In this document: positions 1-64,000 of the stretch, piece after piece
Position numbering within the stretch: position 1 is the stretch's first letter
How the letters are laid out: each line of letters opens with the position of its first letter
From: an uncultured Phycisphaerales bacterium
Lineage (GTDB): Bacteria; Planctomycetota; Phycisphaerae; Tepidisphaerales; Tepidisphaeraceae
Reading direction: 5' to 3'
DNA length: 64,000 bases
NCBI GenBank assembly: GCA_903871935.1
Contig: CAIQIQ010000029.1
Span: 1-64,000 of the forward strand
Position numbers and translations under genes: made by a program
The notes under the pieces: model-generated
What the model saw: only the letters and a program-made list of their open reading frames with translations
Databases searched by the model: none
What the model was told of the DNA's origin: nothing

Positions 1-860
1 GCCATCGCTACCGCCCGGGCAGAGATCAGGCAGGCAGTGGCGAGTTGATCCTTACCCCGAAGCCGGCGCAGGCGCGCGATAGAGTTCCAGATCGCAAGCA
101 TCTCCGGCCCATCGGTGCTCTTGGGCGGCGCCTGATGGAAATACGGATGCGAGAGGAACTGATCGGTGCCCTCTTCATCGGGTGTACCGGAGGCGGCCAG
201 CTTGCCGGCCTGGTCGTGCGGCTTGTTGGTGTGCTTGCGGGCAAGGGAATCGCTGATGCAGTTGCCCGGCCCGGTATCGAACGCGACGATCTCGTCGAGC
301 GAACCGCCGGCCGGGAGGAACGTGATATTGGCGATGCCGCCGAGGTTGAGCAGAACGCGATTGGAAGCCTTGTCGCGAAACAGTAGGTAGTCGGCAAAGG
401 GAACCAACGGAGCGCCTTGGCCGCCCAAGGCACAATCAGCCCGGCGGAAATCGCTGATCACCGTGCAACCCGTCTCGGCCGCCAGAAGGGCTGGATCAAG
501 CCACTGGATCGTAAGCGGAGGAGCATGGAACAGGGTCTGCCCGTGGGCAGCAAAGCAGGCGATATCGGCCGGCGTAAGCCCTGTCTTGCGCAAGGCTTGC
601 AACGCAGCGCGGGCATGAACCAGGGTAAGTTGCCGGCCGAGCTGCGCCAGGTCGGCCAGGGAACAACTGCCAGAGTTTCGTACCTCAAGGATCTGCGTGC
701 GCAAGGGCGCGGGGAAGGCGACACTGGCCAGACCAAGCAACTCGGGGCGCATCTCCAGGCCCGAGCCGGCAATCCGCACAACGGCAACATCGACACCATC
801 GCAACTGCTACCCGACATGGCGCCAAGAACGGTACGGGCAGCAGCGGGAACGGTTGGCAT
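1..860 (-). CDS. anmK: Anhydro-N-acetylmuramic acid kinase, partial (3' end off window)
   Basis: The kinase cleaves and phosphorylates 1,6-anhydro-MurNAc to MurNAc-6-phosphate during peptidoglycan recycling in the cytoplasm. Reading the minus strand from the ATG at 860 gives 286 codons open to the window edge; the family is usually about 370 residues, so roughly the last quarter is missing. Visible family motifs are MSGSSCDGVD (residues 15-24), HGQT (106-109), DFRRADCALGGQGAPLVP (137-154), LNLGGIANIT (171-180) and FDTGPGN (194-200), covering the ATP-binding loop and the catalytic-Asp motif. An AAGGAG ribosome site lies 8 nt upstream of the ATG. It is divergent from eno across about 180 bp. 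The several small ORFs overlapping it in other frames are shadows. Confidence 0.93.
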   Translation of the reverse strand, partial: MPTVPAAARTVLGAMSGSSCDGVDVAVVRIAGSGLEMRPELLGLASVAFPAPLRTQILEVRNSGSCSLADLAQLGRQLTLVHARAALQALRKTGLTPADIACFAAHGQTLFHAPPLTIQWLDPALLAAETGCTVISDFRRADCALGGQGAPLVPFADYLLFRDKASNRVLLNLGGIANITFLPAGGSLDEIVAFDTGPGNCISDSLARKHTNKPHDQAGKLAASGTPDEEGTDQFLSHPYFHQAPPKSTDGPEMLAIWNSIARLRRLRGKDQLATACLISARAVAM

Positions 861-866
861 AGATAA

Positions 867-2330
<1,464 letters not shown>

Positions 2331-2368
2331 TCATCCTGCAAAGGATCACTGACTGAGCTATCAATCAT

Positions 2369-2404
2369 GAGGGCATCCGCAACAGCGGGTGCCCTCTTGA
2401 TTTG
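2369..2404 (+). terminator. Rho-independent-like terminator after eno
   Basis: A 12-bp stem (2369-2380 with 2385-2396, one G-T wobble) closes an AACA tetraloop and is followed by TTGATTT. It sits 38 nt after the eno stop and before the next promoter-like element. Confidence 0.8.
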
Positions 2405-2452
2405 ATGCCTCTGCGATTCCGGAATTGCGTGCTGCTGGCGAGCGATCGCGGG

Positions 2453-2458
2453 TATACT
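2453..2458 (+). promoter_or_regulatory. -10-like box next to the start of the 79-aa ORF
   Basis: TATACT ends 7 nt before the ATG at 2466, with no Shine-Dalgarno in between. This spacing would give an essentially leaderless transcript. A -35 element is not convincing. Confidence 0.3.
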
Positions 2459-2465
2459 ATCGGTC

Positions 2466-2705
2466 ATGTTCCCCACCACATGGCCCCGGCCCTCAGCAAC
2501 GGCGGCCAGGACCGGCACCTATCTCCATGCCGGTATGACCCGGGGGATGGTCTGCATCTCTCCCCTGCCCGACAGCAACCCCCAAAAGTACACACTGGAA
2601 TTCAACGCACTAGGCATGACCCACTCCGGCGGCTCCTGGCCAACGCTTGCCGATGCCATGCATGAAGCTGAACGCATCTGCCCGGCCGTTCAATGGGACC
2701 AGTAG
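2466..2705 (+). CDS. Small hypothetical protein, 79 aa
   Basis: I do not recognise a family. The ORF lies between the eno terminator and the MTA phosphorylase gene, where no other gene explains the DNA. The C-terminal half (residues about 36-79) looks protein-like, ending in a Trp/His/Ala-rich stretch (GGSWPTLADAMHEAERI), and third codon positions are mostly G/C. Translation may begin at 2466, where a TATACT box sits 7 nt upstream, or at the in-frame ATG at 2535. No signal peptide or membrane segment is seen. Confidence 0.45.
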   Translation: MFPTTWPRPSATAARTGTYLHAGMTRGMVCISPLPDSNPQKYTLEFNALGMTHSGGSWPTLADAMHEAERICPAVQWDQ

Positions 2706-2732
2706 GGACGCCAAACATATCGACATTCCCAT

Positions 2733-2761
2733 TTGCCCCACCCCTCGCCGCGTCGTAGGCT
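2733..2761 (+). promoter_or_regulatory. Candidate promoter of the MTA phosphorylase gene
   Basis: TTGCCC (2733-2738), a 17-bp spacer and TAGGCT (2756-2761) end 7 nt before the ATG at 2769. No Shine-Dalgarno is present, so the transcript would be nearly leaderless. The match to consensus is moderate. Confidence 0.35.
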
Positions 2762-2768
2762 TATTGGT

Positions 2769-3704
2769 ATGAGCACGGTTAAGATTGGTCTGATTGGCGG
2801 CAGTGGGCTGGGGCAGGCGCTTCTGGAAGGGCATGAAGGCCAGCGCCACGAGTTGGACACCCCTTTCGGCAAGGCCTCGGATGCGGTGATCGAGACGGAA
2901 GTCGCCGGCCTGAACGTCTTTATCCTCAATCGCCACGGACCCGGCCACACCATCAACCCGACCCACGTGCCCTTCCGCGCCAACATCTACGCGCTCAAGT
3001 CGTTGGGTGTCACACATATTATCGCCTCCGGCGCTGTCGGCTCGCTGCGCGAGGAGTTCAAGCCGCGCGATCTGGTCATACCCGATCAGGTCATCGACAA
3101 GACCAGCCGCCGCGCTGGCACCTTCTTTGAAAAGGCCGCCGTCCATGTCGAACTGGCCGAGCCGTTCTGCCCGCTGCTGCGCCAGCTTCTGCTTGAGGCT
3201 GGTTCGCAACTGGCTACCGCCGAGCAACCCGTGAACACGCACGGCCGCGGCTGCTATGTGTGCATGGAGGGCCCGGCGTTCTCCACGCGTGCTGAGAGCC
3301 TGATGCATCGCCTCTGGGGCGGCGACCTGATCGGCATGACCGCCATGCCCGAAGCCAAGCTCGCGAAAGAGGCGGAAATGGCCTATGCTCTGGTGGCCTT
3401 GGTGACTGACTACGACTGCTGGAAGAAACGCCCGGCTGAGCAGAGCACCGATCCCGCCGAATTGATGCGCGAGATCATCGGCCACCTGCAGGTCGCTACC
3501 GGCAATGCCATGACGCTGGTCAGGCGTGCTTTGGATCTGGCCGCCGCGCGGCAGGATGAGCTGATGAAGTCGCCATCGTTGCAGGCGCTGGGCCTTGCGA
3601 TCTGGTCGAACAAGTCGCAGATCGCGCCCGATGAGGTGCTTCGGCTCAAGCCGATCTGGGGACGCTACTTCCAAACCATGGAGAGCCAATCAGTGCAATC
3701 ATGA
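2769..3704 (+). CDS. mtnP: S-methyl-5'-thioadenosine phosphorylase / purine nucleoside phosphorylase family
   Basis: A phosphorolytic enzyme that splits 5'-methylthioadenosine to adenine and methylthioribose-1-phosphate (methionine and purine salvage). At 311 residues it is slightly longer than the roughly 285 usual for MTAP. Motifs are IGLIGGSGLG at the N-terminus (phosphate loop), NRHGPGH, IASGAVGSL, CYVCMEGPAFSTRAES, IGMTAMPEAKLAKEAEMAYA and VTDYDCWK; the last is characteristic of MTAP rather than other purine phosphorylases. The start at 2769 is chosen because the protein then begins at the conserved STVKIGLIGG; the ORF extends upstream to 2733. The stop overlaps the start of the next gene (ATGA, 3701-3704), implying translational coupling. 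Confidence 0.93.
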   Translation: MSTVKIGLIGGSGLGQALLEGHEGQRHELDTPFGKASDAVIETEVAGLNVFILNRHGPGHTINPTHVPFRANIYALKSLGVTHIIASGAVGSLREEFKPRDLVIPDQVIDKTSRRAGTFFEKAAVHVELAEPFCPLLRQLLLEAGSQLATAEQPVNTHGRGCYVCMEGPAFSTRAESLMHRLWGGDLIGMTAMPEAKLAKEAEMAYALVALVTDYDCWKKRPAEQSTDPAELMREIIGHLQVATGNAMTLVRRALDLAAARQDELMKSPSLQALGLAIWSNKSQIAPDEVLRLKPIWGRYFQTMESQSVQS

Positions 3705-6700
3705 GGGGAACGCAGCACACCTACCGCTCGCCAAGCTATGCCGCACTGGCACTGGCTATCGCCGTCAGCGCTGCGTCGCTGGCTCAGGCGCCAACTCCCG
3801 CCCCTCCCGCCCCTCCCGCCGCTGATGCCGGCAAGCCCGCCGAGCCGCCATCCATTTCCACCTTCGTCCCCGACTCCTCCGTTGCCATGGAGCGGCTCGC
3901 ACTGGCCGCCAAGCTGGCGCAGGCGAGCGAATGGGCCAAGTCGGCCGAGATCTATCAGGAGCTGTTGGAGAACTACCGCGATCGCGTTGTGCCGGCATCC
4001 GCTGACGATCCCACACTCTATCGCAACGTCAGCGATCGCGTCCTGCAACAGTTGGCGCATTGGCCGGCCGATGGTCTGGCCGTTTACAACGGCCGCTATC
4101 AGCCCACCGCCCAGACGCTGCTTGCACAAGCCGACAGCCCGGAATCGCTGCGTGCGATCACCGATCGCTATCTGCTGACGCACGACGGCATGGCCGCCGC
4201 CGGAAGGCTGTTGCAGCAGTGGTGGGATCAGGGCCAGGCGGGGACTGCTGCCCAGTTTGCCGAGCATGTTGCAGCGCTGCTCCCGGACGACCATCCGCAG
4301 CGTCCGTCACTGATGTTTCAGTCGGGCCTGTGTTGGCTGTTGGCCGGCAATCCCGAGCGCACCCGCGCGATCGTGGCAACGCTCCGCGATCGTTATCCCC
4401 AGGCTCACCAGACCATCGCCGGAAGCGATACCACTCTCGCCAACGCCCTGGAACAAGCGGTCGCCCGATCTGCCTCTGCCACGCTCGCCGCAGCGCCCGC
4501 CGACTCCTGGCGCGCCTTCGGCGGTTGGCCACAACGGGCCACGGTGCCGCCGGGCCAGGGGCGACCTGATGCCCTGCTCTTTGCGATCGATCTCGTCAGC
4601 CCCTCATCTCCGGATGGGCTGAACATGCCGCGGGGCCTGCCCCCAGGTGTCATGCTGGGGCGGCCCGCGCGCAATGATCTGAATCAGGCCCTGGCTATCA
4701 TGCCGGTCTACGATAACAGGGAACTGTTCTTTCAGGATGGCACCAACCTCTATGGCGTCAGTCTCGACGGCGGGATGAAGCTCCCCGGCTGGCCAGGGTT
4801 GTCCGTCCCCATTGCCTCTGTCTCCCCAGGCATCTCGGGGCCATCGCTGCGCACGCTCGCCGTCACCGACGACAGCGTCCTCACCGTGCAGAGCGATCTG
4901 GTCCTCTTCGCCCAGATGATCCAGGTCGCCGCTGAGGCGCGGCCGGACATTTCAGCGCTGAGTTGCTTCGATCGCAAGACCGGAAAGCTGCGCTGGCGGA
5001 CCACTCCATCGCGCCTCACCAGCGCTGCCGCGGCTCTGAAGACCGTGCAGTTCGCATCGGCGCCGCTGACCATTGGGTCGCAGGTGTTCGTCGCCGCGCG
5101 CGGGGGCCACAGTGCCCAATTGAATGACATCTACGTGCTCTGCTTCGACATCGCCGACGGCAGGCTGCTCTGGTCCTCGTATGTCGCCAGCGGTCCTAAC
5201 GCAAACATGGCGATGTTTGACGGCATGCCTGGCCAGGCCGATACCGGGCTGCCGCAGCTATCCTGGAACGCCGGACGCGTGATCGTGCTCACCAACGTGG
5301 GTGCCATCGCCGCCCTTGATGCCGCCGACGGGCTACCCGCCTGGCTGCGCGTCTACCCACGCAGTGAACAACCATCCATGCGCTTCATGGGCCGCTTTGT
5401 CCGTCCTGGCAACCAGGTGGATACGTCGCGCATCTTCGCGGCATCGCCCGCAGCGATCGCCGGGGGGCGCATCTTCGCGTTGCCTGTCGATGCGACGGCC
5501 CTGCTGATACTTGACGAGGCCGACGGCCGGGTGATCAAGCGCATTGCCCTCTCGTCCCTGGGCTCGGTTGATATGCTGGTGGGCGTTCGCGGCAAACAAC
5601 TGATCGTCGCCGGCGAGCGCATTGCCACCGTGCTCGATTGGGAAGCCGCCAGCCAGGATGGCGCCCAGCAGACCGACGCCATCAACTGGACGATGGATTT
5701 CCCCGGCGCCGCTCTGCGCGGAAGACCATTCCTCACCGCCGATTCACTGTTTCTGGCGACCGACGACCGCCTGCTGCGTGTCGCCCGCGAGCACTGGAAG
5801 ATCGAACAGACCATGCCCCGTTCTCCCGCCACCTGGCCCGCCGATCAGGGCCCGGGCAACATACTGGTTACCGGCGAGCAGGTCGTGGTGGCCACCGCGA
5901 AACGGGTAAATGTCTATACGAATCTCGCCACCATTACCGCCCGCTACGACCAGGATGTCGCGGCCAACCCAACCTCGCCTGAGCCCCTGGTGCGCTACGG
6001 TGAGCTGCTCTTCACTGCCGGTCAAAACGATATGGCGCTGACGCGCTTCAAGGCAGCCTTGACACTGGCGATCTCTCCCACGACCAAACCCGAGATGCGC
6101 GATCGCCTCTTCTCGGCCGCCTTGAGCTGCGCCGCGCGCCTCTCCACCGCCGACCCGGCAAATCAGTCTTCACTGGCTTTCCTCGATATCGCCCGGACTG
6201 CCGCCGCTTCGCCCGCCCAGCAGGTGCAGTATCACATTGCCGCCGCAACTCGCGCCCAGCGTGCCAACGATGGGCCGTCGGCCATGGCGCACATGCAGGA
6301 CATCCTGGACGATCCGCAACAGCGCGCCGCTTCGGTGCGTGATACTGACCAGTCGCTGCACATGGCTTGCGTCATTGCCCGCCGCACCATCGCTCAGCTC
6401 ATCGACCGCTATGGCACCGCAATCTATCAGCCCTCTGAACTGAAGATGCAGAAGGAGCTTGCCGCGGCGGAGGATTCCCACGATCCGGCCGCGCTGATGG
6501 AACTCTATCGCCGCTATCCCAACTCTCCTGCTGCCCCATCCGCGGTCTTCGCCGCCGGGCGGCTCTATGAGGATCGGCAGAACCCCGCCGATGCCGCCAA
6601 CGCCTATCGCACTCTGATTCAGGATAATCCAACCCATCGCGATGCTGCAGCGTTCTTCGAGGCCTTCGCTCGCGCCTACGCTGCACTTCCCGGCAAGGCA

Positions 6701-8341
6701 CATATTGCCGCGGCTCGCCTCGCCCAGGCCTCCATGATGCTCAACGACCCGACAACCACCGCCGCCATCCGCCTGCCCGATGGCCATGTCATCGAGCCGG
6801 GCCATTTCTCGCAGGTCGCCGTCGCCCTCAAACAGGCCGCCGGAGTGCAGCCCGGCCGCGGCCTGCCCGATCTGCAGCTTCCCCCCTCGGGCACCACCGC
6901 CTATTCCCGCTCTTTGACCATCGACGCGCTCCAGGCGGATCGCATCCTTCCACCCATCCCCGGCACCCGGCCAGACTATCAGCGTTGCATATTGCTCACC
7001 AAAGAACAGAATCTCGCCATCATTGAACCGGCCGGCAAGATCGTTGCCCGCATCCCCATCACCGCCATCGTCGAGCCAGTGGATGTCGCCTGGGCAAGCC
7101 CCACGACGCTGCTGGTCCGTTCGCGAAACCAGCTCACCGCTCTCGAGTTGACCACCAGCAAGATCCTCTGGTCCATCACGCCCGACAAACTCCCGTCCGT
7201 GCCACAACTGGAAGCCGATGCCGAACCGTCCACCGATGCCCAGGCCGAAGCCGTAGCAGATGTGCGCGTGCAGATCCAGCAGCAGATTCGCATCGCGAAC
7301 CCGCTTGTCGCCGCACGGATCGGCAACCCTCAGCCAGATGCCGATGCCACGGGCACGGATGTCTCTGCTGTGGCCCTCGCCGCCGGCAAGGTGGTCTTTG
7401 GCACGACCACCGGCCGTCTCGTTGCCGCCCGCATCGACGATGGCTCAATTCTGTGGCAGGCACAGCTCGGACAAGGCGCCATCGGTCGCGTCGATGCCTG
7501 CGATGATTTTGCTGCCGCCCGGCTTGATTCGCCGCGCCTGTCTCGCCTCACCGCTACCGACATGGCCACAGGTCAGAGCGTCTTCAGCCGCGTTGCCACC
7601 AATGTCAGCCCGGTCTACAATCTGGTCCTGACCGGCGACGGCCGCCTGATCTTCACCCTTGGCAACCGACTGATCTGCAAGGATCTCTTCGACCAGTCCG
7701 ATCGCATGCTTTTTGAGACTGGGATGAGCGAGAACACGATGGGCTTCTACGGGCAAAAAGCCGCGGACCAATTGCTCGCCACCGATGACGCGATTGTCGC
7801 TGTTACCGATGGCGGGATGAGCATTCGCATGTTCTCGCCGATCACCGGCCGGCAGATTCTTCCCGGCGGTGGCGGCGCCACCGGCCGTCCAGCCCTGTCG
7901 CTGGGGCCAGGCGCCCGTCCCGGGCCGCAGTTCCGCGAGGTGCGCACACACCTTGTCGCCGCCGAGCCGTACGTCTACGTCTATAGTCAGGGCATTGTCC
8001 GCGCCTTGAACGCGCAGCGTGCTGAACCTGCAGACAGGATGCTGCCCGGCCAGGCTGGAGGACAGATCACCAATCTCGGCCCGGTTGTGCCTGGGCTGAT
8101 GCATCTGGTGGCGTTGGAGCAGCCGTTCCGCCAGGGCAATGCAGCGAATGCCCAGCCGGCATCGGCAGTCAGCCTTTATGCTTTCAGCCGTCTGCAGGGC
8201 GCCAAGAGCGAAAGCGGCCGGCTTGAGCAGGCTGTTACGCTGAAGCAGGAGAGCGGGGTCACCTCATGCCAACTTGTCGAGGGCGGCCTGTATCTGACCA
8301 CGGGTGATAACCACCTCATCTACTATTTCGCCAGCAAATAG
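3701..8341 (+). CDS. Exported TPR and PQQ-like beta-propeller protein, 1546 aa
   Basis: Residues 1-28 form a signal peptide with an Ala-rich core, followed by a Pro/Ala linker. A helical TPR-like segment follows (about 50-75), then a first BamB-like propeller with repeated LxxxDxxTGxxxWR blades (FDRKTGKLRWRTTP, FDIADGRLLWSSYV, LDAADGLPAWLRVY). A central TPR region (about 750-1050) includes GRLYEDRQNPADAANAYRTL. A second propeller closes the protein (LTTSKILWSITP, ARIDDGSILWQAQL). Such proteins usually act as periplasmic scaffolds; the partner is unknown, and no catalytic residues identify an enzyme. It overlaps the MTA phosphorylase stop by 4 bp, so co-translation is likely despite the unrelated functions. 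Confidence 0.85.
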   Translation: MRGTQHTYRSPSYAALALAIAVSAASLAQAPTPAPPAPPAADAGKPAEPPSISTFVPDSSVAMERLALAAKLAQASEWAKSAEIYQELLENYRDRVVPASADDPTLYRNVSDRVLQQLAHWPADGLAVYNGRYQPTAQTLLAQADSPESLRAITDRYLLTHDGMAAAGRLLQQWWDQGQAGTAAQFAEHVAALLPDDHPQRPSLMFQSGLCWLLAGNPERTRAIVATLRDRYPQAHQTIAGSDTTLANALEQAVARSASATLAAAPADSWRAFGGWPQRATVPPGQGRPDALLFAIDLVSPSSPDGLNMPRGLPPGVMLGRPARNDLNQALAIMPVYDNRELFFQDGTNLYGVSLDGGMKLPGWPGLSVPIASVSPGISGPSLRTLAVTDDSVLTVQSDLVLFAQMIQVAAEARPDISALSCFDRKTGKLRWRTTPSRLTSAAAALKTVQFASAPLTIGSQVFVAARGGHSAQLNDIYVLCFDIADGRLLWSSYVASGPNANMAMFDGMPGQADTGLPQLSWNAGRVIVLTNVGAIAALDAADGLPAWLRVYPRSEQPSMRFMGRFVRPGNQVDTSRIFAASPAAIAGGRIFALPVDATALLILDEADGRVIKRIALSSLGSVDMLVGVRGKQLIVAGERIATVLDWEAASQDGAQQTDAINWTMDFPGAALRGRPFLTADSLFLATDDRLLRVAREHWKIEQTMPRSPATWPADQGPGNILVTGEQVVVATAKRVNVYTNLATITARYDQDVAANPTSPEPLVRYGELLFTAGQNDMALTRFKAALTLAISPTTKPEMRDRLFSAALSCAARLSTADPANQSSLAFLDIARTAAASPAQQVQYHIAAATRAQRANDGPSAMAHMQDILDDPQQRAASVRDTDQSLHMACVIARRTIAQLIDRYGTAIYQPSELKMQKELAAAEDSHDPAALMELYRRYPNSPAAPSAVFAAGRLYEDRQNPADAANAYRTLIQDNPTHRDAAAFFEAFARAYAALPGKAHIAAARLAQASMMLNDPTTTAAIRLPDGHVIEPGHFSQVAVALKQAAGVQPGRGLPDLQLPPSGTTAYSRSLTIDALQADRILPPIPGTRPDYQRCILLTKEQNLAIIEPAGKIVARIPITAIVEPVDVAWASPTTLLVRSRNQLTALELTTSKILWSITPDKLPSVPQLEADAEPSTDAQAEAVADVRVQIQQQIRIANPLVAARIGNPQPDADATGTDVSAVALAAGKVVFGTTTGRLVAARIDDGSILWQAQLGQGAIGRVDACDDFAAARLDSPRLSRLTATDMATGQSVFSRVATNVSPVYNLVLTGDGRLIFTLGNRLICKDLFDQSDRMLFETGMSENTMGFYGQKAADQLLATDDAIVAVTDGGMSIRMFSPITGRQILPGGGGATGRPALSLGPGARPGPQFREVRTHLVAAEPYVYVYSQGIVRALNAQRAEPADRMLPGQAGGQITNLGPVVPGLMHLVALEQPFRQGNAANAQPASAVSLYAFSRLQGAKSESGRLEQAVTLKQESGVTSCQLVEGGLYLTTGDNHLIYYFASK

Positions 8342-8355
8342 CACAGTGCGCAGAC

Positions 8356-8384
8356 ATGACTTGCGCCCCTTCTGGCGGTATTAT
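8356..8384 (+). promoter_or_regulatory. Candidate promoter of the FHA-GspE gene
   Basis: ATGACT (8356-8361), a 17-bp spacer and TATTAT (8379-8384) end 7 nt before the ATG at 8392. No ribosome-binding site is seen, which is another leaderless-type arrangement. Confidence 0.4.
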
Positions 8385-8391
8385 CGCCTTC

Positions 8392-10161
8392 ATGGTGTAC
8401 CTGCAGATTGACTCAGGCGGAGAAACCCGCCGCTTGGAACTGGGTGATGCGCCGGTACAAATCGGGCGCATCGCGGGTCGGAACACGCTGGTCCTGGAAG
8501 ATAACCTCATCAGCCGCAAGCACTGCATCTTCAGCAAGCTCGGCGATAAGTACACGGTCAACGATCTCGGCTCCTCCAACGGCACCTACGTCAACGGTGA
8601 ACGCCTCGCCCAGACCGCCATCCTCCAGACTGGCGATGTCATCTCTGTCGGCCATAACCAGATTCTCTTCATTGACGAGTCTCAGCCTGCGCGAGCACCC
8701 GAGCCGCAAGCCAGCGCGGTTCCCGCCGCTGCGGCCGGCGCTGACGCCGCCGAACCAACCCCACTGGAGCTCGACGAATCCGATATCGTCGATGACACGC
8801 CGGATATCTTTCAGGCCTCTACCAGCAACGACTACCAGCAGCACGTTGAACCCACTGTGGCCGAAGATTATGAGTCGGTGCTCCTGCGTCTGGCCGAATC
8901 CCTGCCGGACAAGAGCTTCCAGGACTTCAACATCTCCCTGGTCAATGCCCGCGGCGCCGTCTCCCATCCCGCGACCTTGGCCCCGCCACCACAGCGCTCC
9001 AGCGAAGGCGGCGACGCCGTCCGCCTCTTGCGCCTGATTCTGCTGATCTGTTTCCGCACCAACGCCTCCGATATCCATGTGGAGCCCAAGGAGCACCTCG
9101 TCCTCGTCCGCATCCGCGTTGACGGCACGATGATCGATCTGGTCCGCCTCGACAAGGTCCTCGCCGCCAAACTCACCTCGATGATCAAGGTGCTCGGTGA
9201 CATCGATATCGCCCATCGCCAGATCGTCCAGGAAGGCCACTTCTCCTCGCGCCTGCCCGATCGTCGCGTTGACTACCGCGTCAGCTTCGCCCCTTCGGTC
9301 TACGGCCAGAAACTGGTGATCCGGCTTCTCGATGCCAAATCCGCGCCGCTGCGCGCCGATCAGCTCAAGCTGCCCCCGTGGATGGCCGAACAGCTCATCC
9401 GCGCCACCGAGATGGAATCGGGCGTCGTGCTGGTCTGTGGGCCCACGGGTTCCGGTAAGACAACTACTCTCTACGCCGTGCTCCGCTCGCTTGACGTCGG
9501 CCAGCGCAACGTCATCACCATCGAAGATCCGGTCGAAATCCAGCTCCCCGGCGTTACCCAGTTGCCTGTGAACGATGATCAGGGCAACACCTTCGCCAAC
9601 CTGTTGAGGTCCGTGCTCCGGCAGGACCCCGACGTCATCCTCGTCGGCGAAATTCGCGACCCCGAAACCGCCAAGACCGCCATGCAGGCCGCCATCACCG
9701 GGCACCTGGTCTTTTCCACCCTCCACACTCGCGACACCGTCGGCACCATCTTCCGCCTGCTGGACCTGGGCGTTGAGCCATACATGCTCGCCCAGGGCTT
9801 GCAACTGGTGCTCGCTCAGCGCCTGGTTCGCCAGCTCTGCCAGCACTGCAAGGTGCCGCAGAGACTCACCGCCGAGCAGACCGCCAGGATCATCGCCGCG
9901 GTGCCGAACTTCAAGCAATCTTTCACCCGCCGCGGCTGCCCGCGCTGCATGGGCACCGGTTTCACCGGCCGGCGCGGCGTCTTCGAACTGCTTATCGCCA
10001 ACGATGAGCTGCGCGATGCCGTCCTGCACAACCGCTCGAATCAGGCCATCACGCAGGCTCTCGCCAACTCCAAGTTCGTGAAGCTAAGCCACCATGGCTA
10101 CCAACTCGTAGCCGAGGGCATCACCTCCATCGACGAAGTCGAGCATGCCGTGGGAATATAA
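8392..10161 (+). CDS. FHA domain fused to a GspE/PilB-type secretion ATPase
   Basis: A cytoplasmic hexameric ATPase of the type II secretion/type IV pilus family. Residues about 1-95 are a forkhead-associated domain (GRNTLVLEDNLISRKHCIF and DLGSSNGTYVNGE), which binds phosphothreonine. An acidic linker follows to about 190. The T2SSE domain has SDIHVEP, Walker A GPTGSGKT (350-357), an Asp box (ITIEDPVE), Walker B with DPDVILVGEIRDPETA (about 411-426), a His box (STLHTRDT) and a zinc tetra-cysteine site (C483, C486, C516, C519). The start at 8392 begins at the FHA sequence; the ORF extends to 8356. Family ATPases normally have an N1E/MshEN domain instead of FHA, so assembly may be phosphorylation-controlled (inference). 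No pilin or GspF gene is adjacent. Confidence 0.93.
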   Translation: MVYLQIDSGGETRRLELGDAPVQIGRIAGRNTLVLEDNLISRKHCIFSKLGDKYTVNDLGSSNGTYVNGERLAQTAILQTGDVISVGHNQILFIDESQPARAPEPQASAVPAAAAGADAAEPTPLELDESDIVDDTPDIFQASTSNDYQQHVEPTVAEDYESVLLRLAESLPDKSFQDFNISLVNARGAVSHPATLAPPPQRSSEGGDAVRLLRLILLICFRTNASDIHVEPKEHLVLVRIRVDGTMIDLVRLDKVLAAKLTSMIKVLGDIDIAHRQIVQEGHFSSRLPDRRVDYRVSFAPSVYGQKLVIRLLDAKSAPLRADQLKLPPWMAEQLIRATEMESGVVLVCGPTGSGKTTTLYAVLRSLDVGQRNVITIEDPVEIQLPGVTQLPVNDDQGNTFANLLRSVLRQDPDVILVGEIRDPETAKTAMQAAITGHLVFSTLHTRDTVGTIFRLLDLGVEPYMLAQGLQLVLAQRLVRQLCQHCKVPQRLTAEQTARIIAAVPNFKQSFTRRGCPRCMGTGFTGRRGVFELLIANDELRDAVLHNRSNQAITQALANSKFVKLSHHGYQLVAEGITSIDEVEHAVGI

Positions 10162-10181
10162 GCCACAGGCTGCATCCATTG

Positions 10182-10213
10182 TTGACCCGATCCGCGCCAG
10201 GGGCGAGTATATC
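10182..10213 (+). promoter_or_regulatory. Candidate promoter of the AsmA-like gene
   Basis: TTGACC (10182-10187) is followed by an AT-rich GAGTATATC (10205-10213), giving spacers of 17-20 bp depending on register. The last box ends 8 nt before the ATG at 10222 with no ribosome site between. Confidence 0.35.
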
Positions 10214-10221
10214 GGTCTCCA

Positions 10222-13200
10222 ATGTTTGGTTTCCATCGTCGCACGAGTGCACATGACAAACCGGCGGGCATCGCCCGCCGACGCCGGCGCTGGTACCGGC
10301 GCTGGACACGTTATGTCGTCTGGAGCGCGCTGTTCCTGCTGGTGGCCGGGATTATCGCGTACAACATCATCACCCAGGACCACCGCGTACGGGCCTTCCT
10401 CGAGCAACAGCTTAGCCATGCCAGCGGCGCCCGCGTCCGGATCGGATCGGCCAGCTTTTCCATCATGAGCGGCCTGCATGTCAACGGTGCGGAGTTTCTC
10501 ACTGATGAATCGACCACTGCCGGCGCCAGGCTTCTCACGGCCAGGGATTTGAACGTCGTCCTCGATTACTCGGAACTGTGGCGTTTCAGGGCCCCGCGAT
10601 TGGCCCTCCTGGAAGCTCAAAACGTCGATCTGTCCCTCATCGAGGATGTCGATACGGGCACCTGGAATTTCGAGGAGCTGCTCGAGGCCCGCCGCCGACA
10701 ACCTGCGGCAATCCCAGAATCGGATCATGCCGGCAAAGACATGGTACCTACTGTATTTCTGCGCAATGCCAGCGTGCGTTACTTCCGCAAAGAATCGCAG
10801 AAGATCACCGAAGCCGGGAAGATCGAGGTACAAGCATCCGTCTACCCGATGTCGCCAAAGCATTACGGATTCAGTGCCGTCGCCCAGCCGCCCGGAACCA
10901 CACGCACCACCACCGTCTACGGGGTATTCGATTCCAATGCTGGCACGATCGATGGTCGCATCGGCGCCCTGCAGTTTGATGATGCCCTGCGCAGAATGAT
11001 GCCAACACAGGTACGGCAATGGATGGAACGTCTGGATCTCTCCGGGCAGATTTCCATTCCGCGCTTCAGGTACAAGTTCGGACCGCCCAAGGATGCGTTC
11101 GACATCACGCTCGCGTTTCACAACGTGCAATCCACAGTACAGCCCGATCAATGGCTCAACGACCGGGAACACTTCCGCCGTTCCATCCTTCGCGAGTCGA
11201 TCTGGCTGTTCGACCGCATGGGGATGGACCAGAAGCTCAATCCCGGCGACCTGGTCAGCGCCAGCGATGAAGATGCCTGGCCGCGAAGCACGCTGGAATA
11301 CCTGCGCCTTAATATGCGCATGGTTCCCCTGAGCCTGAAGCAGCTCCAGGGAACGGCACGCTTCACCACTGATGCAATCGAGCTCAACGGCGTCCACTTT
11401 CAGTTGCAGGGCCAGTCATTCGTCATGAATGGGCGGATGAATGGCTATGCCGGCAACGCTCCCGGTGAGATCCGCGTGCAGACCGAGCCCGGCACCTTCC
11501 TGCAGGTTCCGCCCGACCGCCAGTTCATGAACTGGCTACCCGATGAGGTTCATAAGGTTTATCTTCAATTTCAACCCGAAGGAAAAGCGAGGCTCGATGT
11601 CCAGCTTGTGCGCTCCAAACCCGACGAGGGATTTGAGCCGACCGTCATTGTTGAACTGTTTGACTCGCAGTTTGCCTTTGACGATTTCCCCTACCCGTTG
11701 CATCGCTGTTCCGGCCGCATTGTCTTCGCCCGTGATGAAACCACTGGCGAAGAACTCGTCAAGATCGTTCGCCTGACCGGACACGGAATTCCCGGCGGCC
11801 CCAATGCAGGCAAATCGGTTGAGATCAATGCGACTGTCGGTCCCTTCGTCGCCGGCGGAGTGGGTGTTGATGTCCGCGTTGAAGGCAAAGACATCACCTC
11901 CGAGCCCGCCATCCGCCAGGCATTCCCGCGGGAGATCGCCAAAGCCATGCTGATCTTCGGCCCGCCCGACTACGGCGCTCGCCAGGCGACCGCCGGCAAG
12001 CCGCCCGAACTGGCGTCCGAAGAGCTCTTTCATTGGCCGGAGTTCTTCGGCGATTTCACGGCGCATGTTCACCGCGAGCCCGGCCCGAACAAGGGAGTTG
12101 ACACCGATGTCACGCTGGATCTGAAGAAGGCGGCCGGCTCGTTGCGGGTCTTCCCTTATCCGATGAACAACATCGCCTGCAAGCTGCGCATCCTCGATGA
12201 TGATGTCCACCATGAACTGCAGGTTCACTCCGTGACCATGAGCCAAAACGGAGCGACGCTGAAGATGAACGGCAGAGTCGAGTTTGGCGAACCGACCATG
12301 CCTGACCTGAGTGTCGAAGCGTTGAACGTCCCTATTGACGAAGATTTGCTCAGTGCCCTCCCCCCCACCGAACGCGGCTGGCTCAGGAAAGCTTCACTTG
12401 AAGGCCGTGTTGACATCGTCGGCCGGGTCTTCCGCGATCCCCCGGGAACACCGCGGGCGGACGACACCAACTTCGCCCTGGCACTGCGGCTCCACGATGC
12501 CAAGCTCTACCGTGACGCCCAGGGACCCGCCGCCACCAACCTCAATGGCGATCTCTATCTAGTGCCCGGCCGCCTCGACCTCAAATCGGTCATCGGCCGG
12601 CGTGGCGATGCCGAACTGCGGATCACCGGCTACGCCAACTGGGAAACGCCCGATGTGCAATTGCAGCTTTCGGCGCGCAATCTTCTGCTCGATCCGCTAC
12701 TCCACGACATCCTGCCCAGATCTGCCCAGGAAAGCTGGGACCAGCAGAAGCCCCAGGGCACCAGCGATGCCGACCTCGCCTACTCCCTGACCAAAGCCAA
12801 TGATGCCGCGGGGCAGACCGCCGATGCCTTGAATGAGCACATCCGCCTGGCCTTGCGCCCACGAAAGCTCTCTATAACATCGGACAGCTTTGCCTACAGG
12901 CTGGACGATCTTGGCGGCGAAGTGATCGTTGATGGACGCGATGTGCAGTTCAAGCAACTGACCGGCCGGCATGGCGCAACTCGGGTCGACATCAGTGGCT
13001 CGGGCACAACCGGCCCACAGAGCAACTTCGATCTGAAGATCCGCGCAGTGGACTTGGAGCCCGATAAGGAACTTCTCGCGGCTGTCCCTTCAGCGCTGGC
13101 GGACATTCTCACCGGGCTTAAAACTGGAGGCCAATACACGGTTGACTTCGACAGATTTACGCTGCGCGACTCGGATTCCGCCCGCGCGACAACAACGACG

Positions 13201-14127
13201 GCGGGAACGCCACCCCCAGCATCTTCCTCGCGGCCCACGACCCGCCCAGTGGATCTCGACTTTTCCTGCACCATCGCGTCGGATGACGGCTCGCTTGATA
13301 TCGGTGTGCCAGTGACAACGCTGGTTGGCTCTGCGCAACTCACCGGCGAGGTGCGCCAGAGCGAACTGACGAAGCTCGATGGCTCCATCGCTGCAGACAG
13401 CTTCAAGCTGTTGGGACGCGCCGGCGGCTGCCTTAGCGCCACACTCCGCCGACCGCTGTACTCCCAGAACCTCATGATCGAGTCGCTCCGCTCCGATTTC
13501 GCCGGTGGCGTCGTCTCCGGCGGCCTTACCATCCTTGGCAGCAACGACCGGCCCCCTCGCTACGCGGCCGATATCGTCATCCGCAACGCCGATGTGATGC
13601 AGATCGCCGGCGATGCCCTGCGCAAACCGGTTCGGGCGCAGTTTTCGGCCGATCTCGGCGTAGAAGGCATCTTCGGTGATGTCAGGAATCGTCACGGCCG
13701 CGGAATGATCACGATCAACGGCGAAAACATGTACGAAGCCCCGATCGTTCTGGGCCTCTTCCGCCTGGTCAACCTGGCCCTGCCCGTGCAGCAAGGCGTG
13801 CGCAACATCCGTCTCTCCTACGTCCTCAACGGCGATGTCGTCACCTTCGACACGGTGGAGATGAGTTCCCCGGGCTTGCGAATATACGGCGATGGCAAAC
13901 TTGATTTCGGCACGCGGAAAATGTCCTTCACGCTGAACACCGAGAACCCCGATGGTCTGAGCCTCCCGATTATCGGCACCCTTACCCAGAGGCTCCGCGA
14001 GGAACTCCTGCAGATCAAGATCTCCGGCACCCTGCAGGAGCCCGAAGTCAAAACCACCCCTTTCCCCACCTTCCAGGCCACGCTCGGCCAGGTCATCGAA
14101 GATGTCGAGCGCAAACGCAAACCATAG
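10222..14127 (+). CDS. AsmA/TamB-like inner-membrane-anchored protein, 1301 aa
   Basis: A very basic N-terminus (residues 19-30 mostly Arg) precedes one transmembrane helix (31-50). The AsmA-type start then follows: RAFLEQQLSHASGARVRIGS, and a LHVNGAEF beta-strand motif. The rest is a long beta-rich periplasmic domain, ending with a conserved-looking FDTVEMSSPGLRIYGDGKLDF block near 1210-1230 and a GTLQEPEVKTTPFP tail, typical of AsmA/DUF3971 C-termini. Members of this superfamily are bridge-like lipid transporters between inner and outer membranes; that role is inferred here. It is convergent with manC, with 14 bp between the stops. Confidence 0.8.
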   Translation: MFGFHRRTSAHDKPAGIARRRRRWYRRWTRYVVWSALFLLVAGIIAYNIITQDHRVRAFLEQQLSHASGARVRIGSASFSIMSGLHVNGAEFLTDESTTAGARLLTARDLNVVLDYSELWRFRAPRLALLEAQNVDLSLIEDVDTGTWNFEELLEARRRQPAAIPESDHAGKDMVPTVFLRNASVRYFRKESQKITEAGKIEVQASVYPMSPKHYGFSAVAQPPGTTRTTTVYGVFDSNAGTIDGRIGALQFDDALRRMMPTQVRQWMERLDLSGQISIPRFRYKFGPPKDAFDITLAFHNVQSTVQPDQWLNDREHFRRSILRESIWLFDRMGMDQKLNPGDLVSASDEDAWPRSTLEYLRLNMRMVPLSLKQLQGTARFTTDAIELNGVHFQLQGQSFVMNGRMNGYAGNAPGEIRVQTEPGTFLQVPPDRQFMNWLPDEVHKVYLQFQPEGKARLDVQLVRSKPDEGFEPTVIVELFDSQFAFDDFPYPLHRCSGRIVFARDETTGEELVKIVRLTGHGIPGGPNAGKSVEINATVGPFVAGGVGVDVRVEGKDITSEPAIRQAFPREIAKAMLIFGPPDYGARQATAGKPPELASEELFHWPEFFGDFTAHVHREPGPNKGVDTDVTLDLKKAAGSLRVFPYPMNNIACKLRILDDDVHHELQVHSVTMSQNGATLKMNGRVEFGEPTMPDLSVEALNVPIDEDLLSALPPTERGWLRKASLEGRVDIVGRVFRDPPGTPRADDTNFALALRLHDAKLYRDAQGPAATNLNGDLYLVPGRLDLKSVIGRRGDAELRITGYANWETPDVQLQLSARNLLLDPLLHDILPRSAQESWDQQKPQGTSDADLAYSLTKANDAAGQTADALNEHIRLALRPRKLSITSDSFAYRLDDLGGEVIVDGRDVQFKQLTGRHGATRVDISGSGTTGPQSNFDLKIRAVDLEPDKELLAAVPSALADILTGLKTGGQYTVDFDRFTLRDSDSARATTTTAGTPPPASSSRPTTRPVDLDFSCTIASDDGSLDIGVPVTTLVGSAQLTGEVRQSELTKLDGSIAADSFKLLGRAGGCLSATLRRPLYSQNLMIESLRSDFAGGVVSGGLTILGSNDRPPRYAADIVIRNADVMQIAGDALRKPVRAQFSADLGVEGIFGDVRNRHGRGMITINGENMYEAPIVLGLFRLVNLALPVQQGVRNIRLSYVLNGDVVTFDTVEMSSPGLRIYGDGKLDFGTRKMSFTLNTENPDGLSLPIIGTLTQRLREELLQIKISGTLQEPEVKTTPFPTFQATLGQVIEDVERKRKP

Positions 14128-14141
14128 TCCAGCGCTCGCAC

Positions 14142-15239
14142 CTATGCATATTCCGCGCCATACTTCGCCTTTGCCGCCTCCGCCATTTCTTTCACTCGTT
14201 GCGACTTGTCGATGGGGCAGATCAGCGTAGCATTCTTCGTATGCACGATGATCATCTTCTCGATCCCCACCGTGCTGATCAGATGCCGCGGATCATCGCT
14301 CACGATCACGTTGTCGCGCGAGTCCACCAGCAGTGTCAGAGGTCCGGAGATCGTGTTCCTCGCGGCATCCCTTTCCAGCACATCCGCCAGCGCCGGCCAG
14401 CTTCCCACATCAAACCACTCCACCGGCATATCCACCATCATCACCCGAGCATTGCCGCGTCCCTGCGATGCCGGTTCCATCACCGCAAAATCGATGCTCT
14501 TCTTCGGCAACTGCGGATACACCCGGCCCACAACTTCTTGCGCCCGCGGTGTATCCCATGCCTGCCCTATCTCCATCAGCCCGCCATATGAGCCCGGCAG
14601 ATGCTCCTTCAACTCGCCCAGGATCGTCTCCGCGCGCCAGACAAACATCCCGCTGTTCCACAGATATTCGCCGCTTGCCACATACTTCTGCGCGGTCCCC
14701 AGATCGGGCTTTTCCTTGAACTGTTTCACAAAATAAGCGTCCTGGTCGTCCACCTTCACCACCTCGCCTCGATGCACATACCCCAGCCCCGTATGCGCAA
14801 ACGTCGGGCGAATGCCAAAAGTGATCAGGGCATTGCGATACCGCTGCACCACCCGGAACGCCAGTTGGATCGATCGGGCAAAGCGTTCGACCGGACGGAT
14901 CACATGATCGGCTGTCACCACTGCCATCACCGCATCTTGGTCGCGCTTCAGCAGCACCGCCGCTGGAAAGCCAATCGCATTAGCAGTGTCCCGGCCCGTC
15001 GGCTCGCCCAGTACATTCCCCTCGGGCAGACCCAACTCGCGCTGGACCTGCCCGGCATATGCCGAAGATGTGCAAACCAGGATTCGCTGCGTCGGCAAGA
15101 ACGACGCCAGCCGTTCAAAGCTCAGCCGCAGAAGGCTCTTGCCCCCAATGATCGACAGGAGCTGTTTGGGCTGAGTCGCCCGAGACATGGGCCAGAGCCG
15201 TGTTCCCGAGCCGCCTGCCATGATTACGCCATATTCCAT
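14142..15239 (-). CDS. manC: Mannose-1-phosphate guanylyltransferase
   Basis: Makes GDP-mannose from mannose-1-phosphate and GTP for exopolysaccharide or glycan synthesis. The 365-residue single-domain form has the nucleotidyltransferase signature GVIMAGGSGTRLWPMSR (residues 4-20), VVTADHVI, the active-site FKEKPDLGTAQKYVASGEYLWNSG region and SIDFAVMEPA. The phosphomannose isomerase domain of bifunctional homologues is absent. The ATG at 15239 starts at the conserved N-terminus and lies 6 nt after a near-consensus promoter; the ORF could be extended to 15305. It is the last gene of a minus-strand polysaccharide-related run. Confidence 0.95.
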   Translation of the reverse strand: MEYGVIMAGGSGTRLWPMSRATQPKQLLSIIGGKSLLRLSFERLASFLPTQRILVCTSSAYAGQVQRELGLPEGNVLGEPTGRDTANAIGFPAAVLLKRDQDAVMAVVTADHVIRPVERFARSIQLAFRVVQRYRNALITFGIRPTFAHTGLGYVHRGEVVKVDDQDAYFVKQFKEKPDLGTAQKYVASGEYLWNSGMFVWRAETILGELKEHLPGSYGGLMEIGQAWDTPRAQEVVGRVYPQLPKKSIDFAVMEPASQGRGNARVMMVDMPVEWFDVGSWPALADVLERDAARNTISGPLTLLVDSRDNVIVSDDPRHLISTVGIEKMIIVHTKNATLICPIDKSQRVKEMAEAAKAKYGAEYA

Positions 15240-15245
15240 GCACAA

Positions 15246-15274
15246 TTTGTAGACGCAACCGCCGGGCTTGCCAA
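15246..15274 (-). promoter_or_regulatory. Near-consensus promoter of manC, leaderless position
   Basis: On the minus strand TTGGCA (15274-15269), exactly 17 bp, then TACAAA (15251-15246), followed by 6 nt and the ATG. No Shine-Dalgarno exists between box and start, so the transcript would begin at or next to the ATG. manC is therefore probably a separate transcription unit from the dioxygenase gene upstream. Confidence 0.6.
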
Positions 15275-15310
15275 GGTGCAAAAGCCGCAACCAGATGTGC
15301 CGCACAGCGG

Positions 15311-16267
15311 CTACCCCTTCGCCGTCTCCTCAACTCGTTTGGAGTTATCTCTCCCCTGGTGATCCGCCTTCGGATCCGTCGCCGCCGCATTCGCCTTGCA
15401 CGTCCGCAACCACACGCTCTTGGGCGGCTGCTCCAGCCCCTTCCACGCATACGGGTCTTTCCCGCTCACCGGCACAATCACCCGTCGGTCCGCCATAGCC
15501 ACATGCTCGCCAGGCTTCAGGTTCCACGGCAGGTGCGAATACGCGTTCATGTAGTGGTTCACCAGCACCCGCCGGTAGATGTTGCTGCGATTCTTCCGTG
15601 ACCGGTGCAGCAGATACCCATTGAAGAACACCACGCTCCCCGCCTTCACCTCCACCGGAATCTCGCCCTTCTGCTCAAACCCATAGCTCTCCTGCGCGAA
15701 GTCAAACTCATCCGGGTTGTCGTGATCCTTCTGCGGATAGAGATACCCCATCTTGTGCGATTCCGGCACGATCCACAGACACCCGTTCTCGATCGTCGCA
15801 TCATCGATCGCCGTCCACGCCCCGATCAGCGAGCGATCGCGCGTGGGGATGTAGATCTCATCTTGGTGCCACGCCTGCCCCTGAAACCCCGGCGGCTTCA
15901 CAAACAGCATCGACTGCATGCACTTCACACTTCCATCCCAATAGGGGAGATGAGCCGCTGTGATCTGCGAGAGAGCTCCGCATATCTGCGGGTGCTTCAC
16001 GTGCTTCAGCATCGTCGGACTGATGTAATGCGGCTGATGGATGCACAGAATATTCCGCAACACCTGATCATCCGAGAGCGCATCTGGCATCGGCTTGATG
16101 TTCTCATTTGCATATTGCCCCCGCGCGATCCGCACCGTATCGACCTTGAGTTCCTCCAACTCATCCGGCCCAATCACGCCCGGAAGAACCAGATACCCAT
16201 TCTCAACAAAGAACTTCACCTGCTCCTGCCCCAGCGGCTTGGGAACGTCGATCCATTCCTGCACCAT
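15311..16267 (-). CDS. Phytanoyl-CoA dioxygenase family protein
   Basis: A non-haem Fe(II)/2-oxoglutarate-dependent oxygenase of 318 residues with the double-stranded beta-helix fold. Likely iron ligands are H134 and D136 (AWHQDE) and H221 (NGYLLHRS). A downstream Arg-rich strand (SRKNRSNIYRRVLVNHYMNA) is suited to bind 2-oxoglutarate. The substrate is unknown: planctomycetes have many paralogues, and the setting with lyase-like genes suggests a secondary metabolite or sugar-linked substrate only weakly. GGGAG lies 8 nt upstream of the start, unlike the leaderless-type neighbour manC. It lies 44 bp downstream of the preceding gene, in the same direction, and so is probably co-transcribed with it. 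Confidence 0.85.
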   Translation of the reverse strand: MVQEWIDVPKPLGQEQVKFFVENGYLVLPGVIGPDELEELKVDTVRIARGQYANENIKPMPDALSDDQVLRNILCIHQPHYISPTMLKHVKHPQICGALSQITAAHLPYWDGSVKCMQSMLFVKPPGFQGQAWHQDEIYIPTRDRSLIGAWTAIDDATIENGCLWIVPESHKMGYLYPQKDHDNPDEFDFAQESYGFEQKGEIPVEVKAGSVVFFNGYLLHRSRKNRSNIYRRVLVNHYMNAYSHLPWNLKPGEHVAMADRRVIVPVSGKDPYAWKGLEQPPKSVWLRTCKANAAATDPKADHQGRDNSKRVEETAKG

Positions 16268-16311
16268 CCTCGGCTCCCTTCCAGTGTGATTGCCTCACAA
16301 CAGTAGAACCC

Positions 16312-17895
16312 TCATCGCATCTGGTCCACCTTTGCCAGATAACCCAGAAAGTTCGGGCTGGACCGGTAGTTCTGGTTCAGGTGCTTCTGATCGGCGAGAT
16401 GCGCCTTGGCGATCCCGGCGTTGTAGCCCCCGAGCCCGAGGGTGAAATACTCGGCATTGCTGTAGCCGGAGAGCCGATAGGCATACGCATAGGCGTGCGT
16501 GATCATCTGGTTCAGGTCGTAATACGGGCGCCCAGCGCGGCTGGGAGCGGTGAAGTAGACCCAACTGTCGCTCGTGCCGACCCGGCCGAATCGCGTGAGC
16601 CAATCCACCGCCATCGTCACCGACTCCGCAGCCGCCGGATCCCGGGAGATGATGTGATAGCGGATAACACCCTCCAGCAGCAGGCCCGTCATCCAGGTGC
16701 TTCCTCCCCAATTATCACGTTTCGCCCCCTCCTGGGGATCGTGGTCGTACAGGTTGTGAATGAACCCCGTCTGCCCATCGATCGCCTGGTTCTCCACCTG
16801 CATGCGATGCAACTCGTGGACGATTCGCTCGGCCTCTTGCCGATAGGCGGGCTTGAGCGTCGCCTCGTAATAGCACACGATCCCCAGCAGGGCGAACGCC
16901 GGCTCACGCTCCGTCCAGAATCCCCGCTTGCGTGGCGGCTTGTAATAGACACCCCCGCCGGCGAGTTCCTCCAGCTTCATGTAGAACTGATCGACGACCA
17001 CTCCGGCGACGGCCAGGCTGGCCTGGTCGCCATTGAGCAGGTAATCGTCCACCAGGCCTTCGACGTACGTATAGCGCGTAATCGTGGTGCCGTCGAGCGT
17101 TCGCCGCCCTGGCCAGCGGCTCTCCAGAGGCGCAATCTGCCGCGTCCGGTGATACACCGCCCAACGCCGGGCCAGTTTGTAGTAATCGACGTTTCCGGTG
17201 CGGAGGAATTGTTGGTACAGCGAATGCGTATTGTCGTAATAGTTTGTCCCCTCGACGACGCCTTGGTCGCCGCCGCCGAAGCTCTCGTACCGGGTGTACT
17301 GCGCCAGGAAGTTCGCATCATACGCCATGTTGTCCACAATACCGGCCGGGGTGGCGACGCTGTAGCCGGCCGGCACCATGGCGCCGAGCACACCGCTGTA
17401 GCTCATCCATTCCTTGCTCGGTACGGCGATGGCCGCGGGCAGCGTCCAAGTGACAGGCGCCAGCGGCAGGTCGACCGTTGAGCGCAGCGCCCCGAAACCC
17501 AGCACTACCGTGTCTTGCTTCGCCGAACCAAGGTCGCAGTTGAACTGGACCAGCACCGACCGGATTGATCTGGAGTCCGGCCACTTGACGATCTCCCGCG
17601 CTGAGATGGGGATTTCCCTGCCATCTTTCCGAATGACGATGTTGCGGGCGTCAAAGAGCACCTCGCGCGGGAATGGGATCGCATTGGATACCAAAACCCT
17701 CGCCGCGTCGCCCTCGACCCGGCACACCGTTAGCTCGATCTCCGGCGGCGCAGAGGCCAGCAACCGGGCGCACTCCGCCCAGTCCGGCGAGACCCGGGCG
17801 GAAGATGCGTTAGCGCTCTTCGGCAGCGGCTCCGCAGCGCGTGCCGCAAGCGTTCCCAGCGCCACTACACAAATAATCGCAGCCACGCGGTGCAT
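16312..17895 (-). CDS. Secreted RIFT-barrel/toroid protein, putative polysaccharide lyase-like
   Basis: A 527-residue protein with a clear signal peptide (MHRVAAIICVVALGTLAARA). The N-terminal part (about 50-170) resembles the first domain of exo-rhamnogalacturonan lyase-like (YetA/PcRGLX) proteins: a PFPREVLFDARN strand followed by KWPDSRSIRSVLVQF. The second half is rich in aromatic alpha-helical segments (RRWAVYHRTRQIAPLE, DNWGGSTWMTGLLLEG, SGYSNAEYFTLGLGGYNAG), consistent with an alpha/alpha toroid. No catalytic residues are assigned, so the enzyme class is tentative. The start could also be the GTG at 17901. It begins about 20 bp after the stop of the beta-helix gene, so the two are probably co-transcribed. 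Confidence 0.65.
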   Translation of the reverse strand: MHRVAAIICVVALGTLAARAAEPLPKSANASSARVSPDWAECARLLASAPPEIELTVCRVEGDAARVLVSNAIPFPREVLFDARNIVIRKDGREIPISAREIVKWPDSRSIRSVLVQFNCDLGSAKQDTVVLGFGALRSTVDLPLAPVTWTLPAAIAVPSKEWMSYSGVLGAMVPAGYSVATPAGIVDNMAYDANFLAQYTRYESFGGGDQGVVEGTNYYDNTHSLYQQFLRTGNVDYYKLARRWAVYHRTRQIAPLESRWPGRRTLDGTTITRYTYVEGLVDDYLLNGDQASLAVAGVVVDQFYMKLEELAGGGVYYKPPRKRGFWTEREPAFALLGIVCYYEATLKPAYRQEAERIVHELHRMQVENQAIDGQTGFIHNLYDHDPQEGAKRDNWGGSTWMTGLLLEGVIRYHIISRDPAAAESVTMAVDWLTRFGRVGTSDSWVYFTAPSRAGRPYYDLNQMITHAYAYAYRLSGYSNAEYFTLGLGGYNAGIAKAHLADQKHLNQNYRSSPNFLGYLAKVDQMR

Positions 17896-17916
17896 GTTCA
17901 CTTTCCGGATGCGGCC

Positions 17917-19641
17917 CTATTGGCCTGCGGGGCCTTTTGCCGACGCCGCCGGCGGATCGAACTGCGCCTTGACTCCAAATACCATCGGCGGCGCGCCGGC
18001 TTCCTGAGCCCCCATGTCTGGGGCTCCGTTGACACCCTCGCAGAAGTTCGGAATCACCACGGCTTTGTGGAATCCCGGGCTGTCGGGAGCCAACTGGAAG
18101 TTGCCGGTCTTGGTCGCAAACGAGAATCCCGCGCCCGGCACGTACCGAGGTGTGCCCTTGATGCCGTGTTTCTCCTGATCGGAGGGATATCGCCCGGCCG
18201 ACATGAGGTCGTAATCAAAATCGTTGTCCACGCTGTTCTTTGCCGTGGCAATTGCATGCGTGTCAGCGGACCTGACATGCAGGATGTTATTGCGTGTGAC
18301 GCAATGCTTAATGAGCTTTGAATCGCCGCCCAAGCCATTGGGCCCCTCGTCGTTCGGCTGAAGCAGAGTATTATTGAAGACGTACATGTGCCCGGTCATC
18401 CAGCTATCGTTGCCGGCAAACCCCATCTTCATGAAAGATCCGTGCGTCAGACCCCAACTGCTGCCCGGCGGGCTGTAGGACCGCCCTGCGACGTTGCGCC
18501 AGATGTACAGCGGCCCGATCGAGGTGGCGGCGTTAGCGATCGACATCATCGTGTTCTCGATGTAGTTGTTCCAAATGCGCACGTTCTGGTTGCCACCCTC
18601 GGACTCGATACCGTCATCCCAGCAGTTCGCCAGGTAGTTGCCATAGATATCGCTGTCGGCTCCGGGGAATCCCCGGTAACTGCTGTTGAACCTGCCGCCA
18701 ATAATGTCGTTGTAGTAGTGGTCTTTGTCCGACCACAATTCGTTGTAGCGGATCACATGGTTGCCATCGGTCTCAAAAAAGACGATGGTTTGCGGCCCGT
18801 CTGGATGCCGGCTATCGCGTCCCTTATAGTGGTCTTCCGCCCAGCTATTCGTGTTCCAGGTAGGATTGTGGATCTTGCAGCGTTGGATGACGACTGCATG
18901 TATGTCCTTGTCGCTGCCGAAGACGCCGGCCTGTTGTTCGAATCCGAAGCCATTGGTTTCTTCGCTGCCCCATTTGCTGATGTCGCAATCCTCGATCACG
19001 ATGTGATGGCCCTTCATGATGCGGATGCCGTGCTCCTTCACATTCCTGATCGTGAAACCGCGAAGGATCACGTAATTGGCATCCACGGAAATACCCAAAG
19101 CGGACTTATTGCCGCAATCGATGACGCTGCCGGTGCCATCATAGAGAACGTAGCCATCGGCAGTGCCCGACTTGTTCACCATCAGCGTGGTCGCACTGCT
19201 TGCAACCTTGACCGTTGAAGCCACCGGAAACTTTTCACTCCAGGTGGCAGCCTTCAAGGATGTGCGAACGGCGGTGCCCTCCAGCGCGAGGGCAACTTCG
19301 TAGGTGGCGCCGGGCGTCAAGTTCACGATGCTGCCGCGATAGTCACCCTTGCATTCCGGCGTCTTCACCGGGTTGTAGCGCATCGGCAGTCCCTCGCGCC
19401 ATGCCGCCTGCCCAATCTCGCGAAACTTCACCAGCACCTTCTTCCCGGCCGCCCCGTTCTCCGGCGACCAGTAGATGCCCAGGCAATGGAACGTGGGCAC
19501 CGTCTTCGCCGCCACTTTGGATGTGGTACCAGGAGCGGCCTCCGCCCCAGCCTGCCCCCCTTCCGCCGCCAGAACGATCTGTCCCGCAGCAACAAGAGCC
19601 AGAGCAACGAACGCCACCGCCAGCATTCTGATTCTCATCAT
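17917..19641 (-). CDS. Secreted right-handed parallel beta-helix protein
   Basis: A 574-residue protein with a signal peptide (MLAVAFVALALVAAGQIVLA) and a fibronectin-like N-terminal stretch (about 45-140, TPGATYEVALALEG). A pectate-lyase-like beta-helix core follows with repeated short strands (VILRGFTIRNVKEHGIRIM, IVIEDCDISKWG, IWNNYIENTMMSIANA, RNNILHV). The fold is typical of polysaccharide lyases and hydrolases; the substrate cannot be read from sequence. A GAGGA site favours the start at 19641 or 19638 over the ATG at 19656 or the long ORF to 19740. It heads the minus-strand run with the lyase-like and dioxygenase genes. Confidence 0.8.
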   Translation of the reverse strand: MMRIRMLAVAFVALALVAAGQIVLAAEGGQAGAEAAPGTTSKVAAKTVPTFHCLGIYWSPENGAAGKKVLVKFREIGQAAWREGLPMRYNPVKTPECKGDYRGSIVNLTPGATYEVALALEGTAVRTSLKAATWSEKFPVASTVKVASSATTLMVNKSGTADGYVLYDGTGSVIDCGNKSALGISVDANYVILRGFTIRNVKEHGIRIMKGHHIVIEDCDISKWGSEETNGFGFEQQAGVFGSDKDIHAVVIQRCKIHNPTWNTNSWAEDHYKGRDSRHPDGPQTIVFFETDGNHVIRYNELWSDKDHYYNDIIGGRFNSSYRGFPGADSDIYGNYLANCWDDGIESEGGNQNVRIWNNYIENTMMSIANAATSIGPLYIWRNVAGRSYSPPGSSWGLTHGSFMKMGFAGNDSWMTGHMYVFNNTLLQPNDEGPNGLGGDSKLIKHCVTRNNILHVRSADTHAIATAKNSVDNDFDYDLMSAGRYPSDQEKHGIKGTPRYVPGAGFSFATKTGNFQLAPDSPGFHKAVVIPNFCEGVNGAPDMGAQEAGAPPMVFGVKAQFDPPAASAKGPAGQ

Positions 19642-19834
19642 TGATTCCTCTGACATGTAGTTACCGGGTCCATACTTCTCCTGTTGCACGGACAGGGAAT
19701 TGGGCTCATCGTACGGGCAGGACCACATTAACCTATCCACAGCCTGATGACGAACTCCCCACCGTGTCTTCCGATTTTTCCTTTCCTCGTGACCGCCCTT
19801 TGGGCCATAATATCATTCTGAAAGCGAGGTCCGC

Positions 19835-20422
19835 ATGAGAGCGATGTTCGGGCTGGTGGGTGTTCTTGTAACCATTGGCGTACTCGCGATGATTTGGAGC
19901 TACAACACTGTGCCGATTGTGCAACAGAGCCAGGTTACACGCAGCCAGGTGGAGCAGATCGCGGGCGTTGACCAGAGCGGTGCGCGGGTGACCCAGACAG
20001 TGGTTTTCCAGCCAATCACCACCCAGGGCAAGTTGATGTACCTCCTGGTACAGTGGATACGGCCCCGCAGTTCCTATGGCGACTTCTACGGCATCGCCCC
20101 TGGCGACATCGTCGAGACCATCGGGCCGCAGAACGTTCGCGATATCGGCGATGAAGTGCTGGCCAAGTCACTGGCCTACGAGGCGTACCAGCGGCAATGG
20201 GATCTGGTCATTATCAGGAACAACAAGCGGTTTGTCCTTCCGCGCGATTCCGCGGCGGCGGCGGGCCAGTTGCCAGCACCCCCGGCCCCATCTGCTGCGA
20301 CGTCCGGAACACCTGCGGCCGCCGCTCCGACCGGTGCACAGCCCGCCCCGGAGCCCCAGAAGACCGGCAACCCTCTATATGACCAACTCAACGCGATACG
20401 TAAGTACAATGAAGATAAGTGA
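19835..20422 (+). CDS. Small membrane-anchored protein with PDZ-like segment
   Basis: A 195-residue protein. Residues 5-22 form one N-terminal transmembrane helix (FGLVGVLVTIGVLAMIW), followed by a periplasmic region. Residues about 85-135 (YGIAPGDIVETIGPQNVRDIGDE through WDLVIIRNNKRFVLP) resemble a PDZ domain: a GLxxGDxI-like loop, then a strand ending in a hydrophobic-basic pattern. The tail is Ala/Pro-rich. GspC-type secretion proteins share this layout (TM plus PDZ), but the similarity is too general to assign. A GCGAGG ribosome site lies 6 nt upstream, and a CATAAT box sits at 19806-19811. Confidence 0.65.
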   Translation: MRAMFGLVGVLVTIGVLAMIWSYNTVPIVQQSQVTRSQVEQIAGVDQSGARVTQTVVFQPITTQGKLMYLLVQWIRPRSSYGDFYGIAPGDIVETIGPQNVRDIGDEVLAKSLAYEAYQRQWDLVIIRNNKRFVLPRDSAAAAGQLPAPPAPSAATSGTPAAAAPTGAQPAPEPQKTGNPLYDQLNAIRKYNEDK

Positions 20423-20500
20423 TTGCGTCGGCTCCTGCACCAACCGAGCTCTGCCGCACTTCTGGCTCTGTTGCGGCAAAGCTGATAACCTTTACCCGTG

Positions 20501-21337
20501 ATGAGTAACCCGTTACCCAGCAGATTCACCCTGGATGACCTGCGCGAAGCCCGCCGCAACGGCAAGAAGCTTGCCATGTTGACGTGCTATGACTTCACCA
20601 TGGCACGGTTGATGGAGGAATCAGGCATTCGCCTCATCCTCGTTGGCGACTCGGCTGCCAGCGTGATTCTCGGGCATGACTCCACCATCCCGGTTTCCCT
20701 GAATTTCATGATCGAGATCACCAAGGCAGTGCGCCGAGGCGCTCCCCGCGCCTTCCTGATCGCTGATATGCCCTTTGGCAGCTACCACGCCTCAACTGCA
20801 GCCGGCGTGCGTAGCGTGTGCCGAATGGTCAAGAACACCAACTGCGACTGCGTGAAGATCGAGGTAGCGCCGAGGCATACGATACTGGTGCGCCGCCTGG
20901 CAGACGCCGGCGTGGCAGTGATGGCACATCTTGGTCTTCGGCCGCAGGCAGTGGCCGTACTCGGGGGATACAAGGCTCAGGGCAGAACCCGTCCAGCGGC
21001 CGACGCCATCGTCAAGCAAGCGCTGGCATTTGAGCGCGCCGGTGCTGTCGCGATTCTGCTTGAGGCTGTACCTCCGGACGTCTCTCAACAGGTTGTAAAC
21101 GCCGTGGGCGTACCTGTGGTTGGCTGCGGCGCGGGCCCTGCGTGCCATGCACATGTGGTGGTCACCCACGATATGCTCAAGCTGACGCCGCGGGCACCGA
21201 AGTTCGTTCCGGTCCTCGCGGATATGGCGGCGGGAATGAAAGCGGCCTTCGCCGGGTATATGGATCAGATAGCAAGGGAACAATACCCCGGCCCGGAACA
21301 TGCTTATTCGATGCTGCACGACCCGGCAAAACGCTAG
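20501..21337 (+). CDS. panB: 3-methyl-2-oxobutanoate hydroxymethyltransferase
   Basis: The first step of pantothenate synthesis: it transfers a hydroxymethyl group from 5,10-methylene-THF to 2-oxoisovalerate. The 278-residue product is slightly longer than the E. coli enzyme (264). Conserved elements are TCYDFTMARLMEESG, the Mg-binding VGDS and IADMPFGSY motifs, the VKIE motif (Lys and Mg-binding Glu), HLGLRPQ, and the catalytic Glu in AVAILLEAVP. The usual GIGAG-x3-DGQ segment is altered to GCGAGPACHAH. The start may be the GTG at 20498 or the ATG at 20501; no clear ribosome site is visible. panC is not adjacent. Confidence 0.9.
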   Translation: MSNPLPSRFTLDDLREARRNGKKLAMLTCYDFTMARLMEESGIRLILVGDSAASVILGHDSTIPVSLNFMIEITKAVRRGAPRAFLIADMPFGSYHASTAAGVRSVCRMVKNTNCDCVKIEVAPRHTILVRRLADAGVAVMAHLGLRPQAVAVLGGYKAQGRTRPAADAIVKQALAFERAGAVAILLEAVPPDVSQQVVNAVGVPVVGCGAGPACHAHVVVTHDMLKLTPRAPKFVPVLADMAAGMKAAFAGYMDQIAREQYPGPEHAYSMLHDPAKR

Positions 21338-21417
21338 CAGGCCCGTCGCTCGGTACAGCATTTGCGGACACTAGGGGCAAGGTTCCCGGGGATAAACAAC
21401 CAAAGGAGAACACCGCC

Positions 21418-23022
21418 ATGCTTTATCGGACACGATCATCGTCTGCTGCCGCCAGTGCACTGGCACTGGCCGCGTTCCTGGGGATTAGCGTTTTCGCACC
21501 AGCCCCTGCACGGGCTGAAACTCCGGTCCCAAATGGCAAATCGGTGGAGGCGGTCGAGGATCTCTCCCGTACTTTCCGTAGCGTCGGCAAGGAAATCGAG
21601 CCCTCGGTCGTCAACATCAAGGTCCACAAGACCATCGAACCAGTGCGGCGCAACGCGCCCGACGGACCGGCAAACGGCCCATCTTTCCGCCATTTCTTCG
21701 GACCGGGCGCGCCCGGCGGATCCGGCGGCGATGACGAGGACGATGGTTCGGGAATGCCCGGACTCCCCGGGTCTCCATTCGGCGGCGGTGAGCAGATCGG
21801 CCAGGGCTCCGGCGTGATCATCGCCGTTGACGGAAACACCGGCTACATCGTCACCAACAACCATGTCGCCGGCGATGCCGACGAGATGGAGATCGCTTTG
21901 TACGATGGCCGCAACATCACTAATGCCAAACTCGTAGGCACAGATCCCCGCACCGATCTCGCAGTAGTCAAGATCGAGGCCAGCAACCTCAAGGCGGCCA
22001 GGTGGGGCAACTCTGATGATCTTGATAAGGGAGATTGGGTGCTGGCCTTTGGCTCACCCTTCGGCTACGTCGGCTCCATGACCCACGGCATCGTCTCGGC
22101 GACCAACCGTACCGACCTCCAGATCATCCCACAGGGATACGAAGCCTTCATCCAGATCGATGCCCCGATCAACCCGGGCAACTCCGGCGGCCCACTGGTC
22201 AACGTCCACGGCGAAGTGGTCGGCATTAACACAGCGATCGCCTCGCGCACCGGCGGATTCCAGGGAATTGGCTTTGCCATTCCCTCCAATCAGGCCAAAC
22301 AGATCTACACGATCCTTCGCGACAAAGGCAAGGTGGTCCGCGGCTGGCTGGGCGTGAGCATCGCTTCGGTATCCAGCGCGGATACGCACAATGTTGCCAA
22401 GAGCTTCGGCTATGAGGGCAGCAAGGGTGTGCTGGTCCAGCAGATCTTGCCTAACACGCCGGCCAGCGGCAAACTCCAGGAAGGTGACATCATCACCGCG
22501 ATCAATGGCAAGAATGTCAATGGTTCCAATGAGCTGCGCAACCAGATCGCCATGATGGCCCCCGCTACGGAAGTGAAACTCGATTTCTTCCGCGATGGCA
22601 AAATGCAGCAGACAACCCTTAAGCTGGGAGATCAGCCCGCAAATATGGCAAGCATAGGTCAGCCCGGAGCGCATCCTAAAACTCCCGAGCCGGCCCAGAA
22701 TGACTCCCCCAAGATCGGGCTGACACTTGAAAACCTGACGCCCGAAATCGCCCAACGCCTTGGATTGGGCGAAGAACAGCACGGCGCCATCGTCTCCCGA
22801 GTTGTCCCAGGCTCGCCGGCCGCCCACGCGCAAATCCATATTGGTGATGTGATCTCCAAGGTCGGCGCGGAACCCGTCACGAGCGCCACCGAAGCCATTG
22901 CGGCGATCAAATCGCATGACCTCCGCAAAGGTATCCGACTGTACGTGGTCAGCCCGGGTGGAGCGCGTTTCGTCTTTGTGCAGGCCGTCGATAAAAAGGC
23001 CAATGGCGGTACAGAGCAGTAG
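21418..23022 (+). CDS. degP: Periplasmic HtrA/DegP-type serine protease with two PDZ domains
   Basis: A trypsin-like periplasmic protease/chaperone for misfolded envelope proteins, 534 residues. It has a signal peptide (residues about 1-36, ending ARAETP) and a catalytic triad of H149 (TNNHVAG), D180 (DPRTDLAVVKI) and S256 (NPGNSGGPLVN). PDZ1 (about 300-395) contains GVLVQQILPNTPASGKLQEGD; PDZ2 (about 430-530) contains GAIVSRVVPGSPAAHAQIHIGD. A Gly/Asp-rich loop (about 95-120) precedes the protease domain. The start at 21418 has AAAGGAG at the right distance; the in-frame extension to 21142 overlaps panB and lacks a signal peptide at its start. Confidence 0.95.
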   Translation: MLYRTRSSSAAASALALAAFLGISVFAPAPARAETPVPNGKSVEAVEDLSRTFRSVGKEIEPSVVNIKVHKTIEPVRRNAPDGPANGPSFRHFFGPGAPGGSGGDDEDDGSGMPGLPGSPFGGGEQIGQGSGVIIAVDGNTGYIVTNNHVAGDADEMEIALYDGRNITNAKLVGTDPRTDLAVVKIEASNLKAARWGNSDDLDKGDWVLAFGSPFGYVGSMTHGIVSATNRTDLQIIPQGYEAFIQIDAPINPGNSGGPLVNVHGEVVGINTAIASRTGGFQGIGFAIPSNQAKQIYTILRDKGKVVRGWLGVSIASVSSADTHNVAKSFGYEGSKGVLVQQILPNTPASGKLQEGDIITAINGKNVNGSNELRNQIAMMAPATEVKLDFFRDGKMQQTTLKLGDQPANMASIGQPGAHPKTPEPAQNDSPKIGLTLENLTPEIAQRLGLGEEQHGAIVSRVVPGSPAAHAQIHIGDVISKVGAEPVTSATEAIAAIKSHDLRKGIRLYVVSPGGARFVFVQAVDKKANGGTEQ

Positions 23023-23045
23023 CTGCCATTCCGAATCCGAAACAT

Positions 23046-23090
23046 CGTGCAGAAGGCATGTAGTTGTCGCCTCTGCACGATGCCTTTTTT
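23046..23090 (+). terminator. Terminator after the HtrA gene
   Basis: AAGGCAT (23053-23059) can pair with ATGCCTT (23080-23086) directly before a T run, or an 11-bp stem CGTGCAG(A)AGGC/GCCTCTGCACG (23046-23081) can form first. Both lie 24-30 nt after the stop codon. The two hairpins are mutually exclusive. Confidence 0.7.
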
Positions 23091-23107
23091 GGAGTTAACC
23101 AGGTCCG

Positions 23108-23947
23108 CTATGTCCTGCTATCCACTTTGTAGGCAAGGTGTGGAGCAATTCCCATATGCTCGCGTACCGCACGTGCAAACGTGGCCTGCCTTTGCAGTGA
23201 TTGCGATACACGATTGTAGAGCAGCGCCGACACCATGGTCAGTACGAATAGCGACACACTCCCGGTTACCAGATACGCCCCCGAAATCGGCTGTTCAGAA
23301 GTCATTGGTATTACGCCGATGCCCAGCAGGGTCGTCGCCAGGTACGCCCCGATCCGCAGGTTGCGAGCCCGACGGACCAGTTGCCGACCTGGTACACCAG
23401 CCGCGCACTTCTCCAAGATCCGCAGTTTCAGGCATTCTCCCAAGAACCAGACCAGCGCCCCCGCAAGAAAGAACACCACGAGCATGCCCCTGGCGGGACG
23501 GGTGACGTTCGTGCTCAACAGGATAGCCGGCAGAACCATCACCGCGCCACTCAGCGCCATAATCAGGCCGCACACCCTGCGCCGAGCCGCACTGTATGGA
23601 GCACCCGCATCGTACCGTCCGGACGCGTCGAGCGGAGCAAGCTGCCTGGCTGCCACAGCGCTCAGCGCCACGGCCGAGACAAAAGCGAACGCCTCCACGG
23701 TCACGCTGCCATGGGATATCAGCACACCAGCAACGCATGCCAACAGCGATGCCAGAGTGCACCAGGCTTGCGTTCGCAAACCCGCGATAGTTTGCTCGAT
23801 GAACCTCGGATTGTCGCTGCGAGCGGCCACGACCGATAGCGATTTGCTGATGTCCATCCCGCATTCGGGACACTTCCCCGTGCTATTCCGTCCGCGCAGA
23901 CTCGAAGCGCAGCGCTCACACACCGTGTCCTGATCAATCTCTTCCAT
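23108..23947 (-). CDS. Zinc-ribbon multi-pass membrane protein, unknown function
   Basis: A 279-residue protein. The N-terminus carries two CxxC pairs (VCERCASSLRG and KCPECGMDIS, residues about 9-35), a classic zinc ribbon, and is followed by several hydrophobic helices (TLASLLACVAGVLI, FVSAVALSAVAA, LIMALSGAVMVLPAILL, LVVFFLAGALVWFLGE, YLVTGSVSLFVLTMVSALLY). The start at 23947 has GAGGG 8 nt upstream; the longer ORF to 24004 adds nothing recognisable. Similar zinc-ribbon membrane proteins are common and uncharacterised in planctomycetes. It is divergent from purF. Confidence 0.7.
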   Translation of the reverse strand: MEEIDQDTVCERCASSLRGRNSTGKCPECGMDISKSLSVVAARSDNPRFIEQTIAGLRTQAWCTLASLLACVAGVLISHGSVTVEAFAFVSAVALSAVAARQLAPLDASGRYDAGAPYSAARRRVCGLIMALSGAVMVLPAILLSTNVTRPARGMLVVFFLAGALVWFLGECLKLRILEKCAAGVPGRQLVRRARNLRIGAYLATTLLGIGVIPMTSEQPISGAYLVTGSVSLFVLTMVSALLYNRVSQSLQRQATFARAVREHMGIAPHLAYKVDSRT

Positions 23948-24068
23948 GGCGGAAGCCCTCACAGTCTGCGAACGCACGCGTACAACCTGCCTCCACGCTC
24001 GCATACAATCGATAGTGGTATGGTATCCGCGGGCTCGGCTTATGCAAGCAGGATTACCTCCAGCCCGG

Positions 24069-24096
24069 TTGACCCATCCCAGCGGTTCGCTACACT
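24069..24096 (+). promoter_or_regulatory. Sigma70-type promoter of purF
   Basis: TTGACC (24069-24074), a 16-bp spacer and TACACT (24091-24096) lie about 105 bp upstream of the purF start. The pair is nearly the same as that before eno. Confidence 0.55.
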
Positions 24097-24202
24097 CCTA
24101 TCTTGATGCAGGGCCAAGGGCCAAAACGCCCGTGGTGATGCAGCAATCCCATAGACGGACCACAACGTACATTCGGTCTTTTCACCAGAGCGGAGATAAG
24201 CC

Positions 24203-25648
24203 TTGGCCGAGCCATTGGACGAGCTTTTCACTGAGTACGAGAAGAAGGAGAAGTGCGGGATCTTCGGGATCTGGGGCACGCGTGAAGCTTCGCAGATCTG
24301 TTACCAGGGTCTCTTTGCGCAGCAACATCGCGGGCAGGAATCGGCCGGCATCGTCGTTGCCAATGAGAATGAACTTGTCGCTCATGTCGGTATGGGCTTG
24401 GTCGCCCAGGTGTTCAGTCAGCGGATCCTGAAGGAGGATCTGGCCGGACATGCCGCTATTGGGCATGTCCGCTATTCCACCACAGGGGCCAGCAAACTGG
24501 CGAATGCCCAACCGCTTCTGCGCCGTTACGCCATGGGCCCGGTGGCGGTTGCCCACAACGGCAATCTGATCAATGCCCAGCTCCTCCGGCGTGAGTATGA
24601 AGATGCTGGGCATATCTTCCAGAGCACGACCGATACCGAGGTCATCGTCCACCTCCTGGCCAAGCCCTCGCATATGGACAAGCCTGACGCCTTGGCTTGT
24701 TCGTTGCGGCACCTGCAAGGGGCATTCAGCCTGCTGTTCCTGTATCCCGACCGCATGGAAGCCGCTCGTGATCCGTGGGGCATTCGCCCATTGGCACTGG
24801 GAAAGACGGTCGATGGCTGCTGGGTCGTCGCTTCCGAGACCTGCGCCTTCGACGCGATCGATGCAACCTACATTCGCGATATCGAGCCGGGCGAGATCGT
24901 CCGCATCGACGAGCACGGCTTGCACAGTCGCTTCTTCGATAAGCCGGCCGACGAACGGGCAAAGTGCGTCTTCGAGCACGTCTACTTCTCCAACCCGGCC
25001 AGCAAGGTCTTCGGGCAGACGGTTCATCTGGCACGCGAGGCCATGGGCAAACAGCTTGCCCGCGAGGCGCCTGTTGAGGCGGACTATGTGATGCCCATGC
25101 CAGACTCGGGGCGTTCGGCAGCCTTGGGCTATGCGAAGGAATCGGGAATTGCGTTTGAGGAAGGGATCGTCCCCAACCGCTTTGTCGGCCGGACGTTCAT
25201 CCTGCCCAATCAGAAACAGCGCGACAAGGCGGTCGCGATGAAGTTGAACATCATCCCGGATGTGGTGCGCGACAAACGCATCGTGCTCGTGGAAGACTCG
25301 ATCGTGCGCGGCACGACGACGCGATCGAAGATGCGGGCCATCCGGCGGGCGGGGGCAAAGGAAATCCATCTCCGCGTGAGCTGTCCGCCGATCCGCCATC
25401 CCTGTTTCTATGGCATCGACTTCCCGACCAGCGAGGAGTTGATCGCACATAACCGAACCGTGGAGCAGATCCGCCAGTTCCTGGAGATCGACAGCCTTGC
25501 CTACCTTTCCATCGATGGCATGCTCTCGTGCCTGAACGACGACAAACGCCATTACTGCACGGCATGCTGGTCGGGCAAGTACAAGGTGCCGGTCGAGGAG
25601 CAGGTATCGAAGTTCAGCTTTGAACGAGACCAGTTGCGGATGTTCTAG
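24203..25648 (+). CDS. purF: Amidophosphoribosyltransferase, Fe-S type
   Basis: The first committed step of purine synthesis: PRPP plus glutamine gives phosphoribosylamine. An N-terminal class II glutaminase domain has its nucleophile at C18 (CGIFGIWG), which must be freed by removal of a 17-residue propeptide. The phosphoribosyltransferase domain has the PRPP loop RIVLVEDSIVRGTTTR. Four cysteines (C255, C401, C452, C455, the last two as CTAC) match the [4Fe-4S] ligands of the Bacillus-type enzyme. The start is a TTG with GGAG 7 nt upstream; the first in-frame ATG would lie after the nucleophile, so TTG is compelling. The stop shares a CTAG with the convergent gene. Confidence 0.96.
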   Translation: MAEPLDELFTEYEKKEKCGIFGIWGTREASQICYQGLFAQQHRGQESAGIVVANENELVAHVGMGLVAQVFSQRILKEDLAGHAAIGHVRYSTTGASKLANAQPLLRRYAMGPVAVAHNGNLINAQLLRREYEDAGHIFQSTTDTEVIVHLLAKPSHMDKPDALACSLRHLQGAFSLLFLYPDRMEAARDPWGIRPLALGKTVDGCWVVASETCAFDAIDATYIRDIEPGEIVRIDEHGLHSRFFDKPADERAKCVFEHVYFSNPASKVFGQTVHLAREAMGKQLAREAPVEADYVMPMPDSGRSAALGYAKESGIAFEEGIVPNRFVGRTFILPNQKQRDKAVAMKLNIIPDVVRDKRIVLVEDSIVRGTTTRSKMRAIRRAGAKEIHLRVSCPPIRHPCFYGIDFPTSEELIAHNRTVEQIRQFLEIDSLAYLSIDGMLSCLNDDKRHYCTACWSGKYKVPVEEQVSKFSFERDQLRMF

Positions 25649-26235
25649 GCGGCCTCCGGATTCCTCGGGCGAAAGCGTCGCACCTGCGCTTCGGTCACCA
25701 GCATGTCCACCGCCATATCGCGCGGGGACATCGGGATGCCTTCAATCACCTGCAATTCAAAGCCCAACCCACAAGTGATCGCCTTCACGCGCGGATCTGC
25801 CAGGAAACGATCGTAGAATCCGGCGCCTCGGCCAATACGCTCGCCAGCCGGTCCAAAGCCCAACCCTGGAACCAGCACCAGGTTGATCTCGCCGGGATCG
25901 ACAGGAGTGCCGGGTTCCGGCTCCATCACTCCGACTGAGGTTCGCCGTTTGGCCTCCGCCAGCGAGCGGATCTCAACCGCCTGCATGGAGTGGTCTTGCA
26001 TCTTCGCCACAGGCACCAGCACACGTTTGCCATTCTGCCACGCATCCGCTGCGATTGCCGAGGTGTCGGCCTCGCTGGTCATGCTCACGAACAGCATCAC
26101 AGTGCGGGCCTGCTTATATTCAGGAAGGCCCAGCACGTGCCGCGTGATGGCTGCGCTTGCCGTGGAGCGGTCCTGCGGATCCATGGCACGGAGGCACGCC
26201 TTGAGCACTTCGCGGACGGCGGATTTGTCAGGCAT
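25645..26235 (-). CDS. 5-formyltetrahydrofolate cyclo-ligase
   Basis: Converts 5-formyl-THF to 5,10-methenyl-THF with ATP, protecting the folate pool. The 196-residue product has the family pattern: a basic N-terminal helix (KSAVREVLKACLR), VMLFVSMTSEADTS, a KRVLVPVAKM strand, and the C-terminal signature LVLVPGLGFGPAGERIGRGAGFYDRFL, with the Gly-rich ATP/Mg-binding stretch. The start at 26235 is preferred; the ORF reaches 26265. It is tail-to-tail with purF, with the stop codons overlapping in one CTAG. One-carbon metabolism links the two functionally. Confidence 0.93.
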   Translation of the reverse strand: MPDKSAVREVLKACLRAMDPQDRSTASAAITRHVLGLPEYKQARTVMLFVSMTSEADTSAIAADAWQNGKRVLVPVAKMQDHSMQAVEIRSLAEAKRRTSVGVMEPEPGTPVDPGEINLVLVPGLGFGPAGERIGRGAGFYDRFLADPRVKAITCGLGFELQVIEGIPMSPRDMAVDMLVTEAQVRRFRPRNPEAA

Positions 26236-26308
26236 GTCCGAAGTCCATGTAGAGCGGCCCTTCACTCAGTAAGTCCGCCGTAGAACCACCCATGTTCGCA
26301 TCCAACGG

Positions 26309-26343
26309 GCGAGGCGATAGTGCATTCAGCACTATCGCCTCGC
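26309..26343 (-). terminator. Perfect 15-bp hairpin downstream of the giant gene
   Basis: Left arm 26309-26323 and right arm 26329-26343 are perfect complements around a 5-nt loop. It lies 50 nt past the stop of the 14.9-kb gene and 74 nt before the cyclo-ligase start. No T run follows on either strand, so it may be a Rho-assisted terminator or a 3'-end stabiliser. Confidence 0.6.
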
Positions 26344-26392
26344 ATAACCTGATCACTGGCTTATGAGCCACTGTGTCTCGGGTCACGGCCGA

Positions 26393-29300
26393 TCAGGGGA
26401 TTACCTCCCAGATCAACGGGCGATTGCCCGGACCAAATGTTCCCGCGGCAAACATCGGCTCATCCACGACCTGCGACTGGTTGATCTTCAGTACTCCGGT
26501 GTCATTCATGACATGCACCACGGCGGTCGAGCCGACCGGAACGTTCAACAGCGACACCTTCCCCACTAGCGGGGCCGAAATACTGCTGTTGACCACATAT
26601 GCCGGTTGGCTCTGTCCTGCCGGCACCTTCTTGCCCGTAACGGTCAGTGATCCAAGCTTCGCGCTGGAATTGGTGACGGCGGCCCGGGTGATCACATTAT
26701 CGCTAAAGGCCCGGTCCACGCCGACCAGCACCTCGCTGTTCAGCAGCGACGCGATGGTCATCGTCTTAATCCCGTTCTGCGCCTGGATGCGACTGTTGTT
26801 CAGTGCACCCTTAAGCGACATGGTCGTAATCATACCATCGACACGCAGGTCCAGAGCATTGACGTCATGGCTGAGAGTCAACTTGGCAAGTGAAATGCCC
26901 TGAGGATTAAATCCAGAGCGAATACTTCCCGTGATCGAGCTTGCCGCAATGGTCCCGATCGAGGTTGTGGCGGAGATATTGCCCTGGATCGCACCGGTTA
27001 CGGTGACTGTCTTCATCGTTCCGGCCGACACATCCGCCTGGAAGTCGCCGGCAACAAACACCGGCGCGTTCTTCTTGCTTCCAGTGATCTTCAACGTGCC
27101 AAGGGAGGTCGTCTGCAGCACGTCGGGTATCCCGTCGCCATCAATCCATTGCATCAGAGTCAAAGACTTAAGTGCCAGACTCCCGGTGTCGATGCTGCCA
27201 TCATGCACCTGCAGGAATTGGATCGCGACTGAACCCGAAGCAAGGCCAGTGCCCAGATTGACGTCACCTTCAAGGCTGACCGCGACACCACTGATTTGCT
27301 TCAGCGGGCCGGCACAGGTAATGCCATTCAGGTGATACACACCATCGCCAGTGCCCTGCTTCACGGTGATTGTCAGCACAGACTTCATCGTCGTGCCCGT
27401 GAGCGTGAGCTGGTTGCTGGTGTCGAGCATACCTGTTCCGCCACCGGTCAGCCGGAATGTGACCTGGTCGCCGTTAATCGACACCGTCACTGGAGTTGAA
27501 CCAATGGCCGTGCCTGTACCCGGCGGTGTCACGGGCTCATCAGGCAGGATGGTGTCGTTGCCGCCACCGCTGTCTACAGTGTCGTTCGCATCGGCGTAAA
27601 TGGTATCATCGCCCAGGCCACCGGAAAGGCTGTCACCCCCGGGGCCGCCGCGGAGCACGTCATTGCCATCCTCACCATAGAGCGAGTCGTTGCCGGCGCC
27701 ACCAACAAGGGTGTCGTCGCCGGCGCCGCCGAAGACCGCAGCACCTTGAATGCCAGACCCGATGACAACCAGATCGTCGCCATTGAGTGCCAGGACTCGG
27801 ATGCTGCTCACGGCGCTAACGGCAGTAAGCGTCTCCATGCCATTGACAATCGTACGGATGTTCGATCCCTGGAGCATAAGCTCGATGGTATCGTTGCCAT
27901 CGGAACCACTTACGAGCAATTCTGATCCGACCAGCGCCACAGGGCTGATGTTCACGTTGGCGGATCCGAGGTTGCCGCCGGCCAGTTTCCCACCTTCGAC
28001 GGTGCGAACCGGATTGGGCGACTGCACTGTGACGGTGTAAACGCCGTTGTCGGTGTAGTCCCAATGCCCGCCAGGTCCTCCAATGGCAAACTTGACCGTC
28101 TGGGATGCCTCGTCGTTCCCACCGATGACGAATGAGTCAAAGGTGGCAGGAATCGATACGCCGCCAGCCTGCCCGAGGGTAATCACGCCATCCTCTTGCA
28201 GCGTGCTTGAGGTGATGGAATCCCCAGAGGTAAACCTGACGGTGACATACATATCCGAATCGCCACCGGCCGGATTCTGGACGCTTACCAGTCTCGCGGT
28301 AACCGGCGATACGACAATCGCCACGTTAAACGTGCCTGCGGAGACGGGATTTGCCACGTTGCCGCTGAGGTCCTTGATCTGACCGGGCTGCACGTTGATC
28401 TGATAGGTGCCATTGTCCCATGCACTCCACATCCCTCCTGGAGGAACGATGCGGTACGTTGCCGAAACCGTCGGACCACTGACCGGAGCCACGGCGGGCG
28501 CACGGTATTGAACGGGGATCACCGTGCCATCGGGCGCAATAACCACGACATTGCCGTCACCCAGCGTACTGGCATCGACGGCCGAGTTATCTGACCAGTT
28601 GATGGTGAAATCGTAGAAGGTGCCACCCTTGGTCGTCACATTAGGAGCCTGGATGGAACCCACCACGGGCTTCTGCGTATCGGCCGGGACTGCAACGGTC
28701 ACTGTGCCCAGCGTGCCGGCTGCAACAGGATTGCCGCCTGTATCCAGCACCTGGCCGGCCTGCATAGAGACCGTCCAGACGCCATTGCTTGCCATGTCCC
28801 ACGCTCCGGCGGGACCTGTGAACACATAGGTGGCAACGCGAACGGTGGTGTTCACGCCGCCAACCGACGAAACCGAGGTCGGGCTGAGCGTCGTTCCATC
28901 ACTCGTACGCGTGATAAGCAGATCATTTACATCAATCGTTGCGGGATTCATCGCGCCATTGTCGGTATAGGTGACAGTAACGCTGATGGTGTTGACGCGG
29001 TTGGTGACACTCGGCACGGGCGTCATGGAGGCAATAGGCGGAATATCATCAACAAGACCACTGATCACGAGGGTACCGAGGGTGCCGCCTGCGACGTAAT
29101 TGGGCACAGGAGCTGTATCGGCCACCTGATTGGAGTTCATCGAGAATACATAGCTTCCGGCGTCGGAAACATCCCAGGTGCCTCCGGGCGGTATGATCGA
29201 ATAGATCCCCACAACCGTCCGGGCATTGCCGGCAGGCGTTGCCGACATGAAGTGGGCCGCCTGGTCGTAGCCATTCGGACCGGTGACGCGGACATCGGTG

Positions 29301-32300
29301 TCATCCAGCGTGCTGCGGTTGACGTTGCCATTGTCCGTATAGGTTACTGTAAACTGGTAGCTGGAGTTGCCAACGTCAGTCACCGGCGGCAGGTCGATCG
29401 TCGCGGTTGGCGCAATCGAGTCGGTGAACACCAGCACCTGGATGTTGCCAAGCGGTGCCGTGAGCGAGCCAGATACAAAGTTCGGCACCGGGTCAGTATC
29501 GGAAACCTGGCTGGGCTTCATATAGACTGAATAGGTACCGTTATCCGAGAAGTCCCATGTGCCGCCAGGAGCGCTGATCCGATACGTCACGATGATCACG
29601 CGATCATCCGTCGTGGCGGGCGTTCCATCCTGCCGCACCATGCTGACGACCGAAACTGTTCCCTGGTTGGGGTTGGGCGGGATGCTGGGCGTGTTGTCGG
29701 CCACGTAGCCGCCAGGACCCAAGACGCGGATGTCATTGGCGTCAATGGAAGTCAGCTTGATTCCCTGGTCATCGCTGTACTGAACCTGCAGATCCATGAA
29801 GGTATCGCCGTACAGCATCTGACCCGGATTAGGCAGAAGCACCGCCTTGGGAACGACAATCGAAGGTGGATCGATGCGAACGATGAACGCGCCCAGGTTG
29901 CGCGCGGGCGCCGCAAGAGTCACCAGGCCGTCGATGTCATAGACTTGGTTGGCCGCCTGCCAGACCTGGTAGGCGCCATTGTCGAGGTAGTCCCATGTCC
30001 CGCCCGGAGCCGCAACGCTGTAGGTCACGACGATTGTCTTGGAACTTACACCGGTGCTCGCCACCGCGCTGATCACTGGCAAGTGATCGCCATTGGGCGC
30101 GACCAAGTACACATCATTGATATCCAGCGAATTGGCATCGACCAGGAAGTTGTCGGTATACGTAACCGTGAAGCTGTAGTTGGCGCTGGGGGGCAAAGGC
30201 GCCACCTCAATGTTATTGGCCTGCAGCACCGCCTGCGGGGGGAAGTTATCGCCCAGAAGGCGGGCAGTGGCCAATTCGTACCGTCCACCGGTGAACTGAG
30301 TCCCGGCAGTGACGATCTTGCCGTCGCTCTGCACGAAGACGCGCGAACCGGTAATGGCCGCACCGTCCAGATTTGTGGGAGAGGTGCTGGTCATGCCATT
30401 GGTGCCGAAAGCCGTATCGGGTGTGCCATTGGCAAAGTACCGGAAAACGAGCGTGCGGGTTTGGCTGGGATCACGTGCACTGACAACAATCTTCCCGTTG
30501 TCCTGCATAACGATGTCGTAGCCCCAGCGACTGCCCACGGCGGATTCGGGATCGACAGCCATCGGCGGCACAAACGTGCCGTCAATCTGCACCAGACCAC
30601 GGTTGCCAAAGGTCCCATCGATCGAACCGTCCGTATTGAAGCGAACAATGGCGCCCTTGCCGTTGCCATAACCGACCGCCAGGATCTTGCCATCCTGTTG
30701 AAGAGCCAGGGATTCGACGGAGGCATCGGTCCGGCCAAAGTCGCCGACTTCCACAATGCCATTGCCGTTGAAGGTAGTGTCAAACGTGCCATCGGCATTC
30801 AACCGCGTAACGACAAACTTGCGATAGCCGGTGTACTGGTCATAGCTGCGCGTATCGGAATAACCGCCGACGACGATCTTGCCATTGGGTTGAACCACAA
30901 CCGCAAGGGGCTCATCGGTAGCATAACTGGAGAACGGGGCATTCGGCGGAGCGCCTTGCTGGCCGGTGATATGAACAGCGCCGTTCACGCCAAAAGTATT
31001 GTCAATTGTGCCATCGGCATTGACGCGCGCAATGATCCAGTCGGTACCCGTCGCGGCATACGGAGAACTGGCCACAACCACGATCTTGTCGTCAGCCTGA
31101 ACGAAGGCATCGTGGACAACCAGATTCGTGAGCGTCCCATTCGCTTCGTACGCCGTCGTGCCGATCGTCCACTCCGTAACATTGTGGTTGGGATCTTGAT
31201 CATCAAAGGTATTGTCCAAGACACCAGTCGGGTAGAACCGGCTCATGCTCAGCACATCGGGGGCCATTAGCGTATGAGCTGTGTCATTAGAGCGCAGCGT
31301 AGTGCGCCCGACAACGACGACGCGCCCGGTTGACTGTGTCAGGGCAATAACCGCCTCATCGGGACCAGGCGTGTAGCGCTGGGGAGGGTTCGGCGGAATA
31401 TGCACGTTGCCCCAGGAACCGCCAAAGTCTGTTGTGCCATCCTGCATGAAGCGGCCGATCCAGAAATCGGTGGTGTCGTGAGGATCAACAGCAAGATTCG
31501 CCCCAACAGCCGTACCGCTGAAGATCAGCTTGCCGCCGGGCTCCTGGGTAACGCCGGCCATGAACGGGACCGGGCCGTTAAGCCGCGGGCCATGGTTTTG
31601 GGTTCGCATGTAGCCGTCGGCATCCCAGGTGATATCCAGTTCGCCCGCGTATAGGGCGCTGGCAACGGCAACCGTGAAGTTGCCCAGCGGGCCGGCCGGC
31701 AGCGTGTCGCCAGTCGTGCTCAGCACTCCGTTGCCTGCAACCACCGACACGGTGTAGATGCCGTTATCGCGGCGGTCCCAGACGACGCTGTCGAAAGGTG
31801 CATTATTCTGCGGTGCAATAATCTTGTAGGTGACCCGAACCGAGCCATCGCCCAGAATCACATGACTGACATACTGGCCGAACTGGTCAAACCCATTCGG
31901 CCCGGTGACTTCGACGATGCCGTTGTTGTTCGCAATGGTGGACAACTGGAAACCGTCCGAAGCGAAATAGGTCACGATGAACGACAGCGACCCCGTCGGT
32001 TGCGTAATCGGCGCAATCGGTGTCAGGGTCGCCTGCGGGCGAACGACGAACACAATGAAGCCCGCGCCCAACGCGCCGCCTGGCACGCTCTCCGGCACCG
32101 GCTGCAGATCGACGATTGCTCCGGTTCTCACGGAAATTGTGTAGTTGCCGTTGTCGCTGCCATCAAAGTTGCCGTCCGCCGGCACAAAGCTGTACGTGCA
32201 TACCCAGTTGTTGCCAACCAGGGTCTTGGTGACCATTGTCGCCTGCGTCGAGACACCCGCGGGATTGATAACGCTGATGGCCGTGTCGAATGCACTGGAC

Positions 32301-35300
32301 GGATTGATGGGGGCATCAGGAGATGCCACATATGTCACTGTAAAGGTCAGGGCGCCACGGAAGTTATTGATATCGCTGATCGGCGTCAGTTGCGCCGTCG
32401 GCCGACCCCAGTGGGCCGCATCATCAACAACCGCAAGCGTGATCGTGCCCGGCAGTGGTCCGGCCGGCACAAAGCCCGCCGGAATATCCGTGTCATGCGC
32501 TGTGCCTGGCAGCACATTAACGGTATAGATGCCATTGTCGGTGGGCATCCACGAGGCATCCGTCGCCGCATTGGCACTGATCGTATAGTGCCCTGTAACC
32601 TGGCGAGTACCCGGGTTCGTCGAGAACGAACGCAAGGTCGCCGTCTGCGCGTACCCATTCGGGCCAGTCACGCTGATCGCGTTGGCAATACTTGCGGTGT
32701 TAATTCCAATAGCTATCGGCGACAGACTGGTCGGCGGCGTAAACATGACATCGAAGCCGATGAACTGCCGCTTCTCTACATTGAGCACGTTGCTCACCAA
32801 TTGCGCAGTGGGAACGCCGATCGCCACCTGCACTGGGCCGAAGATATTCTCGGCCGCGCTGCTTTCCGGCAGCACCTGCGTATCGACGATCGCGCCGGCG
32901 ATCAATTGGATGTTGTAGGTGCCGCTATCGACCACGCTCCAGGTACCATCGGCAGGCCCTGCCGAATAGTGAGCCGTAAAGGTGCCATCGCCGTTATTCG
33001 CAACGGGGCCGACGATGGCGGTCGGAACGATCGCGCCGTCGCTTCTGGCCATGACAACCGCCTGGGCGAAGTTGCTCTTGGCGGGATCAATGGCAAATCC
33101 GGCAACTCGCGCGTGGAAGCGAACCGAGAACAGGATCGGACCACGCACCTGAGTAATCGGGAAATCGGCGGGGTTCGCCAACGTCACATCTCCGGTCGGG
33201 CGGGCACTGGGCACCGGGGTGATATTGGGGATATTGACGTTAACGATGTCGAGATTGGCCGCCCGCGCCACATTGGCCGGGATGGCCGAGTCGGAGATCA
33301 TGCCGCCAACCAGTTGGATGGTGTAGGCGCCATTGTCGGCGGGATCCCACGATCCATCGCCCGGAGTCATCGAGTAGCGAGCGGTATAGCCTCCACCGGC
33401 TATCGGGGTTAGCGTCCCGGCATAGTAGGTGACTGGAATATTGATCCCGCCAGGGCCGCTGACGGTGATAGCCGAAGCGAATCCGCTGTTCAGGATCGGG
33501 GGCACGCCAAAGGCCGAGGGAGAGAATCGCACCAGGAACGAGATAAGGCCGCGCGATGCGACAATCGGGTTTCCAGCGTCGATCTGCAAAACGGTGACAC
33601 TCGGACGCGAATCCTGTCCGGCGAGGATCGAAACATCAAACGTAGCCAACTGGGCGGCTTGGGCAAAGTTGGCCGGATTCTCGGTATCCTTGATCATGTT
33701 GGCCTGCAGCGACACGATGTAGGTGCCGTTGTCAGCCAGATCCCACGAGCCATCATTGGCCGGGGAGACAATGTAGCTCGCCACGTAAAGCCCGGTGACG
33801 GGATCCACTGTGGCTGGGCCAGTCAGGGTAGCGATCTGGTTGAATCCGCCGGAATTGGTGATGCGCAGAGCATTGGCAAAATCGCTGGTCGCATCAATCA
33901 CGCCATAGGAATACGGCGAACTGGCAAAGGTCACCTGGATGCTGATGCTGTCGAGCGATGCCTTGATCTGCGTGCCGGCCGCAACAAGGTCCTGATCCGG
34001 GGAGATGACAATCTTCGTAACCTGCGGATAGACGGTAGTAGCGTCGTTCACCGCAACGTTGAACTGGCCAACCTGGCCGGCCGGCATGTAGTTCGGCACC
34101 GTAGCCGTATCGGCCACCTGATTGGCCCGCATGGATATGCGGTACAGTCCGTTATCGGTGGAATCCCATGGGTGAGCGTAGTCTGCCGCGCCACTGGCGC
34201 CTGGCGCCAAGATCCGGTAGGTAACCTGGACCTTTTGGTAGGCGTTCAGCAGCCTGAGGCTGCCGGGCACGAGTTGGGCGAGCTGCGAATAACCACGCGG
34301 GCCAACGACCTGCAGGTCGGTGCTATCCAGCAGAGCAATATTCACCACCGAGCCCGGCTGGCCGGGGATGTTATTCGGATCTTCATAAACGACAGTGAAA
34401 TCAAAGTATGCCCGGCCGCGAACGGTGATGCCCGGAACAATGTCGTTGGCGGGCAACGCCAGCGCATAATTCGTCAATGTGGTGGGCACGAAGCCGATAG
34501 GCGCGGCAAAGACCAGGGTGTCGTACCACGCGTTGGCCAGGTTCGAGCGGAGCATTCCAGCAACAGTCAGAGTACTGCCGGCGCCGGGGCCACTGATGAT
34601 GTTGACCGTTGCACCAATCCACTGCGTAGCGGTCCAGCGGGCAGTCTGATCCACCAGGGTGGTGGTTGTGCCACCAGTGGCTACGCCACTGGCGGCCTTG
34701 TTGTAGTTGAAATCAATCGTCGGCGGGGTGGTATCCGGAACGCCAATGGCCACCGTAAACGCGCCGAGTGTGCGGGCGCTCATGGCCAGGGGAGCCGCCT
34801 CGTTGGGATCATTCACCGTATCGCCATTGTCGGCGAGTGTACGGTTCGCATCTTTGATGATGCCACCGTCGATGGTGATCTGGTAGAGGCCGTTGGTAAA
34901 CCCACCCACCGCACCGATGTTGACAGAATACGTAACGCTGACCGACTTCGCGTCGACCACGCCGTCCCCATCGCGATCCCGCTGCGGAGTCGTCATCCGC
35001 GTGATACCGGTAATCGTAAACGTGGCCGGGACCAGTGTCCCGGTGGGGCTAAACAGGTGCAGATACGTAATCGCACCCGTGCCCAGCGAAGCAACGGAGA
35101 CAAACTCGTCGTCGGAGTAAGTGACCGTGAAGGAGTAGGTCGGATTCACCGTGTAGACATCCGACGCCTGCAGGTTCGCCGTTGGCGCGGCATTCTGCGT
35201 CAGATACCGGGCGATATCGAAGTGCGCGAATCCGCCGCCATTCCCGTCCCAGGCAAAGACGATCTTGTCATCACCAACGCCGTTGGGACCGCGATTCACA

Positions 35301-38300
35301 AGCAGGGATGTCGGCCAGCCCAGTTCCAGCGATGATTCCTCAGTGGTGCGGGAGACCGTGGCGGTAATCGATGCCGGCGCGAACACAACCGTTATGAGTC
35401 CAGTAGGCGCGCGAACAGCCGTGATCACGCGTGTGGCCGCGACTGCGGCATTGATGCCTGATTGAGCATACGTAATCGTCGTGAGTCCGACCGGCGCTGC
35501 AGCAGCTGTGATGATGCCTGCCGGCGCCACTTGGACGGTGGTTACGCCCGATGGCACAGCCACCGGCGAAGTGATCAGGCCAGTGCGTGCCCAGGGAGCA
35601 GTCAGCAGACCGCTGGCCGCTGCCACGTAAGTATCCGTACCCGTGGGTGTTACGGACACGATGACCTGCGTCAGCGTCATCTGGCTGGTCAGCGTCTGGG
35701 TTGGGCTGAACCTGAACAGGGTTGCCAGGGAGGCGAACAACGGATGGATGGGAGGCGCCACCGAGAAGTTGAAGGTCAACCCGCCGATTCTGGTCAGGGG
35801 CTGACCGATAACCGTGAGGCCGGCATCGCCCGTCAATGCACGGGCCACCGCCTGGATCGTGGCAAGAGAAGCGTTGTACGCGATCGGGGCACTGGTAACG
35901 CCGTTGTACGTAAGCGTCCATGTGCCATCGGCAGCGAGAGTTGTATTCGGAATCGTCTGCTGCGCAAGACTGGTCAACCCGGTCATGTCGGCGCTGAAGG
36001 TGTTGGCTGCGCCGGCCAAGGTGAACGTCAAATCGCCACCAACATTGACCGCGTTACCGCTAACGACGGTTGCGGCGCAGCCGGGCAACAACACTACAGC
36101 CGCCTGGATCTGGGCCAGGGTGGCGTTGAACGCAATCGGGGCTGTCGTGTTGCCATTGTAGCTGATCGTCCACGTTCCGGCCGATGCCGGCGCGGCGACC
36201 GTCATGACCTGAATGTTCCTGGACATCGTCAGGGCACTCACGTCCAAAGAGAGCGACGTGGGATTGAATTCCAGGACGTTGTCAAACGTAAATACGATAT
36301 TGCCACCAGCGGGCCCAATAAGTTGCGTACCGCTCACAACCACGCGATCGCAACCAGGGATCATGCGAATCGCGGCCTGGATCTGCGGGATGGTGGCATT
36401 GTACTGAAGGACGATGCTTGGGATCCCGTTGTAGATCAGCCGCCATGTGCCGCCAGTGGCAGGATCCTGGGTCGTCAGCGTCTGGACCTGGTTCGCCCGC
36501 AGATTGGACACATCGAAGCTGAGCGGAAGGATCAGGCCGACGTTAAGACTGGAACTGAACGTGAAGACAAGCTGCATGGCCGAGTTGAGGCCACCGGTGC
36601 CCGTGACCGTGACCGTATCACAGCCCGGCAACGCCTGCACGGCCGCCTGGATCTGGGCAATGGTGGCATCAAACTGCAGCGGAAGCGTTTGGACGCCGTT
36701 GTAGACGACCCGCCACGTGCCAGAAGCCGCCAGATAGTTGGTGGTGAGTGTCTGGCTGCCCATGCTAACGGTCAGTGCGCCGTAATTCACCGTGAAAGGT
36801 AGCGGACCAGCGACGCTTGGGTCAAACGTGAGGGTGAAGTTCCCATCCGTTCCCGAAACGCCCGGATCGTTACTGAAGGGGCCACCAGTCACTGTGACCG
36901 TGGCGCAGCCCGGCAGCAAGCGAACGGCAGCCTGTACCTCAGCCGCGGTCGCGTTGTGCTGGAGAGCAGTAGTGGTGTTCCCGTTGTAGGTAATCGTCCA
37001 GGTGCCCAGAAGGGCCGGGACGTTCGGATGGAGGACCTGCACGCTGTTCGTCGTGATATTGGTTAGGTCAGCAGTCAGCGCAGTGGGTGCGCCGCCAGGG
37101 AATGTGAAGACCAGATTGCCACCGACATTGACCGGATTGCCGGACACTATGACTGCACCACAGCCGGGCAGCAACTGAACGGCCGTCTGAATCTGGGCCA
37201 CAGTGGCGTTGAACGCCATCGGAGCTGTCGTGTTGCCCGCGTAGGTGATCGTCCACGTGCCCGATACGCCGGGCTGGCTGATCGTCATCGTCTGAATCAG
37301 GTTGCTGCGGAGCGCGGCCACGTTGGCGCTGAGCGTACCGGGAGCGCCGGTGCTGAACGTAAAGACAACGTTGCCACCAATGACGATCTCGCTGCCCGAA
37401 ACGATCAGACCAGCGTCACCAGTGAGCAGGCGAGCCTGAGTCTGGATCGTCGCAAGCGTGTCGTTGAAGGCAAATGTGTGCGAGTTAACGCCATAGGTCA
37501 GCGTCCATGTGCCCGCGACCGCTGGTCCGACTGTCGGGAAAGTGAACGTCTGCTGGAAATTGGTTCTAATCAGGCTCAGATCGGCGCTCAGCGTTGTGGG
37601 CGCGCCAAGGGTGAATGTGAAGACCAGACTCCCACCAACATCCACCGTATTGCCGGTAACGGTCAACCCGACGTCGCCAGTAATCAGGCGAGCCTGAGTT
37701 TGGATCGTTGCAAGCGTATCGTTATAAGCGAACGTGTGCGAATTGAGGCCGTAGCTCAACGTCCAGGTTCCAGCCGTAGCGGGTCCATTCGTGGGGAACG
37801 TGAACGTCTGAATCTGGTTTGTGATGATGCCGCTGACATTCGCAACCAGATTGGCGGGGTTACCACCGCTGAAAGTGAACGTGAGAGTTCCGCCGACATC
37901 CAGCGGGTTGCCGCTCACCACCAGAGCGGCATCGCCCGTAATCAGGCGCGCCTGAGTCTGGATCGTGGCGACTGAGTCGTTAAAGGCAAATGTATGCGAA
38001 TTGACGCCATAGGTCAGCGTCCACGTGCCGCCGACGGCCGGATTGGCCGTGGTGATCGTCTGCACGCGGTTGGTGCTGATCGCGCTCACATCCGCGGTCA
38101 GGGCCGTGGGGGCGCCGCCGCTGAAGGTGAACGTCAGCGTGCCGCCGATGTTCAAGGGATTGCCGCTGACCACCAGCCCGGCGTCGCCAGTCAGGGCGCG
38201 AGCCGCCGTCTGAATCTGCGCCAGGGTGGCGTTGTACGCCAGCGGCGCAGTCGTGCTGCCGCCATAGCTCAGTGTCCAGGTGCCAGCCACGGCCGCCCCG

Positions 38301-41275
38301 CCAGTCGTAGTGATCGTCTGGACGCGGTTCGTGCGGATTGCCGTGGTATCGACCGTGATCGACTGTACGGGGTTCACAGCCGGGCTGAACGTGAAAACCA
38401 GGTTGCCACCGACATCCAGCGTGTTGCCGGTAACTGTTACCGTGGCGCAGCCGGGGAGCGTGCGAATGGCGGTCTGGATCTGGGCCAGCGTGGCGTCGAA
38501 CGGCAGCGCAGCAGTCGTGTTGCCGTTGTAGCTGATTGTCCACGTGCCGAACACGGCCGGGACGCTGCTGTTGATCGTCTGAATTGAATTACTGCGGATC
38601 GCCGATACATCCACGGTCAGGTTGAAGGCACTGGCGACACTGAAGGTGAAGACCATGTTGCCGCCAACGTTCAGCGGATTGCCCGTGACTGTCAGGGCGG
38701 CATCGCCGGTCAGGGCGCGGACGGCCGTCTGGATTTGTGCCAGCGTCGCATTGTAGGCTAGCAGAGCGGTCGTGCTGCCGTTGTAGCTGATTGTCCACGT
38801 GCCCACGGAAGCGGGCACATTAGTGGTCAGGGTCTGCGTCAGGTTACTGTGGATGTTGGTGACATCTACCGTCAGTGGCTGCACAATTCCTGCAGCAGCG
38901 CCGAAGGTGAAGACTATGGCGCCGCCAACATTGAGCGTATTGCCGGTAACCGTGACTGTGCCACAACCGGGAAGAGCCCGCACGGCCGCCTGGATCTGTG
39001 CCAGGGTGGCGTTGTACGCCAGGGGAGCGGTCGTATTGCCGTTGTAGGTGACCGTCCATGTACCCGCACTGGCAGGCAGGCTGGTGGTCACCGTCTGCGA
39101 CTGATTGCTCCGGATCGCCGACACATCCGCCGTCAGCGGCAGGACCGAGCCCGCCGCGAGAGCAAACGTGAAGACCATATTGCCGCCGACGTTCAGCGTG
39201 TTGCCCGTCACAGTTACGGTCGAGCAACCAGGCAAAGCGCGCACGGCCGCCTGGATCTGCGCCAAGGTGGCGTTGAATGCCAGTGCAGCGGTGGTATTGC
39301 CATTGTAGCTTATTGTCCAGGTGCCAGCGGCGGCGGCCGTGCTGGGGGTCATGGTCTGGATCGTATCGCTGCGGATGCCTGCGACGTTGATCGTCAGCGG
39401 CAAAACCACGTTTTCGCTGGCGACGTACGTAAAGACCATATTCCCGCCCAGGTACAGCGGGTTGCCGGTCACGACGACCGTTTCACAGCCGGGCAACAGG
39501 CGCACTGCCGCCTGAATGTCGGCCAATGTGGCGTTGTACGCGATGGGGGCAGTCGTATTGCCGTTATAGCTCAATGTCCAGGTGCCCGAGGCGGCGGGCA
39601 GGTTGATGGAGATGGTCTGATTTGCATCCACCGACGCGGCAAAGCCCTGTCCGCCAAACGCGGAGCTGGTGCGGCCAGTCCTGTCGAGAACCATCACCTG
39701 ATACGTCGTCTGGTTACTCAGGCCCGAGACGCTTAGGCCGGAGACGGCGATCGAACCATCGCTGGTAAGAGCAAGTTCATCACCGAACCACAATGAAGCT
39801 GAAGCCGGCCGGATGTAGGCACGGCCGCCACCGATGAACGAGGAGTCCAGTGTCCCATCCGTGTTGAACCGGGCGACCACCGCGGTATCCACCGAGCCAG
39901 AAGCGTCGGTAAGGAGGTCGACATTGCCCAGGACATCGACGCGGCCATCGGCCTGTACCTTGACATCAACGCCCTCGACGTTCTTGCCACCGAAGTCTTC
40001 CAGTTCCGCGTCTGCGTTGTTGCCGAACGTGGTGTCAATGTTCCCATTGATGTCGTAGCGCAGAACGACGAGACGCTCTTTGCCGTTGACAGCATCCCAT
40101 GTACGGTCATCGGTCGTGCCCACGATGTAGATCTGGTCGTCGGCCGTGCTGGCCGTACCGCGGGCATCCACATCTACGCCCAGGAAATAGTCGGCGCTAT
40201 AGGAGTTGAAGACGGGAATCTGGAATGCATTGAGCAACGCGCCGGCTGCGTCAAAACGGGTGGCAATGGCGTAGAGACCCGTTTGCGTATTGACGAAACT
40301 GGCTACGTTTGTATTGCGGGCATAGCTCTGCCCGACAAGCACAAAACTGCCATCCGCCAGAATGCGAATGTCGTTGACATCGCCAACGTCCTGGCCGGCG
40401 CCGTTACCAAAGTCCAATGTAACCACAGCGCTGCGAGTGAGGGTCGCAGTGGAATAGCGAGCCATGTAGTACTCATAGGCGCCTTGATTGGGGCCGGTAC
40501 TATCCTGGATCTTGCGTCCAATGACTACGATGCTGCCATCACGCGGATCAATGGCAGCGGTGACGGCTTCGTCATTGTAATCGAACACCAGGGTCGACTG
40601 GGTGTCAGGATCGCCGATTCTATTGTTCAATTCCGTGCGCGCCAGGCCGATGCCACGACCAGGAATAATCGGGTTATCCGCCGGGCTGGGGAAGGTGCCT
40701 ATGTTCCCAAAGTTATACTGGGCGACGCCGCCCCAGTCGCCTGAACCATCAATGCTGTTGCTACCCAGGAATGCGATGCGATCCAGCTCGCCATTGGGCA
40801 GATAGCGGGCAACGTAAATATCGTCGTGGAGGATTGTGCCATAGAAATAGCCAGTGTTGGGCGCGGCGTTTCCGCTCCCATCGACATGGCTCGCATCGTT
40901 AAATGTGGCGACAAAACCGGTCCGCGCATAGCAATGACCAACGACGATCGTCTTACCGGTGTCGTCCACCATTGTCTTGATTATGTGGTCGTCTATGCCC
41001 GTCCGGAGATCGATGTAGTCTCCCAAGGGGTAGCCGCTGTCGTTCGGGCCAATGAGGTTCGTATCAAAGGGTTGATAGGTGGTGGTGGGCTCCCTGGTTT
41101 GCTCGTTGATATAACCAAACGTCCCGCTGGTGCCGCCCACATTGCTGCCGGGATCATACCAACTGTAATCCAACTGGCCGGCCGTCAGCAGTTGTCGCTG
41201 CTCGAGCATTTCCACCGTGGCGCGGACAGCCTGCTGCAATTTCGAAGCCCTGCGAATATCTTTAGCCATTGACAT
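26393..41275 (-). CDS. Giant secreted repeat protein, about 4960 aa
   Basis: A single uninterrupted 14.9-kb frame. It starts with a planctomycete export signature (EMLEQRQLLT, about 22-31). A delta-60 propeller block follows (about 55-530, e.g. VARFNTDGTLDSSF), then 15 tandem repeats of about 80-95 aa (about 548-1862, core GTWTLSYNGNTTAPIAYNA). Next come a ladder of 10-residue units (about 1875-1977), 8 Ig-like repeats (about 2038-3205), and a second delta-60 block (about 3208-3682). Six more Ig-like repeats (core GTWDxxDNGxYxV) end near 4448. RTX calcium-binding nonapeptides (GGAGNDSLYG, GGLGDDTIYA) span about 4452-4575, and a beta-rich C-terminal domain closes it. The start at 41275 has AAGGGA 7 nt upstream. 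It is probably a surface adhesin or matrix protein; no catalytic motif is seen. Confidence 0.88.
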   Translation of the reverse strand: MSMAKDIRRASKLQQAVRATVEMLEQRQLLTAGQLDYSWYDPGSNVGGTSGTFGYINEQTREPTTTYQPFDTNLIGPNDSGYPLGDYIDLRTGIDDHIIKTMVDDTGKTIVVGHCYARTGFVATFNDASHVDGSGNAAPNTGYFYGTILHDDIYVARYLPNGELDRIAFLGSNSIDGSGDWGGVAQYNFGNIGTFPSPADNPIIPGRGIGLARTELNNRIGDPDTQSTLVFDYNDEAVTAAIDPRDGSIVVIGRKIQDSTGPNQGAYEYYMARYSTATLTRSAVVTLDFGNGAGQDVGDVNDIRILADGSFVLVGQSYARNTNVASFVNTQTGLYAIATRFDAAGALLNAFQIPVFNSYSADYFLGVDVDARGTASTADDQIYIVGTTDDRTWDAVNGKERLVVLRYDINGNIDTTFGNNADAELEDFGGKNVEGVDVKVQADGRVDVLGNVDLLTDASGSVDTAVVARFNTDGTLDSSFIGGGRAYIRPASASLWFGDELALTSDGSIAVSGLSVSGLSNQTTYQVMVLDRTGRTSSAFGGQGFAASVDANQTISINLPAASGTWTLSYNGNTTAPIAYNATLADIQAAVRLLPGCETVVVTGNPLYLGGNMVFTYVASENVVLPLTINVAGIRSDTIQTMTPSTAAAAGTWTISYNGNTTAALAFNATLAQIQAAVRALPGCSTVTVTGNTLNVGGNMVFTFALAAGSVLPLTADVSAIRSNQSQTVTTSLPASAGTWTVTYNGNTTAPLAYNATLAQIQAAVRALPGCGTVTVTGNTLNVGGAIVFTFGAAAGIVQPLTVDVTNIHSNLTQTLTTNVPASVGTWTISYNGSTTALLAYNATLAQIQTAVRALTGDAALTVTGNPLNVGGNMVFTFSVASAFNLTVDVSAIRSNSIQTINSSVPAVFGTWTISYNGNTTAALPFDATLAQIQTAIRTLPGCATVTVTGNTLDVGGNLVFTFSPAVNPVQSITVDTTAIRTNRVQTITTTGGAAVAGTWTLSYGGSTTAPLAYNATLAQIQTAARALTGDAGLVVSGNPLNIGGTLTFTFSGGAPTALTADVSAISTNRVQTITTANPAVGGTWTLTYGVNSHTFAFNDSVATIQTQARLITGDAALVVSGNPLDVGGTLTFTFSGGNPANLVANVSGIITNQIQTFTFPTNGPATAGTWTLSYGLNSHTFAYNDTLATIQTQARLITGDVGLTVTGNTVDVGGSLVFTFTLGAPTTLSADLSLIRTNFQQTFTFPTVGPAVAGTWTLTYGVNSHTFAFNDTLATIQTQARLLTGDAGLIVSGSEIVIGGNVVFTFSTGAPGTLSANVAALRSNLIQTMTISQPGVSGTWTITYAGNTTAPMAFNATVAQIQTAVQLLPGCGAVIVSGNPVNVGGNLVFTFPGGAPTALTADLTNITTNSVQVLHPNVPALLGTWTITYNGNTTTALQHNATAAEVQAAVRLLPGCATVTVTGGPFSNDPGVSGTDGNFTLTFDPSVAGPLPFTVNYGALTVSMGSQTLTTNYLAASGTWRVVYNGVQTLPLQFDATIAQIQAAVQALPGCDTVTVTGTGGLNSAMQLVFTFSSSLNVGLILPLSFDVSNLRANQVQTLTTQDPATGGTWRLIYNGIPSIVLQYNATIPQIQAAIRMIPGCDRVVVSGTQLIGPAGGNIVFTFDNVLEFNPTSLSLDVSALTMSRNIQVMTVAAPASAGTWTISYNGNTTAPIAFNATLAQIQAAVVLLPGCAATVVSGNAVNVGGDLTFTLAGAANTFSADMTGLTSLAQQTIPNTTLAADGTWTLTYNGVTSAPIAYNASLATIQAVARALTGDAGLTVIGQPLTRIGGLTFNFSVAPPIHPLFASLATLFRFSPTQTLTSQMTLTQVIVSVTPTGTDTYVAAASGLLTAPWARTGLITSPVAVPSGVTTVQVAPAGIITAAAAPVGLTTITYAQSGINAAVAATRVITAVRAPTGLITVVFAPASITATVSRTTEESSLELGWPTSLLVNRGPNGVGDDKIVFAWDGNGGGFAHFDIARYLTQNAAPTANLQASDVYTVNPTYSFTVTYSDDEFVSVASLGTGAITYLHLFSPTGTLVPATFTITGITRMTTPQRDRDGDGVVDAKSVSVTYSVNIGAVGGFTNGLYQITIDGGIIKDANRTLADNGDTVNDPNEAAPLAMSARTLGAFTVAIGVPDTTPPTIDFNYNKAASGVATGGTTTTLVDQTARWTATQWIGATVNIISGPGAGSTLTVAGMLRSNLANAWYDTLVFAAPIGFVPTTLTNYALALPANDIVPGITVRGRAYFDFTVVYEDPNNIPGQPGSVVNIALLDSTDLQVVGPRGYSQLAQLVPGSLRLLNAYQKVQVTYRILAPGASGAADYAHPWDSTDNGLYRISMRANQVADTATVPNYMPAGQVGQFNVAVNDATTVYPQVTKIVISPDQDLVAAGTQIKASLDSISIQVTFASSPYSYGVIDATSDFANALRITNSGGFNQIATLTGPATVDPVTGLYVASYIVSPANDGSWDLADNGTYIVSLQANMIKDTENPANFAQAAQLATFDVSILAGQDSRPSVTVLQIDAGNPIVASRGLISFLVRFSPSAFGVPPILNSGFASAITVSGPGGINIPVTYYAGTLTPIAGGGYTARYSMTPGDGSWDPADNGAYTIQLVGGMISDSAIPANVARAANLDIVNVNIPNITPVPSARPTGDVTLANPADFPITQVRGPILFSVRFHARVAGFAIDPAKSNFAQAVVMARSDGAIVPTAIVGPVANNGDGTFTAHYSAGPADGTWSVVDSGTYNIQLIAGAIVDTQVLPESSAAENIFGPVQVAIGVPTAQLVSNVLNVEKRQFIGFDVMFTPPTSLSPIAIGINTASIANAISVTGPNGYAQTATLRSFSTNPGTRQVTGHYTISANAATDASWMPTDNGIYTVNVLPGTAHDTDIPAGFVPAGPLPGTITLAVVDDAAHWGRPTAQLTPISDINNFRGALTFTVTYVASPDAPINPSSAFDTAISVINPAGVSTQATMVTKTLVGNNWVCTYSFVPADGNFDGSDNGNYTISVRTGAIVDLQPVPESVPGGALGAGFIVFVVRPQATLTPIAPITQPTGSLSFIVTYFASDGFQLSTIANNNGIVEVTGPNGFDQFGQYVSHVILGDGSVRVTYKIIAPQNNAPFDSVVWDRRDNGIYTVSVVAGNGVLSTTGDTLPAGPLGNFTVAVASALYAGELDITWDADGYMRTQNHGPRLNGPVPFMAGVTQEPGGKLIFSGTAVGANLAVDPHDTTDFWIGRFMQDGTTDFGGSWGNVHIPPNPPQRYTPGPDEAVIALTQSTGRVVVVGRTTLRSNDTAHTLMAPDVLSMSRFYPTGVLDNTFDDQDPNHNVTEWTIGTTAYEANGTLTNLVVHDAFVQADDKIVVVASSPYAATGTDWIIARVNADGTIDNTFGVNGAVHITGQQGAPPNAPFSSYATDEPLAVVVQPNGKIVVGGYSDTRSYDQYTGYRKFVVTRLNADGTFDTTFNGNGIVEVGDFGRTDASVESLALQQDGKILAVGYGNGKGAIVRFNTDGSIDGTFGNRGLVQIDGTFVPPMAVDPESAVGSRWGYDIVMQDNGKIVVSARDPSQTRTLVFRYFANGTPDTAFGTNGMTSTSPTNLDGAAITGSRVFVQSDGKIVTAGTQFTGGRYELATARLLGDNFPPQAVLQANNIEVAPLPPSANYSFTVTYTDNFLVDANSLDINDVYLVAPNGDHLPVISAVASTGVSSKTIVVTYSVAAPGGTWDYLDNGAYQVWQAANQVYDIDGLVTLAAPARNLGAFIVRIDPPSIVVPKAVLLPNPGQMLYGDTFMDLQVQYSDDQGIKLTSIDANDIRVLGPGGYVADNTPSIPPNPNQGTVSVVSMVRQDGTPATTDDRVIIVTYRISAPGGTWDFSDNGTYSVYMKPSQVSDTDPVPNFVSGSLTAPLGNIQVLVFTDSIAPTATIDLPPVTDVGNSSYQFTVTYTDNGNVNRSTLDDTDVRVTGPNGYDQAAHFMSATPAGNARTVVGIYSIIPPGGTWDVSDAGSYVFSMNSNQVADTAPVPNYVAGGTLGTLVISGLVDDIPPIASMTPVPSVTNRVNTISVTVTYTDNGAMNPATIDVNDLLITRTSDGTTLSPTSVSSVGGVNTTVRVATYVFTGPAGAWDMASNGVWTVSMQAGQVLDTGGNPVAAGTLGTVTVAVPADTQKPVVGSIQAPNVTTKGGTFYDFTINWSDNSAVDASTLGDGNVVVIAPDGTVIPVQYRAPAVAPVSGPTVSATYRIVPPGGMWSAWDNGTYQINVQPGQIKDLSGNVANPVSAGTFNVAIVVSPVTARLVSVQNPAGGDSDMYVTVRFTSGDSITSSTLQEDGVITLGQAGGVSIPATFDSFVIGGNDEASQTVKFAIGGPGGHWDYTDNGVYTVTVQSPNPVRTVEGGKLAGGNLGSANVNISPVALVGSELLVSGSDGNDTIELMLQGSNIRTIVNGMETLTAVSAVSSIRVLALNGDDLVVIGSGIQGAAVFGGAGDDTLVGGAGNDSLYGEDGNDVLRGGPGGDSLSGGLGDDTIYADANDTVDSGGGNDTILPDEPVTPPGTGTAIGSTPVTVSINGDQVTFRLTGGGTGMLDTSNQLTLTGTTMKSVLTITVKQGTGDGVYHLNGITCAGPLKQISGVAVSLEGDVNLGTGLASGSVAIQFLQVHDGSIDTGSLALKSLTLMQWIDGDGIPDVLQTTSLGTLKITGSKKNAPVFVAGDFQADVSAGTMKTVTVTGAIQGNISATTSIGTIAASSITGSIRSGFNPQGISLAKLTLSHDVNALDLRVDGMITTMSLKGALNNSRIQAQNGIKTMTIASLLNSEVLVGVDRAFSDNVITRAAVTNSSAKLGSLTVTGKKVPAGQSQPAYVVNSSISAPLVGKVSLLNVPVGSTAVVHVMNDTGVLKINQSQVVDEPMFAAGTFGPGNRPLIWEVIP
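35343..35650 (-). repeat. Coding ladder of 10-residue repeats
   Basis: Within the giant gene, about 8-9 consecutive units of 9-11 residues follow the pattern G-hydrophobic-x-T then six mostly Ala/Val/Pro residues (GLLTAPWART, GVTTVQVAPA, GIITAAAAPV, GLTTITYAQS, GLITVVFAPA). It separates the 80-aa repeat array from the first Ig-like block. Confidence 0.65.
35690..39630 (-). repeat. Coding array of 15 tandem repeats, about 240-285 bp each
   Basis: Fifteen protein repeats in tandem, each with GTW-x-(L/I/V)-x-Y near the start, a central ATLAQIQAAVR(A/L)LPGC helix, (V/T)VTGN, GG-x-(M/L)VFTF, and an end resembling ADVSAIRSNxxQT. Units 6-9 carry SHTFAFND and LITGDA in place of the NGNTTAPIAYNA and LPGC forms, indicating local duplication; units 11-13 are longer and more diverged. 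These are not CRISPR repeats: they are in frame, with no spacers. Confidence 0.9.
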
Positions 41276-41370
41276 AATCAAATCCCTTCTTTACAGACGA
41301 CGTCTTCATAGCCATCGCATTACAGACCCGCACAAATGCGGCAGACCAAGTCCCTCAGCATCCCAAATCA

Positions 41371-43719
41371 TCAGATCGGCGAGTTAATCACAATGTCCAA
41401 CACGCCATCCGGATCGATATCCACAAACAGGAGATCCTGCGTCGTATTGGCCAGGACCGTATCCACAGAGCCATCCTGCCAGGTGGTAACCTGGTCAAAG
41501 CCCGCATCGGACTGCACATAGTCACGCCCGTCGCCGGCGTCGATAGTGTCATTGCCGTCGCCACCGTACAGCGAGTCGTCGCCGGCATCGCCAGTGATGA
41601 CATCGTTGCCGGCATCGCCGTAAATCGTGTCGTTGTCGCAGCCACCCTTGAGCGTGTCGTTGCCGGCGCCGCCATGGATCTCGTCATCGCCAAAGCCGCC
41701 ATCGATGGAATCATTGCCGGAGCCAGCGAAGATCGTGTCGTTGCCATCGCCGCCATAGACGGTGTTATTGCCGTTGCCGGTCTGGATGTAGCTGGCGGCA
41801 GCGCCACCATAGATGAGGGTATCGCTGTTAGTGGAACTGACGATCGTATCATTGCCGCTACCACCCACGATAGTCGTGCGCACCACACCCGCTCCGACAG
41901 TAATCGCATCCGATCCCTGGTCTCCGCGGATCTCGACCGAACTGACCTTAGTCAGCGGGAAGTACCAGATATTGCTGTTGACAACGACGCGAAGCGAGGT
42001 GCCGCTGATATCAACAACGATGTTGTCATTCTGAGCAGTGCCCCAGACCCAGAGTTTGCGGTTCGCATCCACATACACCGGCGGCGCCCCCAGAATCGGG
42101 GGCATCCCATTGATCGGCGTTGCCGCCGCCAGGGCGCCAGAGCGAACGTACAAATTGTACGATGGGATCAGCGCATTATTGCCCGATTCATCAATACGGA
42201 CGTAGTAGGTGCCGGGCGCCAGCGAGGACAGGGATATCCTGGACGAAGTTCCCAGGCTGTTGTTCATTGCCACGCGCTTCCCGTTGGAATCAAACAGGTA
42301 CAGGCGGGTATTGCCGATCGGCGCGAAGGTCTCGATGACAACCGGCGAACTGCTGGTCTGATAGAATTTCACCCAATCCACATCGTCCATGGAACTGATC
42401 GAGTGCGTTTGCCCAACATCCTGGGTTGAGATCGCCCTGGCCAGTTGTTTGACCTTCTGGAACTGGGTGGGCCAATCTTTCGCCGTGTCGATCGTCTTCG
42501 GGCCGTCAGGCTCGTACGCATCGGGCGCTACCGTCGTCCCGAAGCCGCCGAACACATTGAAGGTATAGGGTGTGGTCGTCAGGTCATTGGAGGTGATGCT
42601 GACCGTCGCCATCTGCGTGCCGCCCTGGGTCGGCGTATACTGGATCATGAACAGTGTGAACGAGCCCCCGGCGATCTGTTGGATGGGCATGCGGGTCACG
42701 TGGAACGCATCGGCATTGGTGCCGGTGATCTCGACAACCGGGTTCCCGAACAGGCTCAAATCACCACGGCCTGAATTGCGAATCGTGTACACGCGAGTGT
42801 TGCCCCATACGCCAAAGTCGACGCCGATCATCGGGTCGCGCAAGGTGGAACCGTCAGGGATTGGAATCTCCACTCCACCAACGAGCCAGTTCACCTGCAT
42901 CAGCGGCACGATGACCGCAGGCGCCTGCGTCAGCGAGGTGTTGACCACCGCCGCCGCCGACGACACGAAACCGTACTGAAGCACTGGAACGGCATAGGGA
43001 ACCGGTCCATAGCCAGGACCAATCCCCGGCCAGTTTCCGGCCGGAATGCGGAAGTCACCAGTTGCAGGAGCGATGTATCCTCCGGCCACAATCACGGGCT
43101 TGTAGAGCGGATACTCGCCCACGCCAAAGCCCGTGAGCAAGGCATTGGGGGTCTTCACATCATCTTGGAGGATGCTGAAGTTGTATGAAGCAGTGTTGTA
43201 GGTGCGCAGCTGCAGGTTCCCACCGGCAACCGTGCCTTGGACGGTCTCGAAGTCCGAGGTGACATCGCCAGAAACGCAGTCCCAGTATTGGAAGAAGTGC
43301 GTTGTTTTCAGGTCAAAGCCCACCGAACTGAAACTGTAGCTCGTCACCAGACGAGTCTGGCCGGCGGGAACTGCCGCCGTAACCATGACTGTGATCACAG
43401 GCGCGGGGGCTGGCGCGACGGTATCGAGAGTCAGCGTGACCACCGACGTGGCCGTGCCCGGCACAATGCCCACAACCGGATCAGTCCCGAAATCCTTCAG
43501 TTCGACGACCTCGGCGCCGCCAATCCTGCCGGCGCCAAGATCCATCAGCGCTGTATAGTCAAACTCAACATTGCGGTTTTCCCACATGATCTGGCTGGGG
43601 CGACCGCCTGGACCGATAATCGTCTCGTAATAATTCGCGTCGGTCGGGGCAAGGCCGTTGTTGAGCGTCACTGTCAGCAACTGTCGCCGTTCCAACTGTT
43701 CAACAACATGCTTTGTCAT
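41371..43719 (-). CDS. Secreted choice-of-anchor-D / PPC / RTX protein, 782 aa
   Basis: The N-terminal VEQLERRQLLT (residues 6-16) is the same export signature as in the neighbours. Residues about 316-400 match a choice-of-anchor-D (ASH-like) domain: NSGRGDLSLFGNPVVEITG through ATVSITSNDLTTTPYTFNV. Residues about 431-523 match a pre-peptidase C-terminal domain (DDVDWVKFYQTSS, APGTYYVRIDES). Residues about 613-740 are RTX calcium-binding nonapeptides (GGDGNDTIFAGSGNDSIDGG). No enzymatic domain is recognised; the N-terminal 300 residues are unassigned. A GAGGAG site lies 9 nt upstream of the ATG. It lies 65 bp after the S53 peptidase gene and 95 bp before the giant gene, all co-directional. Confidence 0.88.
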   Translation of the reverse strand: MTKHVVEQLERRQLLTVTLNNGLAPTDANYYETIIGPGGRPSQIMWENRNVEFDYTALMDLGAGRIGGAEVVELKDFGTDPVVGIVPGTATSVVTLTLDTVAPAPAPVITVMVTAAVPAGQTRLVTSYSFSSVGFDLKTTHFFQYWDCVSGDVTSDFETVQGTVAGGNLQLRTYNTASYNFSILQDDVKTPNALLTGFGVGEYPLYKPVIVAGGYIAPATGDFRIPAGNWPGIGPGYGPVPYAVPVLQYGFVSSAAAVVNTSLTQAPAVIVPLMQVNWLVGGVEIPIPDGSTLRDPMIGVDFGVWGNTRVYTIRNSGRGDLSLFGNPVVEITGTNADAFHVTRMPIQQIAGGSFTLFMIQYTPTQGGTQMATVSITSNDLTTTPYTFNVFGGFGTTVAPDAYEPDGPKTIDTAKDWPTQFQKVKQLARAISTQDVGQTHSISSMDDVDWVKFYQTSSSPVVIETFAPIGNTRLYLFDSNGKRVAMNNSLGTSSRISLSSLAPGTYYVRIDESGNNALIPSYNLYVRSGALAAATPINGMPPILGAPPVYVDANRKLWVWGTAQNDNIVVDISGTSLRVVVNSNIWYFPLTKVSSVEIRGDQGSDAITVGAGVVRTTIVGGSGNDTIVSSTNSDTLIYGGAAASYIQTGNGNNTVYGGDGNDTIFAGSGNDSIDGGFGDDEIHGGAGNDTLKGGCDNDTIYGDAGNDVITGDAGDDSLYGGDGNDTIDAGDGRDYVQSDAGFDQVTTWQDGSVDTVLANTTQDLLFVDIDPDGVLDIVINSPI

Positions 43720-43784
43720 GGCTTCGCACTCCTCTTCACATTTCTCTCAAACAAATTCTTCCAACCTCAGCAGACACTCACCCA

Positions 43785-46079
43785 TCAACCCGTGATTGAG
43801 CCCTTAAGGTACGCACCAAGCCACGGTAGCAGCGGATCGTACGTGAGCTGAGCAGGACCACTTTCCAGTGGCTGCAGGGTAAGCGGGTTAACCGCACCAA
43901 AGTTGATATAGTAATGGATCTGGCCGTCCTTGCCCGTCGTCCACCTGCCATCAAACTTCAGCATGAACGTCATCGGCGTAGCGGGGGCAATAAGCGCGAT
44001 GCGTTGATCGGCATTGAATATGGTCGCCTCGCCCGTCCCGTAAATCCGGCCGCTGGTCTGGCCACGCCCTGTCCGATACAAATGCACGCTAAACGCGGAC
44101 GTTGCGTCAAAGTATTGGTCCGGCACGATTACCGAGGTGAAATTCGGACCATACATAGGAACTGGCGCTGTCAGGAAGATCAGGTTCAGCGTATCGGTTC
44201 CGATCATCGAACCGACACCGGTATGCGTTTGCCCTGCGGCAACGGACATCAACCCAGTACGGGCGACGCTATACGGCATGTACAGATGGCTCTCGAACGT
44301 GAAGTTCTTATTGATGTAGAACCCCGTGTAGCTGCCCATCGTGTCGATCAGATGCTCGGCCTTGGGAGTGCCGACGCCTGTCGCCATGTCAAACCCGGTG
44401 GTCGCAAACCACGGGCCCGCCTGGCCGAAAATGATGTCGTTGAAGCAGTCTGAGTAGTCCCGACTCGGGCCATCCAGGGCAGCGTAGCCATTGTAGATGT
44501 CATATACGATGCCGTTAAGCCTGTTTCCGATGGTCGTCTGGCCCGCTGCCACACGCTTCTGATTCGCCAGAGCCACAATCGCCGCCCATTGCGGAGTCCC
44601 GGCGCTGGTGCCGCCAACCGCGAACCAGCCGGTGTCGCCACTTTGCGGAGTTGTGGTGTAGATCGCAAAGTTGGTGGCATTATAGGAAACATCAGGTAAC
44701 GCGCGCACATTCAAATTCGACGCGATCGGCGCTACCGGCGGAGTCCAGGTCGGATCCGGCAGAGCATACGGGATGCCATTCTGGTAGCCCGGGCGCTCAA
44801 ACCAGGCTTGCAGGGCATAGCCCGAGCCGCCCGCGATCCACGCAGCCTCCTCGGCCGTCTGGTTGCCATCCTGGTCCAGTGTCAACACGGTGCCGCCAAC
44901 CGCGGTCACACTCGGGGACATCGCCGGGTACGATGCCACATCCAAATTGCCATTGTCGCCCGAAGCGGCCAGGAAGGTCACCTTGGGGTGCGAACGGAAT
45001 ATCGTCTCGATCAAATCCATGCTGGGAGTAGTTAGCACGCTATAACCGGGAACGGTCGGGTCGTAGACAAAGTCGCGGCCGATGCTCATAGACACGATCC
45101 CGCCAACCTTCTGAGCCATGTCCGCGGCTTTCTTTATCGCCACATACATGTCCTGCTCGATGCTTGAGTCCGCCTGCACCAGCACGAGCTTTGCCGCCGG
45201 GGCAATGGCACGGGCCCACTCCAGGTCGAGCATGATCTCCATGTCCCACCCGGAATCGACCGCCGGCGCCTTGCCGCTGGCATTCACGATCTGGAAGTTG
45301 TCTGCGGTGGGAACCGGAAGGTCAAACTGGTTGCAGAAGGCGGTGAAGTCATCCTGAACATGCAGGCCGGTGAACGCATCGACGATGAAGATCGTCTGTC
45401 CTGCTCCGGCATTCGGATCGAAATCGCCAAATCCATACGCTTGGCGAATCTGGTTCGGATCAAACCCCGTAACGTTCGCCTGGAAGGCCCCTGGCTGGTA
45501 AGTCGCGTCCGTGTACATCGGGTGGTACACCGCCGCCTTGCCCACGTTGATGGTCTTGCTCTTCCCGCTTACAGAAGAGGTATTCAAAGTGCCGGTGTTA
45601 ATCAGGTCACTGCGCGAGCCCGACCAGATGGTATCCTTGCCCCCGAGGGCTATGACGCGGTCCGTTCCCGTATCGGTGTAGATCTCGTTGTCGCCGCCAG
45701 TGGCGCTGATCAGATCCGCACCGGCGCCGCTGTGAATGGTGTCGTGACCACCGTCCGCCATCAGCGTGTCATTGCCCGCGCCAAGGTCGACCTCCATGGG
45801 AATGACCACGCCCAACGCCTGCACGCGATCGTTGCCGGCGCCGGTTGCGATTGAGATCTTGCGAATCAGGGAGCTGTCGAACTGATAGGCGTCGCGGTTC
45901 TCCTGAACCTTAAGGCTGCCTCCACTTTGCGTGAGCACGATCATATCCGCGCTCGCACCGGTCAGGATGCGCAGGACATCGCCATCCAAAGTGGTCGACA
46001 GAAGCTGCCGCTGCTCCAATTGTTCGAGCTTCGCCGCCCCCGTCGCTGCACCAGTACGCACTTTTCGCTGCTGCATCAT
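43785..46079 (-). CDS. Secreted S53 (sedolisin-type) peptidase with N-terminal RTX repeats
   Basis: A 764-residue protein with the export signature LEQLEQRQLLS (about 18-28), then RTX-like repeats (about 80-160, DLGAGNDTLMADGG and GAGADLISATGG). The sedolisin domain contains the E-x3-D pair in WDMEIMLDLEW (E281, D285), the oxyanion Asp in ASGDNGN (D375), the nucleophile Ser in GGTSAGTP (S492) and a calcium site (FNDII with GFDMATGVGTP). Sedolisins are acid endopeptidases normally made with an N-terminal prokumamolisin propeptide, which I do not see here. About 170 C-terminal residues are unassigned beta-rich sequence. Starts at 46079 or 46076 are favoured by a GGGAG site; the ORF reaches a GTG at 46094. 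Confidence 0.92.
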   Translation of the reverse strand: MMQQRKVRTGAATGAAKLEQLEQRQLLSTTLDGDVLRILTGASADMIVLTQSGGSLKVQENRDAYQFDSSLIRKISIATGAGNDRVQALGVVIPMEVDLGAGNDTLMADGGHDTIHSGAGADLISATGGDNEIYTDTGTDRVIALGGKDTIWSGSRSDLINTGTLNTSSVSGKSKTINVGKAAVYHPMYTDATYQPGAFQANVTGFDPNQIRQAYGFGDFDPNAGAGQTIFIVDAFTGLHVQDDFTAFCNQFDLPVPTADNFQIVNASGKAPAVDSGWDMEIMLDLEWARAIAPAAKLVLVQADSSIEQDMYVAIKKAADMAQKVGGIVSMSIGRDFVYDPTVPGYSVLTTPSMDLIETIFRSHPKVTFLAASGDNGNLDVASYPAMSPSVTAVGGTVLTLDQDGNQTAEEAAWIAGGSGYALQAWFERPGYQNGIPYALPDPTWTPPVAPIASNLNVRALPDVSYNATNFAIYTTTPQSGDTGWFAVGGTSAGTPQWAAIVALANQKRVAAGQTTIGNRLNGIVYDIYNGYAALDGPSRDYSDCFNDIIFGQAGPWFATTGFDMATGVGTPKAEHLIDTMGSYTGFYINKNFTFESHLYMPYSVARTGLMSVAAGQTHTGVGSMIGTDTLNLIFLTAPVPMYGPNFTSVIVPDQYFDATSAFSVHLYRTGRGQTSGRIYGTGEATIFNADQRIALIAPATPMTFMLKFDGRWTTGKDGQIHYYINFGAVNPLTLQPLESGPAQLTYDPLLPWLGAYLKGSITG

Positions 46080-46102
46080 AATACTCCCACTCACTCAAGT
46101 TC

Positions 46103-46145
46103 CATGGCCGCGGAGATGGATCGCCGACCCATCGCCGCGGCCATG
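46103..46145 (-). promoter_or_regulatory. Strong intercistronic hairpin between the secretin and S53 genes
   Basis: An 11-bp perfect stem (46103-46113 with 46135-46145) continues, after one mismatch, into a 5-bp inner stem (46115-46119 with 46129-46133) around a 9-nt loop. No T run follows on the minus strand. It lies just after the secretin stop and could attenuate or stabilise the upstream message. Confidence 0.55.
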
Positions 46146-46155
46146 ATCACAACTT

Positions 46156-49100
46156 TTACTGGCCGCTGATCTTCGAAGAGAGCAGCGGGAACTGCTTACG
46201 CTCCTGTTCCGAGGAAATGATGATCGTGGGTTTGACCAGGATCAGCAGAATCGACTCGTCCTTAGCCATCGAACGATTCGTGAAGAACCGTTTGATGATC
46301 GGAAGCTTCGACAATATCGGAACACCCATCTCACGCTCGATTTCGCCGGCAATCGTCTGCCCGCCCAGCAGCACCGTGCCGCCATCGGGAACGCTGACGT
46401 CGGCCGCCAGGTCGATCGTCTGCGTCACCGGCTGCTGCACGCTCAACGTCGGAGAGGAAACCACGGTGCCAGTGTTGCCGGCGACCGCGGACGCCGACTG
46501 CTGGAACGTGAACAGATCAATGCCCAGCAGCTTCGTCAACGTCGGGAAGAGCTGCAGGCGGACGTACTTGCGGTCATGCGAGACGAATGCGGAAACTTCC
46601 AGGTACACGCCATCGGATACGGTACTGATCTGCGGGGCACCGGTAACCCCAGGAACCGTGGAAGCATCAAAGCCTGACACGTAGTTCCGATCCGTCGAGA
46701 CATTGACGTATGCCGTACCGCCGTTGAAGACGGTGACGCGTGGTGCTGTAACCACCGACTGCGAAACCGTCGCCTGCGTCGCCCGGATAATGAAGCTGAC
46801 CTGGAAATCGTCAAGGTATGCGCCATCCACCCTGATCGCAGGCGCTTGCGCGCCCAACGACCCGGGAACGCCGGTCTGCGGTGCAGCCGTGAACAAGCTG
46901 CTGGCTGAGGCGATGTTGATCGGTGTCCACTTATCAGAGTTGGGTGTGTACGTGGCCTGGAAATCCATTCCCACATCTTCGAGGAAGCTCCTCGATACCG
47001 TCAGGAACCGGGTTTCAACGTTCACCTGGATCGCTGAACGTTCGCGCAACTTCGCCAGGAGGTTCTCAATATTGCGATGCACCTCGGGAGTCTGCGAGAT
47101 AATCAACTGCAGGTTCGGGTAGAACGGCCGGATTGATCCGGTACCGCCCGCAGTGTCCCATGTATTGACATCAACGGTGTTCACGATCAGGTCGGTAATA
47201 TCGTCCATGGTAGCGGAGGTATTGCCGCCATTGCCGCCATTGCCACCACCGCCACCGCCGCTGCCGCCACCACCAAACAGATTGCTGCCGCCGCCGCTTC
47301 CGCCGACGCTACCAGAGCTTCGGCCACCACCGCCGCCGCCGCCACTGCTTCGGCCACCGCCGCCACCGCCACTGCTTCGGCCACCGCCGCCGGTGTTGCC
47401 ACCGCCGCCTCGGTTGCCGCCGCCGGTGTTGCCACCGCCGCTGGTGCCGCCGATATTACCGCCGCCGCCGCCGCCGTTGCCGCCACCGTTCATCGTCGCC
47501 GTGATATCGGGCATCAGGTCCGTTACTTCATACACGCGCGTGACCACATTGTTTGACAGCTCGGCCGTGGTGGAGATGGTAATCACACCCTCATCCACCG
47601 TATAGGTCAGCTTGTTAACCGGGTCAGTGCTGACCTGAGCGAGCACCACATCCAGCACCTTCGCTAGCTTCACATCGCGCAGGCGCGCCTGCACGGGTGC
47701 CTTGCGATCGATACCGGACTGTTCGATTTGCTTCCAGTTCACCAGGATATTCACACCGCTGGTATCGCGAAGCAGATCAATCACTTCATCGAATGGAGTG
47801 CCGTCAAACCTCACCAGCGGCTGCTTCTTCTCCAACGCCGCACGCACAACCCGATCCTGTTCGCCAAGGCCCTGTTCTTCCAGGACCAACTTGTCACGAT
47901 CATCGCTGATCTCCGGCCAGTTCGTCGGGTAACGATAGATGTCGTCGTAAGGAATCTGCTGCTCTTCAGCCCGGTTCAGGTACTTGGTGAGGTTCCGCTT
48001 ATACTGCTCGCGGTACTGAGCTTGTTCCTGAAGCAGGAAACGATCCTCAACCAGCGGGCGGACGCCCGTGGCATAATCATTTGTCGGATCGACAGCCACA
48101 ATCTGGTCGATCGTCGCCATCGCCTCGCGGTACTTGTTCTGCGAGATATACCGGCGGGCATCCTTGATCAGAGCCGCGACGGTTGCCCGACGCTCGGTGT
48201 CCAACGCCGCCTGGCGGGCTTCACTGACGCGCTGCGCCTCCTCGGCCAGTCGCTGTTTCTCAGAAGCTTCAAACGTCTGCTGCGCCTGCTTCAATTCAAC
48301 CTGGACCTGGGCCAGCGTGGTATCAAACGCCTTGAGTTCGTCCTGATTGAACAGATTCGCATCTGTTTGTCTCGCGACCGCCGCTGAATCGAGCTGTATC
48401 TGCGCAACCTTGAAGTTGTGCTGCGCAATCGCCGCCCGCGTACGGTCAACCGATTCATTAAAGCTATAGGTGATGTACTGTTTCTTGGCCAGATTTGCCT
48501 GCGCCTGTCGATCAAGCAGTGTTGTGGCGACCGGTGCCCGGCCTTCCAGCGTCAGAATCTGATTCCGACCGTCCACAGCAGCCTGGTTGGAAGGATCGGT
48601 TTCCACAGCTTTCGTGTAGGCATCCAACGCATCGGCTGTGCGGCCCTCCTGCTGAGCCTGGCGCGCCTTGTCCACCAGACGCTGGGAATCATAAGCCTTC
48701 GCCTGCTGACGGATCTGTTCCATCTTGGCCGTGGCTTCCAAATCAGACTGAGCCGGATTTGCGGCGACTGCGGGCACTTCCGCCTTCGGAGTTTCGGGTT
48801 TGGGAGTCTCAGCCGCCGGCTGCTCAACTTTGGGTGTCTCAGCCTTGGGGGCTTCAACCGCTGGCGTCTCGGCCTTGGGGGCCTCGGCAACCGCTTGCCC
48901 CGTCTTGCCCTGCGCCTTGGCTTCTTCCTTGTCCACTTCCGCAAGCATCTTGGCGGCCGTGGCCTCAAACAAACCGGGCTTGAAGCCCGCTTCATCTGCG
49001 GCTTTGAACCCCGCGCGGGCGGCAACGTAATCGCCTGCCTTCAGGGCAGTTAAGCCGGTCTTGTACTGTTCACGGGCAGCAACCTGACGGGTCGCGGCCG

Positions 49101-50595
49101 AGGTCTTGTCAGCCTCCGCCTGGGCCTTGGCAGCGTCACGCTCGGCACGGGCAGCCTCATCGGCTGCCTGCTTATCGGCCTTGGCCTTGGCTTCGGCAGC
49201 TTCTTTATCGACCTTCGCCTGAGCATCGGCTGCCTGCTTTTCAGCCTTGGTCTTGGCATCGGCCTCGGCCTGATCGACGTTGGCTGCCATCTTGGCAGCC
49301 GAAGCTTCGAACAGGCCCGGCTTGAACCCCGCGGCATCTGCCGCTTGGAACTGCGTCCGGGCAGTCGCATAGTCGCCTGCTTTCAGGGCAGCCAGACCAG
49401 CGGCATACGCCTGCTTCGCGGCATTGGGATCGGCCGCCGGAGCCTCACCCTGGGCAACCTCCGCCTTCGGTGCCTCAGCGGCCGGTGTTGCCGCCGTCGG
49501 CGTTTCCGTCTTCGGGGCTTCAGCCTTGGGCGCCTCAGCTTTGGGAGCTTCGGCCGCCGGGGCCTGCACGGCAGGAGCCGCGGCCTTGGGCGCCTCGGGT
49601 TGGGCAGGTTGTTCTGTCGCTACCGGCTGGGCCTTGGCTTCAGCCTTATCTACTTCCGCGAGCATCTTGGCAGCAGGCGCCTGGAAGATGCCGGGCTTAA
49701 ACCCGGCTTCGTCGGCCGCCTTGAACTGTGCGCGAGCGGTGGCAAAGTCATTAGCCTTCAAGGCCGCCAGACCAGCAGCATAGGCCTCCTTGGCCTTCTG
49801 TTGCTGTGCCTTGGCCGCCTCTTCGGCAGCCTTCTTATCAGCCTTGGCTTGTTCCTCGGCAGCCTTCGTGTCGACGGCCGGCGCAACCGCGGGCGTCACC
49901 TCGGCCGGCTTCGCAGGCGTCTCAGCGGCAACCGCCGTCTTCTGATCGATCTTCTTCAGGAAGTCGCTGGGGCTTCCCTGGAACATCGGGGCTTTGTAGC
50001 CCGATTGATAAAGCTTCTCAAACGCGCCTTTGGCCTCGGCATAGTTGCCAGCGTCGAAGTCGCGCTTCGCCTGCTGGTACATCGCCTTCTGCTCGCCGGC
50101 CTGCTGTTCCTGCATGGCATCGACGGCTGCAGATTGCTCACGCGCCTTCTGCTTGGTGCCGTCATCGACAAACTTGCTGTCGGCCGCGGATTTGTAAAGC
50201 CGCTTGGCCTCGACCAGGTCGCCGCCAGCCATCTTTGTCTCGGCTTCCTCAAAGCGGGCCTTCGCTTCGGCCCGTCCGGCAATCGCCTTCTCGACATCGT
50301 CACCTGTCGAAGCGAGTGTCCGCTGGTCGGAGCCCGCAAGATTGGCGGCATTGATTTGCGCCAAGGTCGCCTTGGCATCCTCGTACTGTTTGGCTTTGTA
50401 CTGCGCGACCGCCTGCTTTAGCAGGTCAGAATCGCTCGCCGCAGCATCGGCCAGGGACAAGGGACGGGCTGCCGCGGTATCTGGAGTCGTGGCTTCAGCA
50501 TGAAGCCGCGTCCATGTGACCGAAACAACCGAAACTGTTGCAGCAACTGCCAATCCGATGACAGCTGCACGGCGCTGGGTTTTCCTGTGTTCCAT
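46156..50595 (-). CDS. Secretin (GspD/PilQ superfamily) with long repeat-rich N-terminus
   Basis: An outer-membrane channel subunit of the type II secretion/type IV pilus family, 1479 residues. A signal/anchor segment (about 11-35) precedes TPR-like helices. Three similar modules of about 45 aa follow (YAAGLAALKANDFATARAQF then KAADEAGFKPGIF), separated by Ala/Lys/Pro linkers. More helices come next, then an STN/N-type domain (about 925-1008, FDEVIDLLRDTSGVNILVNW) and a Gly/Ser-rich tract (about 1036-1128). The secretin core (about 1171-1465) contains VPDGGTVLLGGQTIAGEIE and GVPILSKLPIIKRFF. The start at 50595 has AAGG 7 nt upstream. At about 1500 aa it is roughly twice the usual length because of the N-terminal region. 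It precedes three co-directional exoprotein genes. Confidence 0.92.
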   Translation of the reverse strand: MEHRKTQRRAAVIGLAVAATVSVVSVTWTRLHAEATTPDTAAARPLSLADAAASDSDLLKQAVAQYKAKQYEDAKATLAQINAANLAGSDQRTLASTGDDVEKAIAGRAEAKARFEEAETKMAGGDLVEAKRLYKSAADSKFVDDGTKQKAREQSAAVDAMQEQQAGEQKAMYQQAKRDFDAGNYAEAKGAFEKLYQSGYKAPMFQGSPSDFLKKIDQKTAVAAETPAKPAEVTPAVAPAVDTKAAEEQAKADKKAAEEAAKAQQQKAKEAYAAGLAALKANDFATARAQFKAADEAGFKPGIFQAPAAKMLAEVDKAEAKAQPVATEQPAQPEAPKAAAPAVQAPAAEAPKAEAPKAEAPKTETPTAATPAAEAPKAEVAQGEAPAADPNAAKQAYAAGLAALKAGDYATARTQFQAADAAGFKPGLFEASAAKMAANVDQAEADAKTKAEKQAADAQAKVDKEAAEAKAKADKQAADEAARAERDAAKAQAEADKTSAATRQVAAREQYKTGLTALKAGDYVAARAGFKAADEAGFKPGLFEATAAKMLAEVDKEEAKAQGKTGQAVAEAPKAETPAVEAPKAETPKVEQPAAETPKPETPKAEVPAVAANPAQSDLEATAKMEQIRQQAKAYDSQRLVDKARQAQQEGRTADALDAYTKAVETDPSNQAAVDGRNQILTLEGRAPVATTLLDRQAQANLAKKQYITYSFNESVDRTRAAIAQHNFKVAQIQLDSAAVARQTDANLFNQDELKAFDTTLAQVQVELKQAQQTFEASEKQRLAEEAQRVSEARQAALDTERRATVAALIKDARRYISQNKYREAMATIDQIVAVDPTNDYATGVRPLVEDRFLLQEQAQYREQYKRNLTKYLNRAEEQQIPYDDIYRYPTNWPEISDDRDKLVLEEQGLGEQDRVVRAALEKKQPLVRFDGTPFDEVIDLLRDTSGVNILVNWKQIEQSGIDRKAPVQARLRDVKLAKVLDVVLAQVSTDPVNKLTYTVDEGVITISTTAELSNNVVTRVYEVTDLMPDITATMNGGGNGGGGGGNIGGTSGGGNTGGGNRGGGGNTGGGGRSSGGGGGGRSSGGGGGGGRSSGSVGGSGGGSNLFGGGGSGGGGGGNGGNGGNTSATMDDITDLIVNTVDVNTWDTAGGTGSIRPFYPNLQLIISQTPEVHRNIENLLAKLRERSAIQVNVETRFLTVSRSFLEDVGMDFQATYTPNSDKWTPINIASASSLFTAAPQTGVPGSLGAQAPAIRVDGAYLDDFQVSFIIRATQATVSQSVVTAPRVTVFNGGTAYVNVSTDRNYVSGFDASTVPGVTGAPQISTVSDGVYLEVSAFVSHDRKYVRLQLFPTLTKLLGIDLFTFQQSASAVAGNTGTVVSSPTLSVQQPVTQTIDLAADVSVPDGGTVLLGGQTIAGEIEREMGVPILSKLPIIKRFFTNRSMAKDESILLILVKPTIIISSEQERKQFPLLSSKISGQ

Positions 50596-51117
50596 AAGGA
50601 TACCTTGGGAAACCGACTTCTCCGTCGAAGAGTTCCGGCTCGAGCGATTAACAAACACGACGCCTCTCCTTTGCCTTTATTTCAGGCATTCGAGGAAATT
50701 CGATTCCCCGGTAAGTGGTGCCTTACCGTCCATGAGAGTAACAACACAGTAATCGAGCGAAAACCGATCATCACTCTCGCCACACTTCCCCAGATCCCAA
50801 TAGCCTGAGATCAAGGGCCGATGACTGCCTCCCTCGGCGGCAGTCTTGCCGACTTGAGTGGGATGCCGGGCGACATCTTCCGGCACCGTCAGACCGCACG
50901 TCACACGATTATGACGAACAGCCTAACTCGCAGGCACACAAGCCCATGCCCACGACCTTGTCTGCGTCGGCAAGCTGCATTTGGCACCTTACCAAACACA
51001 GACAGATTCCCTCTTCTAAAGAGGGTGGCGGACATGGTAAGCGAACTCTGCAAATCATGCAAACAAAAACGCTTCGGTCTTTGACGCACCTGACATCCGC
51101 GGCTAAAAACCCCTACC
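50596..51117. other. Intergenic region between divergent secretin and pheA genes
   Basis: About 520 bp with no convincing gene. It should contain both promoters, but no confident -35/-10 pair was found. It holds three small inverted repeats: CGGTAAG-N6-CTTACCG (50709-50728), GACTGCC-N9-GGCAGTC (50823-50845) and CCCTCTT-CTA-AAGAGGG (51009-51025). Short ORFs across it on both strands have no protein-like features. Confidence 0.6.
50709..50728. promoter_or_regulatory. Inverted repeat upstream of the secretin gene
   Basis: A perfect 7-bp inverted repeat, CGGTAAG and CTTACCG separated by 6 bp, 114 bp upstream of the secretin start. The two-fold symmetry and spacing suit a dimeric regulator site or a 5'-leader hairpin. 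Confidence 0.35.
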
Positions 51118-52212
51118 ATGAGCGATCCCAAGTCCAAACTCCCATCTCTCGATGAGTTACGTGTGCAGATTGACGCCGTCGACGAGCAGATCGTTCGCCT
51201 CCTCAACGAGCGGGCAAAAGTCGTTGTCCAGGTGGGCAAGGTCAAACAGACCTCCGGCACCCCCATCTACGCCCCTGATCGTGAAAAAATGGTCCTCGAC
51301 CGCATCCGCAAGCTCAATCCCGGCCCCCTGCCCTCCCGCTGTCTTGAGGCGGTATATCGTGAATTAATGAGCGGCTCCTTCGCCCTCGAACGCCCCCTGC
51401 GCATCGGCTATCTCGGCCCCGCCGGTACCTTCTCCCACGCCGCTTCCATCCGAAAATTCGGCGCTTCCGTCGAATATGTGCCCCTCACCGACATCGCTTC
51501 CGTCTTCGCCGAAGTTGCCCGTGGCCATATAGATCATGGCCTGGTGCCTGTCGAAAACTCCATCGGCGGGTCAATTGTCGACACCCTGGACGCGTTTTTG
51601 CAGTCTTCGGCCAGGATCTGCGCTGAAGTGCTGATTAATGTCCATCACAACCTCCTCGCCAAAGAGCCCTGGGAGAAGGTCAAACGCATCTACTCCAAGC
51701 CCGAAGTGTTCGCCCAATGCCGCAATTGGCTGCAGGCCATCGCCAAAGACCGCGATGTCCAGCCGGCCGCCTCCACCTCAAGGGCCGCCGAACTTGCCGC
51801 CATCGAACCCGGCGCTGCCGCCATCGCCTCTGCCATCGCCGGCCAGATCCACGGCATGACCGTCCTTTTCGAGAATATCGAGGACAACCCCGAAAACGTC
51901 ACCCGCTTCTTTGTTATCGGACGTGAGACGGCCAAACGCTCCGGCGAAGACAAAACCGCCATCATGTTCACCACCGCCCACAAGCCCGGTGCCCTTGCCG
52001 AGGTTCTCGACGTCTTCCGCGACAACGGCATCAACCTCACTGACATCGAAAAACGCCCTTCCAAAAAGGTCAACTGGGAGTATTACTTCTTTATCGACGC
52101 CGTCGGCCATCAGGATGACCCGGCCATGCAGAAAGCTGTCGCCGCCACCCGCGAGCACTGCCTCCAGCTCACCGTCCTTGGCTCTTATCCCAAAGCCTTT
52201 GAAGTCCTGTAG
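51118..52212 (+). CDS. pheA: Bifunctional chorismate mutase / prephenate dehydratase
   Basis: Makes phenylpyruvate from chorismate for phenylalanine synthesis. It has 364 residues in three parts: an AroQ-type chorismate mutase helix bundle (about 8-90, LDELRVQIDAVDEQIVRLLNERA), a prephenate dehydratase (about 95-270, GYLGPAGTFSHAA, VPVENSIGGSIVDTLD, NVTRFFVIG), and an ACT domain (about 285-360, KPGALAEVLDVFRDNGINLTDIEKRPSK). The ESRP motif of Phe-sensing ACT domains appears as EKRP. Feedback inhibition by phenylalanine is expected from the family. It is convergent with dinB with 8 bp between stops. Confidence 0.96.
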   Translation: MSDPKSKLPSLDELRVQIDAVDEQIVRLLNERAKVVVQVGKVKQTSGTPIYAPDREKMVLDRIRKLNPGPLPSRCLEAVYRELMSGSFALERPLRIGYLGPAGTFSHAASIRKFGASVEYVPLTDIASVFAEVARGHIDHGLVPVENSIGGSIVDTLDAFLQSSARICAEVLINVHHNLLAKEPWEKVKRIYSKPEVFAQCRNWLQAIAKDRDVQPAASTSRAAELAAIEPGAAAIASAIAGQIHGMTVLFENIEDNPENVTRFFVIGRETAKRSGEDKTAIMFTTAHKPGALAEVLDVFRDNGINLTDIEKRPSKKVNWEYYFFIDAVGHQDDPAMQKAVAATREHCLQLTVLGSYPKAFEVL

Positions 52213-52220
52213 CCGTAGCA

Positions 52221-53378
52221 TCACGCCCCGCCGCGGCGGATGGCCCGCTTGCCGAACCGGCTGTTGATCCGATCCGTCAGGGCATCGAGCTTCTCTTGCC
52301 GAACCTGCTCCGGATGGGCAAACAGCGATAGCTGCTGCACCGACCCCGCGGTCAGCCGCTCAGCCGCAATCCCGATCAAACGAACAGGCTGGAAACCCCG
52401 CCCCCACTCATCGAACAGCCCACGGGCTGCCGCCCAAAGCTCGGCCGTCACGTCGGTCGGCTCTCGCAGCGTCGCCGACCGCGTAATGGTCTGAAAATCC
52501 CCAAACCGCACCTTTATATGCACACCCGCCGCTTTGAGCCCTGACCTTCTCAACCGGGCGGCCACGTTCTCCGTCAAGTCCAGCAGCACATCCCGCACCT
52601 GCTGGGCATCCGCCAGATCCGTGCCAAACGTCGTCTCGTTTGAAATGCTCTTGGCATCATGATCAGGAATAACTGGCCGATCATCGATGCCATGCGCCAG
52701 GTTCCAGTACCACTGCGCCTCATTTCCCAGGACCTGTCGCAGCCCATCCAGTCCCCGGCGGCGCAGATCCCCAATCGTCCTCAATCCCAGCGGCTCCAGG
52801 CGCTTCCCGGTCACCTTGCCGATACCCCAGAGCTTCGTGATCGGCAGCGGCGGCAGGACGCAATCCAGATCCTCCGGGCCAATCACCGTCAGCCCATCGG
52901 GCTTCTGCAGGTCCGAAGCCAGCTTCGCAATGAACTTGCACGCCGCCACACCGGCCGACCCGGTAACACCGACCTCCTGCCGAATCCGCGCCTTGAGCTT
53001 CCGCGCCGCCTCTATGGCCGTCCCGTGGATATGCTCCGTGCCGGTCAGATCCAGAAACGCCTCATCAAGGCTTAACGGCTCCACCAGAGGTGAGAATTCA
53101 TCGAAGATGCCGAATATTCGCCCGGACACTTCGCTATAGCGCTCCATCCGCACCGGGACGACGATCGCCTGTGGGCACAGCCGCTTCGCCGTCACCATCG
53201 GCTGGGCCGAGTGGCAGCCAAACTTCCGGGCCTCATAGCTCGCGGTCGAGACAACACCTCGCGGCCCGTCATGCCCCACCAGAATCGGCTTCCCGCGCAG
53301 CTCCGGCCGATCGAGCTGCTCGATCGATGCGTAAAACGCATCCATATCCAGATGCAGAATAACCCGCGGCCAGTCCAT
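52221..53378 (-). CDS. dinB: DNA polymerase IV (Y-family translesion polymerase)
   Basis: An error-prone polymerase that bypasses damaged bases, 385 residues. Catalytic acidic residues lie in HLDMDAFYAS (residues 9-18) and PLSLDEAFLDLTG (about 113-125). KLWGIGKVTGKRLEPLG is the helix-hairpin-helix thumb segment. The beta-clamp binding peptide QQLSLF lies at about 347-352, near the C-terminus. The ATG at 53378 starts at the conserved N-terminus; a TATAGT box ends 6 nt upstream, so the message may be leaderless. I found no clear LexA site, so SOS control is not shown. Confidence 0.95.
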   Translation of the reverse strand: MDWPRVILHLDMDAFYASIEQLDRPELRGKPILVGHDGPRGVVSTASYEARKFGCHSAQPMVTAKRLCPQAIVVPVRMERYSEVSGRIFGIFDEFSPLVEPLSLDEAFLDLTGTEHIHGTAIEAARKLKARIRQEVGVTGSAGVAACKFIAKLASDLQKPDGLTVIGPEDLDCVLPPLPITKLWGIGKVTGKRLEPLGLRTIGDLRRRGLDGLRQVLGNEAQWYWNLAHGIDDRPVIPDHDAKSISNETTFGTDLADAQQVRDVLLDLTENVAARLRRSGLKAAGVHIKVRFGDFQTITRSATLREPTDVTAELWAAARGLFDEWGRGFQPVRLIGIAAERLTAGSVQQLSLFAHPEQVRQEKLDALTDRINSRFGKRAIRRGGA

Positions 53379-53384
53379 GGGGGT

Positions 53385-53390
53385 ACTATA
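53385..53390 (-). promoter_or_regulatory. -10 box adjacent to the dinB start
   Basis: TATAGT on the minus strand ends 6 nt before the ATG. CTGCCA lies 18 bp upstream as a weak -35 (4 of 6 consensus positions). Confidence 0.4.
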
Positions 53391-53581
53391 CCTTCCTCTC
53401 TGTTCCTCTGGCAGGCGCACGTAGTTCTTGCTGCTACGGACAGTGTTGGTACATTTCGCATAACAGTTCGGAGGCGTCTCCGGGCGGAATTGAGCTCGCG
53501 GCTAGGCCCTCTCACGAGAGCGCAACTGCGCGTCGAATCATCCCTTGCTCTCCCCTAAAACCGTTTCTAAAGGTGCTAAAG

Positions 53582-54568
53582 ATGTTGAATGCAGGTATTT
53601 GCGGGTTTGGCGCACTGGGGCATGTGCATGCCAACTCACTATCGAAACTTGACGGCGTTGCAGTGAAGGCGGTCTGTGATATCAACCCCGCGCAACTGTC
53701 GGCCACCGAGGTGAAATTCAACATCGCCGCCGAACAGGGCGCCTTCGACGTGAAGACCGCCACGCCATATCTCGATTTCGCCCAGATGCTGGCCCGGGAA
53801 AAACTCGATCTGGTCGTTATCACGACACCGACCAACCTGCATGCCGATTACTCGATCATGGCGCTGGATGCCGGGTGTCACGTCTTCTGCGAGAAACCCA
53901 TGTCTCTGAGCGTGGAGGACTGCGACCGTGTCATCGCCGCCAGAGATCGAAACCGCCGCCAGTTGATGATCGGCCAGTGCATCCGCTTCTGGCCGGAGTA
54001 CGAATACCTGCAGGCCTGCATCCAAGACGGCCGCTATGGGAAACTGCAGTCACTGATGATGGAGCGAAACGCGTCCTATCACGTTGAGGGCAGTTGGTTC
54101 AATGATCACAAGCGCTCCGGAGGCGCGATTCTGGATCTGCACGTTCATGACGTCGACTGGGCCCTTTCGGCACTCGGCCGGCCGGACAAAATAACCGCCA
54201 GAGGCGTGATCGGGCAGACCGGCGGAGTCGATGATATAACCTCCATCTGGCAGTACGGCTCGTCCACGATCCTGACCATTCGAGGGAGTTGGATGTACTC
54301 CGGTTTCAGAATGGGCTACACGGCCTTTTTTGAAAATGCCACCGTGGAATACCATCCCGGCACGAACATCGGCTTCAAGGTCAGCCAACTCTGGAAGGGC
54401 GCAATCCCGGGCATACAGATACCGCAGGAATCAGGCTATTTCAGAGAAATGCGCTATTTCCTGGAATGCCTGCGGGGAGAGCACGCCAACACTCGTTGCA
54501 CGCCCGAAAGCACTCGCCAGAGCATACAGACCGCATTGATGGAGAGAGCGATGTGTCTGGGAAGGTGA
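53582..54568 (+). CDS. Gfo/Idh/MocA family oxidoreductase
   Basis: An NAD(P)-dependent sugar or inositol dehydrogenase-like enzyme, 328 residues. The N-terminal Rossmann fold has GICGFGALGHVHA, followed by AVCDINP (acidic end of the second strand). The family EKP motif (VFCEKPMSLS) carries the catalytic-region Lys, and GGAILDLHVHDVDWA contains the expected active-site His/Asp pattern of the second domain. The substrate is not predictable. The ATG at 53582 has AAAGG 8 nt upstream; an in-frame GTG at 53573 is less likely. It ends about 50 bp before the esterase gene, in the same direction. Confidence 0.9.
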   Translation: MLNAGICGFGALGHVHANSLSKLDGVAVKAVCDINPAQLSATEVKFNIAAEQGAFDVKTATPYLDFAQMLAREKLDLVVITTPTNLHADYSIMALDAGCHVFCEKPMSLSVEDCDRVIAARDRNRRQLMIGQCIRFWPEYEYLQACIQDGRYGKLQSLMMERNASYHVEGSWFNDHKRSGGAILDLHVHDVDWALSALGRPDKITARGVIGQTGGVDDITSIWQYGSSTILTIRGSWMYSGFRMGYTAFFENATVEYHPGTNIGFKVSQLWKGAIPGIQIPQESGYFREMRYFLECLRGEHANTRCTPESTRQSIQTALMERAMCLGR

Positions 54569-54621
54569 TACCAACGGTTCAATGGCCCCCACTTGTTTGG
54601 GGGCGCATGAGAAGGATGTTA

Positions 54622-56199
54622 ATGCCCCCAGCCCGTATCATGCATCATGCGGTGAAGTTGGCAGGCGGCTATCTAGTAGCCGCGTGGATCGTTGCTGCTC
54701 TAAGTCTGCAGCCGGTGGCGCGCGCTGCCCCCGGGGCTGTTGCCGCCAACCCCCCTGCCGCGACGCAGCCCGCGGCCGTTGCGCCCCCGGTCATGCCGGT
54801 CCTCCCGCTGATCAGCGACGTATCGACATCCCCGGCCGCTACGCCGGGTGTGCCGGGCATTGCGGGAGCGAGGGCGGGAGCGGGAGCGGAAATGGCGCAG
54901 GCCATCGATATCCTTCGCGGTAAGGAACTACCCGAAAACGCCCTCTGGATTGAGCGGCTGGACCTCAATAACGCCTGGCAATCCCGGGAGTACTGGGACC
55001 ATCCGCTGCACGCCCGGCTTAACGCGCGCCGGGGCCGGTTGACCCTCGGCGACACGGTCTATGCGCACGGCCTGGGCACGCTGGCCATCTGTCGTCTGGC
55101 GGTGGACCTCAAGGGTGCCGCGACGCGGTTTGTATCCGTGGTAGGGACCGACAAGGCCGCGCCTCCGGACGCCGGCACGATCTTTGAGGTCTGGGTCGAT
55201 GGTCGAAAGGTTGTCGATACCGGTGTCATGCGGGCCGCGGACCAACCCAAGTTGCTCAGCGTTGATCTGCGCAACGCGAGGAACCTCGTCCTGGAGTCCA
55301 GGCACGCCAGCGTGAGCTACGCCAACGACATGGGCAACTGGGGCGGTGCGATGCTGCTGCTGGAAAGCGCTGCCGCCGCCCGCGCCCAGCCCCAGACCGT
55401 GACGCCCCCTGACATGCTGCTCGACATGGCGCCGCTGGCCCCGGGCAATCACTACGTGCGCTTTCCGTGGACACTTGAGGGCCGGCCCTATCCCGGCCGA
55501 TACTCGATCTTCCTGCCCGATGACTTCCGCCCGAGTGAGTCCCCCAAAAAGTACCCGTTGATCCTGTTCCTGCACGGCAAGGGCGAAGTGGGCCCGATGA
55601 TTGAGAGGGTATGCGAGCACGGCACGCCGCGCCTGGTGAAGTCCGACCCGGAGTTCCGCAAGAGATTTGGCTTCATCGTGCTCACGCCGCAAATCAACGG
55701 CGTGATGAGCATGGAAGAAGCTCGCGCGGCCCAGTACAACGTGGCCGTCCTGGACGAGGTGTGCCAGCGGTACCCGGTCGACACGGACCGCATCTACGTC
55801 ACGGGGTTCAGCTTCGGGGGCACAGGGTCGTGGCGGACTGCGATCGAGTTCCCCGAGCGCTTTGCCGCCGCGGCCCCGTTCTGCGGGCGAGCCATTGACG
55901 AGAAGCTGGTTGATCCGCAGATCGTGGGCCAGAGGCTTAGGAACCTGCCCATCTGGGCCGTCGTCGGCAGCGACGATCGCAAAGACGGGGAAGACGCCTA
56001 CGACTTCACCAAGGGCAACATCTACATGGTGAAGCTTTTGATGGGCGTGGGGGCCAACATTCGCTTCACGCTGATCCCCCATGCCGGCCACGACATCTGG
56101 GACCCGTACTACGGCGGCGACGAGTTCTACCAATGGCTTTTGGGCAACACGCGCGGACACCCCGGCCCGCGCATCCCCAGCGACGCTAACAAGTACTAG
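54622..56199 (+). CDS. Secreted NPCBM domain plus alpha/beta-hydrolase esterase
   Basis: A 525-residue protein. The signal segment (about 8-32, LAGGYLVAAWIVAALSL) is followed by an Ala/Pro linker. Residues about 105-250 form an NPCBM carbohydrate-binding module (VYAHGLGTLAICRLAVDLKG, FEVWVDGRKVVDTGVM). The C-terminal half is a CE1/PHB-depolymerase-like hydrolase: oxyanion region LILFLHGKGEVG, nucleophile S397 in GFSFGG, GSDD acid region, and catalytic His in PHAGHDIWD (H490). It probably de-esterifies a polysaccharide outside the cytoplasm. GAAGG sits 6 nt upstream of the ATG at 54622; starts at 54607 and 54616 are in frame. Confidence 0.88.
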   Translation: MPPARIMHHAVKLAGGYLVAAWIVAALSLQPVARAAPGAVAANPPAATQPAAVAPPVMPVLPLISDVSTSPAATPGVPGIAGARAGAGAEMAQAIDILRGKELPENALWIERLDLNNAWQSREYWDHPLHARLNARRGRLTLGDTVYAHGLGTLAICRLAVDLKGAATRFVSVVGTDKAAPPDAGTIFEVWVDGRKVVDTGVMRAADQPKLLSVDLRNARNLVLESRHASVSYANDMGNWGGAMLLLESAAAARAQPQTVTPPDMLLDMAPLAPGNHYVRFPWTLEGRPYPGRYSIFLPDDFRPSESPKKYPLILFLHGKGEVGPMIERVCEHGTPRLVKSDPEFRKRFGFIVLTPQINGVMSMEEARAAQYNVAVLDEVCQRYPVDTDRIYVTGFSFGGTGSWRTAIEFPERFAAAAPFCGRAIDEKLVDPQIVGQRLRNLPIWAVVGSDDRKDGEDAYDFTKGNIYMVKLLMGVGANIRFTLIPHAGHDIWDPYYGGDEFYQWLLGNTRGHPGPRIPSDANKY

Positions 56200-56283
56200 A
56201 TGGCGCCCGTCAACGCGACCGGACAGGTCGGAATACGACCAATGGAATTGCGCACAGCGTACTGATACACATCGCGAAAGTGA

Positions 56284-57819
56284 TCACTGCTCCCCCACAC
56301 AGTACAGGAACTGCTCGCCGCGAATGTAGATGCGGGCGCCGTCAAACACCAGGCTCGCCTCGGTCTGTTCATGGTGCGGCCCAAGCCAGTGTTTCGGTTC
56401 CCAACCTTCCGGCACCGTGTAATCGATGCAGTTCATCGCCACCTGCCGGTATTCCCGTCCCGGCTCCATAACAATCGTGCAGCCGGCCGAGTCGATCATA
56501 TAAATGTACTTGCCCCCCAGAGCCGGGCTGGCACCGATGCCCATCCCGATGCTCTTGCGCCCCTTAGGGTTCTTGAACGTGAACGGTAAGTTCTTCGAAT
56601 AGACCAGGCCCTCTGCCTGAGTGGACTTCTCCGTATCAAGCACCACCAGCTTCCCCCAGTTCGACAGGCAATACAGAAGCTTGTCGTGGTACAGCGGCGA
56701 TGCGGTGTAAAAGCTATGCATCGGCTCCCACTTGAGCTTGGGGTCATCCACGGGGAACGTGATTCTCGAGTATTCCCCCTTGATCAACGCCGAAACAGTC
56801 AGTTCACCATTGGCCGCCGGCTCCCATCGGGCCCAGTAGGTGTGTCCGAACGTCGCGAAATAGGCGATGTTGTCGTTGGTGGTGACCATATTGCACAAGT
56901 CGGCATAGAAGACCGACTTGCCATCCCGCATGCGAAGGAAGTTCCCGCCGGCAATGACATAGTCCTCGCCGCCAGCGCGAAACGGGAGGATGGTGTAAGA
57001 GTCGTTGCCGCCCTTTGGAGCAAAGGTCAGGATCTCTTCGCCTGTCTTTTTGTCCAATGCCGCATACTTCTTTGTCTTGACCACCAGCTTGTCGCCGACC
57101 AGCGCTGGCGAACAGGCCGAGCCATGTTCACCCCATATCGACGACAGCGATTCATAGCGGACCCACTTGCGATTCCCATCCAGGTCATAGCACGCGATGA
57201 TCCCCGATCCTGAGGTGAGATAGATGAACTTCCCATCCGAGCAAGGAGTAGACCCCGTATATCCTGCCCAGCTCTCCACGTACATGTCCTTGGGCAGACG
57301 GTACTGCTCATCCGCCTCGGCCGTCATGTCGTTGATCTTCTTCTGCAAGTCGTATTTCTGCTTGTAAAGCTCCTTCGACCAGCCCTGAGCAACAAAGGCA
57401 TCGTTCACCTTCTGCAACTCATCGAGGACGGGGTCGATTGCACGAATGGCGGGATTGTCCTTCTTCTGCTGATCGCTCACCGCCATTATCGGCGGGTGCG
57501 ACCGGATCCACAGCAGCTTGCCCGTGTTCTTATCCAGGCAGGTCAGGTCGTAAGGTTCGCAGCGCGTAAAGATCTTCTCGCCCACGATCACCGGTGTTGA
57601 CCAGGAGTAGCACGGCAGCTTGGTCTTCCACAGGATGTTCTTGGACTGCCCATCCTCCTGCAGATACCACTGGGTCGGCGGCCTGGCATCGGGATAGCGC
57701 CCACTGCCATCTCCGCGCCAGCCAACGACCGTATCCGCGGCGCGCAGTTGCCAAGTGATCGCCAGAACAGCGAAGATCACGCCTAACGCCCGCAACACGG
57801 ACCCTTGTCCACTTCTCAT
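56284..57819 (-). CDS. Secreted PQQ-like beta-propeller protein, 511 aa
   Basis: The signal peptide (about 8-27, RALGVIFAVLAITWQLRA) is followed by VVGWRGDGSGRYPDARPP, then propeller blades (DLTCLDKNTGKLLWIRSHPP, IIACYDLDGNRKWVRYES, AALDKKTGEEILTFAP). A charged helical insertion (about 115-165, LDELQKVNDAFVAQGWSKEL) interrupts the first blades, as in the 741-aa paralogue at 60671-62893. No PQQ-dehydrogenase catalytic residues are recognised, so a scaffold or binding role is more likely. The start at 57819 has AAAGGAG 9 nt upstream; the frame extends to 58071 over pseudogene DNA. Confidence 0.85.
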   Translation of the reverse strand: MRSGQGSVLRALGVIFAVLAITWQLRAADTVVGWRGDGSGRYPDARPPTQWYLQEDGQSKNILWKTKLPCYSWSTPVIVGEKIFTRCEPYDLTCLDKNTGKLLWIRSHPPIMAVSDQQKKDNPAIRAIDPVLDELQKVNDAFVAQGWSKELYKQKYDLQKKINDMTAEADEQYRLPKDMYVESWAGYTGSTPCSDGKFIYLTSGSGIIACYDLDGNRKWVRYESLSSIWGEHGSACSPALVGDKLVVKTKKYAALDKKTGEEILTFAPKGGNDSYTILPFRAGGEDYVIAGGNFLRMRDGKSVFYADLCNMVTTNDNIAYFATFGHTYWARWEPAANGELTVSALIKGEYSRITFPVDDPKLKWEPMHSFYTASPLYHDKLLYCLSNWGKLVVLDTEKSTQAEGLVYSKNLPFTFKNPKGRKSIGMGIGASPALGGKYIYMIDSAGCTIVMEPGREYRQVAMNCIDYTVPEGWEPKHWLGPHHEQTEASLVFDGARIYIRGEQFLYCVGEQ

Positions 57820-57859
57820 CGGAGCCAACTCCTTTAGCGCACTGGCGCGATGCCCCATC

Positions 57860-58103
57860 TTACGCCCGCGGCCAAACCGAAGCGATGGCAGGTTCGCCCA
57901 AGAGAGGGTCCGCCGGCTCATAGCCAGAATGTGCTGTGGCAATGAAATCCAAGCCTGGGTGCCGTCCAATCGCATCGCGAAGCCTCTTGAGCTCTCTGTC
58001 GATCGCGTTGTTGCCCAGTCGTGGCTGGAACGCATCTGGATCGAGGAAGATGTCAATATCCTCGGAAACACGACCGATGGGATCTCAGCCTTTTGACAGG
58101 CTG
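57860..58103 (-). pseudogene. Remnant of an AbiEii-like nucleotidyltransferase toxin
   Basis: The minus-strand frame reads SLSKG, then TGA at 58085-58087, then DPIGRVSEDIDIFLDPDAF and about 55 further residues to a stop at 57860-57862. It matches the nucleotidyltransferase signature of AbiEii/AbiGii toxins (GGTSLSKGW...RFSEDIDL), with the TGA standing where that family has a Trp (TGG) codon. The N-terminus is missing: the homology begins exactly where the tandem duplication ends. The C-terminal two thirds of a normal toxin of about 300 aa are also gone. It is not covered by any intact frame. Confidence 0.7.
58086..58103. repeat. Small hairpin at the duplication/pseudogene junction
   Basis: CAGCCT and AGGCTG pair perfectly around a 6-nt loop, at the boundary between the AbiEii remnant and the duplicated block. 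It may be incidental, since the arms code for the conserved SLSKG region. Confidence 0.3.
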
Positions 58104-58105
58104 GG

Positions 58106-58447
58106 AGAAGACAAGGGGGACGTATCTACTTCCAACTCTTCGCCCCCCCCCACCCCCAACCTGTTCACGCCGCGACAACGGTCCTCAGGCTCTGGGCCAC
58201 CACTGCCGCGCGACTCATTCCGTGTGCTTTGGCATAGTGATCTGTCTGTTTAAGCAACTCCGGCGGCAGAGAAGACAAGGGGGAAGAAGACAAGGGGGAC
58301 GTATCTACTTCCAACTCTTTGCCCCCCCCACCCGCAACCTGTTCACGCCGCGACAACGGCCCTCAGGCTCTGGGCCACCACTGCCGCGCGACTCATTCCG
58401 TGTGCTTTGGCATAGTGATCTGTCTGTTTAAGCAACTCCGGCGGCAG
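58106..58447. repeat. Tandem duplication of a 164-bp block
   Basis: Copy 1 (58106-58269) and copy 2 (58285-58447) are nearly identical. They differ mainly by one C in a long C run and a few single-base changes. Between them is an extra AGAAGACAAGGGG stub (58270-58283), as expected from slippage or repeated junction. Each copy contains the 3' end of the RHH antitoxin gene on the minus strand, ending LPPELLKQTDHYAKAHGMSR and about 14 more residues. Confidence 0.9.
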
Positions 58448-58649
58448 CGTCATCAAGACCTCGCCCCGCCCGCTGGGATGGGTGCTTCGCCGGCCGGCCT
58501 CGGCGCTTTGCCATATTCCATTGCTTGCGCTGCTGAGGTGTCAGCGGCTTGCCCATGCTCAGGTCCTCCTGATCATACTTCGCCACCTCGGCGTCGCGTT
58601 GAGCGTCTGTCATTGCCATGAAACGTTCGTAATAGCTCTTCTTTTTCAT
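58343..58649 (-). pseudogene. Frameshifted ribbon-helix-helix antitoxin gene
   Basis: Reading from the ATG at 58649 gives a charged N-terminus (MKKKSYYERFMAMTDAQRDA), then RRGRPAKHPSQRAG, then runs out of frame to a stop. Removing one base from the C4 run at 58464-58467 restores a continuous protein ending in EVLMTLPPELLKQTDHYAKA, HGMSRAAVVAQSLRAVVAA and a stop at 58343. The tail fits an RHH DNA-binding module of an antitoxin. It is either a real inactivating insertion or a sequencing error in a homopolymer. The duplicated tail downstream (stop at 58165) belongs to no complete gene. Confidence 0.65.
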
Positions 58650-58676
58650 CGCATTCTCCGCCGGTGTTGGGAGTAC

Positions 58677-58686
58677 GGTATATACC
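58677..58686. promoter_or_regulatory. Palindrome between divergent antitoxin genes
   Basis: GGTATATACC is a perfect 10-bp palindrome, 27 bp upstream of the RHH gene start and 17 bp upstream of the first DUF433 ATG. It overlaps AT-rich promoter-like sequence (TATACC, TTTAAT). It is a plausible operator for an autoregulating antitoxin. Confidence 0.4.
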
Positions 58687-58703
58687 TTTAATCTTACAGA
58701 TCA

Positions 58704-59042
58704 ATGATTGAAGGACGTAGAATCAGCATGGCCATGACGATGACCAGAACCTATCACGTGAACCTCGACGAACGCGGCATCGCGTGGATTGACGACAGTA
58801 ACGTAAAAGTCGTCGAGATCGCGGCCGACCATTTGGCCCACGGTACCGGTCCGGAGGAGATGCATCTTCAGTATCCGCATCTCTCGATTGCCCAGATCTG
58901 TGCTGGCCTGGCATACTACTTCGATTATCAGGCGGAACTCGAGTCCCAGATCGCGGCCCACATGCGCGAATATGAGCAGCTTCGCACTGCCGCGCCCGAT
59001 TCGCCGGGCAAAGCGCGGTTGCGTGCCAAGGGGCTCATCTGA
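58704..59042 (+). CDS. DUF433 family antitoxin-like protein
   Basis: 112 residues. The DUF433 pattern covers residues about 22-80: DERGIAWIDDSNVKVVEIAADH, then HGTGPEEMHLQYPHLSIAQI and CAGLAYYFDYQAELE. DUF433 proteins are predicted antitoxins, usually followed by a DUF5615 PIN-like nuclease. Here the stop overlaps (TGATG) an ATG that opens only 17 codons, so the partner seems lost. Translation may start at 58704, 58728 or 58734; AAGGA sits 12 nt before 58728. The C-terminal helix (LESQIAAHMREYEQL) is charged. Confidence 0.8.
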   Translation: MIEGRRISMAMTMTRTYHVNLDERGIAWIDDSNVKVVEIAADHLAHGTGPEEMHLQYPHLSIAQICAGLAYYFDYQAELESQIAAHMREYEQLRTAAPDSPGKARLRAKGLI

Positions 59043-59095
59043 TGAGCCTGAAGATCCTGCGCTCTCACGTGCAGATAGGCCTGTGTGGGTGTTGA
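59042..59095 (+). pseudogene. 17-codon remnant where a DUF433 partner toxin would start
   Basis: An ATG overlapping the DUF433 stop by one base encodes MSLKILRSHVQIGLCGC and then a stop. DUF5615 toxins commonly begin with a similar MSLxIL strand and overlap the antitoxin gene this way. With only six matching residues, this could also be chance. Confidence 0.25.
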
Positions 59096-59144
59096 AACAG
59101 AGGGCCCAGGGGCGGAGAATGCGTGGCCATCAGGAGAAGAGATC

Positions 59145-60512
59145 TTGCGAACGATTCAGGAGCCTGCGCGGACGCTACCAGCGCGTGAGTTTGATGTGGT
59201 GGTTGCCGGCGGTGGTACGGCGGGAGTGCCGGCGGCGGTCGCGTCAGCGCGGATTGGGGCGCGCACGGCGCTGGTGGAGAGCAAGGGGTATGTCGGCGGG
59301 ATCGCTGTGGAAGGCGGGACAGCGCTGCATTCGTTCTACAACCTGTGGAAGGCGTTTCCGGGGGTCCAGAAGCGCCAGGTGGTGCGGGGGATTGCGCAGG
59401 AGATCGTTGATCGTCTGGCGAAGCGCGGCGGTACCAGCGGCCATGCCGAGATGTCGGTGGGGTTCGACTATGACTCGGTCTGCACGGCGATTGATGTGGA
59501 GCTGTATAAACTGGTGGCGTTTGAGATGCTGGCCGAGGCGGGGGTGCAGGTGTTTGTGAATACGCTGCTGGTGGGAGCGGTCCGGGATGGTTCGCGGCTG
59601 ACGGCGGCGGTCGTCGAGAGCCGATCCGGCCGCGAGGCGCTGATGGCCAGGGCGTTTGTGGATACGACGGGGTATGCGGACCTGTCAGCGCACGCGGGGG
59701 CGAGATTCACGGAGCCCAATGACTATCCCGTAGCCAACTCGATTGGCATTGGCGGGGTATCCATTGAGCGGTACCACGAGTTTCTGCAGTCGTGCGGGGC
59801 GTTGACGCAGCGGGCGGAGGGAGTGCGCGGCGGCCGAGCGGGGCAGATTGTGCGGCTTGATGCGCATGGGGGGCGGTTCCCGCCGGAATTTGCCCGAGAG
59901 ATGCATGCGATCGGCATGTCGCCGGTAATCACATCGGTGCACGATGATTACTTCATGTTCCTCAAGCTCAACATCAAGCTTGCGGTGAGCCCGACCGATC
60001 GCGATGCGGTAGCGAAGGCGGAGCATGAACTGCGCAAGCGTCAGGAGAAGGCGGTTGGTCTGTTCCGGCGGTTTGTGCCAGGATGCGAAAAGGCGTTTAT
60101 CACACGGTCGAGCCCGTCGCTGTGCATCCGCCGCGGGCGGCTGGTGGAGTGTGACTATGACATCACGCTGGAGGATGTGCTGCAGGGACGGCACTTTGAG
60201 GATGAGGTGATGGTGTATGGGTTCCATGACTCAGCGCCGCGGTTGCAGATCAGGAATGGGGGAACGTATGGGATCCCCTATCGGGCCTTGCGGCCGGCGG
60301 GAGTGGAGAATCTGCTGGTGGCGGGGATGATGATCACGTCGAACCACGATGCCCATATGTCCACCCGCAATACGGTGTGCTGCATGGGGCAGGGCCAGGC
60401 GGCCGGCACAGCGGCGGCGCTGTGTGCTGGGAATGGTTGGAGCACGCGGGAGCTGCCGTATGCGAAGCTCCGCGGGGCGCTGGAGGCAGCGGACGTCTGC
60501 TTCGAAGGTTAG
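59145..60512 (+). CDS. FAD-dependent oxidoreductase
   Basis: A 455-residue flavoprotein of the FAD_oxidored family. The N-terminal dinucleotide-binding motif is FDVVVAGGGTAGVPAAVASA, followed by RTALVESKGYVGGIAV (Glu at the end of the second strand). The C-terminal FAD-contact segment is RPAGVENLLVAGMMITSNHDAH and QGQAAGTAAALC. Substrates of this planctomycete-rich family are unknown; it often sits beside sugar-handling genes, as here. A TTG at 59145 with AGGAG 8 nt upstream is chosen. The frame opens at GTG 59085, which has no ribosome site. Codons here are very G-rich at third positions (ggg, gcg), unlike most neighbours. Confidence 0.88.
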   Translation: MRTIQEPARTLPAREFDVVVAGGGTAGVPAAVASARIGARTALVESKGYVGGIAVEGGTALHSFYNLWKAFPGVQKRQVVRGIAQEIVDRLAKRGGTSGHAEMSVGFDYDSVCTAIDVELYKLVAFEMLAEAGVQVFVNTLLVGAVRDGSRLTAAVVESRSGREALMARAFVDTTGYADLSAHAGARFTEPNDYPVANSIGIGGVSIERYHEFLQSCGALTQRAEGVRGGRAGQIVRLDAHGGRFPPEFAREMHAIGMSPVITSVHDDYFMFLKLNIKLAVSPTDRDAVAKAEHELRKRQEKAVGLFRRFVPGCEKAFITRSSPSLCIRRGRLVECDYDITLEDVLQGRHFEDEVMVYGFHDSAPRLQIRNGGTYGIPYRALRPAGVENLLVAGMMITSNHDAHMSTRNTVCCMGQGQAAGTAAALCAGNGWSTRELPYAKLRGALEAADVCFEG

Positions 60513-60670
60513 CGGAGTTGCAGCGATCCCAGCCACCCGCCCAAGGTGTCAAGCGGCGGCCGTGCCTTTACATCGTACGGAAGGCCAATTAGATCGGATT
60601 CGCCAAGGGCTCGCGAGAGCGGCTTGTTGAGGCTCCTCATGGGTTCCTGGTGTTTGAGAGAGAGACCGAC

Positions 60671-62893
60671 ATGAGATCATTGCTCTTGCTGATGGCCCTG
60701 GCGTTTCTATCTATCGGCGCTCTGGCGCAATCGTCGCTGGACAGGCCTCCGGCGAGTTCCAATGCGGCATCGCTGGGTTCGACGGACTTCCGGCCGACTT
60801 CCGAGCAGCCGGTCGGCTGGCGCGGAGATGGCAGCGGGAAGTATCCGGGCGCCACGCCTCCGCTGCGCTGGGGCCGCAGCCTCAAGCAACTGGGCGAGTT
60901 CAGGTGCGCTGCAGCCGTGCCCAAAGATCAATCCGCCGCTGCGGGCGCGGGCGCGGGCGGCGTGCCGGCCACGCTTGGCTTCTTTACCGAGTGGCTTGTG
61001 GCCGGGCCGGTGAAATGCGAGGACCCGATCAAGGCCATCAAGGAGGAGCTACTACCCGGCGAGGCATCCTTCGCCCCGATCGAAGGGGACAAGCTCGGCG
61101 ACGCCATCTGGCAGAAGATCACGGTGGAAGACTCGTTCATCGACCTCTTCCGCGTACTGGGCAAGATGAACCAAGATCAGGCCGGCTACGCCCAGGCCTG
61201 CCTCTATGTCGAGAAGCCGACCAAGATCTGGTTCCACTTCGTCCATGGCCGGGGCGTCGGGATCTGGCTCAACGGCAAGGCGATCCAGATGATCCCGGAG
61301 ACGCCGGCCGGAGCGGCGGACTGCGGTCCGACGATTTCGCTGGCCCTGGAAAAGGGGTGGAATCGCTTCCTCTTCAAGCTCACCCCGCGGGTTGCCAAGG
61401 CTGAGGATTTCCCGCCCACCTGCTACGTGCGGTGCCGCTTCTGGCCGGTGGAGGAACCGCGAGATTTTGTCGAGAACAACATCGCCTGGATCGCGCCGAT
61501 GCCGGGAACGACACAGGCCATGCCCATCATCGTCGGCGACATGATTTTCACCACGGCACATCCCTACAACCTTGTCTGCGTTGAAAAGAAGACCGGTAAA
61601 CTTCTGTGGGTCCGGCCCAACAGCCCCTACGACGCCGCGACCGCCGAAGAACGCAAGGCCAAGCCCGAGGTGTTCGCGCAAATGGACGCCCTGGCGGCAA
61701 AGCGGGACGCCTTTTATACCGACTTCGTGGCCGGCAAATGGCCGACGGCGAAGGCGGTGTACGAGGAGACAAGCCTCGAAGCGGAACTGGACAAGCTGAT
61801 GCTGCAGGTGGACGAGAAGTACACGCGGCCCAAGGAGCAGGGCGAACCGGATTGGTGGACGATCCCGACACCGGTCTCGGACGGGCAGCGGGTCTACACC
61901 TTCGTCGAGCGCGGCGTGAGCGCCTGCTACGACCTGGACGGCAAGCGCCAGTGGATCCGATACGAGCAGCCCAAGCACCAGCACCACGGCTTCTTCGGTT
62001 CGCCGGTCATGGCCGACAAGAAGTTCGTCATCTTGGACGGCACGGTCACAGCGCTGAGCGCTGCGGATGGGGCCGTGAAATGGTCGGTGGACCTCGAAAA
62101 GATGAAGAGCTGGCGGATTTGGTTCGGTTCGCTGAGCCGCTTCTCTCTGGCGGGAACGGATTATGTGCTCTGCCCCGGCGGGAACATCGTCATGCGAGCC
62201 AGCGACGGCAAGGTCTTCGGCAGCCAGGGGTACGGCAACTTCGACGCGACTCCCGTCTTTAGCGATGGGCTGGCGTGGCAGTCCCTGGGCGCGGCCCTGG
62301 CCGTGAACCCGATCGAGCCCGCACCCGACGGCGGAGTGACGGTCAAACCGGCCAAGGCTATCACCTGGAAGGAACCCGAGCAGAACCTCCTGGGCCTGAA
62401 CTTCTACCAGGGCCACTGGCTGGAGGCGTCGCCGCTGATTCACGATGGCCTGGCATACTTCGTCACCGGCAACGGCGTGCTGATGGTGTTCGACGCGGCA
62501 ACGCAGGCGCTGGTCTATCGCCAGGAACTGCCGCTCGACCTCTTCCAAGCCGAGCGAGGGCGGTACTACTGCGGCGCAAGCCCCACGCTGGCCGGGTCGT
62601 ATATCTACCTGATGGGCTCCACCGGCGTCACGATCATTATTAGGCCCGGGCGGAAGTACGAGGAAGTGGCCCGGAACCGGATTCAGCTCCTGTCCCAGGC
62701 GAGCTTCGTTGTCGACGGATCCTTGCGGGGCACCTACAAGGGCCGGACGCTCGGTAACTACGGCTACTTCGTCTGGAACCCGCAATACTGCCCGGAGTAC
62801 CAGGAGTGCACGATGACCAGCACGCCCATCTTCGAAGGCAAGCGCATGTACTTCCGCGGTCAGGAGAACCTGTACTGCATTGAAGAGAAGTAG
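60671..62893 (+). CDS. Secreted PQQ-like beta-propeller protein, 740 aa
   Basis: The signal peptide (MRSLLLLMALAFLSIGALAQ) is followed by PVGWRGDGSGKYPGATPP, the same N-terminal block as the 511-aa paralogue at 56284-57819. Residues about 95-275 are an extra beta-rich domain (FFTEWLVAGPVKCEDP, KIWFHFVHGRGVGIWLNG) resembling jelly-roll sugar-binding modules. Propeller blades follow (NLVCVEKKTGKLLWVRPN, VSACYDLDGKRQWIRYEQ, VTALSAADGAVKWSVDLE), with the same charged helical insertion (MDALAAKRDAFYTDFVAG). The ATG at 60671 is chosen over an in-frame GTG at 60650; GAGAGAG lies just upstream. Confidence 0.87.
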   Translation: MRSLLLLMALAFLSIGALAQSSLDRPPASSNAASLGSTDFRPTSEQPVGWRGDGSGKYPGATPPLRWGRSLKQLGEFRCAAAVPKDQSAAAGAGAGGVPATLGFFTEWLVAGPVKCEDPIKAIKEELLPGEASFAPIEGDKLGDAIWQKITVEDSFIDLFRVLGKMNQDQAGYAQACLYVEKPTKIWFHFVHGRGVGIWLNGKAIQMIPETPAGAADCGPTISLALEKGWNRFLFKLTPRVAKAEDFPPTCYVRCRFWPVEEPRDFVENNIAWIAPMPGTTQAMPIIVGDMIFTTAHPYNLVCVEKKTGKLLWVRPNSPYDAATAEERKAKPEVFAQMDALAAKRDAFYTDFVAGKWPTAKAVYEETSLEAELDKLMLQVDEKYTRPKEQGEPDWWTIPTPVSDGQRVYTFVERGVSACYDLDGKRQWIRYEQPKHQHHGFFGSPVMADKKFVILDGTVTALSAADGAVKWSVDLEKMKSWRIWFGSLSRFSLAGTDYVLCPGGNIVMRASDGKVFGSQGYGNFDATPVFSDGLAWQSLGAALAVNPIEPAPDGGVTVKPAKAITWKEPEQNLLGLNFYQGHWLEASPLIHDGLAYFVTGNGVLMVFDAATQALVYRQELPLDLFQAERGRYYCGASPTLAGSYIYLMGSTGVTIIIRPGRKYEEVARNRIQLLSQASFVVDGSLRGTYKGRTLGNYGYFVWNPQYCPEYQECTMTSTPIFEGKRMYFRGQENLYCIEEK

Positions 62894-62922
62894 ATCAGAC
62901 ACGCATGTGACAGCTTCCGCAT

Positions 62923-62962
62923 CCTTCGCGTCTTGGCGTCTTGGCGTCTTCGCGGTGAAGAA
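62923..62962. repeat. Dispersed-type intergenic repeat (GGCGTCTT motif)
   Basis: Three GCGTCTT units in tandem, in CCTTCGCGTCTTGGCGTCTT and then GGCGTCTTCGCGG. On the minus strand this reads FTAKTPRRQDAKDAE, a spurious peptide I have often seen in unrelated genomes, which suggests a mobile or dispersed repeat family. It lies between two co-directional genes. Confidence 0.5.
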
Positions 62963-63094
62963 ACTTAGCAAATCCACCTGCCAGATACCCGTTAACAGAA
63001 TCAATAATCACTGTGTCTCCCCCAATTGACATTCCCCCCCACCCCTGCTTTCATGCCCCCCAGATACCAACCCCTTTAGAGGAAGGAGAAAACC

Positions 63095-64000
63095 ATGGCT
63101 CGACCTGTCACGCTCTTCACCGGCCAGTGGGCCGACCTGCCGTTCGAAAAGCTCTGCACCAAGGCCCGCATGTTCGGTTACGACGGCCTTGAACTCGCCT
63201 GCTGGGGCGACCACTTTGATGTGGATGCCGCCCTCGCCGACAAGAACTACTGCACCAAGAAGTGGGAAGTCCTCACCGCCCATGGCCTAAAGTGCTTTGC
63301 CATCTCCAGCCACCTTGTCGGCCAGGCCATCTGCGACAACATCGACGCCCGCCACAAGACGATCCTTCCACCCGATGTCTGGGGCGATGGCGACCCCGAA
63401 GGCGTCCGCAAGCGAGCGGCCAAGAAGATGATGGACACCGGCAAGGCCTGCCGGAAGTTCATGGACTGCTGCCCCGACAAGGACCAGCAGAAGAAGCCCG
63501 GCATCGTCAACGGCTTTACTGGCTCCTCCGTATGGCACGCCATTTACGCCTTCCCTCCCACCGACCAGGCCTACTGGCAGAAGGGCTTCGATGATTTCGC
63601 CAAACGTTTCGCCCCCATCATGGAAGCCTTCGACAGGTCCAACGTGAACTTCGCCCTGGAAGTCCACCCCACCGAGATCGCCTTTGACATCGCCTCGGCC
63701 GCCCGCGCCCTCGAGGCCATCAAGAACCACCCGCGCTTCGGCTTCAACTTCGACCCCTCACACCTGGGCTACCAGGGCGTCAACTACGTGAAGTTCATCC
63801 GCACCTTCGCCAGCAAGATCTTCCACGTGCACATGAAGGATGCCTGGTGGGGCCACGGCACCGGCGACGCCGGCGTCTTCGGCGGCCACACCAGTTTCGC
63901 CGACCCGCGCCGCTTCTGGGACTTCCGCTCGCTCGGCCACGGCGACATCAACTTCGAAGAGATCATCGTCGCCCTCAACGACATCGGCTACCAGGGCCCC
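63095..64000 (+). CDS. Sugar phosphate isomerase/epimerase, partial (3' end off window)
   Basis: A xylose-isomerase-like TIM barrel: 302 codons from the ATG at 63095 are open to the window end. AGGAAGGAG lies 7 nt upstream. Features are the [15 protein letters not shown] strand, the first metal-ligand Glu in [23 protein letters not shown] (Asp/His ligands) and [11 protein letters not shown] (His ligand). Such enzymes often work with Gfo/Idh/MocA dehydrogenases, one of which is at 53582-54568. The substrate is unknown. Codons end overwhelmingly in C. Confidence 0.93.

Follow-up and report, generated by a model that had tools for sequence, protein, structure and literature searches.

Gene content and candidate promoters

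The window, i.e. the whole stretch of 64,000 nucleotides that was analysed, comprises bases 1-64000 of contig 29 of a genome of 6.32 Mb in 172 contigs. Its minus strand carries a manC-like gene encoding a mannose-1-phosphate guanylyltransferase (14142..15239; Pfam NTP_transferase and ManC_GMP_beta-helix). Because the best three of the closest named relatives of this gene are Phycisphaerales/Phycisphaerae bins (51-58% identity), the host genome was placed in the class Phycisphaerae of the Planctomycetota, which is its most likely position.

Directly upstream of manC, the minus strand reads TTGGCA (-35 element, 15269..15274), 17 nt, TACAAA (-10 element, 15246..15251), 6 nt and the start codon ATG (15239-15237). 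The first-pass annotation had described this arrangement as a leaderless-type promoter, and had named similar -10 boxes before ATGs at 2466, 2769, 8392, 10222 and 53378. All six quoted -10 strings are present in their places. We scored the sites with a -10/-35 matrix, using 9,139 internal ATGs as background; the six sites were excluded from its training, its -35 part was seeded with TTGACA, and a 17-bp spacer was preferred. As promoters, five of the six obtained scores of 8.0-10.1, reached by 0.01-0.21% of the internal ATGs, and their -10 boxes end 6-7 nt before the ATG, but the site at 10222 scored 1.6. The manC site was confirmed by string check and by the matrix, with a score of 9.2 that 0.05% of internal ATGs reached; its TACAAA does not have the TANNNT core. 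The manC start agrees with the homologues. Our home-made gene caller, which is approximate, had placed it wrongly at GTG 15305, a choice that is ruled out as the homologues begin at ATG 15239.

Further matrices were cross-trained between the host genome and its relatives. They had no TTGACA seed, and their training began at the position set by a 17-bp spacer. The matrix trained on the relatives only retained the sites of manC, 2466, 2769 and 8392 (0.1-1.5% of shuffles).

An enolase gene is annotated at 1041-2330. On the plus strand, a putative -10 box TATACT (2453..2458; score 10.1) ends 7 nt before the ATG at 2466, which opens an orphan 79-amino-acid frame (2466-2705). This frame had no match in 30 relatives, and its part 2466-2665 had no Pfam match. 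A conserved small protein at this position was hence rejected for lack of a match in the 30 relatives, and the gene is unproven. A second putative -10 box, TAGGCT (2756..2761; score 8.0), ends 7 nt before the ATG of a gene of the phosphorylase superfamily (2769-3704, plus strand; PNP_UDP_1 by profile annotation), which has a match in 29 of 31 genomes including its own. Likewise, TATTAT (8379..8384, plus strand; score 9.6) ends 7 nt before the ATG of a gene whose product combines an FHA domain at the N-terminus with a type II/IV secretion ATPase (8392-10161, plus strand). The start at 8392 agrees within two residues with that of one relative, and the orthologue in one relative is also preceded by such a motif.

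At 10222, TATATC (10208..10213, plus strand) ends 8 nt before the ATG of a gene for a DUF748/YhdP-like protein (10222-14127, plus strand; match below curated cut-offs). Its low score was reached by 18% of the internal ATGs, and its cross-trained score by 28% of shuffles. We therefore reject 10222 as a leaderless promoter, and chance suffices to explain this listed site.

The putative -10 box TATAGT (53385..53390, minus strand; score 9.0) ends 6 nt before the ATG at 53378 of a dinB-like gene for DNA polymerase IV (52221-53378, minus strand, by profile annotation). This site has no good -35 element and was weak in the cross-trained matrix (43% of shuffles), so that its case rests on its conservation in orthologues. 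The starts at 2769 and 53378 agree with those of homologues.

Two -10-like motifs on the plus strand had not been listed in the first-pass annotation. TAACCT (20486..20491; score 8.8) ends 9 nt before the ATG at 20501, and TAAAAA (51104..51109; score 10.2), with TTGACG 17 bp upstream, ends 8 nt before the ATG at 51118.

The window also contains, on its minus strand, an open frame of 4,958 amino acids with DUF5122 beta-propeller and RTX calcium-binding repeats (26393-41269), and an adjoining RTX protein of 782 amino acids whose match to a PPC domain fell below the curated cut-off (41371-43719). The predicted products appear to be giant proteins of a secreted type.

Position of -10 motifs relative to start codons

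A genome-wide peak of -10 motifs near position -12 had been set beforehand as the test of the proposed leaderless genes. Motifs were counted in the window and 40 further stretches of the genome, in total 681 kb of which 11.6 kb was masked. In this sample, 474-475 genes were called by the gene caller, which is blind to upstream motifs. The main test set consisted of 296 ATG genes that had no gene on the same strand ending ≤30 nt upstream, and the comparison set of 79 genes in tight runs, with a same-strand neighbour ending ≤30 nt upstream. Dinucleotide shuffles served as the null model (300 rounds, with a repeat of 100 rounds).

The motif TANNNT, with its first T at -14..-11, preceded 35 of the 296 genes, compared with 10.4 ± 3.1 expected from the shuffles (maximum 20); the repeat gave 10.7 ± 3.4 (maximum 26). 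In the tight-run genes it occurred at chance level, with 2/79 against 1.9 expected, and no enrichment was found there. Eleven altered motifs at the same position in the same genes gave 5 to 21 counts each, and TANNNT preceded internal in-frame ATGs at 0.03-0.45% per position. The peak in the host genome is spread over -16 to -11. Across the whole genome, where TATAAT was counted, it lay 5-8 nt before an ATG in 56 cases; the control spacings of 1-4 nt and 21-24 nt had 18 and 24 cases, respectively, and the reversed-pattern controls gave 7, 9 and 4. The peak was thus found both for TANNNT in the sample and for TATAAT in the whole genome, and the proposal withstood the test.

An apparent second, smaller rise in the raw position counts of TANNNT lies at about -44 to -36 in the genes that are not tightly preceded. 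Promoters of transcripts with a leader of about 25-35 nt would produce such a rise.

The genome is GC-rich and its upstream regions are richer in AT, such that TANNNT strings could lie near ATGs by accident and have been picked out by a reader of the sequence. Accident is expected to account for some 10 of the 35 genes, and for some 21 of the 53 genes found under the wider rule given below. As an account of the whole set, however, chance is very improbable: 35 genes exceed the largest count of either series of shuffles, the TATAAT counts peak at one spacing, and the spacing is conserved in orthologues with random flanks (see below). We therefore reject it for the set, whereas single sites may still be accidental.

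Promoter identity and Shine-Dalgarno motifs

The wildcard bases of TANNNT in the 35 genes tend toward TATAAT, and GG often stands just before the motif. Furthermore, T is enriched at -23, -22 and -21 from the first T of the -10 motif (14, 21 and 15 of the 35 genes, respectively). This is the position of a -35 box with a spacer of 16-17 bp, which points to a -35 partner signal, and no -35 sequence had been used to pick the 35 genes. The set as a whole hence carries -35 information at 16-17 bp, while some single sites, such as that of dinB, have no good -35 box. The cross-trained matrices agree with this. At a score of 7, the family-trained matrix recovered 28 of 296 genes in the host genome (shuffles 1.6%), and the host-trained matrix 32 of 310 genes in the family relatives (shuffles 1.3%); the earlier matrix counts for G000 and for the host family were in-sample.

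A Shine-Dalgarno-like tetramer was present in 1 of the 35 TANNNT genes compared with 132 of the 261 other genes. It was also rare in genes with altered motifs (AT...T, 1/23; CA...T, 3/26; TA...C, 0/22), and the avoidance is therefore partly geometric, as both motifs compete for space. Among genes led by TANNNT at -16..-11 (hereafter TA-led), 3/69 had a Shine-Dalgarno motif, compared with 46/150 for five pooled A/T permutations (Fisher test, 3e-6). The base directly before the ATG was C in 42 of the 69 TA-led genes, in 102 of 241 genes led by a Shine-Dalgarno motif (p 0.009) and in 106 of 296 other genes. This enrichment fits a CA initiator, but is only suggestive.

The 3' end of the 16S rRNA reads GGATCACCTCCTTT, the canonical anti-Shine-Dalgarno sequence, and Shine-Dalgarno-like motifs in the host genome lie at about -13 to -9. 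Among 463 genes with a usable upstream region, 204 had a Shine-Dalgarno motif, and 53 were TA-led without one, against a shuffle expectation of 21.2 ± 4.7 (maximum 33); 51 of these 53 lie outside tight gene runs. Leaderless candidates would thus comprise about 7% of the genes after subtraction of chance and 11% before it; the count misses any -10 box that departs from the TANNNT core, as the one of manC does. With Shine-Dalgarno-like motifs at so many genes and a canonical 16S 3' end, beside a -10 peak that avoids the Shine-Dalgarno motif, the sequence supports the mixed leaderless and Shine-Dalgarno strategy that had been suggested at first reading.

The remaining 206 of the 463 genes lacked both a TA-led promoter and a Shine-Dalgarno motif. 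These genes probably use a further initiation mode or carry weaker signals.

An ATG-proximal -10 box may coexist with a second promoter further upstream. The -10 boxes described here could then give a minor transcript, while a main, leadered mRNA is translated without a Shine-Dalgarno motif by way of low structure or protein S1. The 206 genes with neither signal are in line with this proposal, and PMC5397173 discusses both S1 and low structure. However, the proposal accounts neither for the conserved distance between motif and start codon in orthologues nor for the chance-level counts in tight gene runs, and we consider it unlikely. Promoters that adjoin the ATG and give leaderless or near-leaderless mRNAs are our preferred reading.

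Conservation in orthologues

In each orthologue, the start codon was assigned to whichever ATG or GTG lay closest to the homologous N-terminus. A dinB match was found in 26 genomes; we took the 20 best loci, and 19 of these had a usable start. For the phosphorylase gene, the best 20 loci of 29 genomes were used, and for manC the best 26 of 29 loci minus one without a usable start, leaving 25; the three loci not used were a second fragment of the G007 gene and the two that had diverged most.

The dinB orthologues carried TANNNT at -16..-11 in 16 of 19 cases, compared with a shuffle rate of 8.1%. TA-led orthologues were found both within the family (10/12) and in other families of the class (6/7). 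The 36 bases upstream of the dinB -10 box have a pairwise identity of 27%, which is the random level. Because the upstream DNA has been randomised, selection appears to have held both the -10 box and its spacing from the start codon.

The other two genes were more variable. Orthologues of the phosphorylase gene at 2769 were TA-led in 11 of 20 cases (shuffle rate 6.3%), all within the family, and 4 of the 20 had a Shine-Dalgarno motif instead, three of them outside the family and one inside it (G009). This pattern suggests a switch of initiation mode between relatives. For manC, 4 of 25 orthologues were TA-led (shuffle rate 4.6%) and 8 had a Shine-Dalgarno motif. The manC promoter is plausible in the host genome, but the arrangement is not a conserved trait. 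In 16 sampled orthologue pairs, the TA-led state was found in both members of 3 pairs, in one member of 3 and in neither member of 10, and agreement was only marginal.

The homologues also bear on the choice of start codons. If the gene caller, being approximate, had chosen wrong ones, the promoters would be real but the true start would be a downstream ATG with a Shine-Dalgarno motif, behind an ordinary short leader; TANNNT does precede other candidate ATGs near the called start as well. Most manC, dinB and phosphorylase homologues, however, have their N-termini at the ATGs used here or no more than a few codons away. Moreover, among the 20 other TA-led proteins that were scanned (of 36 listed), 15 had a Pfam domain, in some cases beginning near the N-terminus (Epimerase at residue 3, Amidohydro_2 at 3, G6PD_N at 10 and Aldo_ket_red at 15). 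Misplaced starts are thus a highly improbable explanation of the peak.

Distribution among related bacteria

The first-pass annotation had suggested a mixed strategy in this lineage. Enrichment was indeed found in the host family. With the host genome left out, the family pool had TANNNT at 34 of 310 genes, compared with 9.5 ± 3.1 expected (maximum 18). Two family members had no TANNNT excess, G008 with 1/37 against 0.8 expected and G009 with 4/51 against 2.4; by the in-sample matrix, there was an excess in G008 (4/37) and none in G009 (2/51).

Results for the rest of the class and phylum were mixed and come from small samples. The class pool outside the family (four genomes) had no significant TANNNT excess (7/141 vs 5.3 ± 2.2), nor had 20 pooled genomes of other classes (11/145 vs 7.0 ± 2.4). 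The matrix gave 4/141 (p 0.16) and 4/145 (p 0.065) for these two pools, respectively. Among single genomes of the class, G030 had 3/24 against 0.2 expected, and 4/24 by the matrix, while no excess was found in G020 (0/28), G026 (0/27) and G025 (5/38 vs 4.7). The wider evidence is mixed: G030 and the conserved dinB speak for enrichment outside the family, and G020, G025 and G026 against it.

Named loci around relatives of manC were counted where they exceeded 6 kb. The 18 Phycisphaerae loci, which include at least one contig from the host family, had TANNNT at 14/127 genes, compared with 5.5 ± 2.4 expected (maximum 12); in the same loci, the flanking bins (8.5) and the tight-run genes (6/31) were also high. 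Counts were 13/123 against 9.0 in 16 unplaced Planctomycetota loci, 2/24 against 0.9 in five loci of the Planctomycetales/Pirellulales type, and 3/13 against 0.2 in three loci of the Verrucomicrobia type.

Leaderless transcripts are a known feature of Actinobacteria, which were used as a positive control. In the same pipeline, they gave 36/138 against 1.6 expected, with the same peak at -13/-12, more frequent and tighter than the one at -16 to -11 in the host genome. The matrix transferred poorly to Actinobacteria (5/138), although plain TANNNT performed well there. The E. coli K-12 control gave 3/92 against 6.4 expected.

Discussion

Our results make it highly probable that sigma70-type promoters adjoin the ATG of a subset of genes in this family of Phycisphaerae, giving leaderless or near-leaderless mRNAs beside genes with Shine-Dalgarno motifs. 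In the proposed mechanism, a sigma70-type promoter would have its -10 box ending 6-9 nt before the start codon, and transcription would start on the A of the ATG or a few bases upstream of it. The product would be a leaderless or nearly leaderless mRNA, on which the ribosome would recognise the 5'-terminal AUG with initiator tRNA rather than by Shine-Dalgarno pairing. Alongside Shine-Dalgarno genes, this mode would be used by some 7-11% of the genes of the family, almost all of which have no close upstream neighbour on the same strand.

Other bacteria are known to use this mechanism, and its instance in a family of Phycisphaerae appears to be new. Recognition of a 5'-terminal AUG with initiator tRNA is described for leaderless mRNAs in PMC10783764. 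Of the 953 bacterial genomes surveyed by Zheng et al. 2011 (PMC3160421), 207 were reported to have leaderless genes, whose TANNNT lies at about -12. The TA-led genes of that study resemble those found here in having a -10-like TANNNT about 12 nt before the start in a GC-rich genome, and the share of 7-11% falls inside the range given there for other phyla. Its main text does not contain the word Planctomycetes; a table row 'Other Bacteria' counts 8 of 20 genomes, the members of which are not itemised there.

In Deinococcus-Thermus, a -10 region adjacent to open reading frames was shown by experiment to drive leaderless mRNA (PMC12340547). The architecture is the same, but according to that paper it concerns about 30% of the open reading frames, whereas the smaller share reported here comes from sequence analysis. 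The paper also mentions a supplementary figure with a scan of species from the whole bacterial domain, and Planctomycetota may be among them. In 2017, PMC5397173 placed Planctomycetes, with one species in its tables, among the phyla tending to a leaderless and/or S1-type bias. Unlike the present analysis, its passages on this bias have no gene-level promoter evidence, and the name Phycisphaer- is absent from the study. Among the matches listed in the open-licence literature, there was no map of transcription start sites or gene-level report of leaderless genes for Phycisphaerae, and of the 15 open-licence papers that mention both leaderless and planctomycet-, none was by its title on leaderless genes or transcription start-site maps of Planctomycetota.

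If these promoters act as proposed, gene-level evidence for leaderless genes would be extended to a family of Planctomycetota. This bears on the calling of start codons and on promoter recognition in these largely uncultured bacteria. We regard as possible, though doubtful, a further reading in which certain genes of class Phycisphaerae have long been leaderless and are kept so by selection, as in dinB, while others such as the 2769 phosphorylase gene and manC gain and lose this state. An old trait held in this way would point to a functional reason rather than a neutral habit; a repair polymerase, for instance, could then be expressed while ordinary initiation is impaired. The conserved dinB promoter thus raises the question why one gene would be kept leaderless across large distances while others switch.
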